Shown here: positions 1 through 60,935 of the stretch, piece after piece
Numbering within the stretch: the stretch's first letter is position 1
Layout: each line of letters opens with the position of its first letter
DNA from: a bacterium
GTDB lineage: Bacteria; Bacillota; Clostridia; Lachnospirales; Lachnospiraceae
Reading direction: 5' to 3'
Assembly: GCA_030535455.1 (NCBI GenBank)
Contig: JAUNJY010000024.1
Span: forward strand, 1 to 60,935
DNA: 60,935 bases
The notes under the pieces: generated by a model
Databases searched by the model: none
What the model was told of the DNA's origin: nothing
Seen by the model: only the letters and a program-made list of their open reading frames with translations
Translations under genes and position numbers: made by a program

Positions 1-10
1 ATAAATTATC

Positions 11-850
11 TTATAAATTAATTGATTCTACGCAGTTATTCATAAGCATTGCAATGGTCATTGGACCAACACCACCTGGAACAGGTGTAATTGCACTTAC
101 ATGTGCTTCTACATCATTGTAATCCACGTCTCCGCATAACTTATTGTCTTCGCCACGGTGCATTCCTACATCGATTATTACCGCGCCATCTTTTACATAG
201 TCTTTGGTAATGAATTTTGGCTTACCAATGGCAACTACAAGAATATCCGCTCTCTTTGTTACTTCTTTTAAGTCTTTTGTTCTAGAATGACAGATTGTTA
301 CCGTTCCATTCTCTTTTAATAACAAAGCACCCATTGGCTTACCAACGATGTTGCTTCGTCCAATTACCACACATTCTTTTCCTTCAATTTCAATATTAGA
401 ACGTTTTAATAATTGAATTATGCCTGCAGGTGTACAGGATACAAACCCTGGTTGTCCAATATTTAACGCCCCAACATTCATTGGATGGAAACCATCTACA
501 TCCTTTTTCGGACTGATTGTCATAATGATCTTGTCTTCATCAATATGCTTTGGCAACGGAAGCTGAACTAAAATGCCATTTACGTCATCTCTTTCATTCA
601 ACTCTTCTACTAAGCGAATTAATTCTTCTTCTGTTGTGGTTTCTTCCAGTTCGTAGGATAAGCTGTTAATTCCAATAAATTCACAAGCTTTCTTTTTATT
701 CCTAACATATACACAGCTAGCTGGATCATTCCCTACCTGGATCACCGCTAATGTTATTTCGATATTTTGTTTTTTTAATTCATCTACCCTAACTTTTAGT
801 TCTTCCTTAATTGCAGCAGAAATTTTCTTTCCATCGATAATCTGTGGCAT
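11..850 (-). CDS. folD: Bifunctional methylenetetrahydrofolate dehydrogenase / methenyltetrahydrofolate cyclohydrolase
   Basis: Cytosolic one-carbon enzyme that interconverts 5,10-methylene-, 5,10-methenyl- and 10-formyl-THF using NADP(H). At 279 aa it has the usual FolD length and looks complete. Visible family motifs are YVRNKKKA with the catalytic Lys at about residue 52, [12 protein letters not shown], the [12 protein letters not shown] loop, the dinucleotide-binding [11 protein letters not shown], and the C-terminal [14 protein letters not shown]. The ATG follows a GGAGTGAT ribosome site. It works in the same folate pathway as the formate-THF ligase gene at 16.5-18.1 kb, although the two are not in one operon here. 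Identification is secure. Confidence 0.97.
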
Positions 851-989
851 ATAATCACTCCGTTTCTTTATTATTCCAGTATGCTATTATTCTATACGAT
901 TATTCTGTATTTTTAAAGTATTATTTTACACTTTATCACGTGAGCATGCAACAGGAGACTGCTCGAAGATAAGTTTCTTATAATTACAT

Positions 990-1027
990 AAAAAATGAGA
1001 CACCTTATTATTAAGATGCCTCATTTT
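990..1027 (-). terminator. Intrinsic terminator after the amidase gene
   Basis: A 16-bp stem with an ATAA loop and a T-run lies directly downstream of the amidase stop. Its two non-Watson-Crick positions are G-U wobbles only on the minus strand, so it fits a minus-strand transcript. Confidence 0.8.
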
Positions 1028-1037
1028 CTCTCTTTTC

Positions 1038-1811
1038 TTATCGCTCTATTATAATTGTTTCATAGCCCATATTCTGAATTTGTTCTTCTTCTTTTTCTGC
1101 TGCAGCGATACTTGGATAATTTCCAATAAGCACTGCATAATAGCCACCCATTGGCTCTAGCATTGCATCATAGCCGCTGGTCTGCAAATCTTCAATCAAT
1201 GCTGCTGCATTTGCCTGATTTTTAAACAAGCCTACTTGGATAGCATACTCTGGTGTATTTTCCTCTTTTTGCTCGCTCTCTTGATCTACTATGCCAATAA
1301 TGGCATCACTGATTGCATTTACGATCTGATCGAACTTCGCATCAAATTCACGATTATCCTTATCCGCATTCACATAGCCTATATCCAGCAGTACTGCAGG
1401 CATATTGGTCTTTTTAAGAATGGTAAGATTCTTATTTACACGAACTCCATTGTTCTTAAATCCTATTTTTTCAAGATTGGCATTTATGTTTTTTGCAAGC
1501 TCTTCATTTATGCCGCCAGTATCATATACATACGCTTCTACTCCGTCATTTGTGTTTGGCACTGGACTGGAACTTCTATGAAATGATATAAACAAGTCTG
1601 CGTCGCCTTCATTTGCCATTTGTGCTTTCTCACTAGGACTTTGATAGACATCTCTTTCCCGTGTAAAATCAGTGTCGATTCCTTTTTGACGAAGAGAATT
1701 CCCAACAGCTAATGCAAGCCTCAGATTATCATCTTTCTCTTTTCTTCCATTATACGTTGCACCGTTATCATATCCACCATGACCAGCATCAATATATATC
1801 TTTGTATCCAC
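1038..1811 (-). CDS. N-acetylmuramoyl-L-alanine amidase with SPOR domain (CwlC-like)
   Basis: Zinc amidase (Amidase_3 family) that cleaves the MurNAc-L-Ala bond of peptidoglycan. In the longest-frame numbering the zinc ligands are H15 (DAGHGG), E29 (KEKDDN) and H82 (SFHRSS). The residue normally an active-site Glu in the VEIGF-type motif is Asp here (LLDIGY, D147). A SPOR domain (YAIQVGLF, about residues 192-260) binds peptidoglycan. There is no signal peptide, and this layout matches B. subtilis CwlC, which lyses the mother cell late in sporulation. The start is chosen as the GTG at 1811 because GAGGTGA lies about 8 nt upstream. The longer GTG frame from 1823 has that ribosome site over its own start. 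Role in spore release is inferred from architecture. Confidence 0.88.
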   Translation of the reverse strand: MDTKIYIDAGHGGYDNGATYNGRKEKDDNLRLALAVGNSLRQKGIDTDFTRERDVYQSPSEKAQMANEGDADLFISFHRSSSPVPNTNDGVEAYVYDTGGINEELAKNINANLEKIGFKNNGVRVNKNLTILKKTNMPAVLLDIGYVNADKDNREFDAKFDQIVNAISDAIIGIVDQESEQKEENTPEYAIQVGLFKNQANAAALIEDLQTSGYDAMLEPMGGYYAVLIGNYPSIAAAEKEEEQIQNMGYETIIIER

Positions 1812-1876
1812 TTTCTGATTCACCTCATAAATTGACTTGTAATATAGTATGCAAATGCACCTAAAATAGTTATCAA

Positions 1877-3883
1877 TTATTTTACAGAAGTGATCTTATA
1901 TCCTAAACCATTCACCTTATTGATGAAATAATTTAAGTCCGTATCGGTAACAATAGAAGAAGGTTCTTCATGGGTTATTGTCTTTCCATCGTCATCTAAA
2001 ATAATGTTGGAGATTGTGGACTCCGCATAAATCACGGTTTCTCTCACTTCTCCTGTTTCCTCTTCCTCGGCAGTAATCGTATATTTTTCTACAAGGATAT
2101 ATGAGTTAATCTCATCTTTTTCATCATTATATAAGAAATAACGAAGTGCCTTATCTTTTGATGCTTTTACAAACTCATAATGTCTGCCATCATCAAATAA
2201 CTGATCAAGATCACGGTCAAATACATAGGAATCACCATTTGACTCTTCCTGATCTTCCATTACTCCAATTATCTTACTGTCCAGACTGCTTGCCTGACCA
2301 CTTGTAATACTAGATAAGTACGATGGAACATTAGAAACCGTTACTGTCTTTGTCAGTGTATCAATCTTGTATCCAGCTGACTTTGCATCTTCCTCATTGA
2401 ATTTTGCAGTCACTGTAATTGTATCGCCAATGGATACGTCTTCTTTTTTACTTAGTTCAAACGTCACCTTGTCTTTTACAAAACTGTCACTTGAAGACTT
2501 ATCAACAGATAAGCTTAACTTAGGTGAGGCGCCTGCATAGGAGATTGTAATGTCTTTAAACACATCGAATGCTTTTGCGTCTGATAGTCCCTCTACGGTA
2601 AACTCCTTTGTATCTGCACCTACTTCATAATTATTTTCTTCTAAAGCGGATGCTTCAACTTGGGCAAACACAACTACCTTATCTCCATTTTTTAAATTCT
2701 CAGATGCTCCTTGAAATGAGTATTTTACGTTGGTAACAGTAAAATCATCACAACCGGTAACATCGATGGAAGCTTTCCCGGATCCTTCATACCCCTCAAA
2801 TTTCACAATTACATCTTTAAACACGTCATATTCAGTAGCATCTGGAAGTCCAGATACTACTACTTGTTTTGAGTCATTAGAAACTTTAAGACCATATGTT
2901 GATAGATCCACATGGGAATAATCTGCAATAATCGTCACAGTATCCCCATTGGACAGTCCATTAGACGGAGTTGCTGTAAACGTGATTTTTTTCAATGCCT
3001 CACAAGCCTCTGTATTATCCTGGATAAAGAAATCACTATATAAGTCACAGTTTTCATTGAATTCAAATGCTACTGTACCTTTGCCATTGACTCCTTCAAA
3101 CTTATATCCACAGATATCCATTAAGTCGGTTTTCTTTCCGCTCTTTCCAAATACAAAGAAACATGTCAAACCAACTGCAATTGCAGCCATAAGAAGTACT
3201 CCAAGAATAACAAACTTTTTCTTTGACTTTTTCGGTTTTTCCTCATTTTCCTCTTGTATATGACTCTCATTTCCCGTATTTGCTGGCGGTACACTTTGTC
3301 CACCCCTTGCATTTGGATTAGATGCAGGATTTGCATAAGGACTTCGTTGAGCTGCAGCTTGATTACTTCTCATATCGTCTTTCACATCATTTCTCATGTC
3401 ATTTTTCATGTTATATGATGTGCTTGGATCTACCTTATCCTGATGTGTAGCCCCTTGGTTTGGCATATCCTTACTATTTGCATTCATGCTTTGACTCGGA
3501 GATCCTTGGTAAGGTTCCTGCTGTTGTGTTCCCATACTGTAATATTGCATATTTGCTGCATGATTGGATGTGGTCTTGTTTGGATAACCTGTCGTATCTG
3601 CAAATGGAACATCGTCAAACAATCCATCTGTATTGATTACCGGAAGGTCATCGTCTTCTGCTTTGTTCTTCTTCTCTTGTTTATGATCTATATAGTCTAA
3701 ATTTCCAAATATATCATCTGTATTAATAACTGGCAGATCATCCTGCTCCATATTCTTCGATATATCATTTCCATACCATGGGTTCTTTGCGCCACAAGCA
3801 GAACAGTACATATGGCTAGGACTTATAGTACGACCACAATTCTGACAACGAAACACCTTCTGGCCATTATCGTTCTGGTTCAT
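1877..3883 (-). CDS. Zinc-ribbon, single-pass membrane protein with repeated beta domains
   Basis: A 668-aa protein of unknown function. The N-terminus carries a zinc ribbon with two CxxC pairs (FRCQNCGR, MYCSACGA). A low-complexity acidic, Gln/Asn-rich stretch follows, with a duplicated DDLPVINTD motif at about residues 49 and 78. A basic segment then leads into one membrane helix (about 225-246). The outer part holds about three related 75-95 aa repeats that share VSGLPDATEYDVFKD / VEGLSDAKAFDVFKD-type motifs and resemble Ig-like beta modules, before a C-terminal globular end. An inside zinc ribbon and outside repeat topology is inferred. GGGAGGAA precedes the ATG. It is divergent from the ferredoxin gene. 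Confidence 0.8.
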   Translation of the reverse strand: MNQNDNGQKVFRCQNCGRTISPSHMYCSACGAKNPWYGNDISKNMEQDDLPVINTDDIFGNLDYIDHKQEKKNKAEDDDLPVINTDGLFDDVPFADTTGYPNKTTSNHAANMQYYSMGTQQQEPYQGSPSQSMNANSKDMPNQGATHQDKVDPSTSYNMKNDMRNDVKDDMRSNQAAAQRSPYANPASNPNARGGQSVPPANTGNESHIQEENEEKPKKSKKKFVILGVLLMAAIAVGLTCFFVFGKSGKKTDLMDICGYKFEGVNGKGTVAFEFNENCDLYSDFFIQDNTEACEALKKITFTATPSNGLSNGDTVTIIADYSHVDLSTYGLKVSNDSKQVVVSGLPDATEYDVFKDVIVKFEGYEGSGKASIDVTGCDDFTVTNVKYSFQGASENLKNGDKVVVFAQVEASALEENNYEVGADTKEFTVEGLSDAKAFDVFKDITISYAGASPKLSLSVDKSSSDSFVKDKVTFELSKKEDVSIGDTITVTAKFNEEDAKSAGYKIDTLTKTVTVSNVPSYLSSITSGQASSLDSKIIGVMEDQEESNGDSYVFDRDLDQLFDDGRHYEFVKASKDKALRYFLYNDEKDEINSYILVEKYTITAEEEETGEVRETVIYAESTISNIILDDDGKTITHEEPSSIVTDTDLNYFINKVNGLGYKITSVK

Positions 3884-3994
3884 CTCGTTTCCTCCCTAAT
3901 ATTATTACTAATGGTATTTTTAAGTTGTAAATCAATGACATTATAACATAGGCATCTTTTTATAGCAATTCATACAACTTAAACTTAGCCATTT

Positions 3995-4024
3995 TTGTAT
4001 ATTTATATACTTTTTACATATACT
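3995..4024 (+). promoter_or_regulatory. Candidate vegetative promoter for the ferredoxin gene
   Basis: TTGTAT, 18-bp spacer and TATACT lie about 30 bp upstream of the ferredoxin start. The region is very AT-rich, so other matches are possible. Confidence 0.4.
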
Positions 4025-4053
4025 ATTCTTGTTATTTTAAAGGAGGTATTACT

Positions 4054-4242
4054 ATGAAAGCAGTAGTAGATCAAGATGCTTGCATTTCATGTGGAATGTG
4101 TGTTTCCACATGCCCTGAAGTTTTTGAATTTGATGACAACGAGAAAGCTCATGCTGTAGTTGATGTAGTTCCTGGCGAATTAGAAGATTCCGCTCAAGAA
4201 GCTGCCGACGGCTGCCCAACTGACGCTATTTCTGTTGACTAA
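4054..4242 (+). CDS. Small [4Fe-4S] ferredoxin
   Basis: A 62-aa electron carrier with one cluster. Ligands are C10, C13 and C16 (CISCGMC) plus C54 (GCPTDAI). C20 corresponds to the extra Cys that forms a disulfide in related single-cluster ferredoxins, but the usual partner is L43 here, so that bridge cannot form. The gene is monocistronic, starting after AAAGGAGGT, with its own hairpin and terminator downstream. A general low-potential carrier role is expected in an anaerobe; the redox partner cannot be read from context. Confidence 0.95.
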   Translation: MKAVVDQDACISCGMCVSTCPEVFEFDDNEKAHAVVDVVPGELEDSAQEAADGCPTDAISVD

Positions 4243-4255
4243 TAACTTCTACTGT

Positions 4256-4276
4256 GGGGATTGAAAGTCAATCTCC
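4256..4276 (+). other. Short hairpin just after the ferredoxin stop
   Basis: A 9-bp stem with an AAG loop begins 14 nt after the ferredoxin stop. It includes a G-U pair on the plus strand. It has no T-run and sits ahead of the real terminator, so it may protect the short mRNA 3' end. Confidence 0.5.
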
Positions 4277-4288
4277 GCTCTATAAAAA

Positions 4289-4321
4289 ACGAGGCACCTA
4301 TATGTTAAATAGGTGCCTCGT
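4289..4321. terminator. Bidirectional terminator
   Basis: ACGAGGCACCTAT pairs perfectly with its complement across a short loop, with A-rich and T-rich flanks. It sits between the convergent ferredoxin gene and the calcium-repeat protein gene and can serve both. Confidence 0.85.
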
Positions 4322-4333
4322 CTTTATTTACTT

Positions 4334-6589
4334 TTACAATCTTACGCCAAAGTCACGTACATCCACTTCTACGCCATCTCGTTGAAGAATATGCGCTTTT
4401 AGGATCATCGGTGTATCAAAGATCGAGTATAATCCGCTTGCTTCTCTTGCATAAAGAGTATCGCCAAACGCTGCGTTCCATGCTCCTGAAGCAATGGAAG
4501 AACAGTTATTTGTTAATAATCCATAATAATTATGAGCCTGGTCATATGCTAGGATTTCATCTAATTGTTCTTGTGTCACTTCTTTCGTAATTACTGCATT
4601 TGGATATTGTGTAAATCCTTCATATGCATACGTAGCATAAATCTCTTCATTATAACGAATACTGTTTTTGCTTGCTTCATGATAGCCTTTTTCTAAAAGA
4701 ATGGAAGAGCCTTTTACAACAAGGTATTGCTCAAAACGATCCCATAAATCATTGCTGTAAGTTCTTTGTTTGGCAAATCCACTATCCTTAAATGCCTGGT
4801 CAAAATCGCCCATTACAATATCATAAATAATATCTAATGCTACAGAACGATAGTTACCGATAGACACATAATCACCACGGTTAAGATCATAAACATCATG
4901 GTTGCCGCTACGTTCTACATAAGTACCTTGGATTTCATCATAACGATAAGAACGGTTGATGCCTTCGATTTCAAGAGACTGTCCATCAATATAGCTTGTA
5001 TATACAAGGAATGCATGTCCTAATAAGAAACTTTGATCCGTTTCATGACGGGAGTACATTTGAACAGTACCTACAATACCATCTTTTAAACCTCGTTCTA
5101 ATGGTGCAGTATCTTCTTTATCATTAATTCCATCACCATCTGTGTCTTTTAAGATTGGAGAGGATTTTAAAATTACATAGCGGACACCTTCTTCATCTGT
5201 TTCCACAGAGATTTCTTCACCATTTGTAAGTCCATCTCCATCAAAATCAGCATTTGCCTGAACTTGTTCATAAGTAGCATCTCCAAATACTGTTTCACCG
5301 GTAGCCGTTACTAATGTGCCATCACACATGCTTTTTGTATCCGCATCTGAAATGCCGTCTTGATTGCTGTCCTTTGCAGATGCAGATGGCTTCTTATTTG
5401 CTGACTTTCTATATTTATCATAAGCAGCCTTATCAAGAACGATATATCTTGACTCTTTATCATCTTTTGTATTTGCTGATAAATAGCCATCTTGATATGT
5501 TGTCTTCAAATAAATCAGCTTTTGTTTTGCAATATCATAGCAGTAGATCTGAGGATTTTCAGATGCATTTTTCTTAGTATACTTAATAGAAAGCGTCGCT
5601 TTCACATTTTCACCTAATTCATATACATTGCTTAATGCTCCAACCGTTGATGCGAGTTGATACACATCATCTTCTACCACGTGAAGTGAAAAGTTTTGTG
5701 CTTCACTTCCAATTAGTTTTTTAGAATATAACGTTGCTAAATTGTCTGCAGCACTTACTGTAAGCTCAAACTTCTTATCTTTCTTCTTTGGATTAAAACC
5801 ATTTTCCACTTCCCATCCATCATTTGCGCCATCATTATCTGTGTCCGCATTCATTGGATTAGTTCCATAAACATTGAGTTCATCATAATCGGATAAACCA
5901 TCATTATCACTGTCTAAAGAACAAGGATCTGTTCCTGCTTTTACTTCCTCTATGTTCGTCAATCCATCTTCATCGAAGTCTTCATCTCCGTCATTTATAC
6001 CATTTCCATCGGTATCTGCTTTCAATGGATCTGTTCCAAGCACAGTAATTTCTACTAAATCAGACAGTCCGTCTTGATCGGTATCTGCTTTATCTGCATC
6101 AGTCCCAAAGAACTCTTCCCAGTAATTCACCAGCCCATCATTATCGTTATCTGCCATATCCACATCCATCTGCACTGTGTTTTCAATGGAAGTATTGTAA
6201 ATCGGGAAATAAGCCTCTTCCGATCCGCTCTTAGTCTCAGTAGTAATCTTAAGTGTATTTTCACCTAATGCAAATCCAAGGTTATCCATAGAAAATTCCT
6301 TCTTAGGATCCACAGCACCTTCTTTTACTACGATGCCTTTTGAATCTGTTATCTCATAGCTTACAGATGTAACATTTTTTGACACTCCACTTAATGTACC
6401 AATAATCTGATCCATTTCACCTGTCACTTCATAATATCCTGTTTTGTCGTTATATGTAACGCCTGTCCCTTCAATAGACTTCACTGTCGTATTGGTTCCT
6501 TTTGCATATGCAGTCACCGGACTAACGGAGCTTGCCATACACGTCATGCACAACCCAAGTGCAATTACTGATTTTGTATTTTTTCTCAT
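4334..6589 (-). CDS. Secreted calcium-repeat (TSP3-like) protein with permuted papain-like C-terminal domain
   Basis: A 751-aa exported protein. It begins with a clear signal peptide (basic MRKNTK, hydrophobic core, cleavage near AYA-KG). Residues about 145-270 contain at least five DxDxDGxxD-type calcium loops, for example DNDNDGLVN, DTDQDGLSD and DSDNDGLSD, typical of thrombospondin type 3 repeats. A second cluster (DSNQDG, DFDGDGLTN, DTDGDGIND) lies around 400-500. The C-terminal domain has H525 in GHAFLVYTS followed by C696 in TNNCSSIASGAWN, the His-then-Cys order of circularly permuted NlpC/P60 or LRAT-like enzymes. Hydrolase or acyltransferase activity is therefore inferred, not shown. 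AAGGAGGAAG precedes the ATG. Likely a calcium-stabilised cell-surface enzyme. Confidence 0.78.
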   Translation of the reverse strand: MRKNTKSVIALGLCMTCMASSVSPVTAYAKGTNTTVKSIEGTGVTYNDKTGYYEVTGEMDQIIGTLSGVSKNVTSVSYEITDSKGIVVKEGAVDPKKEFSMDNLGFALGENTLKITTETKSGSEEAYFPIYNTSIENTVQMDVDMADNDNDGLVNYWEEFFGTDADKADTDQDGLSDLVEITVLGTDPLKADTDGNGINDGDEDFDEDGLTNIEEVKAGTDPCSLDSDNDGLSDYDELNVYGTNPMNADTDNDGANDGWEVENGFNPKKKDKKFELTVSAADNLATLYSKKLIGSEAQNFSLHVVEDDVYQLASTVGALSNVYELGENVKATLSIKYTKKNASENPQIYCYDIAKQKLIYLKTTYQDGYLSANTKDDKESRYIVLDKAAYDKYRKSANKKPSASAKDSNQDGISDADTKSMCDGTLVTATGETVFGDATYEQVQANADFDGDGLTNGEEISVETDEEGVRYVILKSSPILKDTDGDGINDKEDTAPLERGLKDGIVGTVQMYSRHETDQSFLLGHAFLVYTSYIDGQSLEIEGINRSYRYDEIQGTYVERSGNHDVYDLNRGDYVSIGNYRSVALDIIYDIVMGDFDQAFKDSGFAKQRTYSNDLWDRFEQYLVVKGSSILLEKGYHEASKNSIRYNEEIYATYAYEGFTQYPNAVITKEVTQEQLDEILAYDQAHNYYGLLTNNCSSIASGAWNAAFGDTLYAREASGLYSIFDTPMILKAHILQRDGVEVDVRDFGVRL

Positions 6590-6685
6590 ATCTCTTCCTC
6601 CTTCTTTTGTACTGAACTATTCTACCTTATTTTTGCACAGAAAAAAAGTGCTTTTTAATACTTTATAGCTTTTTTATATGTTCAC

Positions 6686-6730
6686 GAAAAAAGGTCCCAA
6701 GACATGGCATATACCTAGTCTAAGGACCTT
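6686..6730 (-). terminator. Terminator of the ECF transporter operon
   Basis: AAGGTCC and GGACCTT pair around an interior loop that holds a short AGAC/GTCT stem. A run of T follows on the minus strand just after the EcfT gene. Confidence 0.8.
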
Positions 6731-6740
6731 ACTTTACTCT

Positions 6741-7568
6741 TTATACAAATGGATTCCAGTATCTGCTGCCAGTATAACTAATTACTCCTACTGAAACTGC
6801 AAGGATTAGACATGCAATAACAACTGCAACGAAATCTTGTTTTCTAAATGATTTTTGTACAATCCAAGTACGTTTTCTCTTCTTGCCGAAGCCACGTAGC
6901 TCCATGGCATTGGAAATCGTCTCAATACGATGAAGACTGGATAATACAAGTGGGAATAGAATTGCTGCCGAATTCTTCATACGGCTCACAAGGCTGTCTT
7001 TACTGCTTAAGTCAATTCCTCTCGCCTGCTGTGCCTGTGAAATCTCATGGAAATCTCGCTGTACATCAGGAATATAGCGAAGGGCAATTGATACCGCATA
7101 GCCAATCTTATAGTTTACACCAATTCCATTTAAACTGGATGCAAACTCACTTGGATTTGTTGCCAGAATAAATACTAAGGCAACTGGCATTACTGCTAAA
7201 TATTTTAGTGTAAAGTTAAACAGGTAAAATAACTGTTCTGTCACAACCGAATAGCGTCCAACAAAGTGGATCAGCTCATGTCTCGTTCCATAGATTTCTA
7301 CCCCTTGTTCTGGAGCAAAGATATATATTCCGACCATGTTCATAGCGATTAGGACTAACATAAAGTTTACAGCCACTTTAACATCTGCCCATTCCAGCTT
7401 TGAAACTCGGAAGATGGCGATGCCTGCAACTAACATTATCGCTAAAATTCTTGTATCATACGTGATCATGGCTGCAATACTCCAAAGGAGGAAGAATACC
7501 ATCTTCGTGCTTCCTGTCAAATTATGAATAAATGAGTCTTTTTCTATAAAAGAAAGGGATGTTGTCAT
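6741..7568 (-). CDS. ecfT: ECF transporter transmembrane component EcfT
   Basis: The 275-aa energy-coupling scaffold of an ECF vitamin or metal importer. It has several membrane helices, then the cytoplasmic coupling helices with the two Ala-Arg-Gly type signatures, AQQARGIDL and AMELRGFGK, that contact the ATPases. It ends with another membrane helix. Its start overlaps the stop of the ATPase gene by 4 nt, so the two are translationally coupled. It is the last gene of an S-A-T cluster, which suggests a dedicated (group I) transporter. Confidence 0.93.
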   Translation of the reverse strand: MTTSLSFIEKDSFIHNLTGSTKMVFFLLWSIAAMITYDTRILAIMLVAGIAIFRVSKLEWADVKVAVNFMLVLIAMNMVGIYIFAPEQGVEIYGTRHELIHFVGRYSVVTEQLFYLFNFTLKYLAVMPVALVFILATNPSEFASSLNGIGVNYKIGYAVSIALRYIPDVQRDFHEISQAQQARGIDLSSKDSLVSRMKNSAAILFPLVLSSLHRIETISNAMELRGFGKKRKRTWIVQKSFRKQDFVAVVIACLILAVSVGVISYTGSRYWNPFV

Positions 7569-9271
7569 GCTTCTCTTTCCTTTCTGTCTCGTTCAATAAA
7601 TGTAGTAATATATGCTTCCGGATCAATGTCACAAAGATTTGCAAGTGCAAATAAAGAAGTCTCTTTAAGGCTTGCCTTTGCTATCATATCAGTATCTGCA
7701 AATAAGCGAACCGGTGTCGTATCTGCAACCATTCTGCCTTCCGCAAATGTAATCGTTCTGCCTGCATATTCTAGCATTAAATGCATGTCATGGGTAATGA
7801 TGATTACTGTAATTCCTTGTCTGTTCAGTTTCTTTAAGAACTCCATAATTTCTGTATAGTGTCTAAAGTCCTGTCCGGCAGTCGGTTCATCTAAGATCAG
7901 GATTTCCGGTTCTTGTACAAGGATACTTGCAATTGTCACACGTTTCTTTTGTCCATAGCTAAGTGCCTGTATTGGCCAATTACGGTATTCATAAAGACCA
8001 CAGATTTTTAATGCTTCATATACCTTTTGCTGCATTTCTTCCTCTGACAATTCAAGTCCGCGAAGACTTAATGCAACTTCATCATAAATCATTGGTCTGC
8101 TGATCATCTGATTTGGATTTTGCATTACATAACCAATATACTTGGCACGTTCTTTTATGGTATCAGAAGCTATATCACGTCCACGATAACGGATTACGCC
8201 TTCTTCTGACTTTTGGAAACCGCATAAAAGTTTTGCAAGTGTACTTTTCCCTGCACCGTTCTTTCCAACGATACTGACCATCTCGCCTTCATGAATTGCA
8301 AAATTCACTTCCGAAAGAGTCTTCTTGTTTTTTTGATAGCCAAATCCTAGGTTTTCCACACTTAGAATAACTTCCTTATTTTCCATAGCGGATGTTACTT
8401 CTTCTTGTCCAAACCAATGCTTCACTTTCTGTTTCTGCATTTCGTCTAATTTCAGGTCTTCAATTCTTTGAAGTCCCATTTCCGGTGCAAGATCCACTCC
8501 TGCATATTTTAAAGCAGTAATATATAATGGTTCACGAATTCCAGCTTTCACTAAATAATCTTTAGCAAAGATCTCTGCTGGTGGTAAATCTGCCACAATG
8601 CGCCCTTCTTCCATCAATACGATACGGTCAGCCCCCATATAGAGCGCGTCTTCCAATCGATGTTCAATTATTACTACAGCTGCATCTGTTTCTTTTTGAA
8701 TTTGATCAATCAGCTTGATTGCTTCTTTTCCTGCTGCAGGATCAAGATTTGCAAGTGGTTCATCAAATAATAAAATTGGGATTTTCTTTACCAATACACC
8801 CGCCATAGAAACTCTTTGTTTCTGTCCACCAGATAACTGATGTGGTGAGTGATTTAAAAAGTCTGTCAACTGAAGCATAGATGCTTCCCGTTCTGTTCTG
8901 GCGATCAGCTCCTGTTTTGGAACACAGTCATTTTCCATTGCAAATGCAATATCTTCAAGAACTGTCATACCAATAAACTGACCATCGGTATCTTGAAGAA
9001 CCGTTCCAACATACTGGCTCAGCTCAAAAATACTAGATTTTTTAGCTTCTACTCCACAAATTGTGAGTTTACCAGTAGACTCTCCATGATAGCTAAAAGG
9101 ATTAAGGCCATTTAAACAATGTCCAAGCGTACTCTTTCCGCTACCAGAAGCTCCAACTATAATCACACGCTCGCCCTTCTTAATTTGCAGATTAATGTCT
9201 CTTAATGTAGGCTCTGATTGAACGTGATATTGAAATGTATAATGTTCAAATGATATAAGTGTTTCTCTCAA
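7565..9271 (-). CDS. ECF transporter ATPase, two fused ATP-binding domains
   Basis: One polypeptide (568 aa from the chosen start) carries both EcfA-type ATPases. Domain 1 has Walker A GASGSGKST, signature LSGGQKQRV and Walker B ILLFDEPLANLD. Domain 2 has GKNGAGKST, LSYGQKKRV and ILILDEPTAGQD. Both look catalytically complete. The longest frame would start at 9322 without a ribosome site. AAGGAG at 9279-9284 lies 7 nt before a TTG at 9271, which is taken as the start. It drives uptake through the neighbouring S and T proteins. Confidence 0.92.
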   Translation of the reverse strand: MRETLISFEHYTFQYHVQSEPTLRDINLQIKKGERVIIVGASGSGKSTLGHCLNGLNPFSYHGESTGKLTICGVEAKKSSIFELSQYVGTVLQDTDGQFIGMTVLEDIAFAMENDCVPKQELIARTEREASMLQLTDFLNHSPHQLSGGQKQRVSMAGVLVKKIPILLFDEPLANLDPAAGKEAIKLIDQIQKETDAAVVIIEHRLEDALYMGADRIVLMEEGRIVADLPPAEIFAKDYLVKAGIREPLYITALKYAGVDLAPEMGLQRIEDLKLDEMQKQKVKHWFGQEEVTSAMENKEVILSVENLGFGYQKNKKTLSEVNFAIHEGEMVSIVGKNGAGKSTLAKLLCGFQKSEEGVIRYRGRDIASDTIKERAKYIGYVMQNPNQMISRPMIYDEVALSLRGLELSEEEMQQKVYEALKICGLYEYRNWPIQALSYGQKKRVTIASILVQEPEILILDEPTAGQDFRHYTEIMEFLKKLNRQGITVIIITHDMHLMLEYAGRTITFAEGRMVADTTPVRLFADTDMIAKASLKETSLFALANLCDIDPEAYITTFIERDRKEREA

Positions 9272-9397
9272 ATTATTACTCCTTAACGTATCAGCCACTC
9301 TTCTTAGGTCCAAACTGTGCATCTTGGCATTCTATTCGGAAAATGTCTTCTGTCAGTTACAAGAATTTTACGATGCACTTTCTTATAACAGGATAAA

Positions 9398-9425
9398 ATA
9401 TGACCGCCTTAGTAGACGGCCATAT
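9398..9425 (-). terminator. Internal terminator or attenuator between S component and ATPase
   Basis: An 11-bp stem (ATATGGCCGTC and its partner) with a TACTAA loop is followed by TTTTA on the minus strand. Both imperfect pairs are G-U only on that strand. It would reduce readthrough from the S-component gene into the ATPase gene. Confidence 0.6.
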
Positions 9426-9438
9426 CAAACTATGAATA

Positions 9439-9996
9439 TTAAGCTTCTTTTTGTAAGCTTCCTTTTTTCGTCTTCGTCTTTGAATAGGCAATCAATAAAA
9501 TTGATCCGATAATGCCTGTAGTGAGTGCATTGGAAATACCCGCTGCAATACCCTGTGCATATAGCTTAGCAACAGGTTCATTATAGATTAGAATGTCCAG
9601 TGTCGGTGCAACTACGCCCCATGCGATACAGTGCGCAAAGACCTGAACTATATTAAACTTGACAATTTCCATTGTCTCAAAGCTTGCACCTTGTACATAG
9701 ATCCATTTTCTGCATAGCCCAACGATCAGACCAAATACTGCAGTTGCAATGATCCAGCTCCACCATGGAGATCCCCAGGACAAGTCGATTAATGTATGGC
9801 CGATAAATCCGGCATAACAACTTACGATTGGCCCGTAGATTACTGCAAATAATGCTAAAATTGCATACTGAATGTTAATCGTAGTATTGGGTATAAATGT
9901 AGGAATAGCTGCAAAACGCCCTAATACGAAAAATAGCGCTGCTCCAATCCCCATTGCCACAATACTTACAATCGATAACTGATTATTTCTCTTCAT
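9439..9996 (-). CDS. ECF transporter substrate-binding (S) component, UPF0397 family
   Basis: A 185-aa integral membrane protein with about five to six helices. The segment GRFAAIPTFIPNTTINIQYA followed by GPIVSCYAGFIGHTLIDL is characteristic of the UPF0397/COG4720 S-component family (Pfam ECF-ribofla_trS). It captures the substrate outside the cell and hands it to EcfT and the ATPases encoded next. The substrate is not evident: no vitamin biosynthesis gene is adjacent and I recognise no riboswitch upstream. A GAGGG ribosome site precedes the ATG. Confidence 0.9.
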   Translation of the reverse strand: MKRNNQLSIVSIVAMGIGAALFFVLGRFAAIPTFIPNTTINIQYAILALFAVIYGPIVSCYAGFIGHTLIDLSWGSPWWSWIIATAVFGLIVGLCRKWIYVQGASFETMEIVKFNIVQVFAHCIAWGVVAPTLDILIYNEPVAKLYAQGIAAGISNALTTGIIGSILLIAYSKTKTKKGSLQKEA

Positions 9997-10055
9997 TTTT
10001 TTCCCTCATTCGTACAGAAATACTGCAAGAATAGTATTTTTTAATTCCATTCTTT

Positions 10056-10084
10056 AGCATACCTATTGTGACGTCAAATGTCAA
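10056..10084 (-). promoter_or_regulatory. Promoter of the ECF transporter cluster
   Basis: A consensus TTGACA (10079-10084), exactly 17 bp, then TATGCT (10056-10061) on the minus strand. The perfect palindrome TGACGTCA (10069-10076) sits in the spacer and could be an operator half or full site. Confidence 0.7.
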
Positions 10085-10120
10085 TACAGAATATGTACTT
10101 CTCCATATATTACAAAAAGA

Positions 10121-10155
10121 AAAAAGGGACCGCCCCACCATGGCAGTCCCTTTTT
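10121..10155 (-). terminator. Terminator of the aconitase gene
   Basis: AAAAAGGGAC-GCC pairs with its complement across a short loop and is followed by TTTTTT on the minus strand, 10 nt after the aconitase stop. Confidence 0.88.
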
Positions 10156-10165
10156 CTAATTACTC

Positions 10166-12457
10166 TTATTTATTTTGACTCTTATAGTAGTTGATCAAAC
10201 AGCCTTGTAAGATAATTTCTCTTTCATCGTCTGTTAAGTCTCCTACTCTTAAATCAAATTCTATTAATTCGTCTTTTACAACATATGCCTTAATCACTTC
10301 TTCTTTCTCTGCAATTGCTTTCTTTACGTCTTTGATCAAGATGTAATCACCAAGTGCAAATGGAATGTCCTCTGCAAATGTGAAAGGAAACATGCCCCAG
10401 TTGATTAAGTTGGAACGATAACGTTTTGTTGCATATTCTTTAGCGATATTTGCAAGACCGCCTAATACTTTTTGACAGCTGGCAGCTTGTTCTCTGGCAG
10501 AACCATCACCTGGTTTAACAGCATAGATTAAAGAACCGATTTCGGTTTCTTTTGGATCTACCGCGAATTTAGTATTGATCTTATCAAATACTGCTTTCAC
10601 TTCGTCATTTGCAGCAAAGATATCTTCGCCTGCAATTCTAGCTTTTTCTGCCTTTTGAATTTCTTTTGCACGGCCAACGTATTCAGGATCCTTACGAGAT
10701 AATGTAAATTCTGCAAGGCCTAATGGGTTGGAACGATAAGAAGAAGTTTCACCAGAAGGAATTAATTCATCTGTGGTTGTAACAGGATCATGAATTTCTG
10801 CCGTTACCTTAAGTACCATATCATCTGTCAAGCTAACCATTGCAGGCCAGTCAACGATGTTAGGACCAAATTTGATTTCATGTTCTGGATCTGCTTTGCC
10901 AACACCATTGTACACACGATTATTGTAAATGTTTGAATCAAAGAAATAGCTTGGTTTTGTAAAGTCAACGTCCACGTCTGTTGCTGGAGTTAAGAAACCT
11001 TTGTTTGCCGCAGTTGCAGCGATGGAACGAGCATCCATAAGTGCAACAGAAGCAATCTGTCCATTGGTAATCTTAGACCCTTCACGGTTAGGGAAGTTTC
11101 TAGTAGAATGACGGACACTTAAGCCATTATTAGCTGGTACATCTCCTGCACCAAAGCATGGTCCACAGAATGCAGTACGGATCGTTGCACCTGTTTCCAT
11201 AAGAGAAGCCACACGGCCATTTTTCACAAGTTCCATAAAGATTGGCTGACTTGCTGGATAAACGCTTAAGGAGAACTCATCATTTCCAATGTATTTTCCT
11301 TTTAAGATATCTGCTGCATCACAGATATTTTCAAATCCACCGCCGGCACATCCTGCGATTACACCTTGTTCAATGTAAAGTCTGCCATTTTTAACTTTAT
11401 CTTTTAATGTATAGTTGATCTTATTGTTATCAAGAGAAACTAATGCTTTCTTTTCTACATCGTCAAGGATGTCATAAAGATTTGCATTTAACTCTTCAAT
11501 TGTATACACATTGCTTGGGTGGAATGGCATTGCGATCATTGGCTTGATTGCAGATAAGTCTACATAAACCATACCATCATAGTATGCCACGTTTCCTGGC
11601 TCAAGTTCTTTGTAATCCTCTTTTCTTCCGTGGATTTCATAGAAATCTTTTACCTTATCGTCTGTCGTCCAGATAGAGGAAAGACAAGTTGTTTCTGTTG
11701 TCATAACGTCGATACCGATACGATAATCAACACTTAAATTATGTACGCCGTCTCCTACAAATTCCATTACCTTGTTCTTCACGTAGCCATTAGCAAATAC
11801 TGCTCCGATAATTGCTAATGCAACATCCTGAGGACCAACGCCTTTTTGAGGCTCACCAGTCAAGTAAACGCCAACAACACCTGGCATGTTAATGTCGTAG
11901 GTTCTTTCTAATAATTGTTTTACGATTTCCGGACCACCTTCACCCATTGCCATAGTACCAAGGGCACCGTATCTTGTATGGGAGTCAGATCCTAAAATCA
12001 TCTTACCGCCTGCTGCCAGCATTTCACGTGCAAATTGATGAATTACTGCTTGATGAGGTGGTACATAAATTCCGCCGTATTTTTTTGCACAGTCGAGACC
12101 AAATACATGATCATCTTCGTTAATAGTTCCGCCTACTGCGCATAAACTATTATGACAGTTTGTTAACGCATAAGGAACTGGGAAACGTGTAAGGCCTGAC
12201 GCCCTTGCTGTCTGTAAGATGCCGACAAACGTAATATCGTGAGATGTTAATTTATCAAATTTAATCTTAAGTGAATCCATATTACCAGAAGTATTATGTG
12301 CTTCTAAAATAGAGTATGCCATTGTATTCTTCTTAGCTTCTTCTTTGGACACTGGATTTCCTAATTTGGAAGCTAGTACTTGATTTACATCGTTTGTTTC
12401 TTCTACCAATTCTGTACCATTAATTAAAAAGGCACCTTTTTCAAATAACTTAATCAT
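10166..12457 (-). CDS. Aconitate hydratase (aconitase family)
   Basis: A 763-aa [4Fe-4S] dehydratase that interconverts citrate and isocitrate. Diagnostic segments include [20 protein letters not shown], the cluster-ligand region [11 protein letters not shown] with another Cys in AGCAGGG, and [14 protein letters not shown]-terminal swivel domain carries the SYRSNPLG and KRYRSN stretches. The length and sequence flavour fit the clostridial aconitase/hydratase group rather than classical AcnA. The gene has AAGGAGGACTCGC before ATG and its own terminator, and is divergent from pyrB. A citrate-branch (2-oxoglutarate precursor) role is inferred. Confidence 0.9.
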
Positions 12458-12602
12458 GCGAGTCCTCCTTATATCGTATTACTGATGTATCCCTATACTT
12501 TTATATATTAACGTAAAAAAGATACTTTGTTCTATATTATATAGATTTCTCAAGGAGATTGCAATATAAGAATTGGCATATGATGTTTAAAAAGGTATTT
12601 TT

Positions 12603-12648
12603 ATGCAACTTTTATAATTTTCTTGTTGTAATAATGCGAAAGTTGCAT
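12603..12648. promoter_or_regulatory. Inverted repeat upstream of pyrB
   Basis: ATGCAACTTT (12603-12612) and AAAGTTGCAT (12639-12648) form a perfect 10-bp inverted repeat 26 bp apart. The right arm overlaps a candidate promoter (TTGTAA 12626-12631, 17 bp, TACAAT 12649-12654), so this may be an operator for the pyrBI operon. Nothing like a PyrR attenuator was recognised. Confidence 0.4.
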
Positions 12649-12697
12649 TACAATATATAGTTGAAAATTTATCATTTTAAGGAAATAGGAGGCACCT

Positions 12698-13621
12698 ATG
12701 AAACACATAATTAGTCCTTTAGATCTTTCCACGAAAGAGCTAGATAATGTTTTATCCTTGGCAGAAGATATTATTGCTGACCCGAAAAAATATGCCCATG
12801 TATGCGATGGACAAAAACTTGCAACATTATTTTATGAACCTAGTACAAGAACCCGATTATCTTTTGAAGCAGCCATGATGAATCTTGGCGGTAATGTCCT
12901 CGGTTTCTCTTCTGCAGATTCTTCTAGTGCTGCAAAAGGTGAAAGTGTTGCCGATACAATTCGAGTTATATCAAGCTATGCTGACATTTGTGCGATGCGT
13001 CATCCAAAAGAAGGTGCTCCAATGGTTGCAGCAAAATATTCTACTATTCCAGTTATTAATGCCGGTGACGGTGGTCATAACCATCCAACACAGACATTAA
13101 CCGATCTACTTACTATTAAAAATCTGAAAGGAAGACTAAACAATCTTACCGTAGGCTTATGCGGAGATTTAAAGTTTGGTCGTACCGTTCATTCCTTAAT
13201 CAATGCTCTCGTTCGCTATGAGAACATTAAATTTGTACTTATCTCCCCTGAAGAATTAAAAATACCAACTTACATCCGTGAAGAAGTATTGGATGAACAT
13301 AATATTGAATATAAGGAAGTCAGTGTATTAGAAGATGTCATGCCAGAACTGGATCTATTATATATGACAAGAGTTCAGAAAGAACGTTTCTTCAATGAAG
13401 ATGACTACGTTCGTTTAAAAGATCTATTTATCCTGGATATGCAGAAAATGAAATTCGCAAAAGATGACATGTTAGTACTTCATCCACTTCCTCGTGTAAA
13501 TGAAATCAGTACCGAAGTGGACAATGACCCTCGTGCAGTTTATTTCAAACAGGCGGAATACGGTGTTTATGTACGTATGGCTCTGATCATGACATTATTG
13601 GAGGTAAATCGACCATGTTAA
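12698..13621 (+). CDS. pyrB: Aspartate carbamoyltransferase catalytic subunit
   Basis: Joins carbamoyl phosphate and aspartate in the first committed step of pyrimidine synthesis. The 307-aa chain has the carbamoyl-phosphate loop STRTRLSFE (S49-T50-R51), HPTQTLTDL (from H129), and the aspartate-side segment HPLPRVNEI followed by [19 protein letters not shown] lies 6 nt before ATG. It overlaps pyrI by 7 nt, indicating coupled translation and a class B-type holoenzyme. Confidence 0.98.
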
Positions 13622-14040
13622 ATATCAGTGGATTAGGAAATGGTATTGTAATTGATCATATCAAGGCCGGAAAGGCCATGGATATCTATCATTACCTTAA
13701 ATTAGATAAAGCAAAGTGTACGGTGGCAATCATTATGAATGCCAAGTCCAACAAGATGGGCCAAAAGGACATTATCAAGATCGATGGTCCAATCAAAGAA
13801 AACATCAATATGCTTGCAGTTCTTGATGACCAGCTTACAATTAACATTATTGAAAAGGGTGAAATCGTAATCAAGAAAAATCCGGTTCTTCCAACTGAGG
13901 TTACTAACATTATCAAATGTAAAAATCCTCGTTGTATCACTTCTATCGAGCAGGAACTGCCACACGTTTTCAAATTAACCAATAAGGAAAAACGTATTTA
14001 CCGCTGCATTTACTGTGAAGAAGCGTTTGAGCGTCAATAA
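13615..14040 (+). CDS. pyrI: Aspartate carbamoyltransferase regulatory subunit
   Basis: The 141-aa regulatory chain that binds nucleotide effectors and docks onto PyrB through a zinc domain. The four zinc Cys are C102 and C107 (CKNPRC) and C131 and C134 (CIYC). The N-terminal allosteric domain begins with [17 protein letters not shown]. It overlaps the end of pyrB, so the enzyme should be an allosteric PyrB-PyrI assembly, unlike the regulatory-subunit-free enzyme of Bacillus. Confidence 0.97.
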
Positions 14041-14053
14041 TGAGGTGTGACAC

Positions 14054-14104
14054 ATGAAACGTTTTAGCATATCGTTTAAGAGCTATATGTTAACGTTATC
14101 CTAA
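14054..14104 (+). CDS. Possible 16-residue peptide after pyrI
   Basis: A short frame reads MKRFSISFKSYMLTLS. It starts 13 nt after the pyrI stop, has GAGGTG six nt before its ATG, and ends exactly where the terminator stem begins. The basic start and hydrophobic remainder could make a small membrane-active peptide. Equally, it may be chance; a frame this short needs conservation to be believed. Confidence 0.25.
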   Translation: MKRFSISFKSYMLTLS

Positions 14105-14149
14105 AAAGGCTTGCTATGAGAAGGATTTCCTACTCATGGCAAGCCTTTT
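14104..14149 (+). terminator. Terminator of the pyrBI operon
   Basis: AAAAGGCTTGC pairs with GCAAGCCTTTT, with an inner TATGAG/CTCATG extension. It lies 63 nt after pyrI and ends in a short T-run. Confidence 0.85.
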
Positions 14150-14176
14150 ACTATATACAATTAGTTTACCCGGCCC

Positions 14177-14605
14177 TTACTTTTCAGTGCCACATTCCTT
14201 ATAAAAGGAAACGTGATCTTCTAGTTCAATAAATCCATTTTTCTTGTAAAATTCATATGCTGGCATTGGTCGATCTGTCTGCAGGAAAATCTGAGGTATT
14301 CCCTTTGATAAAAGAAACTCTTCTATGTATTGTAGAAAACGTGTTCCTAGCCCTCTTCCTTGTTCTTCTCGTATAATACAAAGTTCGTCAATGTAGTACT
14401 GTGTAGCGGAATACCAATGCTTCACACTGCCCATTGCCAGTCCAACCATACATCCATTTATAAACTCTTCCATTACTGAAACATCAGCCATTGGAAAGAT
14501 GAGTAAATACTCACCAAGCGTTTCATCTTGACCAAAACTTTCATAGCACTTTTCACTATCACTTTCCTTAAAATTACGAATAATCAAATGTTTTGTTTCT
14601 ACCAT
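14177..14605 (-). CDS. GNAT family N-acetyltransferase
   Basis: A 142-aa acetyl-CoA-dependent acetyltransferase of unknown substrate. The acetyl-CoA pyrophosphate loop is visible as REEQGRGLGTRFL, followed by the family beta-bulge strand and YEFYKKNGF near the end. The frame is open from a GTG at 14611, but GAGG lies 5 nt before the ATG at 14605, which is the better start. A second GNAT gene follows upstream on the same strand, 36 nt away; the two are not close paralogs. Confidence 0.85.
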   Translation of the reverse strand: MVETKHLIIRNFKESDSEKCYESFGQDETLGEYLLIFPMADVSVMEEFINGCMVGLAMGSVKHWYSATQYYIDELCIIREEQGRGLGTRFLQYIEEFLLSKGIPQIFLQTDRPMPAYEFYKKNGFIELEDHVSFYKECGTEK

Positions 14606-14641
14606 AACCACCTCATTTTATATAGACACTTTTAAGTACTA

Positions 14642-15142
14642 TTAAATGCACTTTTCCATCAAATAAAATCTCCCTTTTCTCCAATCTGCATGCCCAACTT
14701 TCTTAAAACCAAAACTATGATACAGACGTAATGCAGATGGATTTTTTGAGAAGACATCCAAACGCATAGCACCAATGCCTTTCGCCTTCAGTTCCTCCTC
14801 AATATGCCTCATCGTGCTCCTTGCAATTCCTTGTTTTTGCTGTTTGGGATCTACACATAATCTATGAAGCACATAAAACGGCTTCTCATTGTACTCCCAT
14901 TTTCCCGTATTGTATTCTTGATCAAATTCCTGGTTTATAACATAAATAACCACAATTTTATTTTCTACATATCCAACATAAAGCTGCTGCTTCTCAATGT
15001 CCTCTCGTAAAATCTCCTGATCTGGATACCTCTCATCCCATTGATCGATTTGTTCTTTTTTCATAGCTGCAATGGCATCCTGAACCAAACAATTGATTTC
15101 CCTTAAATCTGCTATGGTAGCAATCCTAAACTTAACCTGCAT
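14642..15142 (-). CDS. GNAT family N-acetyltransferase
   Basis: A 166-aa acetyltransferase. It shows the GNAT order: an N-terminal FRIATIADLREI strand, the core LHRLCVDPKQQKQGIARSTM with an acetyl-CoA loop in which the usual Gly pattern is QKQGIA, and ALRLYHSFGFKKVG near the end. AGGAGG stands 5 nt before ATG. Substrate unknown. It may be co-transcribed with the small membrane protein upstream (27-nt gap) and the second GNAT gene downstream. Confidence 0.87.
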   Translation of the reverse strand: MQVKFRIATIADLREINCLVQDAIAAMKKEQIDQWDERYPDQEILREDIEKQQLYVGYVENKIVVIYVINQEFDQEYNTGKWEYNEKPFYVLHRLCVDPKQQKQGIARSTMRHIEEELKAKGIGAMRLDVFSKNPSALRLYHSFGFKKVGHADWRKGRFYLMEKCI

Positions 15143-15169
15143 GTTATCCTCCTGTTCCTATTCGGTTTC

Positions 15170-15592
15170 TTACTCTGACACTGCCTGTTTTACATAGGAA
15201 GCAAGCCCATGTGGCAAGCAGTACATGCTAGGATTTAATTCTGTCTTGTCACTAATCCCCCCGTATGTATATTGACCAACACATCCCTTAATACTAATGA
15301 CACATTGCTCATTAAATTTAATATATATTGTACTCTGCGTCATTAAATCCTCTTTTGTTTTTTTCATTTCAAATCCGTCAAACATGTCCTGTATTTTCTT
15401 TATTTCCGCCTGATCCGTAATTTCAACAACTTTTTCAGCTTCTCCTGTATACAAATTAATTCTGCCCATTTCTATCTTATCACTGCTAAATTGATACCTT
15501 GCTGCATCCCCCCTACTCCAGATAAGTCCTCCTCCTGCAACAAGAAATATAAGCGCGCATAAAAAGATAATTAAATTATTTGATTTTTTCAA
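15170..15592 (-). CDS. Small signal-anchored protein of unknown function
   Basis: About 140 aa with one N-terminal hydrophobic helix (NLIIFLCALIFLVAGGGLIW) and a roughly 110-aa outer domain with two Cys in EQCVISIKGCVGQY that could form a disulfide. No family recognised. The ATG at 15610 has only AT repeats upstream; AGGGGG nine nt before the TTG at 15592 argues for that codon. Three TATATAC heptamers in tandem precede the gene at about 15,612-15,637. Confidence 0.6.
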   Translation of the reverse strand: MKKSNNLIIFLCALIFLVAGGGLIWSRGDAARYQFSSDKIEMGRINLYTGEAEKVVEITDQAEIKKIQDMFDGFEMKKTKEDLMTQSTIYIKFNEQCVISIKGCVGQYTYGGISDKTELNPSMYCLPHGLASYVKQAVSE

Positions 15593-15725
15593 ACCTCGAT
15601 TCCCCCTCATAGTTTATATACTATATACTATATACTACCATCAATCCCTTCTTCAAAATCATCAGTGGATTTTAATCCATTTCCCCTAATTATTAGTCCT
15701 AACCCTCGAATTACTCTTTTACTTG

Positions 15726-16127
15726 TCACTCTATCTGTTCCATTATCTGTCTCGCAATTTTATCTGATGTATATGATTCCAATATGGTATCCTTCCAACC
15801 AAATCCATCCTCCTTATACCTAGGGAACAGATGCAAATGATAATGTCCAATATCATTAAACATACCGCCACATTGAATTGCACTATACCCATCCGGATGA
15901 AAGGTTGCCTTTATTGCTTTCACAATTTTCTGTGAAACTTTTGAAATATGTATTAGTAACTCCTCTGGCAATTCATCTACATCAAGATAATGGTCCTTAG
16001 GAACCAATAACACATGTCCGGTATTAATTGGATCAGAGTCTAAAAAAGCAATTACTGTATCATCCTCATATACAATACATGCTTCTTGTTGATGCTTTAT
16101 AATCCTGCAAAAAATACATTCCTCCAT
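15726..16127 (-). CDS. HIT family nucleotide hydrolase
   Basis: A 133-aa histidine-triad protein. It begins with the family's CIFCRIIK zinc-like start and DDTVIAFLDSDPINTGHVLLVP core. The catalytic triad is H95-x-H97-x-H99 in GHYHLHLFPR. Such proteins hydrolyse nucleoside phosphoramidates or dinucleotides; the exact substrate is not predictable. AAGGAG precedes the ATG. Monocistronic. Confidence 0.93.
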   Translation of the reverse strand: MEECIFCRIIKHQQEACIVYEDDTVIAFLDSDPINTGHVLLVPKDHYLDVDELPEELLIHISKVSQKIVKAIKATFHPDGYSAIQCGGMFNDIGHYHLHLFPRYKEDGFGWKDTILESYTSDKIARQIMEQIE

Positions 16128-16328
16128 AAAACTCCTTCCCTACTTGGCCTTATAAAGAAAAGTATACCATAACTTTTATTGTAAACAAATATATCCAATT
16201 AAATCAAATAAACCGTGCCTCTATGAATTCATCCCCCCTCAAAACTTCATTCTTTTCAAACTCAGCTCAACTTGCCTCACCCCCAACACCCTCTTCTTAG
16301 AGAAAGTTGCGGAAACCATCAGTGTCCC
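16128..16328. other. Intergenic region with a repeat of the 43.5-kb motif
   Basis: No gene is seen between the HIT gene and the fhs terminator. Positions 16,311-16,329 match 43,485-43,503 at 16 of 19 bases. On the minus strand this is a GGACACYGATGG-type motif lying just after a hairpin with the same core as the one at 43.5 kb. The rest of the region does not clearly align. Confidence 0.5.
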
Positions 16329-16375
16329 TAAAAACTAAAAAGAGGAGGTACCACGCTACGCGTGATACCTCCTCT
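16329..16375 (-). terminator. Terminator of fhs with a repeated apical hairpin core
   Basis: A 16-bp stem with a 3-nt loop followed by TTTTTAGTTTTT on the minus strand. Its upper part, GTATCACGC-NNN-GCGTGGTAC, recurs at 43,541-43,581 with a different lower stem. The single G-U pair is preserved in both copies on the minus strand. Confidence 0.85.
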
Positions 16376-16450
16376 CAGACTGTAGACAATTAAACTCTAG
16401 CAGTCACTTCAACACACTGCTTATCTGAAGGAAGCGTTCTGCCTCCGTTC

Positions 16451-18121
16451 TTAGAATAATCCAGTGATTACTCCGTTATCATCCACATCAATGTTTTCTG
16501 CTGCTGGATGTTTAGGTAGCCCTGGCATAGTCATAACTGTACCAGTGATTGCTACTACAAATCCTGCACCTGCATTTACATAGACTTCACGAATATTAAT
16601 CGTAAAGTTTGTAGGACGTCCAAGCTTCTTCGCATCATCAGATAACGAATACTGATTTTTCGCCATACATACTGGTGCTTCCTTAAATCCAATCTCTTCA
16701 ATACGAGCAATGGATTTTAATGCTGCTGCATCATAAGTAACACCATCTGCTCCATAAATTTCAGTTGCAATCTTTTCGATTTTTTCTTTAATGGATAAAG
16801 AAGTATCGTATAGTGGGCTAAAGTTACTTTCCTTTGTTTCTAATGTATGAAGCACTTTATTTGCAAGCTCAACGCCACCTTTACCGCCGTGTTCCCATAC
16901 TTCAGATAATGCAAACTCACATCCACGTTCTTCACAGAACTGTTTAACAAATGCAAGTTCTTCTTCTGTATCTGTCATAAACTTATTTAAAGTTACAACA
17001 ACAGGCACACCGAATTTTTGAAGGTTCTCAATGTGTTTTTCAAGGTTTACAATACCTTTTTCAAGTGCATCCATGTTTTTCTCGGAAAGGTTTGTTTTAT
17101 CCACCCCGCCGTTATATTTAAGAGCACGTACAGTAGCAACTAATACAACTGCATCAGGTTGTAAGTCTGCCATGCGGCATTTAATGTCAAAGAACTTTTC
17201 TGCTCCAAGATCTGCACCAAATCCAGCTTCCGTAACAACATAATCTGCTAATTTAAGAGCCATTTTTGTTGCACGAACACTGTTACATCCATGAGCAATA
17301 TTAGCAAATGGTCCTCCATGGACGATGGCTGGAGTGTGTTCTAATGTCTGAATTAAGTTTGGCTTGATTGCATCTTTTAACAATGCTGCCATAGAACCAA
17401 CTGCATTTAATTGTTTTGCAGTTACAGGCTCACCTGCATATGTGTAAGCAACAATGATTCTTCCTAAACGTTCTTTTAAATCTTTCATATCATCTGCAAG
17501 ACAAAGGATTGCCATGATTTCAGATGCAACTGTTATAATAAAATGATCCTCACGAACAACGCCGTCAACTTTTCTTCCAAGTCCAACAACGATATTACGA
17601 AGAACACGGTCATTCATATCTAAACAACGTTTCCAAACGATTTGATTTGGATCGATGTCTAAAGCATTACCTTGTTGTAAATGGTTATCAAGCATCGCAG
17701 CTAATAGGTTATTTGCAGATGTGATTGCATGGAAGTCACCTGTAAAATGAAGATTTAAATCTTCCATAGGTACGACCTGCGCATATCCGCCGCCTGCTGC
17801 ACCACCTTTGATACCAAAACAAGGTCCTAAGGAAGGCTCACGTAATGCAATTACTGCTTTTTTATTTAATAGAGAAAGTGCTTGGCCAAGACCAACACTA
17901 GTTGTCGTTTTTCCCTCGCCTGCTGGAGTTGGATTGATAGCTGTTACGAGGATTAATTTGCCATCTTTGTTATCCTTTACTTTATCAAAAAGTTCATCAG
18001 ATAATTTAGCTTTATATTTGCCATAAAACTCTAAATCATCTTCTTTGATATCAAGATGTGTGGCAACCTCTTTAATATGACTAAGCTTTGCTTCTTGAGC
18101 AATTTGGATGTCGGTTTTCAT
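16451..18121 (-). CDS. fhs: Formate-tetrahydrofolate ligase
   Basis: ATP-dependent synthesis of 10-formyl-THF from formate; in anaerobes the entry of formate into folate metabolism. The 556-aa length is standard. The P-loop is [10 protein letters not shown] (about 65-74), with the family segments [20 protein letters not shown] and [20 protein letters not shown]. The frame is open 34 codons further upstream, but AGGGAGGCAG precedes the ATG at 18121, the N-terminus then matches the family, and a promoter lies inside the extension. Partner enzyme FolD is encoded at the window start. Confidence 0.97.
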
Positions 18122-18163
18122 AAAAATAACTGCCTCCCTGTTACAATTTTTGTTTTCATGCTT

Positions 18164-18192
18164 ATTATAATCACAAAATGACAATAAAACAA
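18164..18192 (-). promoter_or_regulatory. Promoter of fhs
   Basis: TTGTTT (18187-18192), exactly 17 bp, and a perfect TATAAT (18164-18169) on the minus strand, about 43 bp before the chosen ATG. It also argues against the longer N-terminal reading. Confidence 0.65.
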
Positions 18193-18279
18193 CAAAAGTT
18201 ATTATTTTCATCGTTACTACCAAAATGATGTATAATCTTAACTTATTTATTGTCTAATACTTATTAACCAAACTAATAT

Positions 18280-19137
18280 CTATAGTTTTTGCAATATATG
18301 GTCTATATACATCGGAACAATATCCAAATCAGAGCACTGATAAAGCATTCGGGCACCAACCACATCTTCGATCTCATTAAAGATCAGCTCACCATTTTCA
18401 CCTATAATAAAATCAATTCCTGCATAATCCAGAGCTAGTTCACTTGTAATCGCTTCCACAATCTCCCTTTCCTCTTCAGAAAGACTATAAAGTTCCACAG
18501 AACCACCTAAAGAAAAATTAGAACGGAAATCTCCATTTGCACTTCGTAATACGGCAGCAATGATTTTACCACCAATCACATATACCCGAAGATCCTGTTC
18601 ACGCCCCTTGATCAATGGCTGAACTACCACATCTTCTCCTTCCATGGTTACAATACAGGATTTCATCTCTTCCTTATTATCTGGATGGATAAGACACACC
18701 TGACTTCCACCATGACCACTTACAGCCTTAACTACCACAGCTTCCTTAGAATATTCAATTGCCTCTTTCAGTCTGTTGTTTTTCACAAATAAGGAAGGTA
18801 CCATGTGAATTCCAAGCTTCGCCACATATTGATACGTTGCTGCCTTATCATTACAAATCTCACATACCTTTGAAGAATTGACTACTACGATCCCCATTGA
18901 CTCAAACTGCCTTGATAGCAAGTACTCCCTGCAACGATACAACACTACCTCTGGTCGTCTAAATGGCTTATTATCATATCGCACAACATATCCTGTTTCA
19001 CTAATACCAAACTCAAACTTCTCCAACAGACAAAGCTCCAATGTAAGCCCTTTCTTCTTTCCCTGCTCAATTAAATACTCAATAAAGGAACGATTGTAAA
19101 GGGCATCCTTTTCTTCATAGACAATAATTCCGTACAT
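18280..19137 (-). CDS. ATP-grasp ligase (RimK-like), second of a tandem pair
   Basis: A 285-aa ATP-grasp protein: an N-terminal pre-ATP-grasp domain, then ICNDKAATYQYVAKLGI, the nucleotide-binding VVVKAVSGHGGSQV loop, QPLIKGREQDLRVYVIGGK, and the metal site. The metal motif reads NEIED (E255, E257), where the family usually has E-x-N; its neighbour keeps E-x-N. It probably makes an acid-amine (peptide-like) bond using ATP. Substrate unknown. Only 8 nt separate it from the upstream paralog, so the two form an operon. Confidence 0.85.
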   Translation of the reverse strand: MYGIIVYEEKDALYNRSFIEYLIEQGKKKGLTLELCLLEKFEFGISETGYVVRYDNKPFRRPEVVLYRCREYLLSRQFESMGIVVVNSSKVCEICNDKAATYQYVAKLGIHMVPSLFVKNNRLKEAIEYSKEAVVVKAVSGHGGSQVCLIHPDNKEEMKSCIVTMEGEDVVVQPLIKGREQDLRVYVIGGKIIAAVLRSANGDFRSNFSLGGSVELYSLSEEEREIVEAITSELALDYAGIDFIIGENGELIFNEIEDVVGARMLYQCSDLDIVPMYIDHILQKL

Positions 19138-19145
19138 TGCCTCAC

Positions 19146-20039
19146 CTACTTTTCTTTTAGTAATGTGTCAACCACATGCTTGATAATCAAGTTTGCCGCA
19201 TTTACCTTGGTACAGTCATAGATATTCTTAAAATGAGCATTTGAATTCACCTCACATACATAGGTCTGATGGTTCTCTCCGAATAACAGGTCTACTCCTG
19301 CAAAATCAAGTCCAATTGCCTTGCAACATTGAATAGCGATCTCCTCTTGCTCCTTTGTTGGAACAAATGGTTTCATTTTTCCGCCTATGCTAAGGTTTGC
19401 TCTAAAATCATCACTGTCTGAATAACGATACATGCTGGCTACAACCTGATCTCCAATCACCTGTAACCTAACGTCTCTGCCGGCACTCTCACGTATCAGC
19501 TGTTGGAAAATCAATGGCTTAGGTGAAGTCTCTTTTAGTTTCTTCTCAAGTTCTTCCTTGGAATTTACCAGGTAAACCTGCATCCCAAATGACCCAAAGC
19601 ACTCTTTTACAACAAGAGGCAGCCCCAACGACTTTATAATACCATCCATAAAACTAGTATTCGTATAATCCACATGTTCAAATGTCTTTGGTCCAATAAT
19701 TGTCTTCGGCATAAGAACTCCTGCCTTTTTAAGCTCCAGATACGTCAGACTTTTATCATCACATACTTCAATTGCCCTTGCCGAGTTAAAGAGGCGATAT
19801 CCAATGTTCTCCATCAGACTAGCAAGTCTGATATCCTTATCCCAAAACAGAACAAAGTCAACATTATTCACATCTCTATATAACGCTTCTTCCTCTACAA
19901 TCAGTTCTGCATTCGTCTTTAAGATCAAATTTACGCCAAACTCATCTGCCGCTTCTAAAAAATACTCATATAACTCATTATACTTATTCGCATTTAAAAA
20001 ATGATTCACAACTAGGTATCCGGTTATTTTCTTATCCAT
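19146..20039 (-). CDS. ATP-grasp ligase (RimK-like), first of a tandem pair
   Basis: A 297-aa protein from the ATG at 20039, which follows GAGGAG by 7 nt; the frame itself opens at 20069 without a better site. It has the RimK-type segment IEVCDDKSLTYLELKKAGV, the ATP loop VVKECFGSFGMQVYLV, QQLIRESAGRDVRLQVIG, DFRANLSIGG and a complete metal motif CEVNSNAHF (E263, N265, N267). Predicted carboxylate-amine ligase. No precursor peptide is recognisable nearby. Spore coat or cell-envelope use is possible given the neighbouring spoIIIE, but this is only a guess. Confidence 0.87.
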   Translation of the reverse strand: MDKKITGYLVVNHFLNANKYNELYEYFLEAADEFGVNLILKTNAELIVEEEALYRDVNNVDFVLFWDKDIRLASLMENIGYRLFNSARAIEVCDDKSLTYLELKKAGVLMPKTIIGPKTFEHVDYTNTSFMDGIIKSLGLPLVVKECFGSFGMQVYLVNSKEELEKKLKETSPKPLIFQQLIRESAGRDVRLQVIGDQVVASMYRYSDSDDFRANLSIGGKMKPFVPTKEQEEIAIQCCKAIGLDFAGVDLLFGENHQTYVCEVNSNAHFKNIYDCTKVNAANLIIKHVVDTLLKEK

Positions 20040-20154
20040 CCTGCATCTCCTCAACTCTTCTGTCCTCAACCTTTCTGGAGAACGTCACCTGATCGTGCAA
20101 ACAACATACTCCTTTCAGGTGAGTAGTTTCTATTCACTAAAATCATTAAAAACA

Positions 20155-20192
20155 GAAATAGGGCAGCCCCATATGGAACTCCCCCTTATTTC
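20155..20192 (-). terminator. Terminator of the tepA-ylzJ-spoIIIE operon
   Basis: GAAATA-GGG pairs with CCCTATTTC with one bulge, followed by TGTTTTT on the minus strand, just after the translocase stop. Confidence 0.65.
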
Positions 20193-20207
20193 CCTGTCTA
20201 TCTCTAT

Positions 20208-23192
20208 TTATACATACTCTTCCACGTAAAGCTCAAACTCTTCCATGGACATAAGAACCGTTCTAGGCTTTGTACCAACATCTGGTCCTACCACACCAGC
20301 TTCGTAAAGCTGATCCATAATTCTAGCAGCCCTGTTATATCCAATCTTAAACATACGCTGAAGCATTCCAATACTTGCCTTGTCCTTTTCAATGATAAAC
20401 TTACCACAATCAGCAAAATAATCATCATAAGCACTTTCTTTTGACTTTGAAGCATCTGTATTGCTAATTGCAGTAATCTTACTTTCAAGCTCGCTGTTTC
20501 CGGTTGTCACACCTTCGCCTTCATATTGTTCCTTTAAGAATTCTACCACACTGCTAACTTCCTTATCCGAAACAAATGCACCTTGAATACGGACTGGTTT
20601 AGGATAGCCAGAAGGGAAAAATAACATATCCCCTTTTCCAAGTAGTTTCTCAGCTCCCGCCCCATCTAGGATGGTTCTGGAATCAATTGCCGAAGATACT
20701 GAAAATGCAATACGCGAAGGAACATTGGCCTTAATTAAGCCAGTGATAACATTAACACTAGGACGTTGGGTCGCTATAATTAAATGAAGTCCGGCTGCAC
20801 GAGCCATCTGTGCCAATCTACAAATTGCATCTTCTACTTCTCCAGGAGCAACCATCATTAAATCTGCCAACTCATCTACGATAATGACAATCTGAGGCAT
20901 TTTTTGATAACGTTCATCTTGATTATCCTCAATTGTCTCAATTTTCTTATTATATCCTTTTACATCTCGAACACCAAGTTCCGCAAATTTCTTGTAACGG
21001 TCCGTCATCTCAGCAACCGCCCAGTTTAAGGCTGCACTTGCCTTTTTAGGATCTGTTACAACAGGAATTAATAAATGTGGTATTCCATTGTAAACACTTA
21101 ATTCTACAACTTTCGGATCCACCATGATTAATTTGACATCATCTGGTGATGCCTTATATAAAATACTCATAATCAATGTATTGATACAAACGGATTTACC
21201 GGAACCGGTTGCACCTGCAATCAACAAGTGAGGCATCTTGGCAATGTCAGTAACCACTGTCTGACCGCCAATATCTTTTCCTACTGCAAACGCAACACCT
21301 GAATCGTGAGATTGGAATTCCGTGCTCTCAATTAATTCACGGAATGTAACCATGCTGTTTACCTTGTTCGGCACTTCAATACCGACTGCTGCCTTTCCTG
21401 GGATAGGTGCTTCAATACGGATATCTGCTGCCGCAAGATTTAGCTTAATATCATCTGCCAAGTTAGTAATACGGCTAACTTTAACCCCTTGTTCTGGCTG
21501 CAACTCATATCGGGTAACCGCCGGTCCACAGCTAACATTAGTAACTGTAACCTTAACACCAAAGCTGTCCAATGTACTTTGAAGCTTATATGCAGTCTCC
21601 TGCAATTCATGATCCGAAGTACCCTTGACTGCTCCCTTTGGTCTAGAAAGCAAACTAACCGGTGGAAATACATGTTCCTTCTTAATCGGCTTTGCTTCAA
21701 TCTTAAGCTCTTCTACAACTGTCTCACTACTTGCTGTCTTTGCATGCACCTGCTTATGTGAAGATGAATGATGTTGCTTCTTGTGGTCATATTTCCCTAC
21801 ACGGATCAACTCATCCTCTGCTTTTTCTTCATTTGCTGTTGGCATGACAAATCCCTGTCTATGTGGAACTACATCTGTAGTATCATCCATAAATACAGCA
21901 GGAATTACTTCACCACCTGGCATGGCAAATGGTTCTTCCTCAAATTCTGGTTCAAAGGAATTGTCAAATACCTGCTCTGTTACAGGTTCAGTATCCTTAA
22001 CTACTAGTTCTTGCAGCTCTGCTACAGGCTCGTCCTGAACATTTGGATTATGAATGATGATATCCTCTAATTCAGCTGAAATATCTTTTGTTTCATCCAT
22101 TAACTCATCTGTCTGTACTGCATCTGAGTCTGTCTGTTCAAATTTATTACGTAATTCCTGTTCATATACTGGTTCCTCTTCTGCAAATGGCACTGCGTCA
22201 CTTGCAGTCTTTGGATCCGCACGATGGATTGTAATGTTAGGCAAAATATCCGCCTTCTCAGTTTTCTCTTGGACACTATCCGTTTCCTCTGACTGAAGTT
22301 CAAATAAGGAAACTGCTTTCCTTTTATTTTTACCTTTTTGTTTCGTATCCGGAACAGCTTCTGACTTGTCTACTACTGTAGTTTCCTTATTTTCATCTCG
22401 TTCAAATGTAAATACTTTCGCCTTACGTCGTTCGCCACGAGGAACTACCTTAGGTGCATGGTCATACTCTTCGTACTCCTCATACTCATCATCATACTCA
22501 TATTCCATTTTTCTACGCTCACGCATCTCACTTATATGTTCGACACTTTTCTTTCCAAGGGTAGAAAAAATAAAGATTTCTGTGACAAACATAAATAGGA
22601 TTGCTAGTAATGCAAGCAACACCACATATGCTCCAATTTTTCCTACTAATGTAACCAGTGTTGAACTAATAATGCTCCCAATCAGTCCACCACCAATTCG
22701 GTCTCTTGCACAGACCTGATATGCTTTACCCAACTCCGACATATGTATATTCGGATAGGCAATTAATTGTAATAATGCGGTTAGGATAACGGCAAAGCCA
22801 ATACTGCTGATAATCTTTCTTTTCGCTACTTTATTTCCCCGATTGGAAATACCAAAAGCGACACCAAGAAACAACGCAAATGGGAATATCCTTGCAAAAA
22901 ATCCCATTAACCCAAAAACTATATTATTTAAATAATCGCTAAGCCTTCCACCTAAATGCAAGTAACTAAGTATTAATAATATCGATACGACTGCTGTTAC
23001 AATCAAGATAATCTCATCCCTAAAAGGATTATGTTTCTTCTTTCTGTTTGCTGGTCTCGAAGTTTGTCTTGCTTGTGAGTTTTGTCTGGTTTGTGAAGTC
23101 GTTCTGGTTTTTGTCGATGTACTTTTTTTAGCAGGACTCTTAGTATTTCGACTTTGGCTCGTTTTCTTCCTAGTACTCGTTTTTTGAGCCAT
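20208..23192 (-). CDS. ftsK: DNA translocase FtsK/SpoIIIE
   Basis: A 994-aa DNA pump that clears chromosome DNA through the division or sporulation septum. Order of parts: Lys/Arg/Ser-rich start; four to five membrane helices (about 55-215); a long acidic, low-complexity linker (about 220-490); the RecA-like motor with Walker [11 protein letters not shown] and Walker [13 protein letters not shown]; and the gamma winged helix [19 protein letters not shown] that reads orienting sequences. GGGAGGG precedes ATG. Upstream tepA and ylzJ match the Bacillus spoIIIE neighbourhood, which supports a SpoIIIE-type role. With no other copy visible in this window, whether it also serves vegetative division is unknown. 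Confidence 0.96.
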
Positions 23193-23326
23193 AATAACCC
23201 TCCCTTAAAAGCTTTATATAAACACACCAAATAGAATGTGTATCCATAACGCAAGAAATAGGTTTAAAGAAATACCTTCCTTAAACCTATCTCCATTATA
23301 CCTTGATTTTACTTGGGATGCAACCG

Positions 23327-23545
23327 TTAGTCCATATGATAGATGGCACCTAATTGGTATCGTTCATCCAAATAATCGGACATACAGCTGCTTGAAAAAC
23401 TGCGTATATAATAATCGCCATCTACGTTTTCTGCATATATTATTCCGTTTTCTGTGGCAATCTCTTTTAATTCGACTTCCTTTTCCTCCTCTGGTTCATT
23501 CATATTATGATAGACCCGTTCTAAAGGCCTGGCCGTATAAAGCAT
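23327..23545 (-). CDS. ylzJ: YlzJ-like protein
   Basis: A 72-aa cytosolic protein of unknown function. It starts MLYTARPLERV and ends with DYLDERYQLGAIY, the pattern of B. subtilis YlzJ (an LYT-type start and a DYLNQQY-type end). Its place, 11 nt after tepA and ahead of spoIIIE on the same strand, is the Bacillus gene order. AGGATG precedes the ATG. Confidence 0.85.
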   Translation of the reverse strand: MLYTARPLERVYHNMNEPEEEKEVELKEIATENGIIYAENVDGDYYIRSFSSSCMSDYLDERYQLGAIYHMD

Positions 23546-23556
23546 ATTAACACATC

Positions 23557-24384
23557 CTATTCTTCTGTCACTGGCGCATCAATAGGCAGTTGGTCCTGTT
23601 GATTTTGATCGCATTCTTTCTTATTGGCATCAATCATTTCATTTAGCTTCTTAAGAGCCTTATCTATACCGCCAACTTCATCTATGATACCTTTCTCAAC
23701 CGTTTCCTTACCTACAAGAATGGAACCTACATCCTTGACTAATTGCGTCGTATTCAACATCAATGTCCTAAAATCTTCATAACTAATATTAGAATGATTC
23801 GATACAAAAGAAATAATTCGATCTTGAATCTGTTCAAAGTACTCAAACATCTGTGATACGCCAATTACCATGCCATTCATTCGTACTGGATGGATGATCA
23901 TAGTTGCCGTAGGTACGATAAAGCTATAATCTGAGGATACAGCAAGAGGAACACCAATTGAATGGCTGCCTCCTAATACCAACGTTACCGTAGGCTTACT
24001 GAGGGAAGCAATCATTTCTGAAATTGCCAGTCCTGCCTCAACATCACCGCCAACTGTATTGATCAAGATTAGGACGCCTTCGATTTCCTTGCTATCTTCT
24101 ATCGATGCAAGCTGTGGCAGCAAATGCTCATATTTTGTTGTCTTATTATGCTGTGGTAAACATTCGTGGCCTTCCACCTCACCGATGATTGACATCAAGT
24201 GTATTCTCTTATTGTTGTTCTCTAATGTTGTTTGGCCATATTCATTGATTTTCTGATCATTAAGCTTTTCGGTCTCTTTTTTAGTTTTTTGATCCTCAGG
24301 CTTCTTTCCAGGTTCTGTAATGGTACCATTTTTCTTATCTTTCTCTGCCTTAATATTTTTATTTGTTTTATTATCTTCGCTCAT
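23557..24384 (-). CDS. tepA: ClpP-like translocation-enhancing protease TepA
   Basis: A 275-aa protein with a charged, Lys-rich N-terminal tail (about 60 aa) followed by a ClpP/crotonase fold. The nucleophile Ser is in LGGSHSIGVPLA and the His in TMIIHPVRMNG. The chosen ATG at 24384 follows GGAGGG; the 8 extra upstream codons lack a site. In Bacillus, TepA is a ClpP-class protease whose clearest documented role is in removing SASPs at spore outgrowth. That role here is inferred from family and synteny with ylzJ-spoIIIE. Confidence 0.88.
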   Translation of the reverse strand: MSEDNKTNKNIKAEKDKKNGTITEPGKKPEDQKTKKETEKLNDQKINEYGQTTLENNNKRIHLMSIIGEVEGHECLPQHNKTTKYEHLLPQLASIEDSKEIEGVLILINTVGGDVEAGLAISEMIASLSKPTVTLVLGGSHSIGVPLAVSSDYSFIVPTATMIIHPVRMNGMVIGVSQMFEYFEQIQDRIISFVSNHSNISYEDFRTLMLNTTQLVKDVGSILVGKETVEKGIIDEVGGIDKALKKLNEMIDANKKECDQNQQDQLPIDAPVTEE

Positions 24385-24511
24385 ATCAACCCTCCAAGTT
24401 GTAAGCATCTTCTTTGCTTATATGTAGTTTAGTATGTTTAAAATAACGTTTATTATACCTCGTAACCATATGTGGTTTTTATTCATATAATAAAAAAAAT
24501 GGAGTTTTTGT

Positions 24512-24700
24512 ATGGTTAACTTACTATTAGAATTTATTTATCGGCTACTTGTGACAATGATTGTGCTCGTCCCATCACTTACTGCCATCGTAGTGGCATT
24601 TACCATAGTATATAACAAAGATTTCAACGGGCAGAGGCCTAAAAAATCCAAACATAAAAAGGAGGAACCAAAAGATAACGATCCTACCATTGAAAGTTAG
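24512..24700 (+). CDS. Small single-pass membrane protein
   Basis: A 62-aa protein with one hydrophobic helix (about residues 12-34) and a highly charged tail (KKSKHKKEEPKDNDP). TGGAG precedes the ATG by 7 nt. No family recognised. It is one of the few plus-strand genes here, alone between divergent tepA and convergent metY, with two stem-loops after it. Confidence 0.6.
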   Translation: MVNLLLEFIYRLLVTMIVLVPSLTAIVVAFTIVYNKDFNGQRPKKSKHKKEEPKDNDPTIES

Positions 24701-24720
24701 CTGTTGCTTCCTCAAGTTGC

Positions 24721-24769
24721 TTTTCATTCATAGGAGAGTTCTTAAAGAGATATTTCCTATGAATGAAAA
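24721..24769. repeat. Perfect 15-bp inverted repeat after the small membrane protein gene
   Basis: TTTTCATTCATAGGA (24721-24735) and its exact complement (24755-24769) flank a 19-nt loop. It is not followed by a T-run on either strand and it abuts the metY terminator. Confidence 0.75.
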
Positions 24770-24809
24770 AAGCGTACGGTTGATACCGTTTCCGATCAAC
24801 CATACGCTT
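24770..24809 (-). terminator. Terminator of metY (possibly bidirectional)
   Basis: AAGCGTAYGGTTGAT pairs with its complement with one G-U on the minus strand and is followed by TTTTTT there. Confidence 0.82.
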
Positions 24810-24848
24810 CTTTATTATACTTTGATGTAACACTTAAGTTTCTTATTC

Positions 24849-26129
24849 TTATTTATAAATAACATCAAATGCTTGTTTGATATCATTAATGATATCGTCA
24901 ATATATTCAATACCGATGGACATACGGATTAAGTCTGCACCAACGCCACATTCTTCTAATTGTTCATCTGTTAACTGACGGTGTGTCGTACTTGCTGGAT
25001 GAAGCACACTAGTTCTTGCATCTGCAACATGTACTACGATGGAAGCTAATTTTAAACTATCCATAAATTTGGTAGCTGCTTCTCTTTCACCAACAAGGCC
25101 AAAGCTGATTACACCGCAAGTACCGTTTGGCATATATTTCTCAGCCATCTCATGAAACTTGCAGCTCTTTAATCCTGGGAAGTTTACCCACGTAACATGT
25201 TCACTGGCTTCTAAGAATTCTGCAACCTTTTGTGCATTGTAACAATGGCGTTCCATTCTAAGTGGAAGCGTTTCTAGTCCCAGGTTTAAAAGGAATGCGC
25301 TATTTGCACTAGGAGTAACCCCCATATCTCTCATTAACTGAAGTCTTGCTTTTGCAATATAAGCTGCTTCTTTAAAATGATCCGTATAAATAACACCATG
25401 ATAGGAGTCATCTGGCGTACTAAGTCCAGGGAACTTTCCATTTGCCCAGTTAAACGTGCCGCCATCTACAATTACACCGCCAAGTGCTACTGCGTGTCCG
25501 TCCATATATTTTGAAGTGGAGTGAACCACAATATCTGCACCAAACTCGATTGGCTTGCAGTTTACAGGTGTTGCAAATGTATTATCAACCATAAATGGGA
25601 TATCATTATCATGTGCTACTTTTGCAAACATGGATAAATCTACGATACAAAGAGATGGATTGGCAATTGTTTCTGCATAAATTACCTTTGTATTAGGTCT
25701 TACTGCTTTTCTTAATTCTTCTTCGGATACATCCGGCTGTACTAACGTAACATCGATACCAAATCGTTTCAGTGTAACCGTAAACAGATTCATCGTTCCG
25801 CCATAGATTGCTGCGGAAGACACAATATGATCTCCTGCATTACAGATGTTAAGTACCGCAACCATGATGGCTGACATTCCTGCTGATGTAAGAAGCGCTC
25901 CCACACCGCCTTCTAATGCTGCGATTTTCTTTTCTACTGCATCAACTGTAGGATTACCAATTCTAGAATAGAAGAAGCCATCTTCTTCTAAGTCAAATAA
26001 CTTGCCAACTTCTACGCTGGAGTCATATTTGTATGTAGTGGACTGAACGATTGGGAGCACCCTTGGCTCACCATTTTTAGGGCTGTACCCCTCTTGAAGA
26101 CATTGTGTATTAATATGAAATTTACTCAT
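24849..26129 (-). CDS. O-acetylhomoserine sulfhydrylase (Cys/Met metabolism PLP enzyme)
   Basis: A 426-aa PLP enzyme that makes homocysteine from O-acetylhomoserine and sulfide. The cofactor Lys is K207 in HSTSKYMDGH. Other signatures are YSRIGNPTVDAVEKKIAALE, TSAGMSA, AIYGGTMNLF and FMVDNTFATP. The length and the RIGNPT/GHAVALGG details favour the sulfhydrylase (MetY) over cystathionine synthase or lyase, but these are close relatives. AAAGGCGAT precedes ATG. I found no SAM riboswitch or T-box in the upstream gap. Confidence 0.92.
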   Translation of the reverse strand: MSKFHINTQCLQEGYSPKNGEPRVLPIVQSTTYKYDSSVEVGKLFDLEEDGFFYSRIGNPTVDAVEKKIAALEGGVGALLTSAGMSAIMVAVLNICNAGDHIVSSAAIYGGTMNLFTVTLKRFGIDVTLVQPDVSEEELRKAVRPNTKVIYAETIANPSLCIVDLSMFAKVAHDNDIPFMVDNTFATPVNCKPIEFGADIVVHSTSKYMDGHAVALGGVIVDGGTFNWANGKFPGLSTPDDSYHGVIYTDHFKEAAYIAKARLQLMRDMGVTPSANSAFLLNLGLETLPLRMERHCYNAQKVAEFLEASEHVTWVNFPGLKSCKFHEMAEKYMPNGTCGVISFGLVGEREAATKFMDSLKLASIVVHVADARTSVLHPASTTHRQLTDEQLEECGVGADLIRMSIGIEYIDDIINDIKQAFDVIYK

Positions 26130-26259
26130 AACTTATCGCCTTTCTTATATGTACTGTTAAACTAATTCAATATTACAAGAAGCTTATATTATTGTCAATT
26201 AAAACAACATAAAATAGATGCATTATATAAGACCTTTTTGATATATAACGATCTATTTA

Positions 26260-26293
26260 AAAAGGTACTTGCCACATTAGACAAATACCTTTT
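26260..26293 (-). terminator. Terminator of the M16 peptidase gene
   Basis: A 12-bp stem (AAAAGGTA-TTG and partner, one G-U on the minus strand) ending in TTTTTA, 18 nt after the stop codon. Confidence 0.82.
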
Positions 26294-26310
26294 ATGATCA
26301 ATCTTATCTA

Positions 26311-27585
26311 TTAAGCTTTGGTCATTTCTTCCCAGTAAGCTCTTATTTCATCTAATTCAATACTTTCTGTATTACCAACAAAGCAAATGCTAAATCTATC
26401 TGTTCTAAAATACTTTTCAGCAAATGCATGGACATCCTCACAAGTTACCTTGCGAACTTTCTCAACCGTTTCAGACAAATCTTCTACTTGTCCTTGGCAT
26501 AACACAGATTTTCCATTGTTATTCATACGATCACGGCTAGACTCACTGCCAAGCAGCAATTCACAGATAATCTGCTCTTTTGCACGATTAAGCATAATTT
26601 CTGTTATTCCGATTTCCTTAAACTCTTTCATACATTCCATAATAGTCTTTAACACTGTCATAACATTATTCGTATTAAGTGTAGCATCAATCTGGAATAG
26701 ACCTGCAAGATTATATGGACTTGGATAGGAATAAATAGAATAGGCAAGCCCTAAGTCCTCACGAATCTTTTGGAACAACACAGAACTCTCATTCCCACCA
26801 AAAACAGCATTGGCAATGCTCATTGCATATTTTTCTTCTGACATGGTAGTCACTGCATCAAATGCAATATTCATATGGACTTGTTCAATGTCCTTGTTAC
26901 GAACTACAAATGCCTTTGTATATTCTGGAGCAGTAATCGGAAGTCGATTGCTAGATGCCTTTATTTTTGCAAAATATTTTTCTAATAAGGCCATCAGGCT
27001 GTCTTCTTCAAAATTACCAGCAACACTGATCACCATATTGTCCGCAACATAATAAAGATCCATAAACTCAATCAGGTCTTGTCTTGTCATCTGCTCAACA
27101 TTTTCTTTTGGTCCAGAAATGATATATCCAAGCGGATGGTCTTTCCATACTTCCTGTTGAAGCAGTTCATGTACTAAATCATCCGGAGAGTCATCATACA
27201 TATCGATTTCATCAATAATGACACCTTTTTCTTTTTCTAAATCCTCATCCTGAAACAAGGAATTGCATAGCATATCGCTCATAATATCAATGGCATTTTC
27301 CAAGTGAGTATCCAGTGTCGTCACATAGTAAGAAGTACACTCCTTGCTTGTATATGCATTCATATTTCCGCCGATCATCGTGCAGTCATCTGCAAGCTGA
27401 TTAGCAGTTCTATTCTTCGTACCTTTAAACATCATATGTTCGATCACATGAGCAATCCCGTTATTCTTAGAGTTCTCATTTGCTGAACCAACATTTACCC
27501 AACATCCTAAGGAAACACTACGTAAATGAGGCATTTCCTCAAGCACGACAGTAAGTCCATTTGATAATTGTTTCGTCTTTATCAT
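26311..27585 (-). CDS. M16 family zinc peptidase
   Basis: A 424-aa insulinase-type peptidase (YmxG/processing protease group). The inverted zinc motif is HVIEH (H46, E49, H50), with the third-ligand region about 75 residues on at EKEKGVIIDEIDMYDD. The C-terminal half has the inactive repeat fold, including AYSIYSYPSPY. In many Firmicutes this gene follows pnp, as it does here (about 130 nt downstream). A terminator lies between them. Substrate unknown. Confidence 0.93.
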   Translation of the reverse strand: MIKTKQLSNGLTVVLEEMPHLRSVSLGCWVNVGSANENSKNNGIAHVIEHMMFKGTKNRTANQLADDCTMIGGNMNAYTSKECTSYYVTTLDTHLENAIDIMSDMLCNSLFQDEDLEKEKGVIIDEIDMYDDSPDDLVHELLQQEVWKDHPLGYIISGPKENVEQMTRQDLIEFMDLYYVADNMVISVAGNFEEDSLMALLEKYFAKIKASSNRLPITAPEYTKAFVVRNKDIEQVHMNIAFDAVTTMSEEKYAMSIANAVFGGNESSVLFQKIREDLGLAYSIYSYPSPYNLAGLFQIDATLNTNNVMTVLKTIMECMKEFKEIGITEIMLNRAKEQIICELLLGSESSRDRMNNNGKSVLCQGQVEDLSETVEKVRKVTCEDVHAFAEKYFRTDRFSICFVGNTESIELDEIRAYWEEMTKA

Positions 27586-27643
27586 ACAACAAAACCTTTC
27601 TATTATTTATATTCTAAGGGCAAAGCACTTCTTGTTAATCAAG

Positions 27644-27686
27644 AAAAAACCTTAGAATCAAATGCTAGCTGCAAATGACCCTAAGG
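27644..27686 (-). terminator. Terminator of pnp
   Basis: CCTTAG/CTAAGG outer stem with an inner TCA/TGA stem, followed by TTTTTT on the minus strand, 28 nt after the pnp stop. Confidence 0.78.
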
Positions 27687-27714
27687 TAATATAAGTCTTA
27701 TTATTTGTTAGAAT

Positions 27715-29805
27715 TTATGCTTCTACATCTTTCATACTGAAAGTGAATCTTCCCATTTTATCTTTACCTAAGCAAACTACTTTTACATGTTCGCCTAATG
27801 ATAAGACATCTTCTACATGGTTGATACGGTCTTTACTGATTTTAGAAATGTGAACCATTCCTTCTTTACCTGGAGCAAATTCAACAAATGCACCAAATTC
27901 TTTGATGCTGATAACAGTACCTTCGAATACTTGGCCTTCTTGATATTCAGTTACAATTGTCTTAATTAAACGAACTGCTTCATCAATCATTTCTTGGTCA
28001 GTACCACAAACGGATACATTACCTTCATCAGTAATATCAATCTTAACACCAGTCTTTTCGATAATAGCGTTGATTGTTTTACCTCTTTGACCAACAACAT
28101 CACCAATCTTAGTTGGATCAATCTTAACTTGAACGATCTTAGGAGCATAAGTTCCAACGTGATCTCTAGCATGATCGATAACTGGGCACATAACTTCATC
28201 AAGGATATACATACGTGCTTCTTTTGTTTTTTCGATTGCTTCTTCAATGATTGGTCTAGTTAAACCATGGATTTTGATATCCATTTGGATTGCAGTGATA
28301 CCATCTTTAGTACCAGCTACTTTAAAGTCCATGTCGCCGAAGAAATCTTCAAGACCTTGGATATCTGTTAATACTAAATAATCATCATCAGTGTCGCCTG
28401 TTACAAGACCACAAGAGATACCAGCTACAGGTTTTGTAATTGGAACACCTGCTGCCATTAATGCTAATGTAGATGCACAGATACTTGCTTGAGATGTAGA
28501 ACCATTGGATTCCATAGTTTCAGAAACTGTACGGATTGCATATGGGAATTCATCTGCTGAAGGAAGTACTGGAACTAATGCTTTTTCAGCTAAAGCACCG
28601 TGACCGATTTCACGACGTCCTGGTCCTCTAGAAGGTCTAGTTTCACCTACCGAGTAACTTGGGAAATTGTAGTGGTGCATGTAACGTTTGCTTGTTTCAG
28701 CTTCGTCAAGACCATCAATTCTTTGTGCTTCACTAAGTGGAGCAAGTGTTGCTACTGTAAGGATTTGAGTTTGACCTCTTGTAAACATACCTGAACCATG
28801 AACTCTAGGAAGTAAATCTACTTCTGCAGCAAGTTTTCTGATTTCAGTAATTTGTCTACCATCTGGACGTTTGTGGTCTTTTAAGATCATCTTACGTACA
28901 GTTTTCTTTTGATATTTATAAACAGCTTCGTCAATAAGTGGAAGCCAGTCTGGATGCTCTTCAGCATAACGAGCTTCTAATTTATCTTTGATCGCACGGA
29001 TATTTTCTTCTCTAACTTGTTTCACATCTGTAAATACTGCTTCTTCCATTTCTTCTGGAGTAACAACAGTCTTGATGTCTTCTACTAACTCAGCAGGCAT
29101 TTCACAGCTTACATAAGTGTGTTTTTCTTTACCAACTTCAGCAACGATAGTGTCGATGAATTTGATAACTTCTTGGTTCATGCTGTGTGCAGCATAAATT
29201 GCTTCTACCATTTTGTCTTCTGGAACTTCGTTTGCACCAGCTTCGATCATGATAACTTTATCTCTTGTAGAAGCTACTGTAAGTTGAAGATCAGAAACAG
29301 CTTTTTGAGCTGCATTTGGGTTGAATACGAATTCTCCATCTACTAAACCAACTTGAGTTGTTGCACATGGGCCATCAAATGGGATATCAGAAATTGCAGT
29401 TGCAATTGCAGAACCAAGCATAGCTGTAAGCTCTGGACTACAATCTGGATCAACGCTCATTACTAAGTTGTTTAATGTAACATCGTTACGATAATCATGA
29501 GGGAATAATGGTCTCATTGGACGATCGATAACACGGGAAGTAAGGATTGCATTTTCGCTTGCTTTACCTTCTCTTTTATTGAAACCGCCAGGGATTTTAC
29601 CAACCGAGTATAATTTTTCTTCATACTCAACGCTGAGTGGGAAGAAATCAATTCCTTCACGAGGTTTTTCGGATGCAGTAGCTGTAGATAATACTACTGT
29701 ATCTCCATAATGCATAAATGCAGCGCCGTTTGCTTGAGCAGCAACACGACCAATATCAACCGTAAGTGTTCTTCCGGCTAATTCCATAGAAAAACTTTTG
29801 TACAT
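27715..29805 (-). CDS. pnp: Polyribonucleotide nucleotidyltransferase (PNPase)
   Basis: A 696-aa phosphorolytic 3'-5' exoribonuclease of the RNA degradosome. It has two RNase PH domains (first from about 10, second from about 310 with GRGRREIGHG-like segments around FPSYSVGETRPSRGPGRREI), then KH (QVKIDPTKIGDVVGQRGKTI, about 555-610) and S1 (GQVFEGTVISIKEFGAFVEF, about 620-690). The rpsO gene usually found just upstream is not there. A 155-nt leader with a large stem precedes it (see below), consistent with leader-based autoregulation. Confidence 0.98.
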   Translation of the reverse strand: MYKSFSMELAGRTLTVDIGRVAAQANGAAFMHYGDTVVLSTATASEKPREGIDFFPLSVEYEEKLYSVGKIPGGFNKREGKASENAILTSRVIDRPMRPLFPHDYRNDVTLNNLVMSVDPDCSPELTAMLGSAIATAISDIPFDGPCATTQVGLVDGEFVFNPNAAQKAVSDLQLTVASTRDKVIMIEAGANEVPEDKMVEAIYAAHSMNQEVIKFIDTIVAEVGKEKHTYVSCEMPAELVEDIKTVVTPEEMEEAVFTDVKQVREENIRAIKDKLEARYAEEHPDWLPLIDEAVYKYQKKTVRKMILKDHKRPDGRQITEIRKLAAEVDLLPRVHGSGMFTRGQTQILTVATLAPLSEAQRIDGLDEAETSKRYMHHYNFPSYSVGETRPSRGPGRREIGHGALAEKALVPVLPSADEFPYAIRTVSETMESNGSTSQASICASTLALMAAGVPITKPVAGISCGLVTGDTDDDYLVLTDIQGLEDFFGDMDFKVAGTKDGITAIQMDIKIHGLTRPIIEEAIEKTKEARMYILDEVMCPVIDHARDHVGTYAPKIVQVKIDPTKIGDVVGQRGKTINAIIEKTGVKIDITDEGNVSVCGTDQEMIDEAVRLIKTIVTEYQEGQVFEGTVISIKEFGAFVEFAPGKEGMVHISKISKDRINHVEDVLSLGEHVKVVCLGKDKMGRFTFSMKDVEA

Positions 29806-29838
29806 ATATTTTAATCTCCTTTAATTATATATTAAATC

Positions 29839-29924
29839 ATGGGAAAACCGAAACGTCTGAAAAACGCACTAAAAACAGCTCTCCTAATGAGCTTTTCAGA
29901 AGTCTCGGATATAACTTTTCCCAT
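29839..29924 (-). promoter_or_regulatory. Long structured pnp leader
   Basis: In the 5' UTR, ATGGGAAAA pairs with TTTTCCCAT (29,839-29,847 with 29,916-29,924). Immediately inside, a 16-nt arm at 29,893-29,908 pairs with 29,848-29,863 with one G-U and one mismatch. A GCTC/GAGC hairpin caps part of the interior. The fold is about 86 nt long and ends 33 nt before the ATG. A leader stem controlling pnp by processing is known in enterobacteria; a like role here is inference. Confidence 0.7.
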
Positions 29925-29967
29925 TTCTAATCGCTGGACTTTTTTTAATTTATCCAACTATTTCTTT

Positions 29968-29976
29968 ATTATAACA
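29968..29976 (-). promoter_or_regulatory. Extended -10 promoter of pnp
   Basis: TGTTATAAT, an extended -10 with perfect TATAAT (29968-29973), lies about 44 bp before the pnp leader stem. No good -35 is visible, as expected for an extended -10 site. Confidence 0.5.
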
Positions 29977-30276
29977 CTACGCCAGCTAATTTACTAGACA
30001 TAATTTATTTTAAAACGCAAAAAAAGATGCTTAGTTTTCATTTTTCAACAAATTATACAGTTTTTTCTATCCTCTCTTTTCCTTTAGTGACACAATTTTC
30101 ATTTTTTGATCATAGATTAGTAATTATAATTTGTCCATCTCCTGCACTTGTATTCAGATGCTTTCTTCAACTCTCATTCATACCCAAAAGTTGCTTCTTA
30201 TGTTTCACCATATCTAATTGACTTTTTATCTTTCTAAATTTGTTATATGCCCAAACAAATAAAAATATACAAGTTT
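29977..30276. other. Intergenic stretch with no recognised gene
   Basis: AT-rich, low-complexity sequence. A 64-codon plus-strand frame here has no ribosome site and no protein-like composition. Nothing further is recognised until the cruciform at 30,277. Confidence 0.6.
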
Positions 30277-30377
30277 GCCGCTTTATACACCAATGTCAAA
30301 GACGCTTTTTCGCGCCAAATTCCGTCAGCGATAACTGACATCTTCCTTTGGCATTTGTGTGCATCCCGCGGAGCGGC
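30277..30377. repeat. 101-nt imperfect cruciform element
   Basis: GCCGCT (30277-30282) pairs with AGCGGC (30372-30377). A 15-nt arm at 30,287-30,301 pairs with 30,346-30,360 (one mismatch and one G-U on the plus strand). Inside lie a GTCAG/CTGAC hairpin and a short CGC/GCG hairpin. It is much more GC-rich than its surroundings and resembles a palindromic intergenic repeat (REP/MITE-like) or structured RNA. Confidence 0.7.
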
Positions 30378-30414
30378 TTTTTTTAATTCACGGAACCCGT
30401 GAATTAAAAAAAGC
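30376..30414. repeat. Perfect 39-nt palindrome
   Basis: An 18-bp perfect inverted repeat (GCTTTTTTTAATTCACGG and complement) around AAC. It shares its two end bases with the cruciform on one side and supplies the T-tract of the terminator on the other. Confidence 0.85.
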
Positions 30415-30441
30415 ATGTCAACACATGTAGTATTGACATAC
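30406..30441 (-). terminator. Terminator of the aspartate aminotransferase gene
   Basis: A 12-bp stem (GTATGTCAATAC and partner, wobbles G-U on the minus strand) with a 5-nt loop and seven T, 38 nt after the stop. Confidence 0.85.
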
Positions 30442-30478
30442 TTCTCATTTTTCATAACCAAACTTGCCTAATTGTTAC

Positions 30479-31765
30479 CTACATTGTTTCAAGAAGCTTT
30501 TCGATGCTCACAAGCTTCACACAAAGAACAAATAAGTTCGTTGCAGCAATTAAATCTTCTGGGCTTGGATATGAAGGTGCAATACGAATATTGCTATCTT
30601 TAGGGTCTTTACCATAAGGGAATGTAGCTCCTGCTGGAGTCATTGTTACTCCTGCTTTTTTAGCTTTTGCAACAACAGCCTTTGCACAGCCATCCATTGT
30701 ATCAAATGAAATAAAATATCCACCCTTAGGTCTGTACCAAGAACCAATTTCAAGTTCGCCTAATTCACGATCAAGAATATCTAACACAGCTTCGAACTTA
30801 GGACGTAAGATATCTGCATGTTTTTTCATATGTTCCACCATGCCATGAATATCTTTATAAAACCTCACATGACGTAGCTGATTTACTTTATCATGTCCAA
30901 TCGTCTGAATCTTAAGCTGTTTTTTAATATCCACAAGATTGTTAGGTGATGTTGCAACTGCTGCTACACCAGAACCTGGGAAACTGATTTTTGAAGTAGA
31001 ACAGAATTTGTAAACTAAGTCCGGTTTTCCGGCACGTTTACATTCTGCAATAATTTCAATAAGAGTATCTTGGTCATTTTCGTATAAATGATGAACACCA
31101 TATGCATTATCCCAGTAAATTCTGAAATCTTTTGCAGCTGGCTGTAATCGTGCAAATCTACGCACTGTCTCATTTGAATATGTAATCCCTTGAGGATTAG
31201 AATACTTTGGAACACACCAGATACCTTTGATTGACTCATCTTCACTTACCAGCTTTTCAACCATATCCATATCAGGACCAGTTTCAAGCATTGGGATATT
31301 GATCATTTCAATACCAAAATACTCTGTAATTGCAAAGTGTCTGTCATATCCTGGAACCGGGCATAAGAATTTTACTGTATCAAGTTTACACCATGGAGTA
31401 TTTCCCATAACACCATGCGTCATTGAACGTGAAATCGTATCATACATGATATTAAGACTTGAATTACCATAAATAATAATATTGTCAGCAGGTACCTCTA
31501 TCATATCGCCGAGTAGCTCTTTTGCTTCTTCAATACCATCAAGTACACCGTAGTTTCGGCAATCTGTGCCATCGTCGCATACCAAATCAGATTTACTGTT
31601 TAAAACATCCATCATTCCCATTGAAATATCTAACTGCTCAGCGCCTGGTTTACCTCTAGACATATCAAGCTGTAATCCTTTAGCTTGGTATTTCTTATAT
31701 TCGGCGTTAAGCTCTTTTTGTAATTTAAGAAGTTCTTCCTTACTCAAATTCTTATAAGCTTCCAT
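30479..31765 (-). CDS. Aspartate aminotransferase, MocR-like subclass (class I PLP)
   Basis: A 428-aa PLP aminotransferase. The Schiff-base Lys is K259 in CSTSKISFPGSG; NPQG (190-193) and YWDNAYG (217-223) form the cofactor pocket. The N-terminal LQLDMSRGKPGAEQLDIS and GGYFISFDT segments are typical of the Asp_aminotransf (PF12897) group, shown in actinobacteria to be aspartate aminotransferase. The reaction would be aspartate plus 2-oxoglutarate to oxaloacetate plus glutamate. AAGGAGGAAG precedes ATG. Monocistronic. Confidence 0.88.
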   Translation of the reverse strand: MEAYKNLSKEELLKLQKELNAEYKKYQAKGLQLDMSRGKPGAEQLDISMGMMDVLNSKSDLVCDDGTDCRNYGVLDGIEEAKELLGDMIEVPADNIIIYGNSSLNIMYDTISRSMTHGVMGNTPWCKLDTVKFLCPVPGYDRHFAITEYFGIEMINIPMLETGPDMDMVEKLVSEDESIKGIWCVPKYSNPQGITYSNETVRRFARLQPAAKDFRIYWDNAYGVHHLYENDQDTLIEIIAECKRAGKPDLVYKFCSTSKISFPGSGVAAVATSPNNLVDIKKQLKIQTIGHDKVNQLRHVRFYKDIHGMVEHMKKHADILRPKFEAVLDILDRELGELEIGSWYRPKGGYFISFDTMDGCAKAVVAKAKKAGVTMTPAGATFPYGKDPKDSNIRIAPSYPSPEDLIAATNLFVLCVKLVSIEKLLETM

Positions 31766-31953
31766 TCTTCTTCCTCCTTAACGATTTTACCTTGAATACC
31801 CTTCGGTTTCCCGCCGAATACTCAACTTCCTTGTATTTTATAATACAATTTCTACGAATGCAAGGAATAATTTTTACTTGTTGGTTTTCCCCTATATGGA
31901 TATAATACATGTATACAATCAGATACTACAAGATAGGCGAAAGGAATTACTAA

Positions 31954-33222
31954 ATGAAAGTCGTAGGCCTAATAACGGAATACAATCCATTTCACAATGG
32001 ACACAAATATCATATCGAACAAGCAAAAAAGATCACTGGTGCAGACCATGTGGTTGTCGTAATGAGCGGGAATTTTGTACAGCGGGGAGCCCCTGCTGTC
32101 ATTGATAAATATACAAGAACAAAAATGGCCTTACAGGAAGGAGCCGATTTAATCTTCGAGCTGCCGGTTACCTATGCTACTGCAAGTGCAGAATACTTTG
32201 CTTTGGGAGCCGTCAGCATCCTAGATTCCTTAGGCTTTGTTGATAGCATTTGTTTTGGCAGCGAATGCGGTAACATCACCCTGTTATCTGAAATCGCATC
32301 CGTATTGTGCGAGGAACCTCATGAGTATCAGACATTACTAAACGAAAACATTAAAAAGGGACAATCCTTTCCCTCTGCTAGAGAGCATGCACTAACCAGC
32401 TATTTATCACGTCCAGAGACGCAGCTTCAAAATGATCAGCAGGATTTGGTAGACACACTTGCATCTCCAAATAACATCTTAGGAATTGAGTATATCAAAG
32501 CATTAAAACTGCTAAACAGCAAGATTACGCCATATACTATCACAAGGATCTGTTCCGGATACCACGAGGAAGACTTAACAGGCTCCATCAGCAGTGCTTC
32601 TTCTATCCGCCAGTACATCAACACAAACAAAGGGACACCAGCTTCCTTATCCCAGTTGGAGGAAAGCATGCCAAGCCATGCCTATGGACTTCTGCTAGAT
32701 GCACAGGAAAAGAGTTCTCCAATCGTGGCTGATGATTTTAGCATGCTCCTTTATTACAAATTATTGTATTCGGATGTAGGCTCATTAACCAGCTATCTAG
32801 ATATAAATGAAGACTATGCACAACGGATTCTAAACGAGCATATACGCTTTACCTCAATCAGTTCCTTTGGTGAAGCATTAAAGGCTAAAAATCTGACTCG
32901 CTCTCGTATTGATCGAATGCTGTTCCACATCCTTCTTAATATAAAGAAGGATTTATATCAAACTAGTTCCAAAACACATCCAATTTACTTAAGATTGTTA
33001 GGAATGAGAAAAGAGTCGAGCTTCTTAATTAAAAGCTCCACTTTAGACAGCACCAAGCCGATCATCACGAAAATGGCTGATGCCAGAGACAAACTGTCTG
33101 AAGAGTCTTATCGACATTTACAGCTTGAAATTCAGGCAAGCACACTTTATAACCAAGTAGTATATCAAAAATATGGCACAACATTAAAGGACGAATATCG
33201 TCACGGAATAGTCATAGTATAA
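31954..33222 (+). CDS. tmcAL: tRNA(Met) cytidine acetate ligase
   Basis: A 422-aa nucleotidyltransferase-fold enzyme that acetylates the wobble cytidine (ac4C34) of elongator tRNA-Met using acetate and ATP. The ATP motif is LITEYNPFHNGHKYHI, followed by VVVVMSGNFVQRGAPAVIDKY and CFGSECGN, which mark the TmcAL (YlbM) family. AAAGGA precedes ATG. In Bacillus ylbM lies near rsmD-coaD-ylbJ; here these are a few kb apart, a loosened form of that synteny. Confidence 0.95.
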   Translation: MKVVGLITEYNPFHNGHKYHIEQAKKITGADHVVVVMSGNFVQRGAPAVIDKYTRTKMALQEGADLIFELPVTYATASAEYFALGAVSILDSLGFVDSICFGSECGNITLLSEIASVLCEEPHEYQTLLNENIKKGQSFPSAREHALTSYLSRPETQLQNDQQDLVDTLASPNNILGIEYIKALKLLNSKITPYTITRICSGYHEEDLTGSISSASSIRQYINTNKGTPASLSQLEESMPSHAYGLLLDAQEKSSPIVADDFSMLLYYKLLYSDVGSLTSYLDINEDYAQRILNEHIRFTSISSFGEALKAKNLTRSRIDRMLFHILLNIKKDLYQTSSKTHPIYLRLLGMRKESSFLIKSSTLDSTKPIITKMADARDKLSEESYRHLQLEIQASTLYNQVVYQKYGTTLKDEYRHGIVIV

Positions 33223-33250
33223 CAGACTTGTTAAAAAGAGTTTGACATAC

Positions 33251-33291
33251 AAAAAAGCAAGTAACCTAATTTCAAGGCTGCTTGCTTTTTT
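33251..33291. terminator. Bidirectional terminator between tmcAL and pepF
   Basis: AAAAAAGCAAG pairs with CTTGCTTTTTT across a 19-nt loop, giving T-runs in both directions between convergent genes. Confidence 0.85.
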
Positions 33292-33308
33292 ATTTACATC
33301 ATTTCAAT

Positions 33309-35111
33309 TTAAAGTAACGCTTCAAACTCATCTAATAAGTTTTTAAATACTAAAAGTGCTTCAGTAACCGGTTTCTTCGTTGTCATATCCACACCAGCAC
33401 CTTTTAATAAGTCGATTGGATCCTTGCTGCTTCCGCCTCGAAGGAAGTTAATATAGTCTTTGACTGCTTCCTCTCCCTCATTAAGGATACGTTGAGACAA
33501 TGCAATTGCTGCAGAATATCCTGTAGCATATTGATATACATAAAATGCAGTATAGAAATGAGGAATACGTGCCCACTCCATATCGATATGGGAGTCGATC
33601 ACTGCGTCTTCTCCAAAATACTTTTGGTTTAAATCATGGTAGATCTGGCAAAGACTATCTGCAGTCAATGGCTCATTTGCTTCCACCTTGCCATGAGTTA
33701 TCATTTCAAATTCAGCAAACATTGCCTGGCGATATAATGTCGTCCTAAATTGTTCTAATTGATAGTTAATCAAATATGCACGTTTCTTCTTATCTGTCGT
33801 TGTCTTAAGAAGGTGATGCATAAGAAGAGCTTCATTACATGTAGATGCAACTTCAGCAACAAAAATCTTATATCCAGCATAGATATATGGCTGTGTCTCA
33901 TCGGAATAATAAGAATGTATTGCATGTCCCATTTCATGAGCCAATGTAAATACATTATTTAAATTATCCTGGTAATTAAGCAAGACATAAGGATGGGTTC
34001 CATATGCTCCCCAGGAATAAGCACCACTGCGCTTCCCTTCATTTTCATAGACATCAATCCAAGCATTGTCATAGCCTTGCTTTAAGATTGCTGCATATTC
34101 CTCACCAAGTGGCTTTAAGCCCTCAGATACTATTGTCTTTGCCTCTTCAAATGGGATTTTCATATCTACATCAGAAACCATTGGAACATAAAGATCATAC
34201 ATATGGATTTTGTCTAGAGAAAGCACCTTTTTACGTAAGTCAATGTAACGGTGCAATAATGGCAGATTTTCATGAACTACCTCTAACAGATTCGTATAGA
34301 CAGAAACATCAATATTTCCGTCATCTAACTGCATTTTCAATGAGGAATCATACTTACGCGCTTTGGCATAAAAGACTTCCTGTTTAATATTTGCACTAAA
34401 TGTTGCTGCAAGTGTATTTCTAAAATTCTCATATGCTGTATACATTGCATTAAATGCCTGTTCACGAACTTTACGATCTTTGCTCTGTAAAAACAAGGAG
34501 TATCTCGCATGGGTTAAGTCAACTTCTTCCCCCTGCTCATTTATTACCTTGCCAAATTTAAGATCCGCATTGTTAAACATAGAGAAAATATTGCTTGAAG
34601 CATCGGCTACTTCGCCCATTTCAGCTAATAACTTCTCTTCTGCCTTAGATAACACATGAGGCTTCTTACGTAATAGATTATCAATAAAACGTTTATACTC
34701 TAGAAGAGCCGGCTCATCTTTGTAAAATTGATTTAATCGTTCCTCATCAATTGCTAAGATTTCCGATGGAGCAAAACTAATTCCACTTGATACAGTTACC
34801 ATTAAGTTGCTTGCCATATCACTTAACTTTTGATATTCTGCATTAGAAGTATCTTCATGATAACGTTGATTTGCATATACATAAACTCGCTCTAAAAGCT
34901 TATTCATCTGATCGCTTTTCACTAAGAACTCGTAGAAATGATCTGCACTCTCTGCCAACGTTCCTTCATAACCACTTAGTAAAGTTCCAAGTGCCAGTAC
35001 TTCGTCATATTCCTTCTGCCACTGGCTATCGTCTGCATAAAGGTCTGTGATTGCCCATTTATACTGTTCATCTATTTCGTTTCGTTTTTTAATAACTTTT
35101 GCGCTTCCCAA
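33309..35111 (-). CDS. pepF: Oligoendopeptidase F (M3 family)
   Basis: A 600-aa cytosolic zinc endopeptidase for short peptides. The HExxH site is HEMGH (H392, E393, H396), with the third ligand region around EVASTCNEALLMH. The start codon is TTG, with AAAGGA about 10 nt upstream; an overlapping ATG there is in another frame. Length is normal for PepF. Monocistronic. Confidence 0.96.
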   Translation of the reverse strand: MGSAKVIKKRNEIDEQYKWAITDLYADDSQWQKEYDEVLALGTLLSGYEGTLAESADHFYEFLVKSDQMNKLLERVYVYANQRYHEDTSNAEYQKLSDMASNLMVTVSSGISFAPSEILAIDEERLNQFYKDEPALLEYKRFIDNLLRKKPHVLSKAEEKLLAEMGEVADASSNIFSMFNNADLKFGKVINEQGEEVDLTHARYSLFLQSKDRKVREQAFNAMYTAYENFRNTLAATFSANIKQEVFYAKARKYDSSLKMQLDDGNIDVSVYTNLLEVVHENLPLLHRYIDLRKKVLSLDKIHMYDLYVPMVSDVDMKIPFEEAKTIVSEGLKPLGEEYAAILKQGYDNAWIDVYENEGKRSGAYSWGAYGTHPYVLLNYQDNLNNVFTLAHEMGHAIHSYYSDETQPYIYAGYKIFVAEVASTCNEALLMHHLLKTTTDKKKRAYLINYQLEQFRTTLYRQAMFAEFEMITHGKVEANEPLTADSLCQIYHDLNQKYFGEDAVIDSHIDMEWARIPHFYTAFYVYQYATGYSAAIALSQRILNEGEEAVKDYINFLRGGSSKDPIDLLKGAGVDMTTKKPVTEALLVFKNLLDEFEALL

Positions 35112-35170
35112 TCTTTTTCATTCCTTTCAGTCAAATGTACTACTAGTATATCACAAAAAGGAAAATTATA

Positions 35171-35905
35171 CTACCGGACAGCCTTACTAGTTATGCCGCA
35201 TACAAAACCGTCGATGTAATTCATATACTCTTGTTTCGTAGACATTCTCTTATTTTCACTAATTGGTAAAAACTCATTGTTTGCCAAGTATAATTTGCTA
35301 TATTCGTATTGGGTAATATGTAGACTGTTTACAAGATAGGATTTATGGATGCGCATAAAGAAGCAATTCTTATGTCGAATGTATTCTTCTACTGCATCTA
35401 ATCGGTCATAGTAACTATATGTTCCTGATGTTGTTACAATATTGATCACCCTTCTAGAGCTTTCAAAATATAAAATGCTGTCAAATGGAATTTTTGAAAT
35501 CATATTCTCCTTTTTGAAATAGAAATATTTATTATTCACGTTCAGTTTTTCTATCAATAACTGAATACAACTTCTAAACTTTCTCCAGTCCAAAGGCTTT
35601 TTCATATAGCGAAATGCATCCACTTCAAATGCATCTGTAAAAAATGCTTCTACTCCCGATATAAAAACGATTTCGCCTGTCATTCCCAACTCACGTAATT
35701 CTTTTGCAATATGTATTCCATTAAATTTCTTCAACATATTTCCAATCAGATATATGTCATATTCATTATTTTCATTTACAAGGCTTAGTAACTCTTCCCC
35801 TTCAGTTACTGTTTCAAAACTAACCTTAATTGGATTCATTTTAAAAAAATACTCCATCTGAGCGCTTAATCTTTTGTCATCGTCACATAAGATAATACGA
35901 TACAC
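35171..35905 (-). CDS. LytTR-type response regulator lacking the phospho-acceptor Asp
   Basis: A 244-aa regulator with an N-terminal receiver fold (about 1-115) and a C-terminal LytTR DNA-binding domain (about 130-235, with KIPFDSILYFESSRRVINIV and the FMRIHKSYLVN motif). The acidic pocket D8-D9-D10 and a KKP Lys remain, but the residue aligned with the phosphorylated Asp is G55 (YDIYLIGNML). No kinase gene is adjacent. It is therefore probably controlled without phosphorylation. Start is GTG with GGAGG 8 nt upstream. Confidence 0.9.
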   Translation of the reverse strand: MYRIILCDDDKRLSAQMEYFFKMNPIKVSFETVTEGEELLSLVNENNEYDIYLIGNMLKKFNGIHIAKELRELGMTGEIVFISGVEAFFTDAFEVDAFRYMKKPLDWRKFRSCIQLLIEKLNVNNKYFYFKKENMISKIPFDSILYFESSRRVINIVTTSGTYSYYDRLDAVEEYIRHKNCFFMRIHKSYLVNSLHITQYEYSKLYLANNEFLPISENKRMSTKQEYMNYIDGFVCGITSKAVR

Positions 35906-36160
35906 AATGAACTCCTCCTCACTAATTACTATCTTTCCCTTTTTATGTAGTTCACTTCTTAATTACACGATTTACAAAATTTCTTCTCACATTTTTTATT
36001 ATACAAAGTCGATGTATAAAAAGCAATTACTTTTTGTAAGTTTTTATCATTTTTTTCCAGTTCAGAATAATCTTCTAACGATATAAATAGAATGTACAAA
36101 TAAACTTAATTATTTATATGCATTATTTATATAGTTATCTTCTATTAGAAAGGTTGAGCT

Positions 36161-37165
36161 ATGAAATATAGTAAAAAAGTACTAAATACACGCATTATCC
36201 TGTGCCTATGTACCATCACATTGCTTCTAGTACTTCTTTTATTCCCTAAAGCATCCCTAAAGGGAGCTGAACTGGGCGTGTTACTGTGGTTTAATGTGAT
36301 ATTCCCCACTCTTCTTCCATTTATTATTGTATCTAATTTGATCATTAACTTACGCCTGACAAACGCTGTATCCAGAGTATTTCACCCATTCTTGCACCGC
36401 ATCCTCCATGTCTCGAAGCAAGGCTCCTATGTTACCATACTAGGGCTGTTAACCGGCCTTCCTGTTGGGGCAAAAGCATGCGGCGATTTGGTGAAGGACC
36501 AGTTGATTAGCCGAGAAGAAGGACAATATCTATTAACGTTTTGCAACAATGCCAGTCCAATGTTCATCTTAAGCTATGTTTCTATTACAACACTAGATCT
36601 TCCTGGCAAAAGGTATATATTCTTACTATTAATCTACCTATCTGCCATTCTGACTGGCTTTGTCTATCGTCTCATACATAAAAAGCAAATGATAACCTTT
36701 GCAGCCTCCACAAAAAGAGAAATCGTGACCCAGATGTCCACAGAAATTGGAGTTCCTACGAAACATTCGCAACCTCGTGCACGTTTTGTCATGGTTGATA
36801 GTGCCATAATGAGCGGCTTTGATGTGCTTACAAAAGTTGGAGGATACATTATCTTGTTTTCGATAATTTCGAACGTATTTTTAGCAATTGCTCCTGAAAA
36901 TAATCTTCTAAGCTATATCGTTGTGGGAAGTATCGAGCTGACCAACGGGGTCAACACCATTGGTTCTTCCATCTTTCCGCTAAGCGTAAAAATAGCCCTT
37001 ATCCTATCACTTACTGCATTTGGTGGGCTATCAAGTGTAGCGCAGACCAAAAGTGTAATTGACGAATCAGGGCTATCGATAAAAAAATATCTAGTTTATA
37101 AAATAATAAATGCAGGAATAACTTTCGTCATAATTACAATATATCTACAACTATGTAAGTTTTAA
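36161..37165 (+). CDS. ylbJ: Sporulation integral membrane protein YlbJ
   Basis: A 334-aa protein with about eight membrane helices and the nucleoside-transporter-like Gate folds. TGLPVGAKACGDLVK with FCNNASPMFILSYV is typical of YlbJ; a second half repeats the pattern (GSIELTNGVN). In Bacillus it is a mother-cell gene needed for spore cortex formation. GAAAGG precedes ATG. It is convergent with the coiled-coil gene and near coaD-rsmD, as in Bacillus. Confidence 0.92.
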   Translation: MKYSKKVLNTRIILCLCTITLLLVLLLFPKASLKGAELGVLLWFNVIFPTLLPFIIVSNLIINLRLTNAVSRVFHPFLHRILHVSKQGSYVTILGLLTGLPVGAKACGDLVKDQLISREEGQYLLTFCNNASPMFILSYVSITTLDLPGKRYIFLLLIYLSAILTGFVYRLIHKKQMITFAASTKREIVTQMSTEIGVPTKHSQPRARFVMVDSAIMSGFDVLTKVGGYIILFSIISNVFLAIAPENNLLSYIVVGSIELTNGVNTIGSSIFPLSVKIALILSLTAFGGLSSVAQTKSVIDESGLSIKKYLVYKIINAGITFVIITIYLQLCKF

Positions 37166-37202
37166 TATATCCTTTGTACGAAAGTTTAGTTAAGAACTTC
37201 GA

Positions 37203-37859
37203 TTAGTTTTCTTCTTCTACTTCTTCAGAGAGAGCATTATTGTCGAATTCAAAACTTTCTGTTTCTTCCTCAGCTTGCGTATCCTCTGTAATGGCTGCCT
37301 CTTCCTGACTGCCATAAAGTTGATCCGTAAGCTCTTTTTTATTTGCTTTTACAATATTTAAGTTTTCCTCCATAGAAGAAAGTAATGTTGCATATCTATT
37401 CTTAGATTCTTCTAACGCTGTAGAAAGAATGCTTTCCACCACACCTAACATGTCATCAGAATATGATAAGGAACCTGTACGGATTGCTTCTGCATCATTG
37501 TTTGCACTGGCAAGAATTTGATTTGCCTGTGCTTGCGCTTCTTCTACGATTTGATTTGCCTGAGCGTATGCCTGCTGCATAACCTCATGCTCACTAATCA
37601 GGCTATTTGTTTTTTCTTGTGCTTCTGCAAGCATAGTAGCTGCTTTCACTTCTGCATCATTAATAATCGCATCACGGTTATTAATGATTTTCTGATAACG
37701 TTTGATTTCATCTGGAGTACGTAAACGTAACTCATCTAGTAAATCATATAATTCATCCTTTGGCACAATTACCTTTGTTGATGATAATGGTGCATTTTTA
37801 CAGCTTTCTACGTATGAGTAGATGTCTTCAATTAGTTGTTCAATCCTACTTGCTCCCAT
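37203..37859 (-). CDS. Coiled-coil protein (DivIVA / ATP synthase b-like)
   Basis: A 218-aa cytosolic protein. About residues 60-130 form a long Ala/Gln/Glu-rich coiled coil (MLAEAQEKTNSLISEH, QANQIVEEAQAQANQI), and the tail is acidic. No membrane helix. Proteins of this type sit beside coaD in many Lachnospiraceae and are often labelled ATPase by coiled-coil similarity; function unknown. Likely co-transcribed from coaD (37-nt gap). Confidence 0.75.
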   Translation of the reverse strand: MGASRIEQLIEDIYSYVESCKNAPLSSTKVIVPKDELYDLLDELRLRTPDEIKRYQKIINNRDAIINDAEVKAATMLAEAQEKTNSLISEHEVMQQAYAQANQIVEEAQAQANQILASANNDAEAIRTGSLSYSDDMLGVVESILSTALEESKNRYATLLSSMEENLNIVKANKKELTDQLYGSQEEAAITEDTQAEEETESFEFDNNALSEEVEEEN

Positions 37860-37896
37860 ATTAACACTCCTATCTATTAATCTTATGCTTCATCCT

Positions 37897-38370
37897 TTAG
37901 AATTTAGCGTGTACCTCTTCAATAATTTCAGCAGGTACAAAATGACTGATATCCCCATGATAGCTTGCAATTTCTCTAACTACACTAGAACTTAGGTATG
38001 AATACTCTAAACTTGTAGTAAGGAAAATCGTATCAATATTACTATTCATCTTATGATTTAATTGGGCAATCTGAAGTTCATACTCAAAATCTGAAACAGC
38101 ACGAAGCCCACGAACAATGGTTGTAGCATTTCTCTTATGAGCATAATCTACTAATAAACCATCAAATGCCTCAATTGAAACATTATCTATATCTTTTGTT
38201 ACCTTTTCTAACAATTGGACCCTTTCTTCAACAGTAAAAGTCGGTTTTTTTGAACTATTTTGCAACACTGCAATAATTAGTAAATCAAACATTTTTGAAG
38301 AACGCAAGATAATATCCAAATGTCCATAGGTTACTGGGTCAAAACTCCCAGGATATATACCTATTCTCAT
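37897..38370 (-). CDS. coaD: Phosphopantetheine adenylyltransferase
   Basis: A 157-aa CoA-pathway enzyme that joins 4'-phosphopantetheine and ATP to dephospho-CoA. It has [18 protein letters not shown] with the TYGH motif (H17), [19 protein letters not shown] and [11 protein letters not shown]. Length and motifs are complete. AGGAGG lies before ATG. It follows rsmD by 32 nt. Confidence 0.97.
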
Positions 38371-38402
38371 ACTAACCTCCTAAACCGTCAGTACACTAAC
38401 AC

Positions 38403-38957
38403 TTATTTTCTTCTTACAAATAGATGTTTATTTGTCTTGTAAGTCTTAATCTTTTCAATTGTATAACCGATTTCTTCAATATAATCGGTTTCTGTCTCTA
38501 AACTTGCTTCAATGATAATTAAAGTATCCTCATTGATAATTCTGCTATCTGCAAGCTTAATAAGCACATCTTTTTCTAATTCATTATTATATGGTGGATC
38601 CATAAAAACAAACTGATAGACTTTGTCATGTCTTTCTAAACGACTAATCGCATCTATAATATCTACTGAAAGGACATTCGCCTGATCAGATAAATTTGTA
38701 GCTTTTAGATTTTCATTAATAACCTTCACAGCATCTGGATTTTTTTCCACAAATGCTGCATATTCGCATCCGCGACTTAATGCCTCTATCCCGATTGCCC
38801 CACTTCCTGCAAATAGATCAAGGAAATTCGCATCGTATAAATCATATTGAAGCATGTTAAATAATGTCTCTTTAATGCGATCTGTTGTTGGTCTAGTCGA
38901 CATTCCTTCAGGCGTTTTTAGCTGAATACGTCTTGCTTTCCCAGCAATTACTCTCAT
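38403..38957 (-). CDS. rsmD: 16S rRNA (guanine966-N2)-methyltransferase
   Basis: A 184-aa SAM-dependent methyltransferase. The SAM loop is FLDLFAGSGAIGIEALSRG and the catalytic motif is DPPY (120-123). The frame is open to 39032, but the family start MRVIAGKARR follows AAAGGAAGT with good spacing at 38957. rsmD-coaD is a conserved pair. Confidence 0.96.
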   Translation of the reverse strand: MRVIAGKARRIQLKTPEGMSTRPTTDRIKETLFNMLQYDLYDANFLDLFAGSGAIGIEALSRGCEYAAFVEKNPDAVKVINENLKATNLSDQANVLSVDIIDAISRLERHDKVYQFVFMDPPYNNELEKDVLIKLADSRIINEDTLIIIEASLETETDYIEEIGYTIEKIKTYKTNKHLFVRRK

Positions 38958-39122
38958 GAATGTACTTCCTTTCCGCCAGAGGCTTCTGTTACACAATTCG
39001 CAAAAATGTAACAAAATAAATTTAATTCCCATTTAGTCTATATCATTATTCCCCATAATTCAATAGGAAATCTATAAAAACATGAATTCTCTCGTTCTTT
39101 TTTTCAATTTCTATAATTATGT

Positions 39123-39147
39123 AAAGGAGCCTAATTTAGGCTCCTTT
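39123..39147. terminator. Stem-loop after the SASP gene
   Basis: AAAGGAGCCTA pairs perfectly with TAGGCTCCTTT around ATT, 78 nt after the SASP stop. T-runs are short; it could terminate the SASP message. Confidence 0.7.
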
Positions 39148-39224
39148 TAGATGTTTCATCTAATTTTGCTGATTGTATTTTTGTAACAATTTCTTCATGC
39201 TAGCTATTCGCTAATAATATGGTG

Positions 39225-39425
39225 TTATTTTCCTGCCATACGTTTTTCTTGTTCGGCGATCATTTTCTTGACCATATATCCGCCTACACTACCGTTTTGG
39301 TATGAAGTTAAATCTCCATTATACCCATGTTTTAATGGTACTCCTAATTCTGAAGCTACTTCGTATTTAAAACGATCCATTGCTTCTTTTGCTTCAGGAA
39401 CCTCAACTCTGTTTCGACTTGACAT
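39225..39425 (-). CDS. Alpha/beta-type small acid-soluble spore protein
   Basis: A 66-aa DNA-saturating spore protein. It has FKYEVASELGVPL and GGYMVKKMIAEQEKRMAG, the two conserved SASP segments, with the usual germination-protease-cleavage stretch replaced by VASELGV-type sequence. GGAGG precedes ATG. Monocistronic, as expected for a forespore (sigma-G) gene; no clear sigma-G promoter was found, but a duplicated motif lies upstream. Confidence 0.95.
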   Translation of the reverse strand: MSSRNRVEVPEAKEAMDRFKYEVASELGVPLKHGYNGDLTSYQNGSVGGYMVKKMIAEQEKRMAGK

Positions 39426-39447
39426 GAGAACACGCCTCCGTTCATAT

Positions 39448-39534
39448 TTCGAATGTTGGTTGTATTTTTAACACTTCCTCAAAAGTCTTAAAAGTACAAA
39501 TTCGAAATAATAAGTGTTGGTTGTTTGTTACACT
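39448..39534. repeat. Imperfect direct repeat upstream of the SASP gene
   Basis: TTCGAA, then TGTTGGTTGT, then ACACT occurs twice (39,448-39,475 and 39,501-39,534), with an 8-nt insertion after TTCGAA in the second copy. It lies in the region where the promoter and operator should be. Confidence 0.7.
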
Positions 39535-39604
39535 CTTATTATATGTATAATTCGTTTTAATACACTAGCAGATAATTCATTTTTTTACATTTTTTGATCT
39601 TTTA

Positions 39605-41137
39605 TTAAGCCAATGTTTCACCAACTACGTCTTCCACTTCAATTGTTGACACCGCTTCTTTCGAAACCATGTGATTGTATACAAGACGGTTTGCCTGGTT
39701 TACCAAAATTCGTTCAAATACATTTCGTACGCCTCTTGCATTTCCAAAATTTCTGCTGTGAACGACATTATCTAATATAAATTGTTTTCTCATCTGATTT
39801 ATCGCTTCTTCAGAAAACTTCATTTGATTTTTTTCTGCAAATGTATTTAAAATTTGAAGCAATTCATCACAAGAGTAATCTTCAAATTCAATAAATGTAT
39901 TAAATCGACTTATTAGTCCTGTATTTGATTTCAAAAAATCCTGCATTTCCTCTTTATATCCGGCAACAATTACAACCAGGTCATCACGATAATCTTCCAT
40001 AAGTTTAACAAGGGTTTCCAATGCTTCGTTTCCAAAATCGTTGGGTAATTTACTATTGGTCAAGCTGTAGGCTTCATCAATAAATAAAACGCCTCCCAAT
40101 GCAGTCTTTACCACTTCCGTTACCTTGATCGCAGTTTGTCCCACATATCCAGCTACCAAGCCTGAGCGATCTTTTTCTACAAAAGTTCCTTTTTTTACAA
40201 TTCCAAGCTCCCGATAGATATTAGCAACCAGCCTTGCAACCGTTGTCTTTCCTGTCCCAGGATTTCCCGAAAAGACCATATGATAGGATAGATTTGTAAG
40301 TGGCATGCCATACTTTTCCCTAAGTTTCCTTACTTTAATCAAATTGATCAAAGAAGTAATTTGCTCCTTCACTTTTTTCAGACCGACCAAGGAATTGAGT
40401 TCTTCCAAAGATACATTTAATTGAGGTTTTTGGTCAATTAATGTTGCTTTTTCAACTTCTAGCTCTGTTTTCGTAATATTAGTCGTTTCTTGTATAGTTT
40501 CGGTGTTTCTATGCTCTATTTTTCTATACTCTGTATTTATAACAAAATTCATTTCTTCCAATTTAAGTATTGTATCACTACAAATTTTATTAAATATATA
40601 TCGTTTTGAGAATCGCCTTATTCGTTGACTTGTATGTACATACTTGATCAATCTCTCATAATACTCCTGAATATAGAATAATGCATGTCTGTCTTTGTGT
40701 TCATTCAAACTGGCAAGTGCAAGCAAGATGGATAACATTCGGTCTAAAAACAAGGAGCTGATTTCTTTGGAGTGCTCATCATCATAAAGCCCACACAACT
40801 GCAATAAGATTGGTGGGGCCATTACAATATGATGGATGCTTATAATCTCTTTTTCAGTGATCTCATCTTCCTCACATTCCAATATATGAAAGGTAGAAAA
40901 CAGACTCTTTATAAATCGTCTGTTTTCTAAATCAAACCTAGTACACGCGATACAAAAATCAGTCAGTACCGCTTCTATATATACATCAAGAGTTTCGTAA
41001 ATGGTTTGCTTTAGCAATTCTTCCGGCTGTTTATAATAGCCTTCTTTTTCTATGGTCTTGCAGATTGCTTTTATGCAACTATAATTCTCATATGCCACAT
41101 CATAAAAATAGGCATTACCGTCTGAAGATTGCAGCAT
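39605..41137 (-). CDS. AAA ATPase, SpoVK/CbbX-like, with unique N-terminal domain
   Basis: A 510-aa protein. The C-terminal half is a CbbX/SpoVK-type AAA module: VGLKKVKEQI, Walker A GNPGTGKTT (291-299), SGLVAGYVGQTA pore region, Walker B GGVLFIDEAYSL, and arginine-finger FGNARGVRNVFE. The first 230 residues are helical with no recognised domain, so it is longer than SpoVK of Bacillus. AAGGAG precedes ATG and 15 nt separate it from recG. A sporulation remodelling role is suggested by the family and the neighbouring SASP, not proven. Confidence 0.85.
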   Translation of the reverse strand: MLQSSDGNAYFYDVAYENYSCIKAICKTIEKEGYYKQPEELLKQTIYETLDVYIEAVLTDFCIACTRFDLENRRFIKSLFSTFHILECEEDEITEKEIISIHHIVMAPPILLQLCGLYDDEHSKEISSLFLDRMLSILLALASLNEHKDRHALFYIQEYYERLIKYVHTSQRIRRFSKRYIFNKICSDTILKLEEMNFVINTEYRKIEHRNTETIQETTNITKTELEVEKATLIDQKPQLNVSLEELNSLVGLKKVKEQITSLINLIKVRKLREKYGMPLTNLSYHMVFSGNPGTGKTTVARLVANIYRELGIVKKGTFVEKDRSGLVAGYVGQTAIKVTEVVKTALGGVLFIDEAYSLTNSKLPNDFGNEALETLVKLMEDYRDDLVVIVAGYKEEMQDFLKSNTGLISRFNTFIEFEDYSCDELLQILNTFAEKNQMKFSEEAINQMRKQFILDNVVHSRNFGNARGVRNVFERILVNQANRLVYNHMVSKEAVSTIEVEDVVGETLA

Positions 41138-41152
41138 TCCATATACTCCTTC

Positions 41153-43189
41153 CTATAATGATGTCTGCCCTGCATAAGAAGTAATTCTCTGTCTTAAATA
41201 CTCATTCTTTTCTTTCATTAACTGATCGTCATCTAAAAATTCTTTCGCTGCCTTAGCTGCCTCTTTCAATACGCTGGCATCGTTAAATACATCGGCAAGC
41301 TTAAATTCCATCAGACCGCTTTGTCTAATTCCAAACATGTCTCCAGGACCTCTTAACTTCAAATCCTCTTCAGCAATATAAAATCCATCATTACTATGAT
41401 TTAATATTTCCAGACGTTTCATTGTATCTTTGCTTCTAGAACCACTGACAAAAATACAATAGGACTGATGGGCACCACGACCAACACGCCCTCGAAGCTG
41501 ATGAAGCTGAGCCAGACCAAATCGCTCTGCATTCTCCACCATCATAACCGTAGAATTTGGTACATTTACCCCTACTTCGATAACCGTAGTTGATACGAGG
41601 ACTTGGATTTCCCCTCTTGAAAAACGCTCCATAATATCATTTTTCTCTGATGCCTTCATTTTACCATGAAGATACTCTACTTGTATAGATGGACTTAGCG
41701 CCTCTCTTAGCTTATCTGTATATTCCACCACATTTTCTGCTTCGATATTTTCACTGTCTTCTACCATAGAACAAATAACATATGCCTGTCTTCCGTCCAT
41801 TACCTCTTTTTCAATAAAACGGTATGCTGTCTGGCGATAATTTGTATTTACAACACAGTTTTTGATTGGAAGTCGGTTTGCTGGCAATTCATCTATTACC
41901 GAAAGATCAAGATCACCATATAAAATAATTGCAAGCGTTCTTGGAATTGGAGTTGCACTCATTACTAAGATATGTGGAGAGTTTCCTTTTCCCGCCAATG
42001 TTTCTCTTTGCTTTACACCAAAACGATGCTGCTCATCCGTAATAACAAGGCCAAGCTTATCGTATTCCACCTTGTCCTGAATCAAGGCATGTGTTCCAAT
42101 TACAATATCTGCCTCATGTGATGCAATCATTGCATAAGCCTCTCGCTTTTCTTTGGCTGTCATAGAACCTACCAATAAGACAGTCTTAACTCCATATGAT
42201 TCTAACTGTTCAATAATTCCTTCATAATGCTGTTTAGCAAGCACTTCCGTTGGAACCATCATACAGCTCTGATATCCATTTTTAGCCGCCATCAATAACG
42301 CTAAAGTGGCTACGATTGTCTTACCTGATCCAACATCCCCTTGTACTAGTCGTTGCATCGTGCTGTTTGAACTAACATCTTTTTTAATTTCCTCCCAAAC
42401 CTTAAGCTGCGCATTGGTAAGCTTATATGGCAAGGAATTTAAAAGTTTCTCACATTCTTCTACAGGAACCATCATATTCTTATTGCTCATAATCTGGCGA
42501 TTATTTTTCATATACTGAATCGCTAAAGAAAATTCAAAGAACTCATCAAATACAATTCGTCGTCTTGCAACTAACATCTCGTCCATACTCTTTGGCGCAT
42601 GAATTAATTTAACCGCCTTCTTGTAATCAATTAAGTTGTGCTCATCGCGTATTGCCTTTGGAAGATATTCTTTTGGAAACTCTACTTCCTTTAACGCAAT
42701 CCCAATTGCCTTAGTAATCTGATTATTAGAGACCCCCTGGGTCAATGAATACAACGGCTGCATCTTACCCAGTCGATTTACAAAGTCCTGTTTGCTATAA
42801 AGGGTAGGCTGATCCATACTGAGAAAACCATTCTTACGAATCACTGTTCCACGTAAAATATAATGTGTTCCCATCTTAAGCTGTTTTGCCAAGAACGGCA
42901 TATTAAACCACGTAACAAAGATATTGGATGAACCATCGGAAATACGGCAGCTTACAATCTGTAAATTACGCACCCTCTTACTCTCCGCATTACGAATCAA
43001 TACCCCTTCAATCGCCACTGTCTCCCCTTCTTCAACTGTAGCAATGGGTCTAATATCCTCAAATATATCATAATTCACCGGATAATGTTCAATCAAATCA
43101 CCGACCGTGTGAATATCAAGCTTATTAAATTTCTCCTCTGCCGCCTTACCGACACCTTTAATCGAAGTAATCGAATCACTAACTACCAT
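41153..43189 (-). CDS. recG: ATP-dependent DNA helicase RecG
   Basis: A 678-aa branch-migration helicase. The N-terminal wedge/OB domain begins ITSIKGVGKAAEEKF. The motor has Walker A VQGDVGSGKT, DEQH-type motif ITDEQHRFG, SATPIPRT, and the C-terminal QLRGRVGRGAHQSY and TRG-like end. The frame opens with TTG at 43201, but GGAGG precedes ATG at 43189. It is downstream of yloV as in Bacillus, where serine dehydratase genes intervene; here a putative ncRNA does. Confidence 0.97.
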   Translation of the reverse strand: MVVSDSITSIKGVGKAAEEKFNKLDIHTVGDLIEHYPVNYDIFEDIRPIATVEEGETVAIEGVLIRNAESKRVRNLQIVSCRISDGSSNIFVTWFNMPFLAKQLKMGTHYILRGTVIRKNGFLSMDQPTLYSKQDFVNRLGKMQPLYSLTQGVSNNQITKAIGIALKEVEFPKEYLPKAIRDEHNLIDYKKAVKLIHAPKSMDEMLVARRRIVFDEFFEFSLAIQYMKNNRQIMSNKNMMVPVEECEKLLNSLPYKLTNAQLKVWEEIKKDVSSNSTMQRLVQGDVGSGKTIVATLALLMAAKNGYQSCMMVPTEVLAKQHYEGIIEQLESYGVKTVLLVGSMTAKEKREAYAMIASHEADIVIGTHALIQDKVEYDKLGLVITDEQHRFGVKQRETLAGKGNSPHILVMSATPIPRTLAIILYGDLDLSVIDELPANRLPIKNCVVNTNYRQTAYRFIEKEVMDGRQAYVICSMVEDSENIEAENVVEYTDKLREALSPSIQVEYLHGKMKASEKNDIMERFSRGEIQVLVSTTVIEVGVNVPNSTVMMVENAERFGLAQLHQLRGRVGRGAHQSYCIFVSGSRSKDTMKRLEILNHSNDGFYIAEEDLKLRGPGDMFGIRQSGLMEFKLADVFNDASVLKEAAKAAKEFLDDDQLMKEKNEYLRQRITSYAGQTSL

Positions 43190-43299
43190 GACATCCTCCA
43201 ACTCATAAAATTCTTATATTCAAAAGCCTCTTACATTCAAATAAGAGGAATTTTAGTCTATATCTAATTATAGCACACGACCATATGTTCTGTACAAGA

Positions 43300-43535
43300 A
43301 AAATTCTAGAATCTTTTGCTATGTAATGTTAGTTCTAAAAAGCCACGTCCTTCGTTAGCCCAAACTACACATAACCTTCCGTCACCCACCCGGAGTGGTT
43401 CCGGAGAACCTTTAGGTGCTCCGTATCTTTTGATCCTGAGGGAACTTATCTCGCCCACAGAGTACTTTCCTAGGTGGAAGGCATGGATACCATCGGTGTC
43501 CTTTGGAATCACTTATCCGGGATTTACTCCCCAAT
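43300..43535 (-). ncRNA. Putative structured noncoding RNA between yloV and recG
   Basis: Positions 43,381-43,500 are 53% G+C by direct count, far above typical gaps here. On the minus strand it carries GGACACCGATGG, CCGGA/TCCGG (43,390-43,404), an adjacent 8-bp stem GGAGAACC/GGTGCTCC with one mismatch (43,403-43,422), and complementary distant CCTTCC/GGAAGG tracts. Both strands have open frames with no ribosome site. A hairpin precedes it and an A/T palindrome with T-run (ATTCTAGAAT, then TTTTT) ends it. The length (about 230 nt) and the clostridial setting recall the raiA-motif class, but I could not confirm identity. Confidence 0.5.
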
Positions 43536-43540
43536 AAATG

Positions 43541-43581
43541 GAAAGAGGCAGTACCACGCATTGCGTGATACTGCCTCTTTC
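43541..43581 (-). terminator. 19-bp hairpin with the repeated apical core
   Basis: A nearly perfect stem with a 3-nt loop. The upper GTATCACGC-NNN-GCGTGGTAC is shared with the fhs terminator while the lower stem differs, and the one imperfect pair is G-U on the minus strand in both. It may end yloV transcription or be the 5' part of the ncRNA. Confidence 0.7.
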
Positions 43582-43620
43582 GTTACCTTCAGCGCTGGAT
43601 AAAATTCCATTTCATCCAAA

Positions 43621-43638
43621 GGCACCGTCCTCGGTGCC
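43621..43638 (-). terminator. Hairpin directly after yloV
   Basis: GGCACCG AGGA CGGTGCC followed by TTT on the minus strand, starting 3 nt after the yloV stop. Short T-run, so a weak terminator. Confidence 0.6.
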
Positions 43639-43640
43639 GC

Positions 43641-45314
43641 CTACTCTACCGATAATACATAGTAGTAAATTGGTTGACCACCTGGTTGAACTTCAACGTC
43701 AACATCAGGATATTTTTCAGTCACTGCATCTGCAATTGCATTTGCATCCTCTTCACTTACTTCTTCACCGTAATATATGCTTACAAGTTCAGCATCTTCG
43801 TCCATTAATTGGTCGATTAACTGAAGTGTAGTAGTTTCAATTTCTTTATCAACAGCAACAATTCCCTTATCACTGATACCCATGATATCACCCATAGTAA
43901 TTGTCATACCATCGATAGAAGTATCACGAACAGCGTAAGTTACTTGTCCACTCTTAACTTTATTCATCTCTTCTGTCATCTTAGCAGCATTTTCTTCTGC
44001 TGTCTTATCGAATACATAATTGATGATTGCTGTAATACCTTGTGGAATTGTCTTAGAAGGAATTACAATAATTTTCTTATCTTCTGTTAAGCTTGCTGCT
44101 TGTTCAGCAGCTAGGATAATGTTTTTGTTATTTGGTAAAATATAAATAACATCTGCATTCACTTTATCAATTGCATTTAACATATCTTCTGTAGATGGGT
44201 TCATTGTCTGACCACCTTCGATGATATAGTCAACGCCTAAGCCTTTGAAGATTTCATTAACGCCAGCACCGATAGAAACGGAAATAAATCCAACTTCTTT
44301 ACGAGGAGCTTGTTTTGCTTCTTCCTCTTCAGCTGCCTTTTGTTCTGCTGCAACTTTCTCAGCATCTTTGATTAAACGTTCCTCATGTTCTTCACGCATG
44401 TTATCGATCTTCATTCTTGATAAAGAACCATAAGTAAGCGCTCTTTGAATTGCAAGACCTGGATCATTTGTATGAACGTGAACCTTAACCATGTCATCAT
44501 CAGAAACAACAACGATGCTGTCACCGATAGATTCTAGGAAGCTCTTAAATTCATGTTCTGTTTCCATATCATAATGATTTTCAACATTTACAATAAATTC
44601 AGTACAGTATCCAAATTTAATATCAGCAGAGCTGATTGACTCTTTGGAAGCTGTTACGTTAGGTTTTGCACTTGGAGTAATCGTAATGTTTACTTCCTTA
44701 CCGCATAATGCATCAAATGCACCCTTAAGTACTGTCACAAGACCTTGTCCGCCTGAATCCACAACGCCTGCTTCTTTTAAAACAGGAAGCATATCTGGAG
44801 TCTTAGCTAACATTTCTTCCATATATTTTAATACTTCTTCACAGAAGTAAATTAAATCATCTGTTTCAGATACTAATTCTTCTGCTTTTACAGCACCAGC
44901 TTTTGCAACTGTTAAGATTGTACCTTCTTTTGGTTTCATAACTGCCTTATAAGCGGTTTCTACTGCTCGTTCAAATGCAGTTGCCATAATTGTAACGTCA
45001 ATTGTTTCTTGTTCTTTAATTTCTTTTGTAAATCCTCTAAATAATTGAGAAAGAATAACACCTGAGTTACCTCTTGCCCCTCTTAAAGACCCACTTGAAA
45101 TCGCTTTCGCTACGTTCTCCATAGTTGGTTCTGCAATACTACCTACTTCTTTTGCAGCGGACATAATAGTTAATGTCATATTTGTTCCTGTATCACCATC
45201 TGGTACAGGGAAAACATTTAATTCATTAATATATTCCTTTTGTGCTTCGATACTTTGCGCCCCAGCTAAAAAGCATTTTTGAAGCAACTTAGCATCAATA
45301 TTCTTCATAACCAC
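43641..45314 (-). CDS. DAK2-domain protein YloV (fatty acid kinase FakA-like)
   Basis: A 557-aa two-part protein. The N-terminal DhaL domain carries the Mg-nucleotide motif NVFPVPDGDTGTNM (about 33-46). The C-terminal half has the EDLVSIYYG-like and GGQPIYYYV segments of the FakA C-terminal domain. FakA homologs phosphorylate fatty acids held by FakB for phospholipid synthesis. The GTG at 45314 has AAGGAGG 9 nt upstream; an ATG two codons later is possible. It follows the Asp23 gene as in Bacillus yloU-yloV. Confidence 0.9.
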   Translation of the reverse strand: MVMKNIDAKLLQKCFLAGAQSIEAQKEYINELNVFPVPDGDTGTNMTLTIMSAAKEVGSIAEPTMENVAKAISSGSLRGARGNSGVILSQLFRGFTKEIKEQETIDVTIMATAFERAVETAYKAVMKPKEGTILTVAKAGAVKAEELVSETDDLIYFCEEVLKYMEEMLAKTPDMLPVLKEAGVVDSGGQGLVTVLKGAFDALCGKEVNITITPSAKPNVTASKESISSADIKFGYCTEFIVNVENHYDMETEHEFKSFLESIGDSIVVVSDDDMVKVHVHTNDPGLAIQRALTYGSLSRMKIDNMREEHEERLIKDAEKVAAEQKAAEEEEAKQAPRKEVGFISVSIGAGVNEIFKGLGVDYIIEGGQTMNPSTEDMLNAIDKVNADVIYILPNNKNIILAAEQAASLTEDKKIIVIPSKTIPQGITAIINYVFDKTAEENAAKMTEEMNKVKSGQVTYAVRDTSIDGMTITMGDIMGISDKGIVAVDKEIETTTLQLIDQLMDEDAELVSIYYGEEVSEEDANAIADAVTEKYPDVDVEVQPGGQPIYYYVLSVE

Positions 45315-45371
45315 CGGTTTGTTCCTCCTTAAAGTTATCTCTCTATAATTAGATCCCTTATTTTATAATAA

Positions 45372-45728
45372 TTAGTCAATGACACGAACGCCTTCTACGA
45401 AAATACGAATCTTTTCAACAGAAAGACCTGTGTATTCTTCAACTTTATATTTTACATTATTAATTAAGTTATCTGAAACGGCTGAGATACTAACACCATA
45501 AGCAACAATAATATGAAGATCGATTGAAATCTTATTCTCTTCAACTGTTACATTAACACCGTGACTAATATTTTCTTTTTTTAATAAATTAACGATGCCA
45601 TCTTTTACATTAAAAGAAGCCATACCTACTACGCCAAAAGACTCAATTGTACTTGAACCTGCATATTTAGCAATTACATCATTATCAATTAAAATCTCAC
45701 CAATTTGAGTATTCATATGTCCTTTCAT
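45372..45728 (-). CDS. Asp23/YloU family envelope stress protein
   Basis: A 118-aa Asp23/Gls24 protein: GEILIDNDVIAKYAGSSTIE, VVAYGVSISAVSDNL-type middle (IIVAYGVSI), and VEKIRIFVEGVRVID end. Bacterial homologs associate with the membrane and respond to envelope stress. The start follows GGAGGG at 45728; 27 upstream codons in frame lack support. Next to yloV and rpmB as in Bacillus. Confidence 0.93.
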   Translation of the reverse strand: MKGHMNTQIGEILIDNDVIAKYAGSSTIESFGVVGMASFNVKDGIVNLLKKENISHGVNVTVEENKISIDLHIIVAYGVSISAVSDNLINNVKYKVEEYTGLSVEKIRIFVEGVRVID

Positions 45729-45964
45729 ATTAACCCTCCAATTTAATATATACCAATCTTTTGTTTGATCATGGTGTATATTCCATGTATTTCTATAGCA
45801 ATGAGACAAATCTCATTTTTATATTATACCCTTATTTCTGTAAAAATGAAATAATATATTTTAAAAAGTGCCAAATATATCAAACCAAGCGCCTAAATCT
45901 AATCACTTAGGCATATACATAGTATTGATTATATATGTTAATTCCATGTATCGGATGTGATTTT

Positions 45965-46102
45965 TTGAGACGAATGCTTGGCTTTATTCTTTTCTGGATA
46001 GCAATCGGAATGACTTTTATGCTATTCATTACAAATGGAGTATTGGCAATTCTTATTATAATTTGTTGTTTAATTCTTGGCTATAATCTCTTCTGTTCCT
46101 AA
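45965..46102 (+). CDS. Small hydrophobic membrane protein (about 45 aa)
   Basis: A short frame reading MRRMLGFILFWIAIGMTFML onward to GYNLFCS. Two closely spaced hydrophobic helices fill it. GGATGTGAT, close to a Shine-Dalgarno, precedes a TTG at 45965; an in-frame ATG at 45935 (55 aa) lacks a site. The LGFILFWIAIGM start and GYNLFC end look like small clostridial membrane proteins I recall, but I cannot name a family. A 25-bp hairpin begins at its stop codon. Confidence 0.55.
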   Translation: MRRMLGFILFWIAIGMTFMLFITNGVLAILIIICCLILGYNLFCS

Positions 46103-46156
46103 CTTTTATGTTTGATAGGAAAGTGCGCGTACGCACCTTCCTATCAAACATAAAAG
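46103..46156. terminator. 25-bp hairpin between convergent genes
   Basis: Arms 46,103-46,127 and 46,132-46,156 pair at 24 of 25 positions; the odd pair is G-U on the minus strand, where the loop is UACG. It begins right after the small-protein stop. Probably a transcript end, unusually long for one. Confidence 0.7.
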
Positions 46157-46190
46157 GGATTCAAAACACAAAGAATGCATTTTGAATCCC
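46156..46190 (-). terminator. Terminator of rpmB
   Basis: GGGATTCAAAA pairs with TTTTGAATCCC and is followed by TTTTA on the minus strand, 34 nt after the rpmB stop. It shares one base with the 25-bp hairpin. Confidence 0.82.
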
Positions 46191-46224
46191 TCTCTACTCT
46201 AACAATGCTAACTTGTTATGTTAA

Positions 46225-46410
46225 TTAAGCACGTTCTACTAAACCTGATCTAAGGCATGAAGTACAAACATACATTTTCTTTGCAGCTCCATTTACATTA
46301 ACCTTAACAGATTTTACATTAGATTTCCACATTTTATTGCTTCTTCTATGTGAATGACTCACAGCATTACCAAAGTGAGCACCTTTTTCGCAAATTGCAC
46401 ATTTAGCCAT
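46225..46410 (-). CDS. rpmB: 50S ribosomal protein L28
   Basis: A 61-aa ribosomal protein: MAKCAICEKGAHFGNAVSHS start with zinc-type CxxC (C4, C7) and CTSC near the end, HRRSNKMWKSNV core. AAGGAGGTG precedes ATG at 46410; 37 upstream codons are open but unrelated. The C+ form keeps a four-Cys zinc site. Divergence from Asp23 is none: same strand, about 500 nt before it. Confidence 0.98.
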   Translation of the reverse strand: MAKCAICEKGAHFGNAVSHSHRRSNKMWKSNVKSVKVNVNGAAKKMYVCTSCLRSGLVERA

Positions 46411-46566
46411 TGAAAGCACCTCCTTAGCGTAATTTCCTGTACTGTTTCGCAAAGGAAACATAATATAGTTACACGACTTACACACAAATTGTATTCTAGC
46501 AGAATAAGTCATAATATGCAAGCATATTTTTATATTTTTTTGATATTTCTAAAATTTACAAAAATT

Positions 46567-46932
46567 CTATACTTCTTTCTCGTCTTCTTTTCCTTTAGAA
46601 AACTTATTTACAAAGTCTGGAACCATATCAAGGATCTTCGTAACTGAGTCTTGATTCTTAACATTTACAAGCTTTGTTGTTCCATCTTTAATGATTAAGA
46701 CGCTGCTAGGACTAATTCTTCCGCCTAGTCCACCACCGCCATTATTCTTTTTATTTTCATCATTTTGAAATACACCGGCACCAACACCAAAGCTTACGTC
46801 TGCTAGTGGCAGAATGATTGTTCCATCTTCCACTTTGATTGCATCACCTACTACAGTCTTCGTAGTGATAAAGCTATCCATTCCCTTAAATAAGGATTCT
46901 AATGTTTTGCTAAATGTAGTCTTTTCTTCCAT
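46567..46932 (-). CDS. ytfJ: GerW/YtfJ family sporulation protein
   Basis: A 121-aa protein with TVVGDAIKVEDGTIILPLADVSFGVGAG, a Gly-rich GGGGLGGR loop and SPSSVLIIKDGTTKLVNVKN, the YtfJ pattern. In Bacillus YtfJ (GerW) is a spore protein needed for normal germination. AAGGAGGAG precedes ATG, and the start overlaps the DUF2953 stop by one base (TAATG). It is the last gene of the eight-gene operon. Confidence 0.93.
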   Translation of the reverse strand: MEEKTTFSKTLESLFKGMDSFITTKTVVGDAIKVEDGTIILPLADVSFGVGAGVFQNDENKKNNGGGGLGGRISPSSVLIIKDGTTKLVNVKNQDSVTKILDMVPDFVNKFSKGKEDEKEV

Positions 46933-47912
46933 TATAACTCCTCCTTCAACTGCTTAACTTCTTTTATAACATATTTAAACTCTTTCTTTAATATCAACTG
47001 GATACACCAGATTAATAGAGTCAAAATCCTAACTCTTCCTCTTGCATACAAAGTTCCTTCTAATACTTTACGCTCAAACTCCGGTTTTAAATCCACTTTT
47101 CCAAGAATCTGAGGATAAATCGCACAGATTGCCCCAAGTACTTGCCCTGTCATAGCTGGGTCGTCAAACCCAAAATATAACGATACTTTATATTTTCTAG
47201 GCGATATATGGTTAAATACTTTACGTAGCGCTCCAAAAAGCGTTGTAAAACCAGGTTTATTCTTTTTGTCCATTAAAAAGCTCTTTACAAGTCCTGCTCT
47301 TTTTACCATAGACTTTATCATTGTTAGCATATCACGTATTTTTTGTTTTATACTTCGAATCCACTCGCCCGGATTTGTTAGTTTTTTAAAGAACCCCTTA
47401 CTGTTTGAAGACGACTCCTTCTCTTGATTGGCCGTTTCTGTCCCTGGTTCCTTCTTTTCTTGTGATGGTATTCCATCACGTTTTGGTTCAATCACAGAAA
47501 GGTCATTACCTCTCGGTTCTTCTTTCTGGTCTGAAGCCTGTTTACACGGAATGCTTATTTCCTCAGCTTTCTCTGCATTGGTTGTCTGCACCGTCTTATT
47601 CTGTTTCTTCTGATTTCTTACACGCTTCTTGCGCTTTCTTCGCTTTCTCTTTGGATTGCTCGATATAATCGGATATCCAAAGACACGAACCACATAAGTC
47701 ATCTTTTTGTTCAAATATTCTATTTTTACATAAATGATACCAAATAGCCAGCTGATCCGTCCCTTTGCCTTTGTCTCAAGCTTTTGTTCCGCGTTAACCT
47801 TATAGCGCAGCGGAACCAATAAAATAAGCAGAATGGCAAATAACAAAATACCGAGGATTACTGCTATTGTAATACCTATAATTTTCAATATTAATAATAT
47901 AACGTTTAGCAA
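46932..47912 (-). CDS. DUF2953 membrane protein (YtfI-like)
   Basis: An approximately 326-aa protein with one strong N-terminal membrane helix, a basic Lys/Arg patch (KRKRRKRKKRVRNQ, about 95-110), a charged low-complexity linker (to about 190) and a C-terminal DUF2953 region containing YKVSLYFGFDDPAMTGQVLG and GRVRILTLL. The longest frame starts TTG at 47927; GGGGTG seven nt before a TTG at 47912 favours the latter. DUF2953 (YtfI) next to YtfJ is the Bacillus arrangement. Confidence 0.85.
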   Translation of the reverse strand: MLNVILLILKIIGITIAVILGILLFAILLILLVPLRYKVNAEQKLETKAKGRISWLFGIIYVKIEYLNKKMTYVVRVFGYPIISSNPKRKRRKRKKRVRNQKKQNKTVQTTNAEKAEEISIPCKQASDQKEEPRGNDLSVIEPKRDGIPSQEKKEPGTETANQEKESSSNSKGFFKKLTNPGEWIRSIKQKIRDMLTMIKSMVKRAGLVKSFLMDKKNKPGFTTLFGALRKVFNHISPRKYKVSLYFGFDDPAMTGQVLGAICAIYPQILGKVDLKPEFERKVLEGTLYARGRVRILTLLIWCIQLILKKEFKYVIKEVKQLKEEL

Positions 47913-47930
47913 GTATTCACACCCCAATAA

Positions 47931-48254
47931 TTAGTCATTTAGAAACGAATAAAAGTACTCTCTTGCATTAAACTCGTCAGTATTGTTATAGATATCTAAC
48001 ACGATTTCTTCCACCAACGCTAACGCATTCTCTTTGCTATATGCCAGTCCCACGATATACACGGGGATTCTGGCATAATGTCGAAACAACAACTCATTGA
48101 CATTCATGATATCAAGGATATTGCTTTCATTTGATGCGATGCAAACACAATAGAGATTGATAGAAATCTTTCCACTTTCTATCTTTTCTTTCAGCTTCTT
48201 TATTTTCTTTTCAGCTTTCTGATCCAAATATAAATGTTGATACCATTTAATCAT
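47931..48254 (-). CDS. Conserved-context hypothetical protein (107 aa)
   Basis: Mixed helix/strand protein, no membrane helix or signal. It starts with a Lys-rich helix (KAEKKIKKLKEKIES) and then a hydrophobic core ISINLYCVCIASNESNILD. It overlaps nothing but is separated by only 6 and 3 nt from neighbours. I recognise no family. Its position between the helical 472-aa protein and YtfI suggests it works with them. Confidence 0.7.
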   Translation of the reverse strand: MIKWYQHLYLDQKAEKKIKKLKEKIESGKISINLYCVCIASNESNILDIMNVNELLFRHYARIPVYIVGLAYSKENALALVEEIVLDIYNNTDEFNAREYFYSFLND

Positions 48255-48260
48255 AAAAAT

Positions 48261-49679
48261 CTATTCCACCATTTCGTTTAGTAATAAGCGCATCGCTACT
48301 GTCTTTTCCCTGATATTCTTACATTGTTCTAAAGAAGCTCTTGCATAATCCATTACTTCATTTGTATTTTGGAAAAATACAGGCATCGTGCTTAATACAT
48401 TTGCCATAATGGCACGATTTATGCATTGTGGATATGCTTTAAAGCTTTCTGTCATTTCATTGATCACAGCCTCTGCTGCTTTTGATACTCTTTCCTCTGT
48501 AAGTAATGAAACTTCCTCTTGCTTATGGATATCAATGAACACACTGTTGCTTGTAAGTTTTTCACAAAGGAAGAAGCTTTCAAATGCAGGTTTTAACTGG
48601 ATTGCTTCTACAACATCCATATAGTTTTGTTTTACATCTGTTAAGGAACCTTCCAATGCAATGTATCTTTCATAATATACTTCTTGTTTTCCGACAATTC
48701 CATCAAGCAATGACATTAATTGATCATTCACTTCTTCTGTTAACTTCGCATCAAAGTTTTCATTTAAAAGTGTTACGATCGTTCTGCAATTTTCACTCAA
48801 TGTTTCATCATTGTTTATCGTGTAAGGCATTGTAAGTACATAAATATATAAATTGTTAATCACTTTTTGAGCAAATAAGTAAATGTCAGAAACTTGGTTA
48901 ATATAGACAGAGGAATCAATTAATAAAGAACAAAGCTTACGATATGTTTCCTTATCAAGGTTTCCATAATCTGCGGATTCTAATTCGTCTTTTACTGATT
49001 TTAAGTTTAAAAATTGATCTGCTTCTTTTTCTGGGCGATATAACATCGCATTTGTTCTTAACATATATTCAAAAGTTTCAAGGGATGCTGCATCGGAATC
49101 TTTGTAACGGTCAAGGCTAGCCTTAACGTAATCAAAGAACTTGGACTTAAGCATTCTGACCGGAAGCTGTCCAACCATTTCTTGAATTCTGCTATTTATT
49201 ACAACGTTGTCTTTTGATGCGAATAAGTAATAGTTTAATTTTTCAATAAATAATGCTTCATCAATTTCTTCATAGGAAGCTGAAAAATCTAACTCGAAAC
49301 GATTTAACACATATTCGTAGATACGTAATGTATCTGTATACATAGTTAAAACGTCCATTTTTTGCATGATTGTATTACGTATTGCATCTAACTTCTTGAT
49401 GCTCGTTTCCCGATCTTCTACGGAAAGTCTTTCTACTGCTACCGTCTTCACTAACTCATTAAGCTCACAAATTACTTCTTTTGCTTCTTCATATGTGTCC
49501 TTATTTTCGCTAATTTCATCTTCGATATATTCTTTTAATCCGTAATACTCTAATGCTAATTGTAAACTAGAGTAATCATTAAGTACACCCGCCATAGCGT
49601 TGGAATATTGTGGGAGTATCACTTCTAAATTCTTTCCATCATTAATTTCTTTAATCATTTTTCTGAATTGTTTATTCAT
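48261..49679 (-). CDS. Large helical cytosolic protein of unknown function
   Basis: A 472-aa, almost entirely helical, acidic protein with no signal, no membrane helix and no recognised catalytic motif. It looks like a repeat-helix scaffold. The ribosome site CGAGG overlaps the stop of the upstream permease gene, so translation is coupled. Being locked between two ABC-2 permeases and YtfI/YtfJ, it is a candidate cytosolic adaptor for that membrane complex; this is inference only. Confidence 0.7.
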   Translation of the reverse strand: MNKQFRKMIKEINDGKNLEVILPQYSNAMAGVLNDYSSLQLALEYYGLKEYIEDEISENKDTYEEAKEVICELNELVKTVAVERLSVEDRETSIKKLDAIRNTIMQKMDVLTMYTDTLRIYEYVLNRFELDFSASYEEIDEALFIEKLNYYLFASKDNVVINSRIQEMVGQLPVRMLKSKFFDYVKASLDRYKDSDAASLETFEYMLRTNAMLYRPEKEADQFLNLKSVKDELESADYGNLDKETYRKLCSLLIDSSVYINQVSDIYLFAQKVINNLYIYVLTMPYTINNDETLSENCRTIVTLLNENFDAKLTEEVNDQLMSLLDGIVGKQEVYYERYIALEGSLTDVKQNYMDVVEAIQLKPAFESFFLCEKLTSNSVFIDIHKQEEVSLLTEERVSKAAEAVINEMTESFKAYPQCINRAIMANVLSTMPVFFQNTNEVMDYARASLEQCKNIREKTVAMRLLLNEMVE

Positions 49680-49682
49680 ATG

Positions 49683-50891
49683 TTACCTCGCTAATACTCT
49701 TAATTTTATGTCTGTTATAATGTTGTAAATAAATGCTAATAGAACAAGCATTACCACTGGAAAGAATCTTATGGAAGGCTTGTCTGCTAGTATTATATCA
49801 ATTATATGGCTAATAAACCAGTAATTTGGCATATTTTTTGCAAAACTATTTAAAAACGGAACTGTGATCTGTCCAATTGAGGCCATAATGCTTACTCCGC
49901 CCATAAAAAAGATGAGTATTACGCCAACAAACTGAAACAATGTGTCACGACTAATAAGCTTTGACAAGATGGCAAACCCTGTGGTCATCACCCAGGTAAA
50001 TAAAATAAGCGCGCCAAGCAGACAAGCTTTTTCCGTTACTGTACTAAGTCTTAGAAGCTCGCCCATATACCAGCTGACCCCTAACAAGACAAGGCTTTCC
50101 CAAATGAATAAGGATAACAGATTTGAGTTTTCCATTATCCTTGTTGAAATCAAACAAATCCTCATCCGTTTTTCTACTTCCTTATGCCTTCTTTGACAAA
50201 GAACAAGAAACATGCTGATAAAGGATAGAAATAATGTTGCAACACCCAAATAAATCTGTGTAGTCAAAATAGAATTCTTAGTCTCAATGGAATTCGATAT
50301 TTTTCCCTCAGCAACCTTTACATAGTCATACTCAAAAAATCCATCTGCATTTATCAATTCGGACTGTTCCATATAAGGGATATATTCTGTCTCTTTTACC
50401 AAGTCATAGTCCCGTATATTATCCTCATAAAGCTTCTTTCCTTGATAAAGCATAAGGTCTTCCATAATACTTTTTGCAAATATATCTGAAAGGATCGATA
50501 CAAAGTTATAGTCATATAGATAATACATACTGATGATCTGCTTTGTATCTGCTGACTTTATCTTTTCCTCCAGCCCATCTTCAATCACAAAATATGCATA
50601 AATCGTTTCTTCTTCCAAAGCCTTGTTAAGCTCTTTGACAGACCATTCATGTACCGTAAAGCCTTCAGTCTGCTTTACTCCTTCTACAAGCTTTCTAGAA
50701 CTCTCGCTCTGATCCTTGTCATATACGCCAATTCCAAGACTCGTCTTCTTGTCATACTCCTTTACAAACCCGGTAGAAACAATTACGAATACAGCCGATA
50801 CCAGCAACAGGGTAATGACTGCAAGCTTATTTGCCAAAAAACATTTTACATTTAACAGGAGAATTGTTTTTATATCTCTAATTATTTTCAT
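49683..50891 (-). CDS. ABC-2 type permease
   Basis: A 402-aa membrane protein of the YhgE/ABC-2 layout: one helix at about 20-40, a large outer domain (about 45-210, beginning GIGVYDKDQSESSRKLV), then about five helices. It overlaps the upstream permease gene by 14 nt. GGAGG precedes ATG. Such proteins form the membrane half of exporters; a partner ATPase is expected but none is encoded in the operon. Confidence 0.82.
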   Translation of the reverse strand: MKIIRDIKTILLLNVKCFLANKLAVITLLLVSAVFVIVSTGFVKEYDKKTSLGIGVYDKDQSESSRKLVEGVKQTEGFTVHEWSVKELNKALEEETIYAYFVIEDGLEEKIKSADTKQIISMYYLYDYNFVSILSDIFAKSIMEDLMLYQGKKLYEDNIRDYDLVKETEYIPYMEQSELINADGFFEYDYVKVAEGKISNSIETKNSILTTQIYLGVATLFLSFISMFLVLCQRRHKEVEKRMRICLISTRIMENSNLLSLFIWESLVLLGVSWYMGELLRLSTVTEKACLLGALILFTWVMTTGFAILSKLISRDTLFQFVGVILIFFMGGVSIMASIGQITVPFLNSFAKNMPNYWFISHIIDIILADKPSIRFFPVVMLVLLAFIYNIITDIKLRVLAR

Positions 50892-52116
50892 ACTCTCCTC
50901 CTATCTGTATCTGTCTTGTCCTTCTGATTGCAATCAATGCTAACAAATATGATAATAAAGTGATCAAAACTAGAGTTATGACCATTGTCGTAACTGCCGG
51001 ACCACCATTATTTTCATTGGAATACTGAATGCAATTAAAAATTATATGATAATTTGGGGAAACCTTTGCTAACTTGACAAACCGATATGGCATAACTGAA
51101 ATCGGATATACGACTCCTCCCAATATCCCCATACACAATAATCCCAAATTGCTAACGATCATATACGTCTTCTTATCCTGGAAGATGCTTGCAAGCAAAC
51201 AAAAGAAGGTATTGGCGGCAAATATGCATAATACTAAAAATATGAAGCCTTTCAAAGGAAACGTGGAATGCATCATATTACATATAATCTTTGTTACTGA
51301 GCATGTAAGAAGCGACCAAAGAAATGTGTTGGTTAATATGATTGCGGTTAATACGCTTGCCATAGAGTGCCCTATAATTTGAAGTCTTGCAAAAGTCCCT
51401 AATGACACTTCCCTTAAAAGGGAAAAACCAGATATGACTGCAGAATATAAGATGATCAAAGAAATAACTGCCCAGATATAGTACTTATAGATTGGCGTAT
51501 GAGGCATTGTGGTAACTTCATGTTTTTCAAATAAATCCTCTCGCGCAAGTGCCTGTTTTACCAATTCTATACTTGTATTAAAATTAATCTTATCCAGTTC
51601 TTTTTCTTCAATGCCAGTCGCTTTAAACAGCTCATATAATGCGAATGAATTTTTCTGTACATTGGTTATGTATGTATCATAACTGTCTAACATATTACTA
51701 AGCATTACCGATACTACTGTATTATTTGTATTGATCATGGTCTTTATCTTTGTAGCCGAACCATTCATCAGACTTTTTGAAAACCCTTCTGGGATTATTA
51801 AATAAGCGCTGATTTCTCCATTTAAAAATTTTGCATGGACTTCTTCCTCGCTCCCCTTCTGAAAGGAAGCAAATTTCTGAAAGGACCCTGCCTCTTTAAA
51901 ATAGCCGATAATCATAGTGGAGTATATCGACTGATCATAATCTACCACACCAAAACTTTCGGCAGGCACCTGTCTTTGGCCCTTATTATCAGATTTGGCA
52001 GTCTGGTTAAAATAAACCACACTGCCAAATAATATACATAAGATACCTAAGGAACAGACCATTACTTTTCTATTTGTAAACGTCTCTTTTAGCGTTTTCA
52101 CTAAATACCAAAACAT
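50878..52116 (-). CDS. ABC-2 type permease
   Basis: A 412-aa protein with the same layout as its downstream neighbour: N-terminal helix (about 25-42), outer domain with FGVVDYDQSIYSTMIIGYF, then about six helices including GGVVYPISVMPYRF. AGGAG stands 5 nt before the ATG at 52116; the frame opens 6 codons earlier. The two probably form a heterodimeric transport channel. Confidence 0.83.
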   Translation of the reverse strand: MFWYLVKTLKETFTNRKVMVCSLGILCILFGSVVYFNQTAKSDNKGQRQVPAESFGVVDYDQSIYSTMIIGYFKEAGSFQKFASFQKGSEEEVHAKFLNGEISAYLIIPEGFSKSLMNGSATKIKTMINTNNTVVSVMLSNMLDSYDTYITNVQKNSFALYELFKATGIEEKELDKINFNTSIELVKQALAREDLFEKHEVTTMPHTPIYKYYIWAVISLIILYSAVISGFSLLREVSLGTFARLQIIGHSMASVLTAIILTNTFLWSLLTCSVTKIICNMMHSTFPLKGFIFLVLCIFAANTFFCLLASIFQDKKTYMIVSNLGLLCMGILGGVVYPISVMPYRFVKLAKVSPNYHIIFNCIQYSNENNGGPAVTTMVITLVLITLLSYLLALIAIRRTRQIQIGGEYENN

Positions 52117-52124
52117 AGTATCTC

Positions 52125-53342
52125 CTATATCCATTCCTGATAGGTTGCAATCGTACCAAGAATATTTGTTGTAAGACCAAACAAGAATAAGATGATTTGA
52201 TAGTTAAACAATCGATCATCCTCATTTGGAGTTGTTTTCATTAATACATAGAACAGGTAAGGCAATAAGTCGATAAAGTATCGATTGCCAAACTGCCATC
52301 CGCCAAGTGTCTTATGGCTAAGAATTAATAACATATGCACTACCATCAGCACAAGATGCATCTTTATTAATCCTTTGTCTTCTAGCTGTTTCTTACGTCC
52401 GAAATACAACAGGTACATGGCATACGTAATATAAATCGGCATAGACACCCAAATAGCCATACCATTAAATTTACAGTAGCTAAATGTACCATTATTATAT
52501 TCTGCCAATCGAAAAATACTAGAAAAATTAGAAAAGATATACTTAATATTAAACTGGCCAAGCTCTGCCTCCGTAAACTCCGGCAAATAATTGTGGCCAA
52601 ACTCAAAAATACTTCCAAATCTGGCATAATTCAGCCACATATAGATACCTGCCACAATCAACGTTGGTACTGCCCAGTAAATTTTCTTCTTAACAAGCGT
52701 AATCAAGGTATCCTCAGCATGGACCTCTTTCCATTTATGATAAATGATATAGACAAGAACAGGGAAGTAAATCACCTGAAACGGTCTGCATCCAACAGAA
52801 CAAGCCCAAAAGAAAAAGCTAAGCCCGCCCTTTAGCTTCATTGCATAATAGATAGCCATGACTGAAAGGGTAAAACTTAAATTCTGAGCGATAAACCACA
52901 CCCATCCATTACTTGAAACAAAGACAAGATTGCTTGCTATCATTAAGAATAATGTCCAAAATGCCACATGCTTCTTGTTCAATGCATATAGAATTTCCAT
53001 TACATAATAAGCACCAAGCAATGTACTTATCATGGCTATCAAACCATCCAGATGATAAGAATGGGTAAGAAGCCCTAAAATATAAAACAGAAAGGATGGG
53101 AACGGTGGAAAGCTCACGTAATACTTTCCACCATAAATAGCAAGTTCAAGGTAGCTATAATTCTGCCCAAGATCTAACCTTCCCTCTGACCACGCCTGCG
53201 CCTGTAACGAATATGAGTTATAGGTACCTGCAGCATCACTCCAAGGAAAGAAGCCAGTGATCTGAAAAATCACACCATACACCAATGCCAGTCCCAGAAA
53301 CACCAGTCCTAAATTGGTCATCCTTTTATTATCATTTTGCAT
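52125..53342 (-). CDS. GT-C type membrane glycosyltransferase-like protein
   Basis: A 405-aa protein with about ten membrane helices. Early PWSDAAGTYNSYSLQAQAW followed by GRLDLGQNYSYLELAIYGGKYYVSFPPFPSF matches the shape of GT-C glycosyltransferases, with an acidic D in the first outer loop as putative catalytic base. The start ATG at 53342 follows GGGGGAG; the longer frame has none. It is 14 nt after the large GT-39 gene. Uses a polyprenyl-phosphate sugar by family analogy. Confidence 0.78.
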   Translation of the reverse strand: MQNDNKRMTNLGLVFLGLALVYGVIFQITGFFPWSDAAGTYNSYSLQAQAWSEGRLDLGQNYSYLELAIYGGKYYVSFPPFPSFLFYILGLLTHSYHLDGLIAMISTLLGAYYVMEILYALNKKHVAFWTLFLMIASNLVFVSSNGWVWFIAQNLSFTLSVMAIYYAMKLKGGLSFFFWACSVGCRPFQVIYFPVLVYIIYHKWKEVHAEDTLITLVKKKIYWAVPTLIVAGIYMWLNYARFGSIFEFGHNYLPEFTEAELGQFNIKYIFSNFSSIFRLAEYNNGTFSYCKFNGMAIWVSMPIYITYAMYLLYFGRKKQLEDKGLIKMHLVLMVVHMLLILSHKTLGGWQFGNRYFIDLLPYLFYVLMKTTPNEDDRLFNYQIILFLFGLTTNILGTIATYQEWI

Positions 53343-53356
53343 ATACTCCCCCACCT

Positions 53357-56300
53357 TTATCGTCGTAATAATACCCAAGAATCTCGCCAACGCAAGAAGG
53401 TATTTACATATTCCTTGCTAATAGGCATACCAGATAATACTGGATAGAACATAAAGAAGAGAATAATGCAAAGTACAACATAGATTATTACTGGAATTCT
53501 AAACTTCTTATTTTTATCAATCAATGCTTTCGCACAATATACAATCATAAGGATTACAAAAGGCACACTTGGGAAGTAATGATAGATAAATGTACATCTA
53601 GTTACTAACATCCAAGGTAAATACTGTGCCAGATATCCAATGAATAAAAAGGCTGCCAAACGGTCTTTTCTCTTATATGCAAGCGCTAAAGTTCCAAACG
53701 CAGCCGGAATTCCCATCCACCAGATAAATGGATTACCAAAGGAACTAATTCCCTCTGCCGTTGTCGCTGACAAATCGCCTGAATAGTACCAGATTGGACG
53801 AGAAACGATTGGCCATTCATACCAGTTCGAAGAGAATGGATGAGTGGCATCCAGATGAGCATGATAATTAAACATATCCCATTGATTCTTAATCATACGT
53901 TCAATCAGCCCCATACCTTCCGTACTTCTAAATGGAATATAGGAAAGTGTATAAATAATCGCAGGTATAAAGATAAATACTACAAAACAAAATGCGATTG
54001 TCTTCCAAGTATATTCATAAAAATGTTTTACTACATGTTCATGGTCAATGCCATTTGTTGATCCTTTAGGATCTAATAAGGCATATCTGTATTCCTGGTA
54101 TCTCTTATACAAGTTTGCAAAGAAGATTACTGCAAGCCCTGCAGCACCATACACCCCTGTCATCTTAGAAGCGATTGCAAGTCCCATTGTAATACCACAA
54201 AGCCCTAGTGGCACAAACGTCTTCTTAAGACTTGTATCAAAGAAGCTGGTGGAGATATATTTATACATAAAATAGTACATAAGCATAATAAAGAAGGTAA
54301 CGAATACATCAATTGTGGCAATACGTGTCTGCGCATAATGCATAAAATCACAGGCAAACAGTAAGCATGCCATCGTTGCAAAGGATTGTTTTTTGAACAA
54401 GCGTCTTGCAAAGATATAGATCAAAGGAAGCATTGCAATACCAAATAATGTTCCCATAATACGCCAACCAAAAGGATTTACCCCAAAGATCACCATACCT
54501 GTGGCAATTAAAATCTTACCTAGTGGAGGATGGGTCCATTCATACGTATATAATCCATGTAAGAATTCATATCCAGTTCTTGCATGATAGATTTCATCAA
54601 AATAAGTTCCACTTCGGTAGGACTCTTTTTCTTCGTACATATCCTGTTCATCAAATAATGCTGTGTATTGCTCTGAATTGGCAGGAATAAGTTTTACACC
54701 ATTTGGATCAATGAAGACAAATTCATTGATTACCGCTTTTTCTGACTTGCTAATCAATCTAACATATCTGGCTTCAATATCTAGAATTTGACTATTCCAG
54801 CAAAATACAGAACTAAATTCAAACGTATATTGTGTAACCGTAGAATCCGAATCACTATCAGAAGAATCATAAGAGGAATTAATTAACTTCGTCCAAGCTT
54901 CTGTATCGGAATTTCTATATTCGATTTCAAACTTACGGCTTTCATAATTTCCAAGGTATGCACTAACCTTGCTTATATCAGCCGTTGCTCCAAAATCAAG
55001 TTCAATGGTTCCATCTTCCTCATACGTAGACCAGCTACTCTCCGGAGCATACATAAATCCAAGGTTGTATAAGGCAATCGCAGCATAAACAGCTGTTATT
55101 CCAAACATAATTAAGAAATCTTTCTTTGTAAGGCGATTAAAACGCTTGGATGGTGTAATCGTACCTTTATTTTGAATTCCTTCGTTTTCCTTTTCCTGTG
55201 CTTCTTCTATGGTAACTGTTTTCACCTCAACATCATGGAAGAAATATTTCCATATTGCAAATGCAAGCAGTACAAACACCAAAAGCGTTGCAAATGAAAT
55301 CATTTTTGGAACTTTAGCCTCCCAATCATAATTTGCTGCATCATAGAAAAATAACACATGAGCCACATTATAAAGACTAGTTACCGAGAACAAGCCATAT
55401 ACAAAGAATAACTCTTTATGAGGTCTAGCCAAGTACGCACATAATAACAGTACTAATGCCGGGAACATATAACGTTCATGCATTCTTACTGAGAACAGGA
55501 ACATAAAGATATTAATAAACGCTCCTACCATGTAAATACGTGCGTCATCTCTCTTTGACTTAAAGAAGATTACGCCGGCAATTACAACCGTTGCTAAAAT
55601 CACAAGGTATCCAAGAACCACATAAGGAATTCCTAAGAATGTCTCTGTCTGTGCCACCCAGTTCTTGCCGAACAACATCCAGATATTATACGCATTTACA
55701 GACGCATATGGATAAGATGACATGGTCTCAGTATATTGGGCAATAATCTTTCCAACACCAAATGGCATAATTAATACTACCATTCCTAAAATAGAGCCAA
55801 TTGACCATGCAAGCAATCTTAAAAACTCCTTGGCATGATATTCAAATGTCAGCTTACTGTTTTTATACGTGACAAATGACTTTTCAATACATGCAAATAA
55901 CAATACCGGTGTAAAGAAAAGTGTCTGAGGCTTCATTAAGACACCGATTGCAAAACTAATAATTGCATATGGATATTTGTTTTCCGTAATAAAATAGCAC
56001 ATAAGCAAAACAAACAATGTGTAAACGCTGTCGACCTGTCCCCAAACAGAGGAATCAAGTACAACAACAGGATTAAACACATAGAGTAATGTACAAATAA
56101 GTGATGTCTTTTCCGTAAATCTTTTTCTGGCAATCTTATAAATAAGATAACCTGCCGCAAGATCACAGAGTATTGCAGGAGCCTTAACAAGTAGTATTCC
56201 CATCACACTGCTGTAAGACTCTACATCAAAGAGACTGATAAACTTACCGACTACAAACAAGACATAAATATATCCTGGTGGGTAATCTGTAAATACGTCC

Positions 56301-56566
56301 TCTCGATAAAAATTCCCTAATCCATCATTTGCAGCCATTCTTGCCCAACTAAAAAAGCAATTCATATCCGTATCAAACCCTGTATAAACTACCGAAATAA
56401 TAAGTTTAATAATGAGTGCAAATGCCAATAGCCAAGCGATGCCTGTCCAGCTTTTATAGATTGGCAGATCGCCATTCCTGCTGGCAGGTGTTAATTCAAA
56501 GTATGTTCTATAAATTGCTAAGCACGCTATAACCGTGACTATGGCAATTAAATTAATATATAACAT
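53357..56566 (-). CDS. Double GT-C glycosyltransferase: N-terminal GT-C plus C-terminal PMT (GT39) with lectin-like insert
   Basis: A 1069-aa fusion. Residues 1-440 form a first GT-C module (D65 and D67 in FDTDMN, VFTDYPPGY, DSSVWGQVDS). About 505-620 is a soluble beta module resembling F5/8-type lectin domains (SKVSAYLGN, EIEYRN, EARYVRLIS). From about 640 the PMT module has FDEIYHA (D657, E658) and THPPLGK (678-684), the GT39 catalytic signature. It should transfer sugars, such as mannose, from lipid carriers to acceptors outside the membrane. It leads an eight-gene operon. Confidence 0.88.
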   Translation of the reverse strand: MLYINLIAIVTVIACLAIYRTYFELTPASRNGDLPIYKSWTGIAWLLAFALIIKLIISVVYTGFDTDMNCFFSWARMAANDGLGNFYREDVFTDYPPGYIYVLFVVGKFISLFDVESYSSVMGILLVKAPAILCDLAAGYLIYKIARKRFTEKTSLICTLLYVFNPVVVLDSSVWGQVDSVYTLFVLLMCYFITENKYPYAIISFAIGVLMKPQTLFFTPVLLFACIEKSFVTYKNSKLTFEYHAKEFLRLLAWSIGSILGMVVLIMPFGVGKIIAQYTETMSSYPYASVNAYNIWMLFGKNWVAQTETFLGIPYVVLGYLVILATVVIAGVIFFKSKRDDARIYMVGAFINIFMFLFSVRMHERYMFPALVLLLCAYLARPHKELFFVYGLFSVTSLYNVAHVLFFYDAANYDWEAKVPKMISFATLLVFVLLAFAIWKYFFHDVEVKTVTIEEAQEKENEGIQNKGTITPSKRFNRLTKKDFLIMFGITAVYAAIALYNLGFMYAPESSWSTYEEDGTIELDFGATADISKVSAYLGNYESRKFEIEYRNSDTEAWTKLINSSYDSSDSDSDSTVTQYTFEFSSVFCWNSQILDIEARYVRLISKSEKAVINEFVFIDPNGVKLIPANSEQYTALFDEQDMYEEKESYRSGTYFDEIYHARTGYEFLHGLYTYEWTHPPLGKILIATGMVIFGVNPFGWRIMGTLFGIAMLPLIYIFARRLFKKQSFATMACLLFACDFMHYAQTRIATIDVFVTFFIMLMYYFMYKYISTSFFDTSLKKTFVPLGLCGITMGLAIASKMTGVYGAAGLAVIFFANLYKRYQEYRYALLDPKGSTNGIDHEHVVKHFYEYTWKTIAFCFVVFIFIPAIIYTLSYIPFRSTEGMGLIERMIKNQWDMFNYHAHLDATHPFSSNWYEWPIVSRPIWYYSGDLSATTAEGISSFGNPFIWWMGIPAAFGTLALAYKRKDRLAAFLFIGYLAQYLPWMLVTRCTFIYHYFPSVPFVILMIVYCAKALIDKNKKFRIPVIIYVVLCIILFFMFYPVLSGMPISKEYVNTFLRWRDSWVLLRR

Positions 56567-56667
56567 TTCTTCACCTGGTCCTTTCGTTTCATTTATCGCA
56601 AATGTATAAATATTCTTTAAAACATTTACTTTTATTTAATTTTACATATTTTTCGGTAATAAGTAAA

Positions 56668-56696
56668 GTACCTGGAAACATTTCGTTCCCAGGTAC
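56668..56696 (-). terminator. Terminator of pyk
   Basis: GTACCTGG-GAAC pairs with its partner with one G-U on the minus strand around a 5-nt loop, then TTTACTTATT, 34 nt after the stop. Confidence 0.75.
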
Positions 56697-56730
56697 ACAG
56701 AAAATTCATATTTAATTAAGCTCTCTATTA

Positions 56731-58152
56731 TTAATCAATAGAAACTACTTTGATCATGTTTGTTACACCAGTTTTACCAGTTGGTACACCTGCAGTTAAT
56801 ACGCATGTATCATCTTTTTCAACATAACCTAAATCTTTTGCAGTTTGAACTGCTACATCAAGTAATACGTCAGTATCATTTTCTTCTTGAATGTAAACAG
56901 GAGTTACACCCCAGTAAATTTGCATTCTACGTAATGTAGCTTTTACAGGAGATAAACCTACGATAGAAGCTTCAGGTTTGAATTTACTTAACATTCTAGT
57001 TGTATAACCAGACATAGAACTTGCTACGATAACTTTAGATTGTAAAGTCATTGCAGTTGTTACAGAAGCATAACAGATTGCACTGGAAATACCTCTTGAA
57101 CGATGTCTTTGTTTTTCTTCGATGATTAAGTCGTAATCTAAATGTCCTTCAGTTTCGCGAGCGATGTTAGCCATCATACGAACTGATTCTACTGGGTATT
57201 TACCCATTGCAGTTTCACCAGATAACATGATTGCATCTGTACCATCATAGATTGCGTTAGCAACGTCAGTTACTTCAGCTCTTGTTGGTCTTGGATTACG
57301 GATCATGGAATCTAACATTTGAGTTGCAGTGATAACTGGTTTGTAAGCATCGTTACATTTCTTGATGATTGTTTTTTGCATCTTTGGAACACTTTCCACA
57401 GGTACTTCAACACCAAGGTCACCACGAGCTACCATGATACCATCAGATTCTTTGATAATTTCATCAATATTATCAATACCTTCTTCATTTTCAATCTTAC
57501 TGATGATTTGAATGTCGGCATTGTATTCATTTAAAATTCCACGAATTTCTCTTACTGCTGCTGCATTTCTTACGAATGATGCTGCAATGAAATCTACTTC
57601 GTTTTTGATACCGAAGATAATATCTTCTTTATCTTTTTCAGTGATAGCAGGAAGATTAATTGCTACGCTAGGAATATTAACACCTTTACGGTTGCTTAAA
57701 GCTCCACCGTTGATTACTTGACAAACAACGTCATGTCCAGATACTTCTTTTACTAATAATTCGATTAAACCATCGTCAAGTAAGATTGTGTTACCTGGAA
57801 CAACATCTTTAATAAGGTCTTCATAAGTTACTGCAACTTTATCTACGTTACCAATGATGTCATCGATAGTTAATGTGAATGTTTGTCCTTGAATTAATTC
57901 TACTTTTTCGTCATTTTCTAATAACTTAGTACGAATTTCAGGTCCTTTTGTATCTAAAAGGATTGCAACTGGTACGTTTAATTCTTCACGTACAGCTTTA
58001 ATTGTGTTAATAGTTTCTAAGTGTGTTTCGTGAGTACCATGAGAGAAGTTAATTCTCGCAATATCCATTCCTTCTGCAATTAACTTTTTAAGTTGTTCTG
58101 GGGTATTCGAAGATGGTCCAATGGTACATATAATTTTAGTTTTCTTTTTCAT
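56731..58152 (-). CDS. pyk: Pyruvate kinase
   Basis: A 473-aa glycolytic enzyme (PEP plus ADP to pyruvate plus ATP). It has KTKIICTIGPSSN, RINFSHGTHE, LLDTKGPEIRT, the catalytic region ISKIENEEGIDNIDEI, VARGDLGVE and TATQMLDSM. It lacks the extra C-terminal PEP-utiliser-like domain of Bacillus Pyk, so it is the short form. GGAGG precedes ATG at 58152; 33 open codons upstream are leader. An inverted repeat lies in that leader. Confidence 0.97.
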   Translation of the reverse strand: MKKKTKIICTIGPSSNTPEQLKKLIAEGMDIARINFSHGTHETHLETINTIKAVREELNVPVAILLDTKGPEIRTKLLENDEKVELIQGQTFTLTIDDIIGNVDKVAVTYEDLIKDVVPGNTILLDDGLIELLVKEVSGHDVVCQVINGGALSNRKGVNIPSVAINLPAITEKDKEDIIFGIKNEVDFIAASFVRNAAAVREIRGILNEYNADIQIISKIENEEGIDNIDEIIKESDGIMVARGDLGVEVPVESVPKMQKTIIKKCNDAYKPVITATQMLDSMIRNPRPTRAEVTDVANAIYDGTDAIMLSGETAMGKYPVESVRMMANIARETEGHLDYDLIIEEKQRHRSRGISSAICYASVTTAMTLQSKVIVASSMSGYTTRMLSKFKPEASIVGLSPVKATLRRMQIYWGVTPVYIQEENDTDVLLDVAVQTAKDLGYVEKDDTCVLTAGVPTGKTGVTNMIKVVSID

Positions 58153-58176
58153 ATATTCCTCCAAGTTATCAACACT

Positions 58177-58232
58177 AAACTTTATCACGTACATTTTTAG
58201 TATATCCAGTATTCGCTTAAACGATAAAGTTT
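58177..58232. promoter_or_regulatory. Inverted repeat in the pyk upstream region
   Basis: AAACTTTATC (58177-58186) and GATAAAGTTT (58223-58232) form a perfect 10-bp inverted repeat with a 36-nt interval that holds a TATACT. It could be an operator or a leader stem. Confidence 0.45.
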
Positions 58233-58282
58233 TATTTTCAATTAAGGCCATGTCGGAACCTTAATCGGAACCCGCTTAAAGA

Positions 58283-59167
58283 CTAATGTCTTTTCACGTG
58301 TTCATGCGTAAAAAGATGTTCCATACAATATTCATAATTGCCGTCGCATCTGGAGCAGAATCTAAATTCAAGATTTTCATCATCTAGCTCTGTTCTACCA
58401 CATACCGCACATCTGTGACGAGGTCCGGATGTCGTTGCATTACGCACTTGTTCTTTATATTTAATCTTTCGTTTTGTATGCTTAGCTGAAAAGCCTCTTC
58501 GTCTTTTGAATGCCAAGAAAAATATAACGAAATTTAATAAAGCTACGAAAATTGCAATCCCTTGATATACTGCTCCAACGCTGATTGCTTGTATCATTTC
58601 AATAACAATTTCTACTGCATATAGAATACCGAGATATTTCATCTTAATCGGTATAATGAAATAAAATAATACTTGTGCGTCAGAAAAGACAAAGGAACAC
58701 AATATGATGAGCGTTGTATTAATGTAGTTAATCCCCATTTTTCCATACCATAGGCTATAAATTCCAGCATAATAGCCTGTTTTAGGATCAAAAACAATAT
58801 AAATAATAAACGCTGCTAAAATATTTAATAAAATTCCTGATAGATAAAACATGTTAAATCTAACAGTGCCCCAAGCATTTTCAAGACTTCTGCCGAAATA
58901 GTACATAAAATATAATGTCAATGCAGTGAAAATAATATTAACACCACTCAGGCTGTATCCGCCTGGTACTAAAACGAATGTAATCAATCTCCAAATCTGC
59001 TTTCCGTGTATAATTTTGTACATATCTAGTGATAAATACGTATCAAGAAATCCTGGTGCAATCGTCTGGATGACTAAACCTGCTACCTGACAAATAATAA
59101 TGTAATACATTAAATTTGAAATTGCATGTTTGCCAAATCTGCGTTCCATTCGATCTAATAAACTCAT
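58283..59167 (-). CDS. Rhomboid/derlin-like membrane protein with C-terminal zinc ribbon
   Basis: A 294-aa protein with about six helices. IHGKQIWRLITFVLVPGG and YFGRSLENAWGTVRFNMFY are rhomboid-superfamily motifs, but the serine protease GxSG and the later His are absent, so it is probably a non-proteolytic (derlin-like) member. The soluble C-terminus has a zinc site: C253, C256, C271, C274, C281 and nearby His. Function unknown. GGGTAGGT precedes ATG. Confidence 0.82.
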   Translation of the reverse strand: MSLLDRMERRFGKHAISNLMYYIIICQVAGLVIQTIAPGFLDTYLSLDMYKIIHGKQIWRLITFVLVPGGYSLSGVNIIFTALTLYFMYYFGRSLENAWGTVRFNMFYLSGILLNILAAFIIYIVFDPKTGYYAGIYSLWYGKMGINYINTTLIILCSFVFSDAQVLFYFIIPIKMKYLGILYAVEIVIEMIQAISVGAVYQGIAIFVALLNFVIFFLAFKRRRGFSAKHTKRKIKYKEQVRNATTSGPRHRCAVCGRTELDDENLEFRFCSRCDGNYEYCMEHLFTHEHVKRH

Positions 59168-59193
59168 ATTCTAACCTACCCTTCGTCAAAACT

Positions 59194-59233
59194 TTGGGAC
59201 ATTCCCAAATAAGACTCCATTGTAGTCCTATTT
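59194..59233 (-). other. Paired hairpins after corA
   Basis: AAATAAGACT/AGTCCTATTT (59207-59233) and TTGGGA/TCCCAA (59194-59208) lie side by side after the corA stop. The first is wobble-consistent with the minus strand. They probably end the message, though T-runs are weak. Confidence 0.45.
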
Positions 59234-59249
59234 ATATGTTGTAATAAGA

Positions 59250-60185
59250 TTAAAATAAATCTTTTTTCGCAAAGAAGTAAGCGATTGTTCCAGTTAAACA
59301 TAACGCTCCTACTGTGACAATATAAAATCCAAATGGATTATGTCCTAAGGGAATATTATCGAAGTTCATACCATAGAAACTTGCAACCATTGTTGGGATT
59401 GATAATACAATCGTAACTGTTGCAAGGAATTTCATAACGATATTTAAGTTATTGGAGATTACTGATGCAAATGCATCCATCATTCCGCTTAAGATACCAC
59501 TGTAGATATTCGCCATTTCAATAGCTTGCTTGTTTTCGATAATAACATCTTCAAGAAGCTCCGTATCTTCCGGATATTTCTTGATGCTTTCTGTCTTCAT
59601 TAGTTTTTCTAAAACCACTTCATTTGCACGTAAAGATGTTGTGAAATAAACTAGGCTTTTTTCCAGTTCAAGTAATTCAATTAACTCGCGATTTTTTGTC
59701 GATTGGTGTAATTTATGCTCAATCTCTTCACTTTTATGATCAATAATTCTTAAGTATTGTAAGAATACTGATGCGTTTTTGTAAAGAATTTGAAGAATAA
59801 AACGTGTTTTCATATGTGTATAGAAGCCTTTTACTCTTCCATCCATGAAGCTTTTTAAAATTGATGTTTCTTCAAGACAAACCGTAATGATTACTTCCTT
59901 TGCAATAATGATTGCAAGTGGAATTGTAATATAACGGTCTTTTCCATTACGTGCTTCTAAAGAAGGAATATCTACTAATACTAGCGTATAATCATCTTCA
60001 ATCTCAATTCTGGAACGTTCCTCTTCATCAAGAGGAGCTCTTAAATGATCAATATCAATATTGAATCGTTCTGAAACATCTAATAATTCAGAGGCACTTG
60101 GATTTGTCATTGCAATCCAGCTGCCTTCTTCTGCTTCATTCACCTTATGAATTCCACCATCATAAGTCTTAAAAATTTCTACCAT
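59250..60185 (-). CDS. corA: CorA-family divalent cation transporter
   Basis: A 311-aa Mg/Co-type channel. A long cytosolic domain (to about 250) includes coiled helices (KSEEIEHKLHQSTKNRE), then two helices at the C-terminus separated by the selectivity signature GMN (YGMNFDNIPLGHN, from G272). AAGGAG stands before the ATG at 60185; the frame opens 8 codons earlier. Ion specificity is not certain from sequence. Confidence 0.94.
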   Translation of the reverse strand: MVEIFKTYDGGIHKVNEAEEGSWIAMTNPSASELLDVSERFNIDIDHLRAPLDEEERSRIEIEDDYTLVLVDIPSLEARNGKDRYITIPLAIIIAKEVIITVCLEETSILKSFMDGRVKGFYTHMKTRFILQILYKNASVFLQYLRIIDHKSEEIEHKLHQSTKNRELIELLELEKSLVYFTTSLRANEVVLEKLMKTESIKKYPEDTELLEDVIIENKQAIEMANIYSGILSGMMDAFASVISNNLNIVMKFLATVTIVLSIPTMVASFYGMNFDNIPLGHNPFGFYIVTVGALCLTGTIAYFFAKKDLF

Positions 60186-60616
60186 AATGTTCTCCTTGCT
60201 ACTCAACAAAACTATAAGCAGTAAGTAGCTTCATTTGGCAGCAATGTTATCCATTTACAATGAAAAGTTTACCTCTCGCTTATAGTCTGAGTATGTGATT
60301 ATATATTTTTTTCTATTCAGTTTCCGCCTATAACTCGGTCCAGATTCCATATAACCCACATCCTTTCTCTTGCTCACGGACTTCATTTTTTGACTATGTC
60401 AAACCTGTTTCAATTTACTTCTACATAATTTTATTCATAATTACATGCATTAATTATATGTTTAATATATGCCTTTGTCAAACAATATATAAGCTAACTT
60501 TTCTTACAAAATAAGGTAAAACCTCCAGACCCCTTTAAAAAATAAGCGTTTCAATTGTTCCGAAATCTACAATTTATTTTATTTAATGACATATAATTAC
60601 ACTTTTTCTTATTAAA
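60186..60616. other. Long intergenic region, nothing recognised
   Basis: About 430 bases between corA and the LysM gene terminator with no coding potential, repeat or strong structure that I can support. It presumably holds the corA promoter. Confidence 0.5.
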
Positions 60617-60652
60617 CAAAAACCGCATGCACCAAATATTCGATGCATACGG
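60617..60652 (-). terminator. Terminator of the LysM-protein gene
   Basis: CCGTATGCATC and GGTGCATGCGG pair (two G-U on the minus strand) around an 8-nt loop, then TTTTTG, 33 nt after the stop. Confidence 0.82.
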
Positions 60653-60684
60653 CTAGACATTCTCCTTCTAAATTTATATTCCGT

Positions 60685-60935
60685 TTAATTTGGTTCGTAC
60701 TTCTGATCATCCATTGCATTTATATTTGGCACCCTCAAAACTGTACCTGGTTTTAAATAAATTCGAAGTGTATCATTATAACGCAATACATCTGCTGGCG
60801 TAATGTCAAAGCGTTCAAGTATTGCAGAAAGATTATCATCATTTTTCACCACATATGAAATCACAACGTATGGCCTTGCTGACTCTTGAGAAGGGGTAAG
60901 CCCATTTCTTGTTCCGTTGGTCATGTTCCCGTTTG
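60685..60935 (-). CDS. LysM domain protein, C-terminal part (partial at window edge)
   Basis: The last 79 or more residues of a protein ending in one LysM module: YVVKNDDNLSAILERFDITP, ADVLRYNDT and LKPGTVLRVP, a fold that binds peptidoglycan or spore-coat glycan. An ATG at 60924 exists, but the frame stays open to the window edge and its residues (Asn/Gly/Thr-rich) look like a linker, so the gene probably extends beyond it. Which protein it belongs to cannot be told. Confidence 0.72.
   Translation of the reverse strand, partial: NGNMTNGTRNGLTPSQESARPYVVISYVVKNDDNLSAILERFDITPADVLRYNDTLRIYLKPGTVLRVPNINAMDDQKYEPN

Follow-up and report, generated by a model that had tools for sequence, protein, structure and literature searches.

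The genes for S107, YtfI and YtfJ are the core of a gene run in a Lachnospiraceae-related bacterium; the gene for H472, an all-helical protein, is a frequent addition to this core, and the other genes of the run are lineage-specific. We call the trio the core because it is present in nearly all neighbourhoods examined, with or without H472. In some loci, H472 is itself preceded by a pair of ABC-2 permease genes (ABC2a and ABC2b) with no ATPase gene nearby, and the four pair-bearing genomes inspected encode elsewhere an ABC ATPase with no membrane partner. Our preferred, though tentative, reading of these sequences is a conserved envelope module whose upstream parts are interchangeable. In it, the permease pair would be an exporter powered in trans, for which an ATPase encoded on contig C3 of the window genome is the best candidate, and H472 and S107 would serve as adaptors in the cytosol. 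With an unstudied but widely kept trio joined to an orphan pump, a hidden envelope system becomes testable.

Gene order in the window and the S107–YtfI–YtfJ core

The stretch of DNA analysed here (the window, 60,935 nucleotides) comprises positions 1–60,935 of contig JAUNJY010000024.1 (assembly GCA_030535455.1). Its ORF listing bears out the compact run of the original prediction, with eight successive, tightly packed minus-strand ORFs extending from 56566 down to 46567. From the second gene onward, the gaps are −10, −14, +3, +6, +3 and −1 nt; that between the first two genes (−34 nt as listed) is set by the start codon chosen for the 421-aa gene, in which an in-frame ATG further downstream is the likelier start. 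The hairpin ahead of the run has a 13-pair stem with 6 G-C pairs and a T-rich tail, and comes from a consensus scan that gave 14 terminator-like sites against 6.9 expected by chance. Promoter-like sites in the same scan were not in excess (60 against 68.8 by chance), and no Rfam family reached its gathering score over positions 43000–60935. The 294-aa multi-TM protein encoded further upstream, which has a Cys/His-rich tail and no Pfam match, probably belongs to a separate unit here.

Table 1 Coordinates of the eight genes and of neighbouring features in the window.
Feature	Position	Strand	Basis
PMT fusion, 1069 aa	53357..56566	-	Pfam PMT_4TMC, PMT_2, PMT
Multi-TM protein, putative GT-C (label by eye), 421 aa	52125..53390	-	ORF
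ABC2a, ABC-2 permease subunit, 418 aa	50878..52134	-	PF12698, 1.4e-28
ABC2b, ABC-2 permease subunit, 402 aa	49683..50891	-	PF12698, 3.2e-21
H472, soluble all-helical protein, 472 aa	48261..49679	-	Profile and AlphaFold2
S107, small alpha/beta protein, 107 aa	47931..48254	-	Neighbourhoods and AlphaFold2
YtfI-like, one N-terminal TM and DUF2953, 331 aa	46932..47927	-	PF11167, 2.2e-8; hydropathy
YtfJ/GerW-like, 121 aa	46567..46932	-	PF09579 (Spore_YtfJ), 3e-25
Terminator-like hairpin between pyruvate kinase and the first gene	56668..56696	-	Consensus match only
Multi-TM protein, rhomboid-like by eye, 294 aa	58283..59167	-	Matched in 48/83 H472 loci

We read the neighbourhoods of 90 H472 loci, comprising a first set of 83 (the window, L001, L002 and 80 fetched loci) and a second set of seven read later (L145, L146, L147 and L149–L152). 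These represent 86 of the 113 genomes from the first H472 search (the window, 80 and 5), together with G311 and G202 from the profile search, plus L001 and L002. The genes at these loci were called mechanically as ORFs and labelled by profile, so a permease or S107 of very divergent sequence could have escaped notice.

Among the loci examined, the complete eight-gene order is restricted to the window genome and one near relative (L001), whose H472 is 90% identical to that of the window. These two are also the only loci of the 90 with the 421-aa gene. The PMT and permease genes come and go and S107, YtfI and YtfJ stay constant, so that the eight-gene order did not hold up as a conserved unit, and the interest of the locus lies more in its conserved pieces than in the whole run. 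YtfI and YtfJ lie downstream of H472 in 83 of 83 first-set loci and in six of the seven second-set loci, L152 meeting its contig end; S107 is found in 89 of 90 (82/83 and 7/7). The same trio is present in 20/20 loci of YtfJ-bearing, H472-negative genomes, a non-random sample drawn from the best YtfJ matches. YtfJ itself occurs in 377 of 397 genomes of the family (376 above the curated cut-off). Across the class, a sample of 196 genomes contained S107 in eight, of which six belong to the window's family and one to another family of the order, the last being a weak match. The locus from the other family (L148) has the gene order S107, a 225-aa protein, YtfI, YtfJ.

The YtfJ-like protein of the window scores 88.7 bits for Spore_YtfJ against a Pfam cut-off of 25, and falls under the cut-off of the NCBIfam equivalog TIGR02874 (65 versus 116.3 bits). 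In Bacillus subtilis, ytfI is paired with ytfJ (gerW), and the window likewise has a DUF2953 gene directly before the Spore_YtfJ gene; unlike in B. subtilis, the two are preceded by S107 and at times also by H472, and are kept in genomes without SpoIVA. A Spore_YtfJ match was also seen in an archaeon, Methanosarcina acetivorans, among the control genomes. Also, in many H472-negative relatives (L114–L132), genes that look by eye like FtsW/RodA, penicillin-binding and NUDIX genes precede S107, which hints at a link to the cell wall.

Further upstream the genes vary, and include rimO-, pgsA-, cinA- and lysA-like genes (by eye), the rhomboid-like gene, pyruvate kinase and PMT. The 1069-aa PMT fusion of the window matches the Pfam families PMT_4TMC (4.9e-27; 95.2 bits versus a cut-off of 32.4), PMT_2 (3.3e-21) and PMT (4.1e-15; 56.4 versus 22.7 bits). 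It resembles protein O-mannosyltransferases in these domains and in weak PDB matches to PMT 2 and PMT 4 chains (1e-4 to 0.004), and differs from known PMTs in being fused to an N-terminal multi-TM half that has no library match; between this half and the C-terminal PMT domain lies a weak discoidin-like stretch, with F5_F8_type_C_2 under its cut-off. PMT fusions occur in 15 of the 90 H472 loci, five of which (the window, L001, L034, L145 and L146) also have the permease pair. The 421-aa protein gave no usable Pfam, NCBIfam or PDB match. At L038 (G054), a 319-aa protein resembling, by eye, a polyprenyl-phosphate glycosyltransferase is encoded between PMT and H472, and would suit a lipid-linked sugar donor for PMT.

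Distribution relative to the sporulation marker SpoIVA

In one genome survey, SpoIVA is described as universally present in the bacilli and clostridia covered (PMC3533761). SpoIVA (TIGR02836) was detected in 258 of 397 genomes of the window's family at E ≤ 0.001, 252 of them above the curated cut-off, and the window genome is among the carriers. By genome, H472 and SpoIVA occur together in 82, H472 only in 33, SpoIVA only in 176 and neither in 106. YtfJ is present in 130 of the 139 SpoIVA-less genomes, showing that the family is not confined to genomes with spoIVA, and H472 in 33 of the 139; some genomes are incomplete, but for 22 of these 33 completeness is given as 95% or more. Additionally, the permease pair is present in the SpoIVA-less genomes G068, G134 and G311.

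These distributions bear on the original prediction of an envelope- or spore-glycan assembly and export system. Its joining of PMT to the permease pair is borne out at five loci, and its spore specificity has not survived: the module does not look spore-specific. We consider a dedicated spore-glycan assembly and export system very improbable, even though the PMT-bearing pair loci, the SpoIVA of the window genome and the listing of ytfJ as a sigma-F gene in B. subtilis (PMC3416734) would all agree with it. Set against these are the retention of YtfJ, H472 and the permease pair in SpoIVA-less genomes and, in a study of two Bacillus species, the absence of a germination effect on loss of GerW/YtfJ (PMC4366231). 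A spore role is possible in the SpoIVA-bearing window organism. More broadly, YtfJ, supposedly a spore protein, is likely to be a general envelope protein.

H472 and the permease pair upstream of it

H472 was found in 113 of 397 same-family genomes by single-sequence search and in 118 by profile (115 without three near-threshold matches), and lies immediately before S107 in about 29% of the family's genomes. An AlphaFold2 model built on 75 rows is confident and all-helical (pLDDT 95, pTM 0.91, no strand of three or more residues), and hydropathy gives no TM segment. The S107 model has an alpha/beta fold (pLDDT 89, pTM 0.78). Pfam had no convincing match for either protein, nor for the 421-aa protein; a profile search against the PDB gave no relative of H472 (best E 2.5) and no convincing one of S107, and Foldseek gave none for either at E ≤ 0.001. 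VIA-align on both returned only values that its scale rates common. By these comparisons, H472 and S107 are undescribed protein families, as had been predicted, leaving two role-less families that are kept in an abundant family of anaerobes. At one locus (L149, G192), H472 is split into two ORFs of 330 and 250 aa, with PMT, S107, YtfI and YtfJ around it.

H472 had been noted to sit where an ATPase might be expected, and was considered as a stand-in for one. A Walker A-like string appears in one of 75 rows and is unconserved, and H472 therefore bears no sign of being an ATPase. The all-helical model and the lack of an ATPase match in Pfam argue in the same direction, as does the distribution of the permeases, which are missing from 75 of the 89 loci where the sequence continues upstream of H472. 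An ATPase-substitute role of H472 is not supported.

Both permeases score above the curated cut-off of ABC2_membrane_3 (76.2 and 100.4 bits versus 31.6), a family whose exporter members include NatB, YbhS/YbhR and DrrB-like proteins. Like these exporters, the window has two different permease genes in tandem, each product with six TM-like segments and a large loop after the first by hydropathy; unlike them, the window pair has no adjoining ATPase and has H472, S107, YtfI and YtfJ as fixed partners. The pair occurs in 14 of 90 H472 loci and is immediately upstream of H472 every time. Of the 76 loci scored as pair-less, L046 is cut off by its contig end just upstream of H472; in the other first-set loci without the pair, hydropathy shows no unlabelled gene in either upstream position that resembles a second permease pair. 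In each of 11 loci compared with the window, the a-a and b-b matches beat the a-b matches, making the genes orthologous by position, at alignment identities to the window of 16–31% outside L001.

A profile search with ABC2a over 210 same-family genomes, for which the number of H472-negative genomes is not given, returned eight matches of at least 260 bits, all just upstream of H472, the next best scoring 108 bits. In-frame stops are listed for three of the eight (G134, G068 and G101); the frames in G134 and G068 stop earlier than that of the window and the G101 frame has 361 residues, suggesting a shorter C-terminal end of ABC2a in these genomes, whether by design or decay. The pair adjoins H472 even in G311, whose copy is very divergent.

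A tree of H472 from 79 of the 90 loci was built by a quick method and contains several long branches. Presence of the pair requires at least nine changes on it, three of them forced by well-supported branches, which is fewer than in any of 500 shuffles. Such a pattern may mean that the pair joined H472 long ago and was lost repeatedly, or that the pair has moved. Within one genus, the pair is absent from G345 and present in G024. The number of changes, along with the wide variation of the upstream genes, could be taken to mean that these genes are chance neighbours without joint function, and that only S107–YtfI–YtfJ, and perhaps H472, belong together. We regard this as distinctly unlikely, given that eight of eight strong ABC2a matches adjoin H472, that the G311 pair does so beside such a divergent copy, and that pair-bearing loci group together on the tree more closely than in all 500 shuffles.

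A partner-less ATPase and the proposed mechanism

The permeases were predicted to be without a local ATPase, and the same proved true of all 14 pair loci. Searching the fetched stretches of these loci with phmmer and three ABC ATPase queries gave no ATPase save the window's own at about 40 kb distance (7661–8368), the sole ABC-ATPase match on the window contig at E ≤ 1e-15. As a control, phmmer found ATPases at four pair-less loci (L058, L073, L105 and L111), all of which were missed by a less sensitive motif scan. In contrast to the window pair, another ABC2_membrane_3 pair of the same genome, on contig C112, directly adjoins its ATPase.

One ATPase query gave 89 ABC-ATPase matches in the window genome, and in 17 of the 18 places inspected a membrane protein is encoded beside the ATPase or one gene off; with 18 places inspected against 89 matches, further partner-less ATPases may exist. 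The 18th place, on contig C3, encodes a 238-aa ABC ATPase (PF00005, 1.8e-31; L183:10148-10864) without a membrane partner, flanked by a 772-aa cNMP_binding protein and a 529-aa TPR protein (cassette L183:7806-12493). Orthologues with 63%, 54% and 51% identity, again with no adjoining membrane permease, are present in the pair-bearing genomes G265, G127 and G024. All four orphan ATPases group in a single clade (support 100/99), and each has intact Walker A, signature and Walker B motifs, with the H-loop pattern matched in 2/4. In the pair-less genome G099, the best ATPase has 39% identity, is permease-flanked and groups with a permease-flanked ATPase. The link between the C3 ATPase and the permease pair is a lead from a small sample, four pair-bearing genomes and one pair-less genome chosen for their pair status; as a pairing of an orphan pair with an orphan ATPase, it is concrete and falsifiable.

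A split ABC-2 exporter is the simplest reading because the pair is bound to H472, has no local ATPase and co-occurs with a conserved partner-less ATPase elsewhere. In a more specific version, which we hold to be possible but doubtful, H472 would be the exporter's own adaptor, and with the ATPase at the cNMP-binding/TPR locus, a nucleotide signal might control export. As counterpoints, the orphan ATPase could serve another function, or the ATPase of another exporter could be shared.

The main rival is that the pair no longer transports and is an ATPase-free membrane scaffold or receptor for an H472 assembly, comparable to the YhgE/Pip type, in which ABC-2-fold proteins work without an ATPase. 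In ABC-2 transporters, the coupling helices lead one to expect conservation of the TM2-TM3 loop where an ATPase docks. This loop of ABC2a has the pattern E-x3-G-x3-R in 11 aligned rows (E in 10, G and R in 11), which speaks against a mere scaffold. The loop argument is weak, however, because ABC2b keeps the pattern poorly and two control permeases with their own ATPase lack it. The strict tie to H472, the poorly kept ABC2b loop and the ATPase-free pair loci fit a scaffold, but an intact partner-less ATPase in all four pair-bearing genomes inspected does not, and overall we find this explanation unlikely.

An ordinary ABC exporter might instead borrow an ATPase that belongs to a different exporter of the cell, much as several importers are served by MsmK. 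MsiK, like MsmK, is a shared, trans-encoded ABC ATPase, and such systems resemble the present case in that the ATPase is encoded apart from the permeases; unlike them, our candidate, whose pairing with the permeases is conjectural, adjoins cNMP-binding and TPR proteins, and those ATPases serve sugar importers. To our knowledge, sharing is known for importers rather than ABC-2 exporters. The 89 ATPase matches would offer ample choice, and a report on Streptococcus suis describes MsmK sharing in sugar import (PMC4519317). Weighing this importer precedent against the C3 orphan as the simpler candidate, we judge borrowing to be improbable.

Returning to the envelope module that we favour, S107, membrane-anchored YtfI and YtfJ would be its base, kept regardless of spoIVA. 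H472 would join directly upstream where present, with the permease pair before H472 in some genomes and PMT before the pair in fewer. ABC2a and ABC2b would form an exporter powered from another locus, the C3 ATPase being the best candidate, and H472 and S107 may couple this exporter, as cytosolic adaptors, to YtfI-YtfJ at the membrane. PMT might glycosylate the exported or a surface product; transport by the pair, and any substrate, are what we infer from gene content.

The surroundings of the orphan ATPase vary between genomes. The cNMP-binding protein accompanies it in G265 and G024 as well, and not in G127; the cNMP-binding/ATPase/TPR arrangement is possibly a cyclic-nucleotide-gated ATPase cassette. 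A pyrophosphatase-like gene (by eye) comes next in three of the four genomes (L183, L175, L176 and L177). In G127, the cNMP-binding protein is replaced by a 1475-aa soluble ORF that adjoins the orphan ATPase (L176:6531-10958).
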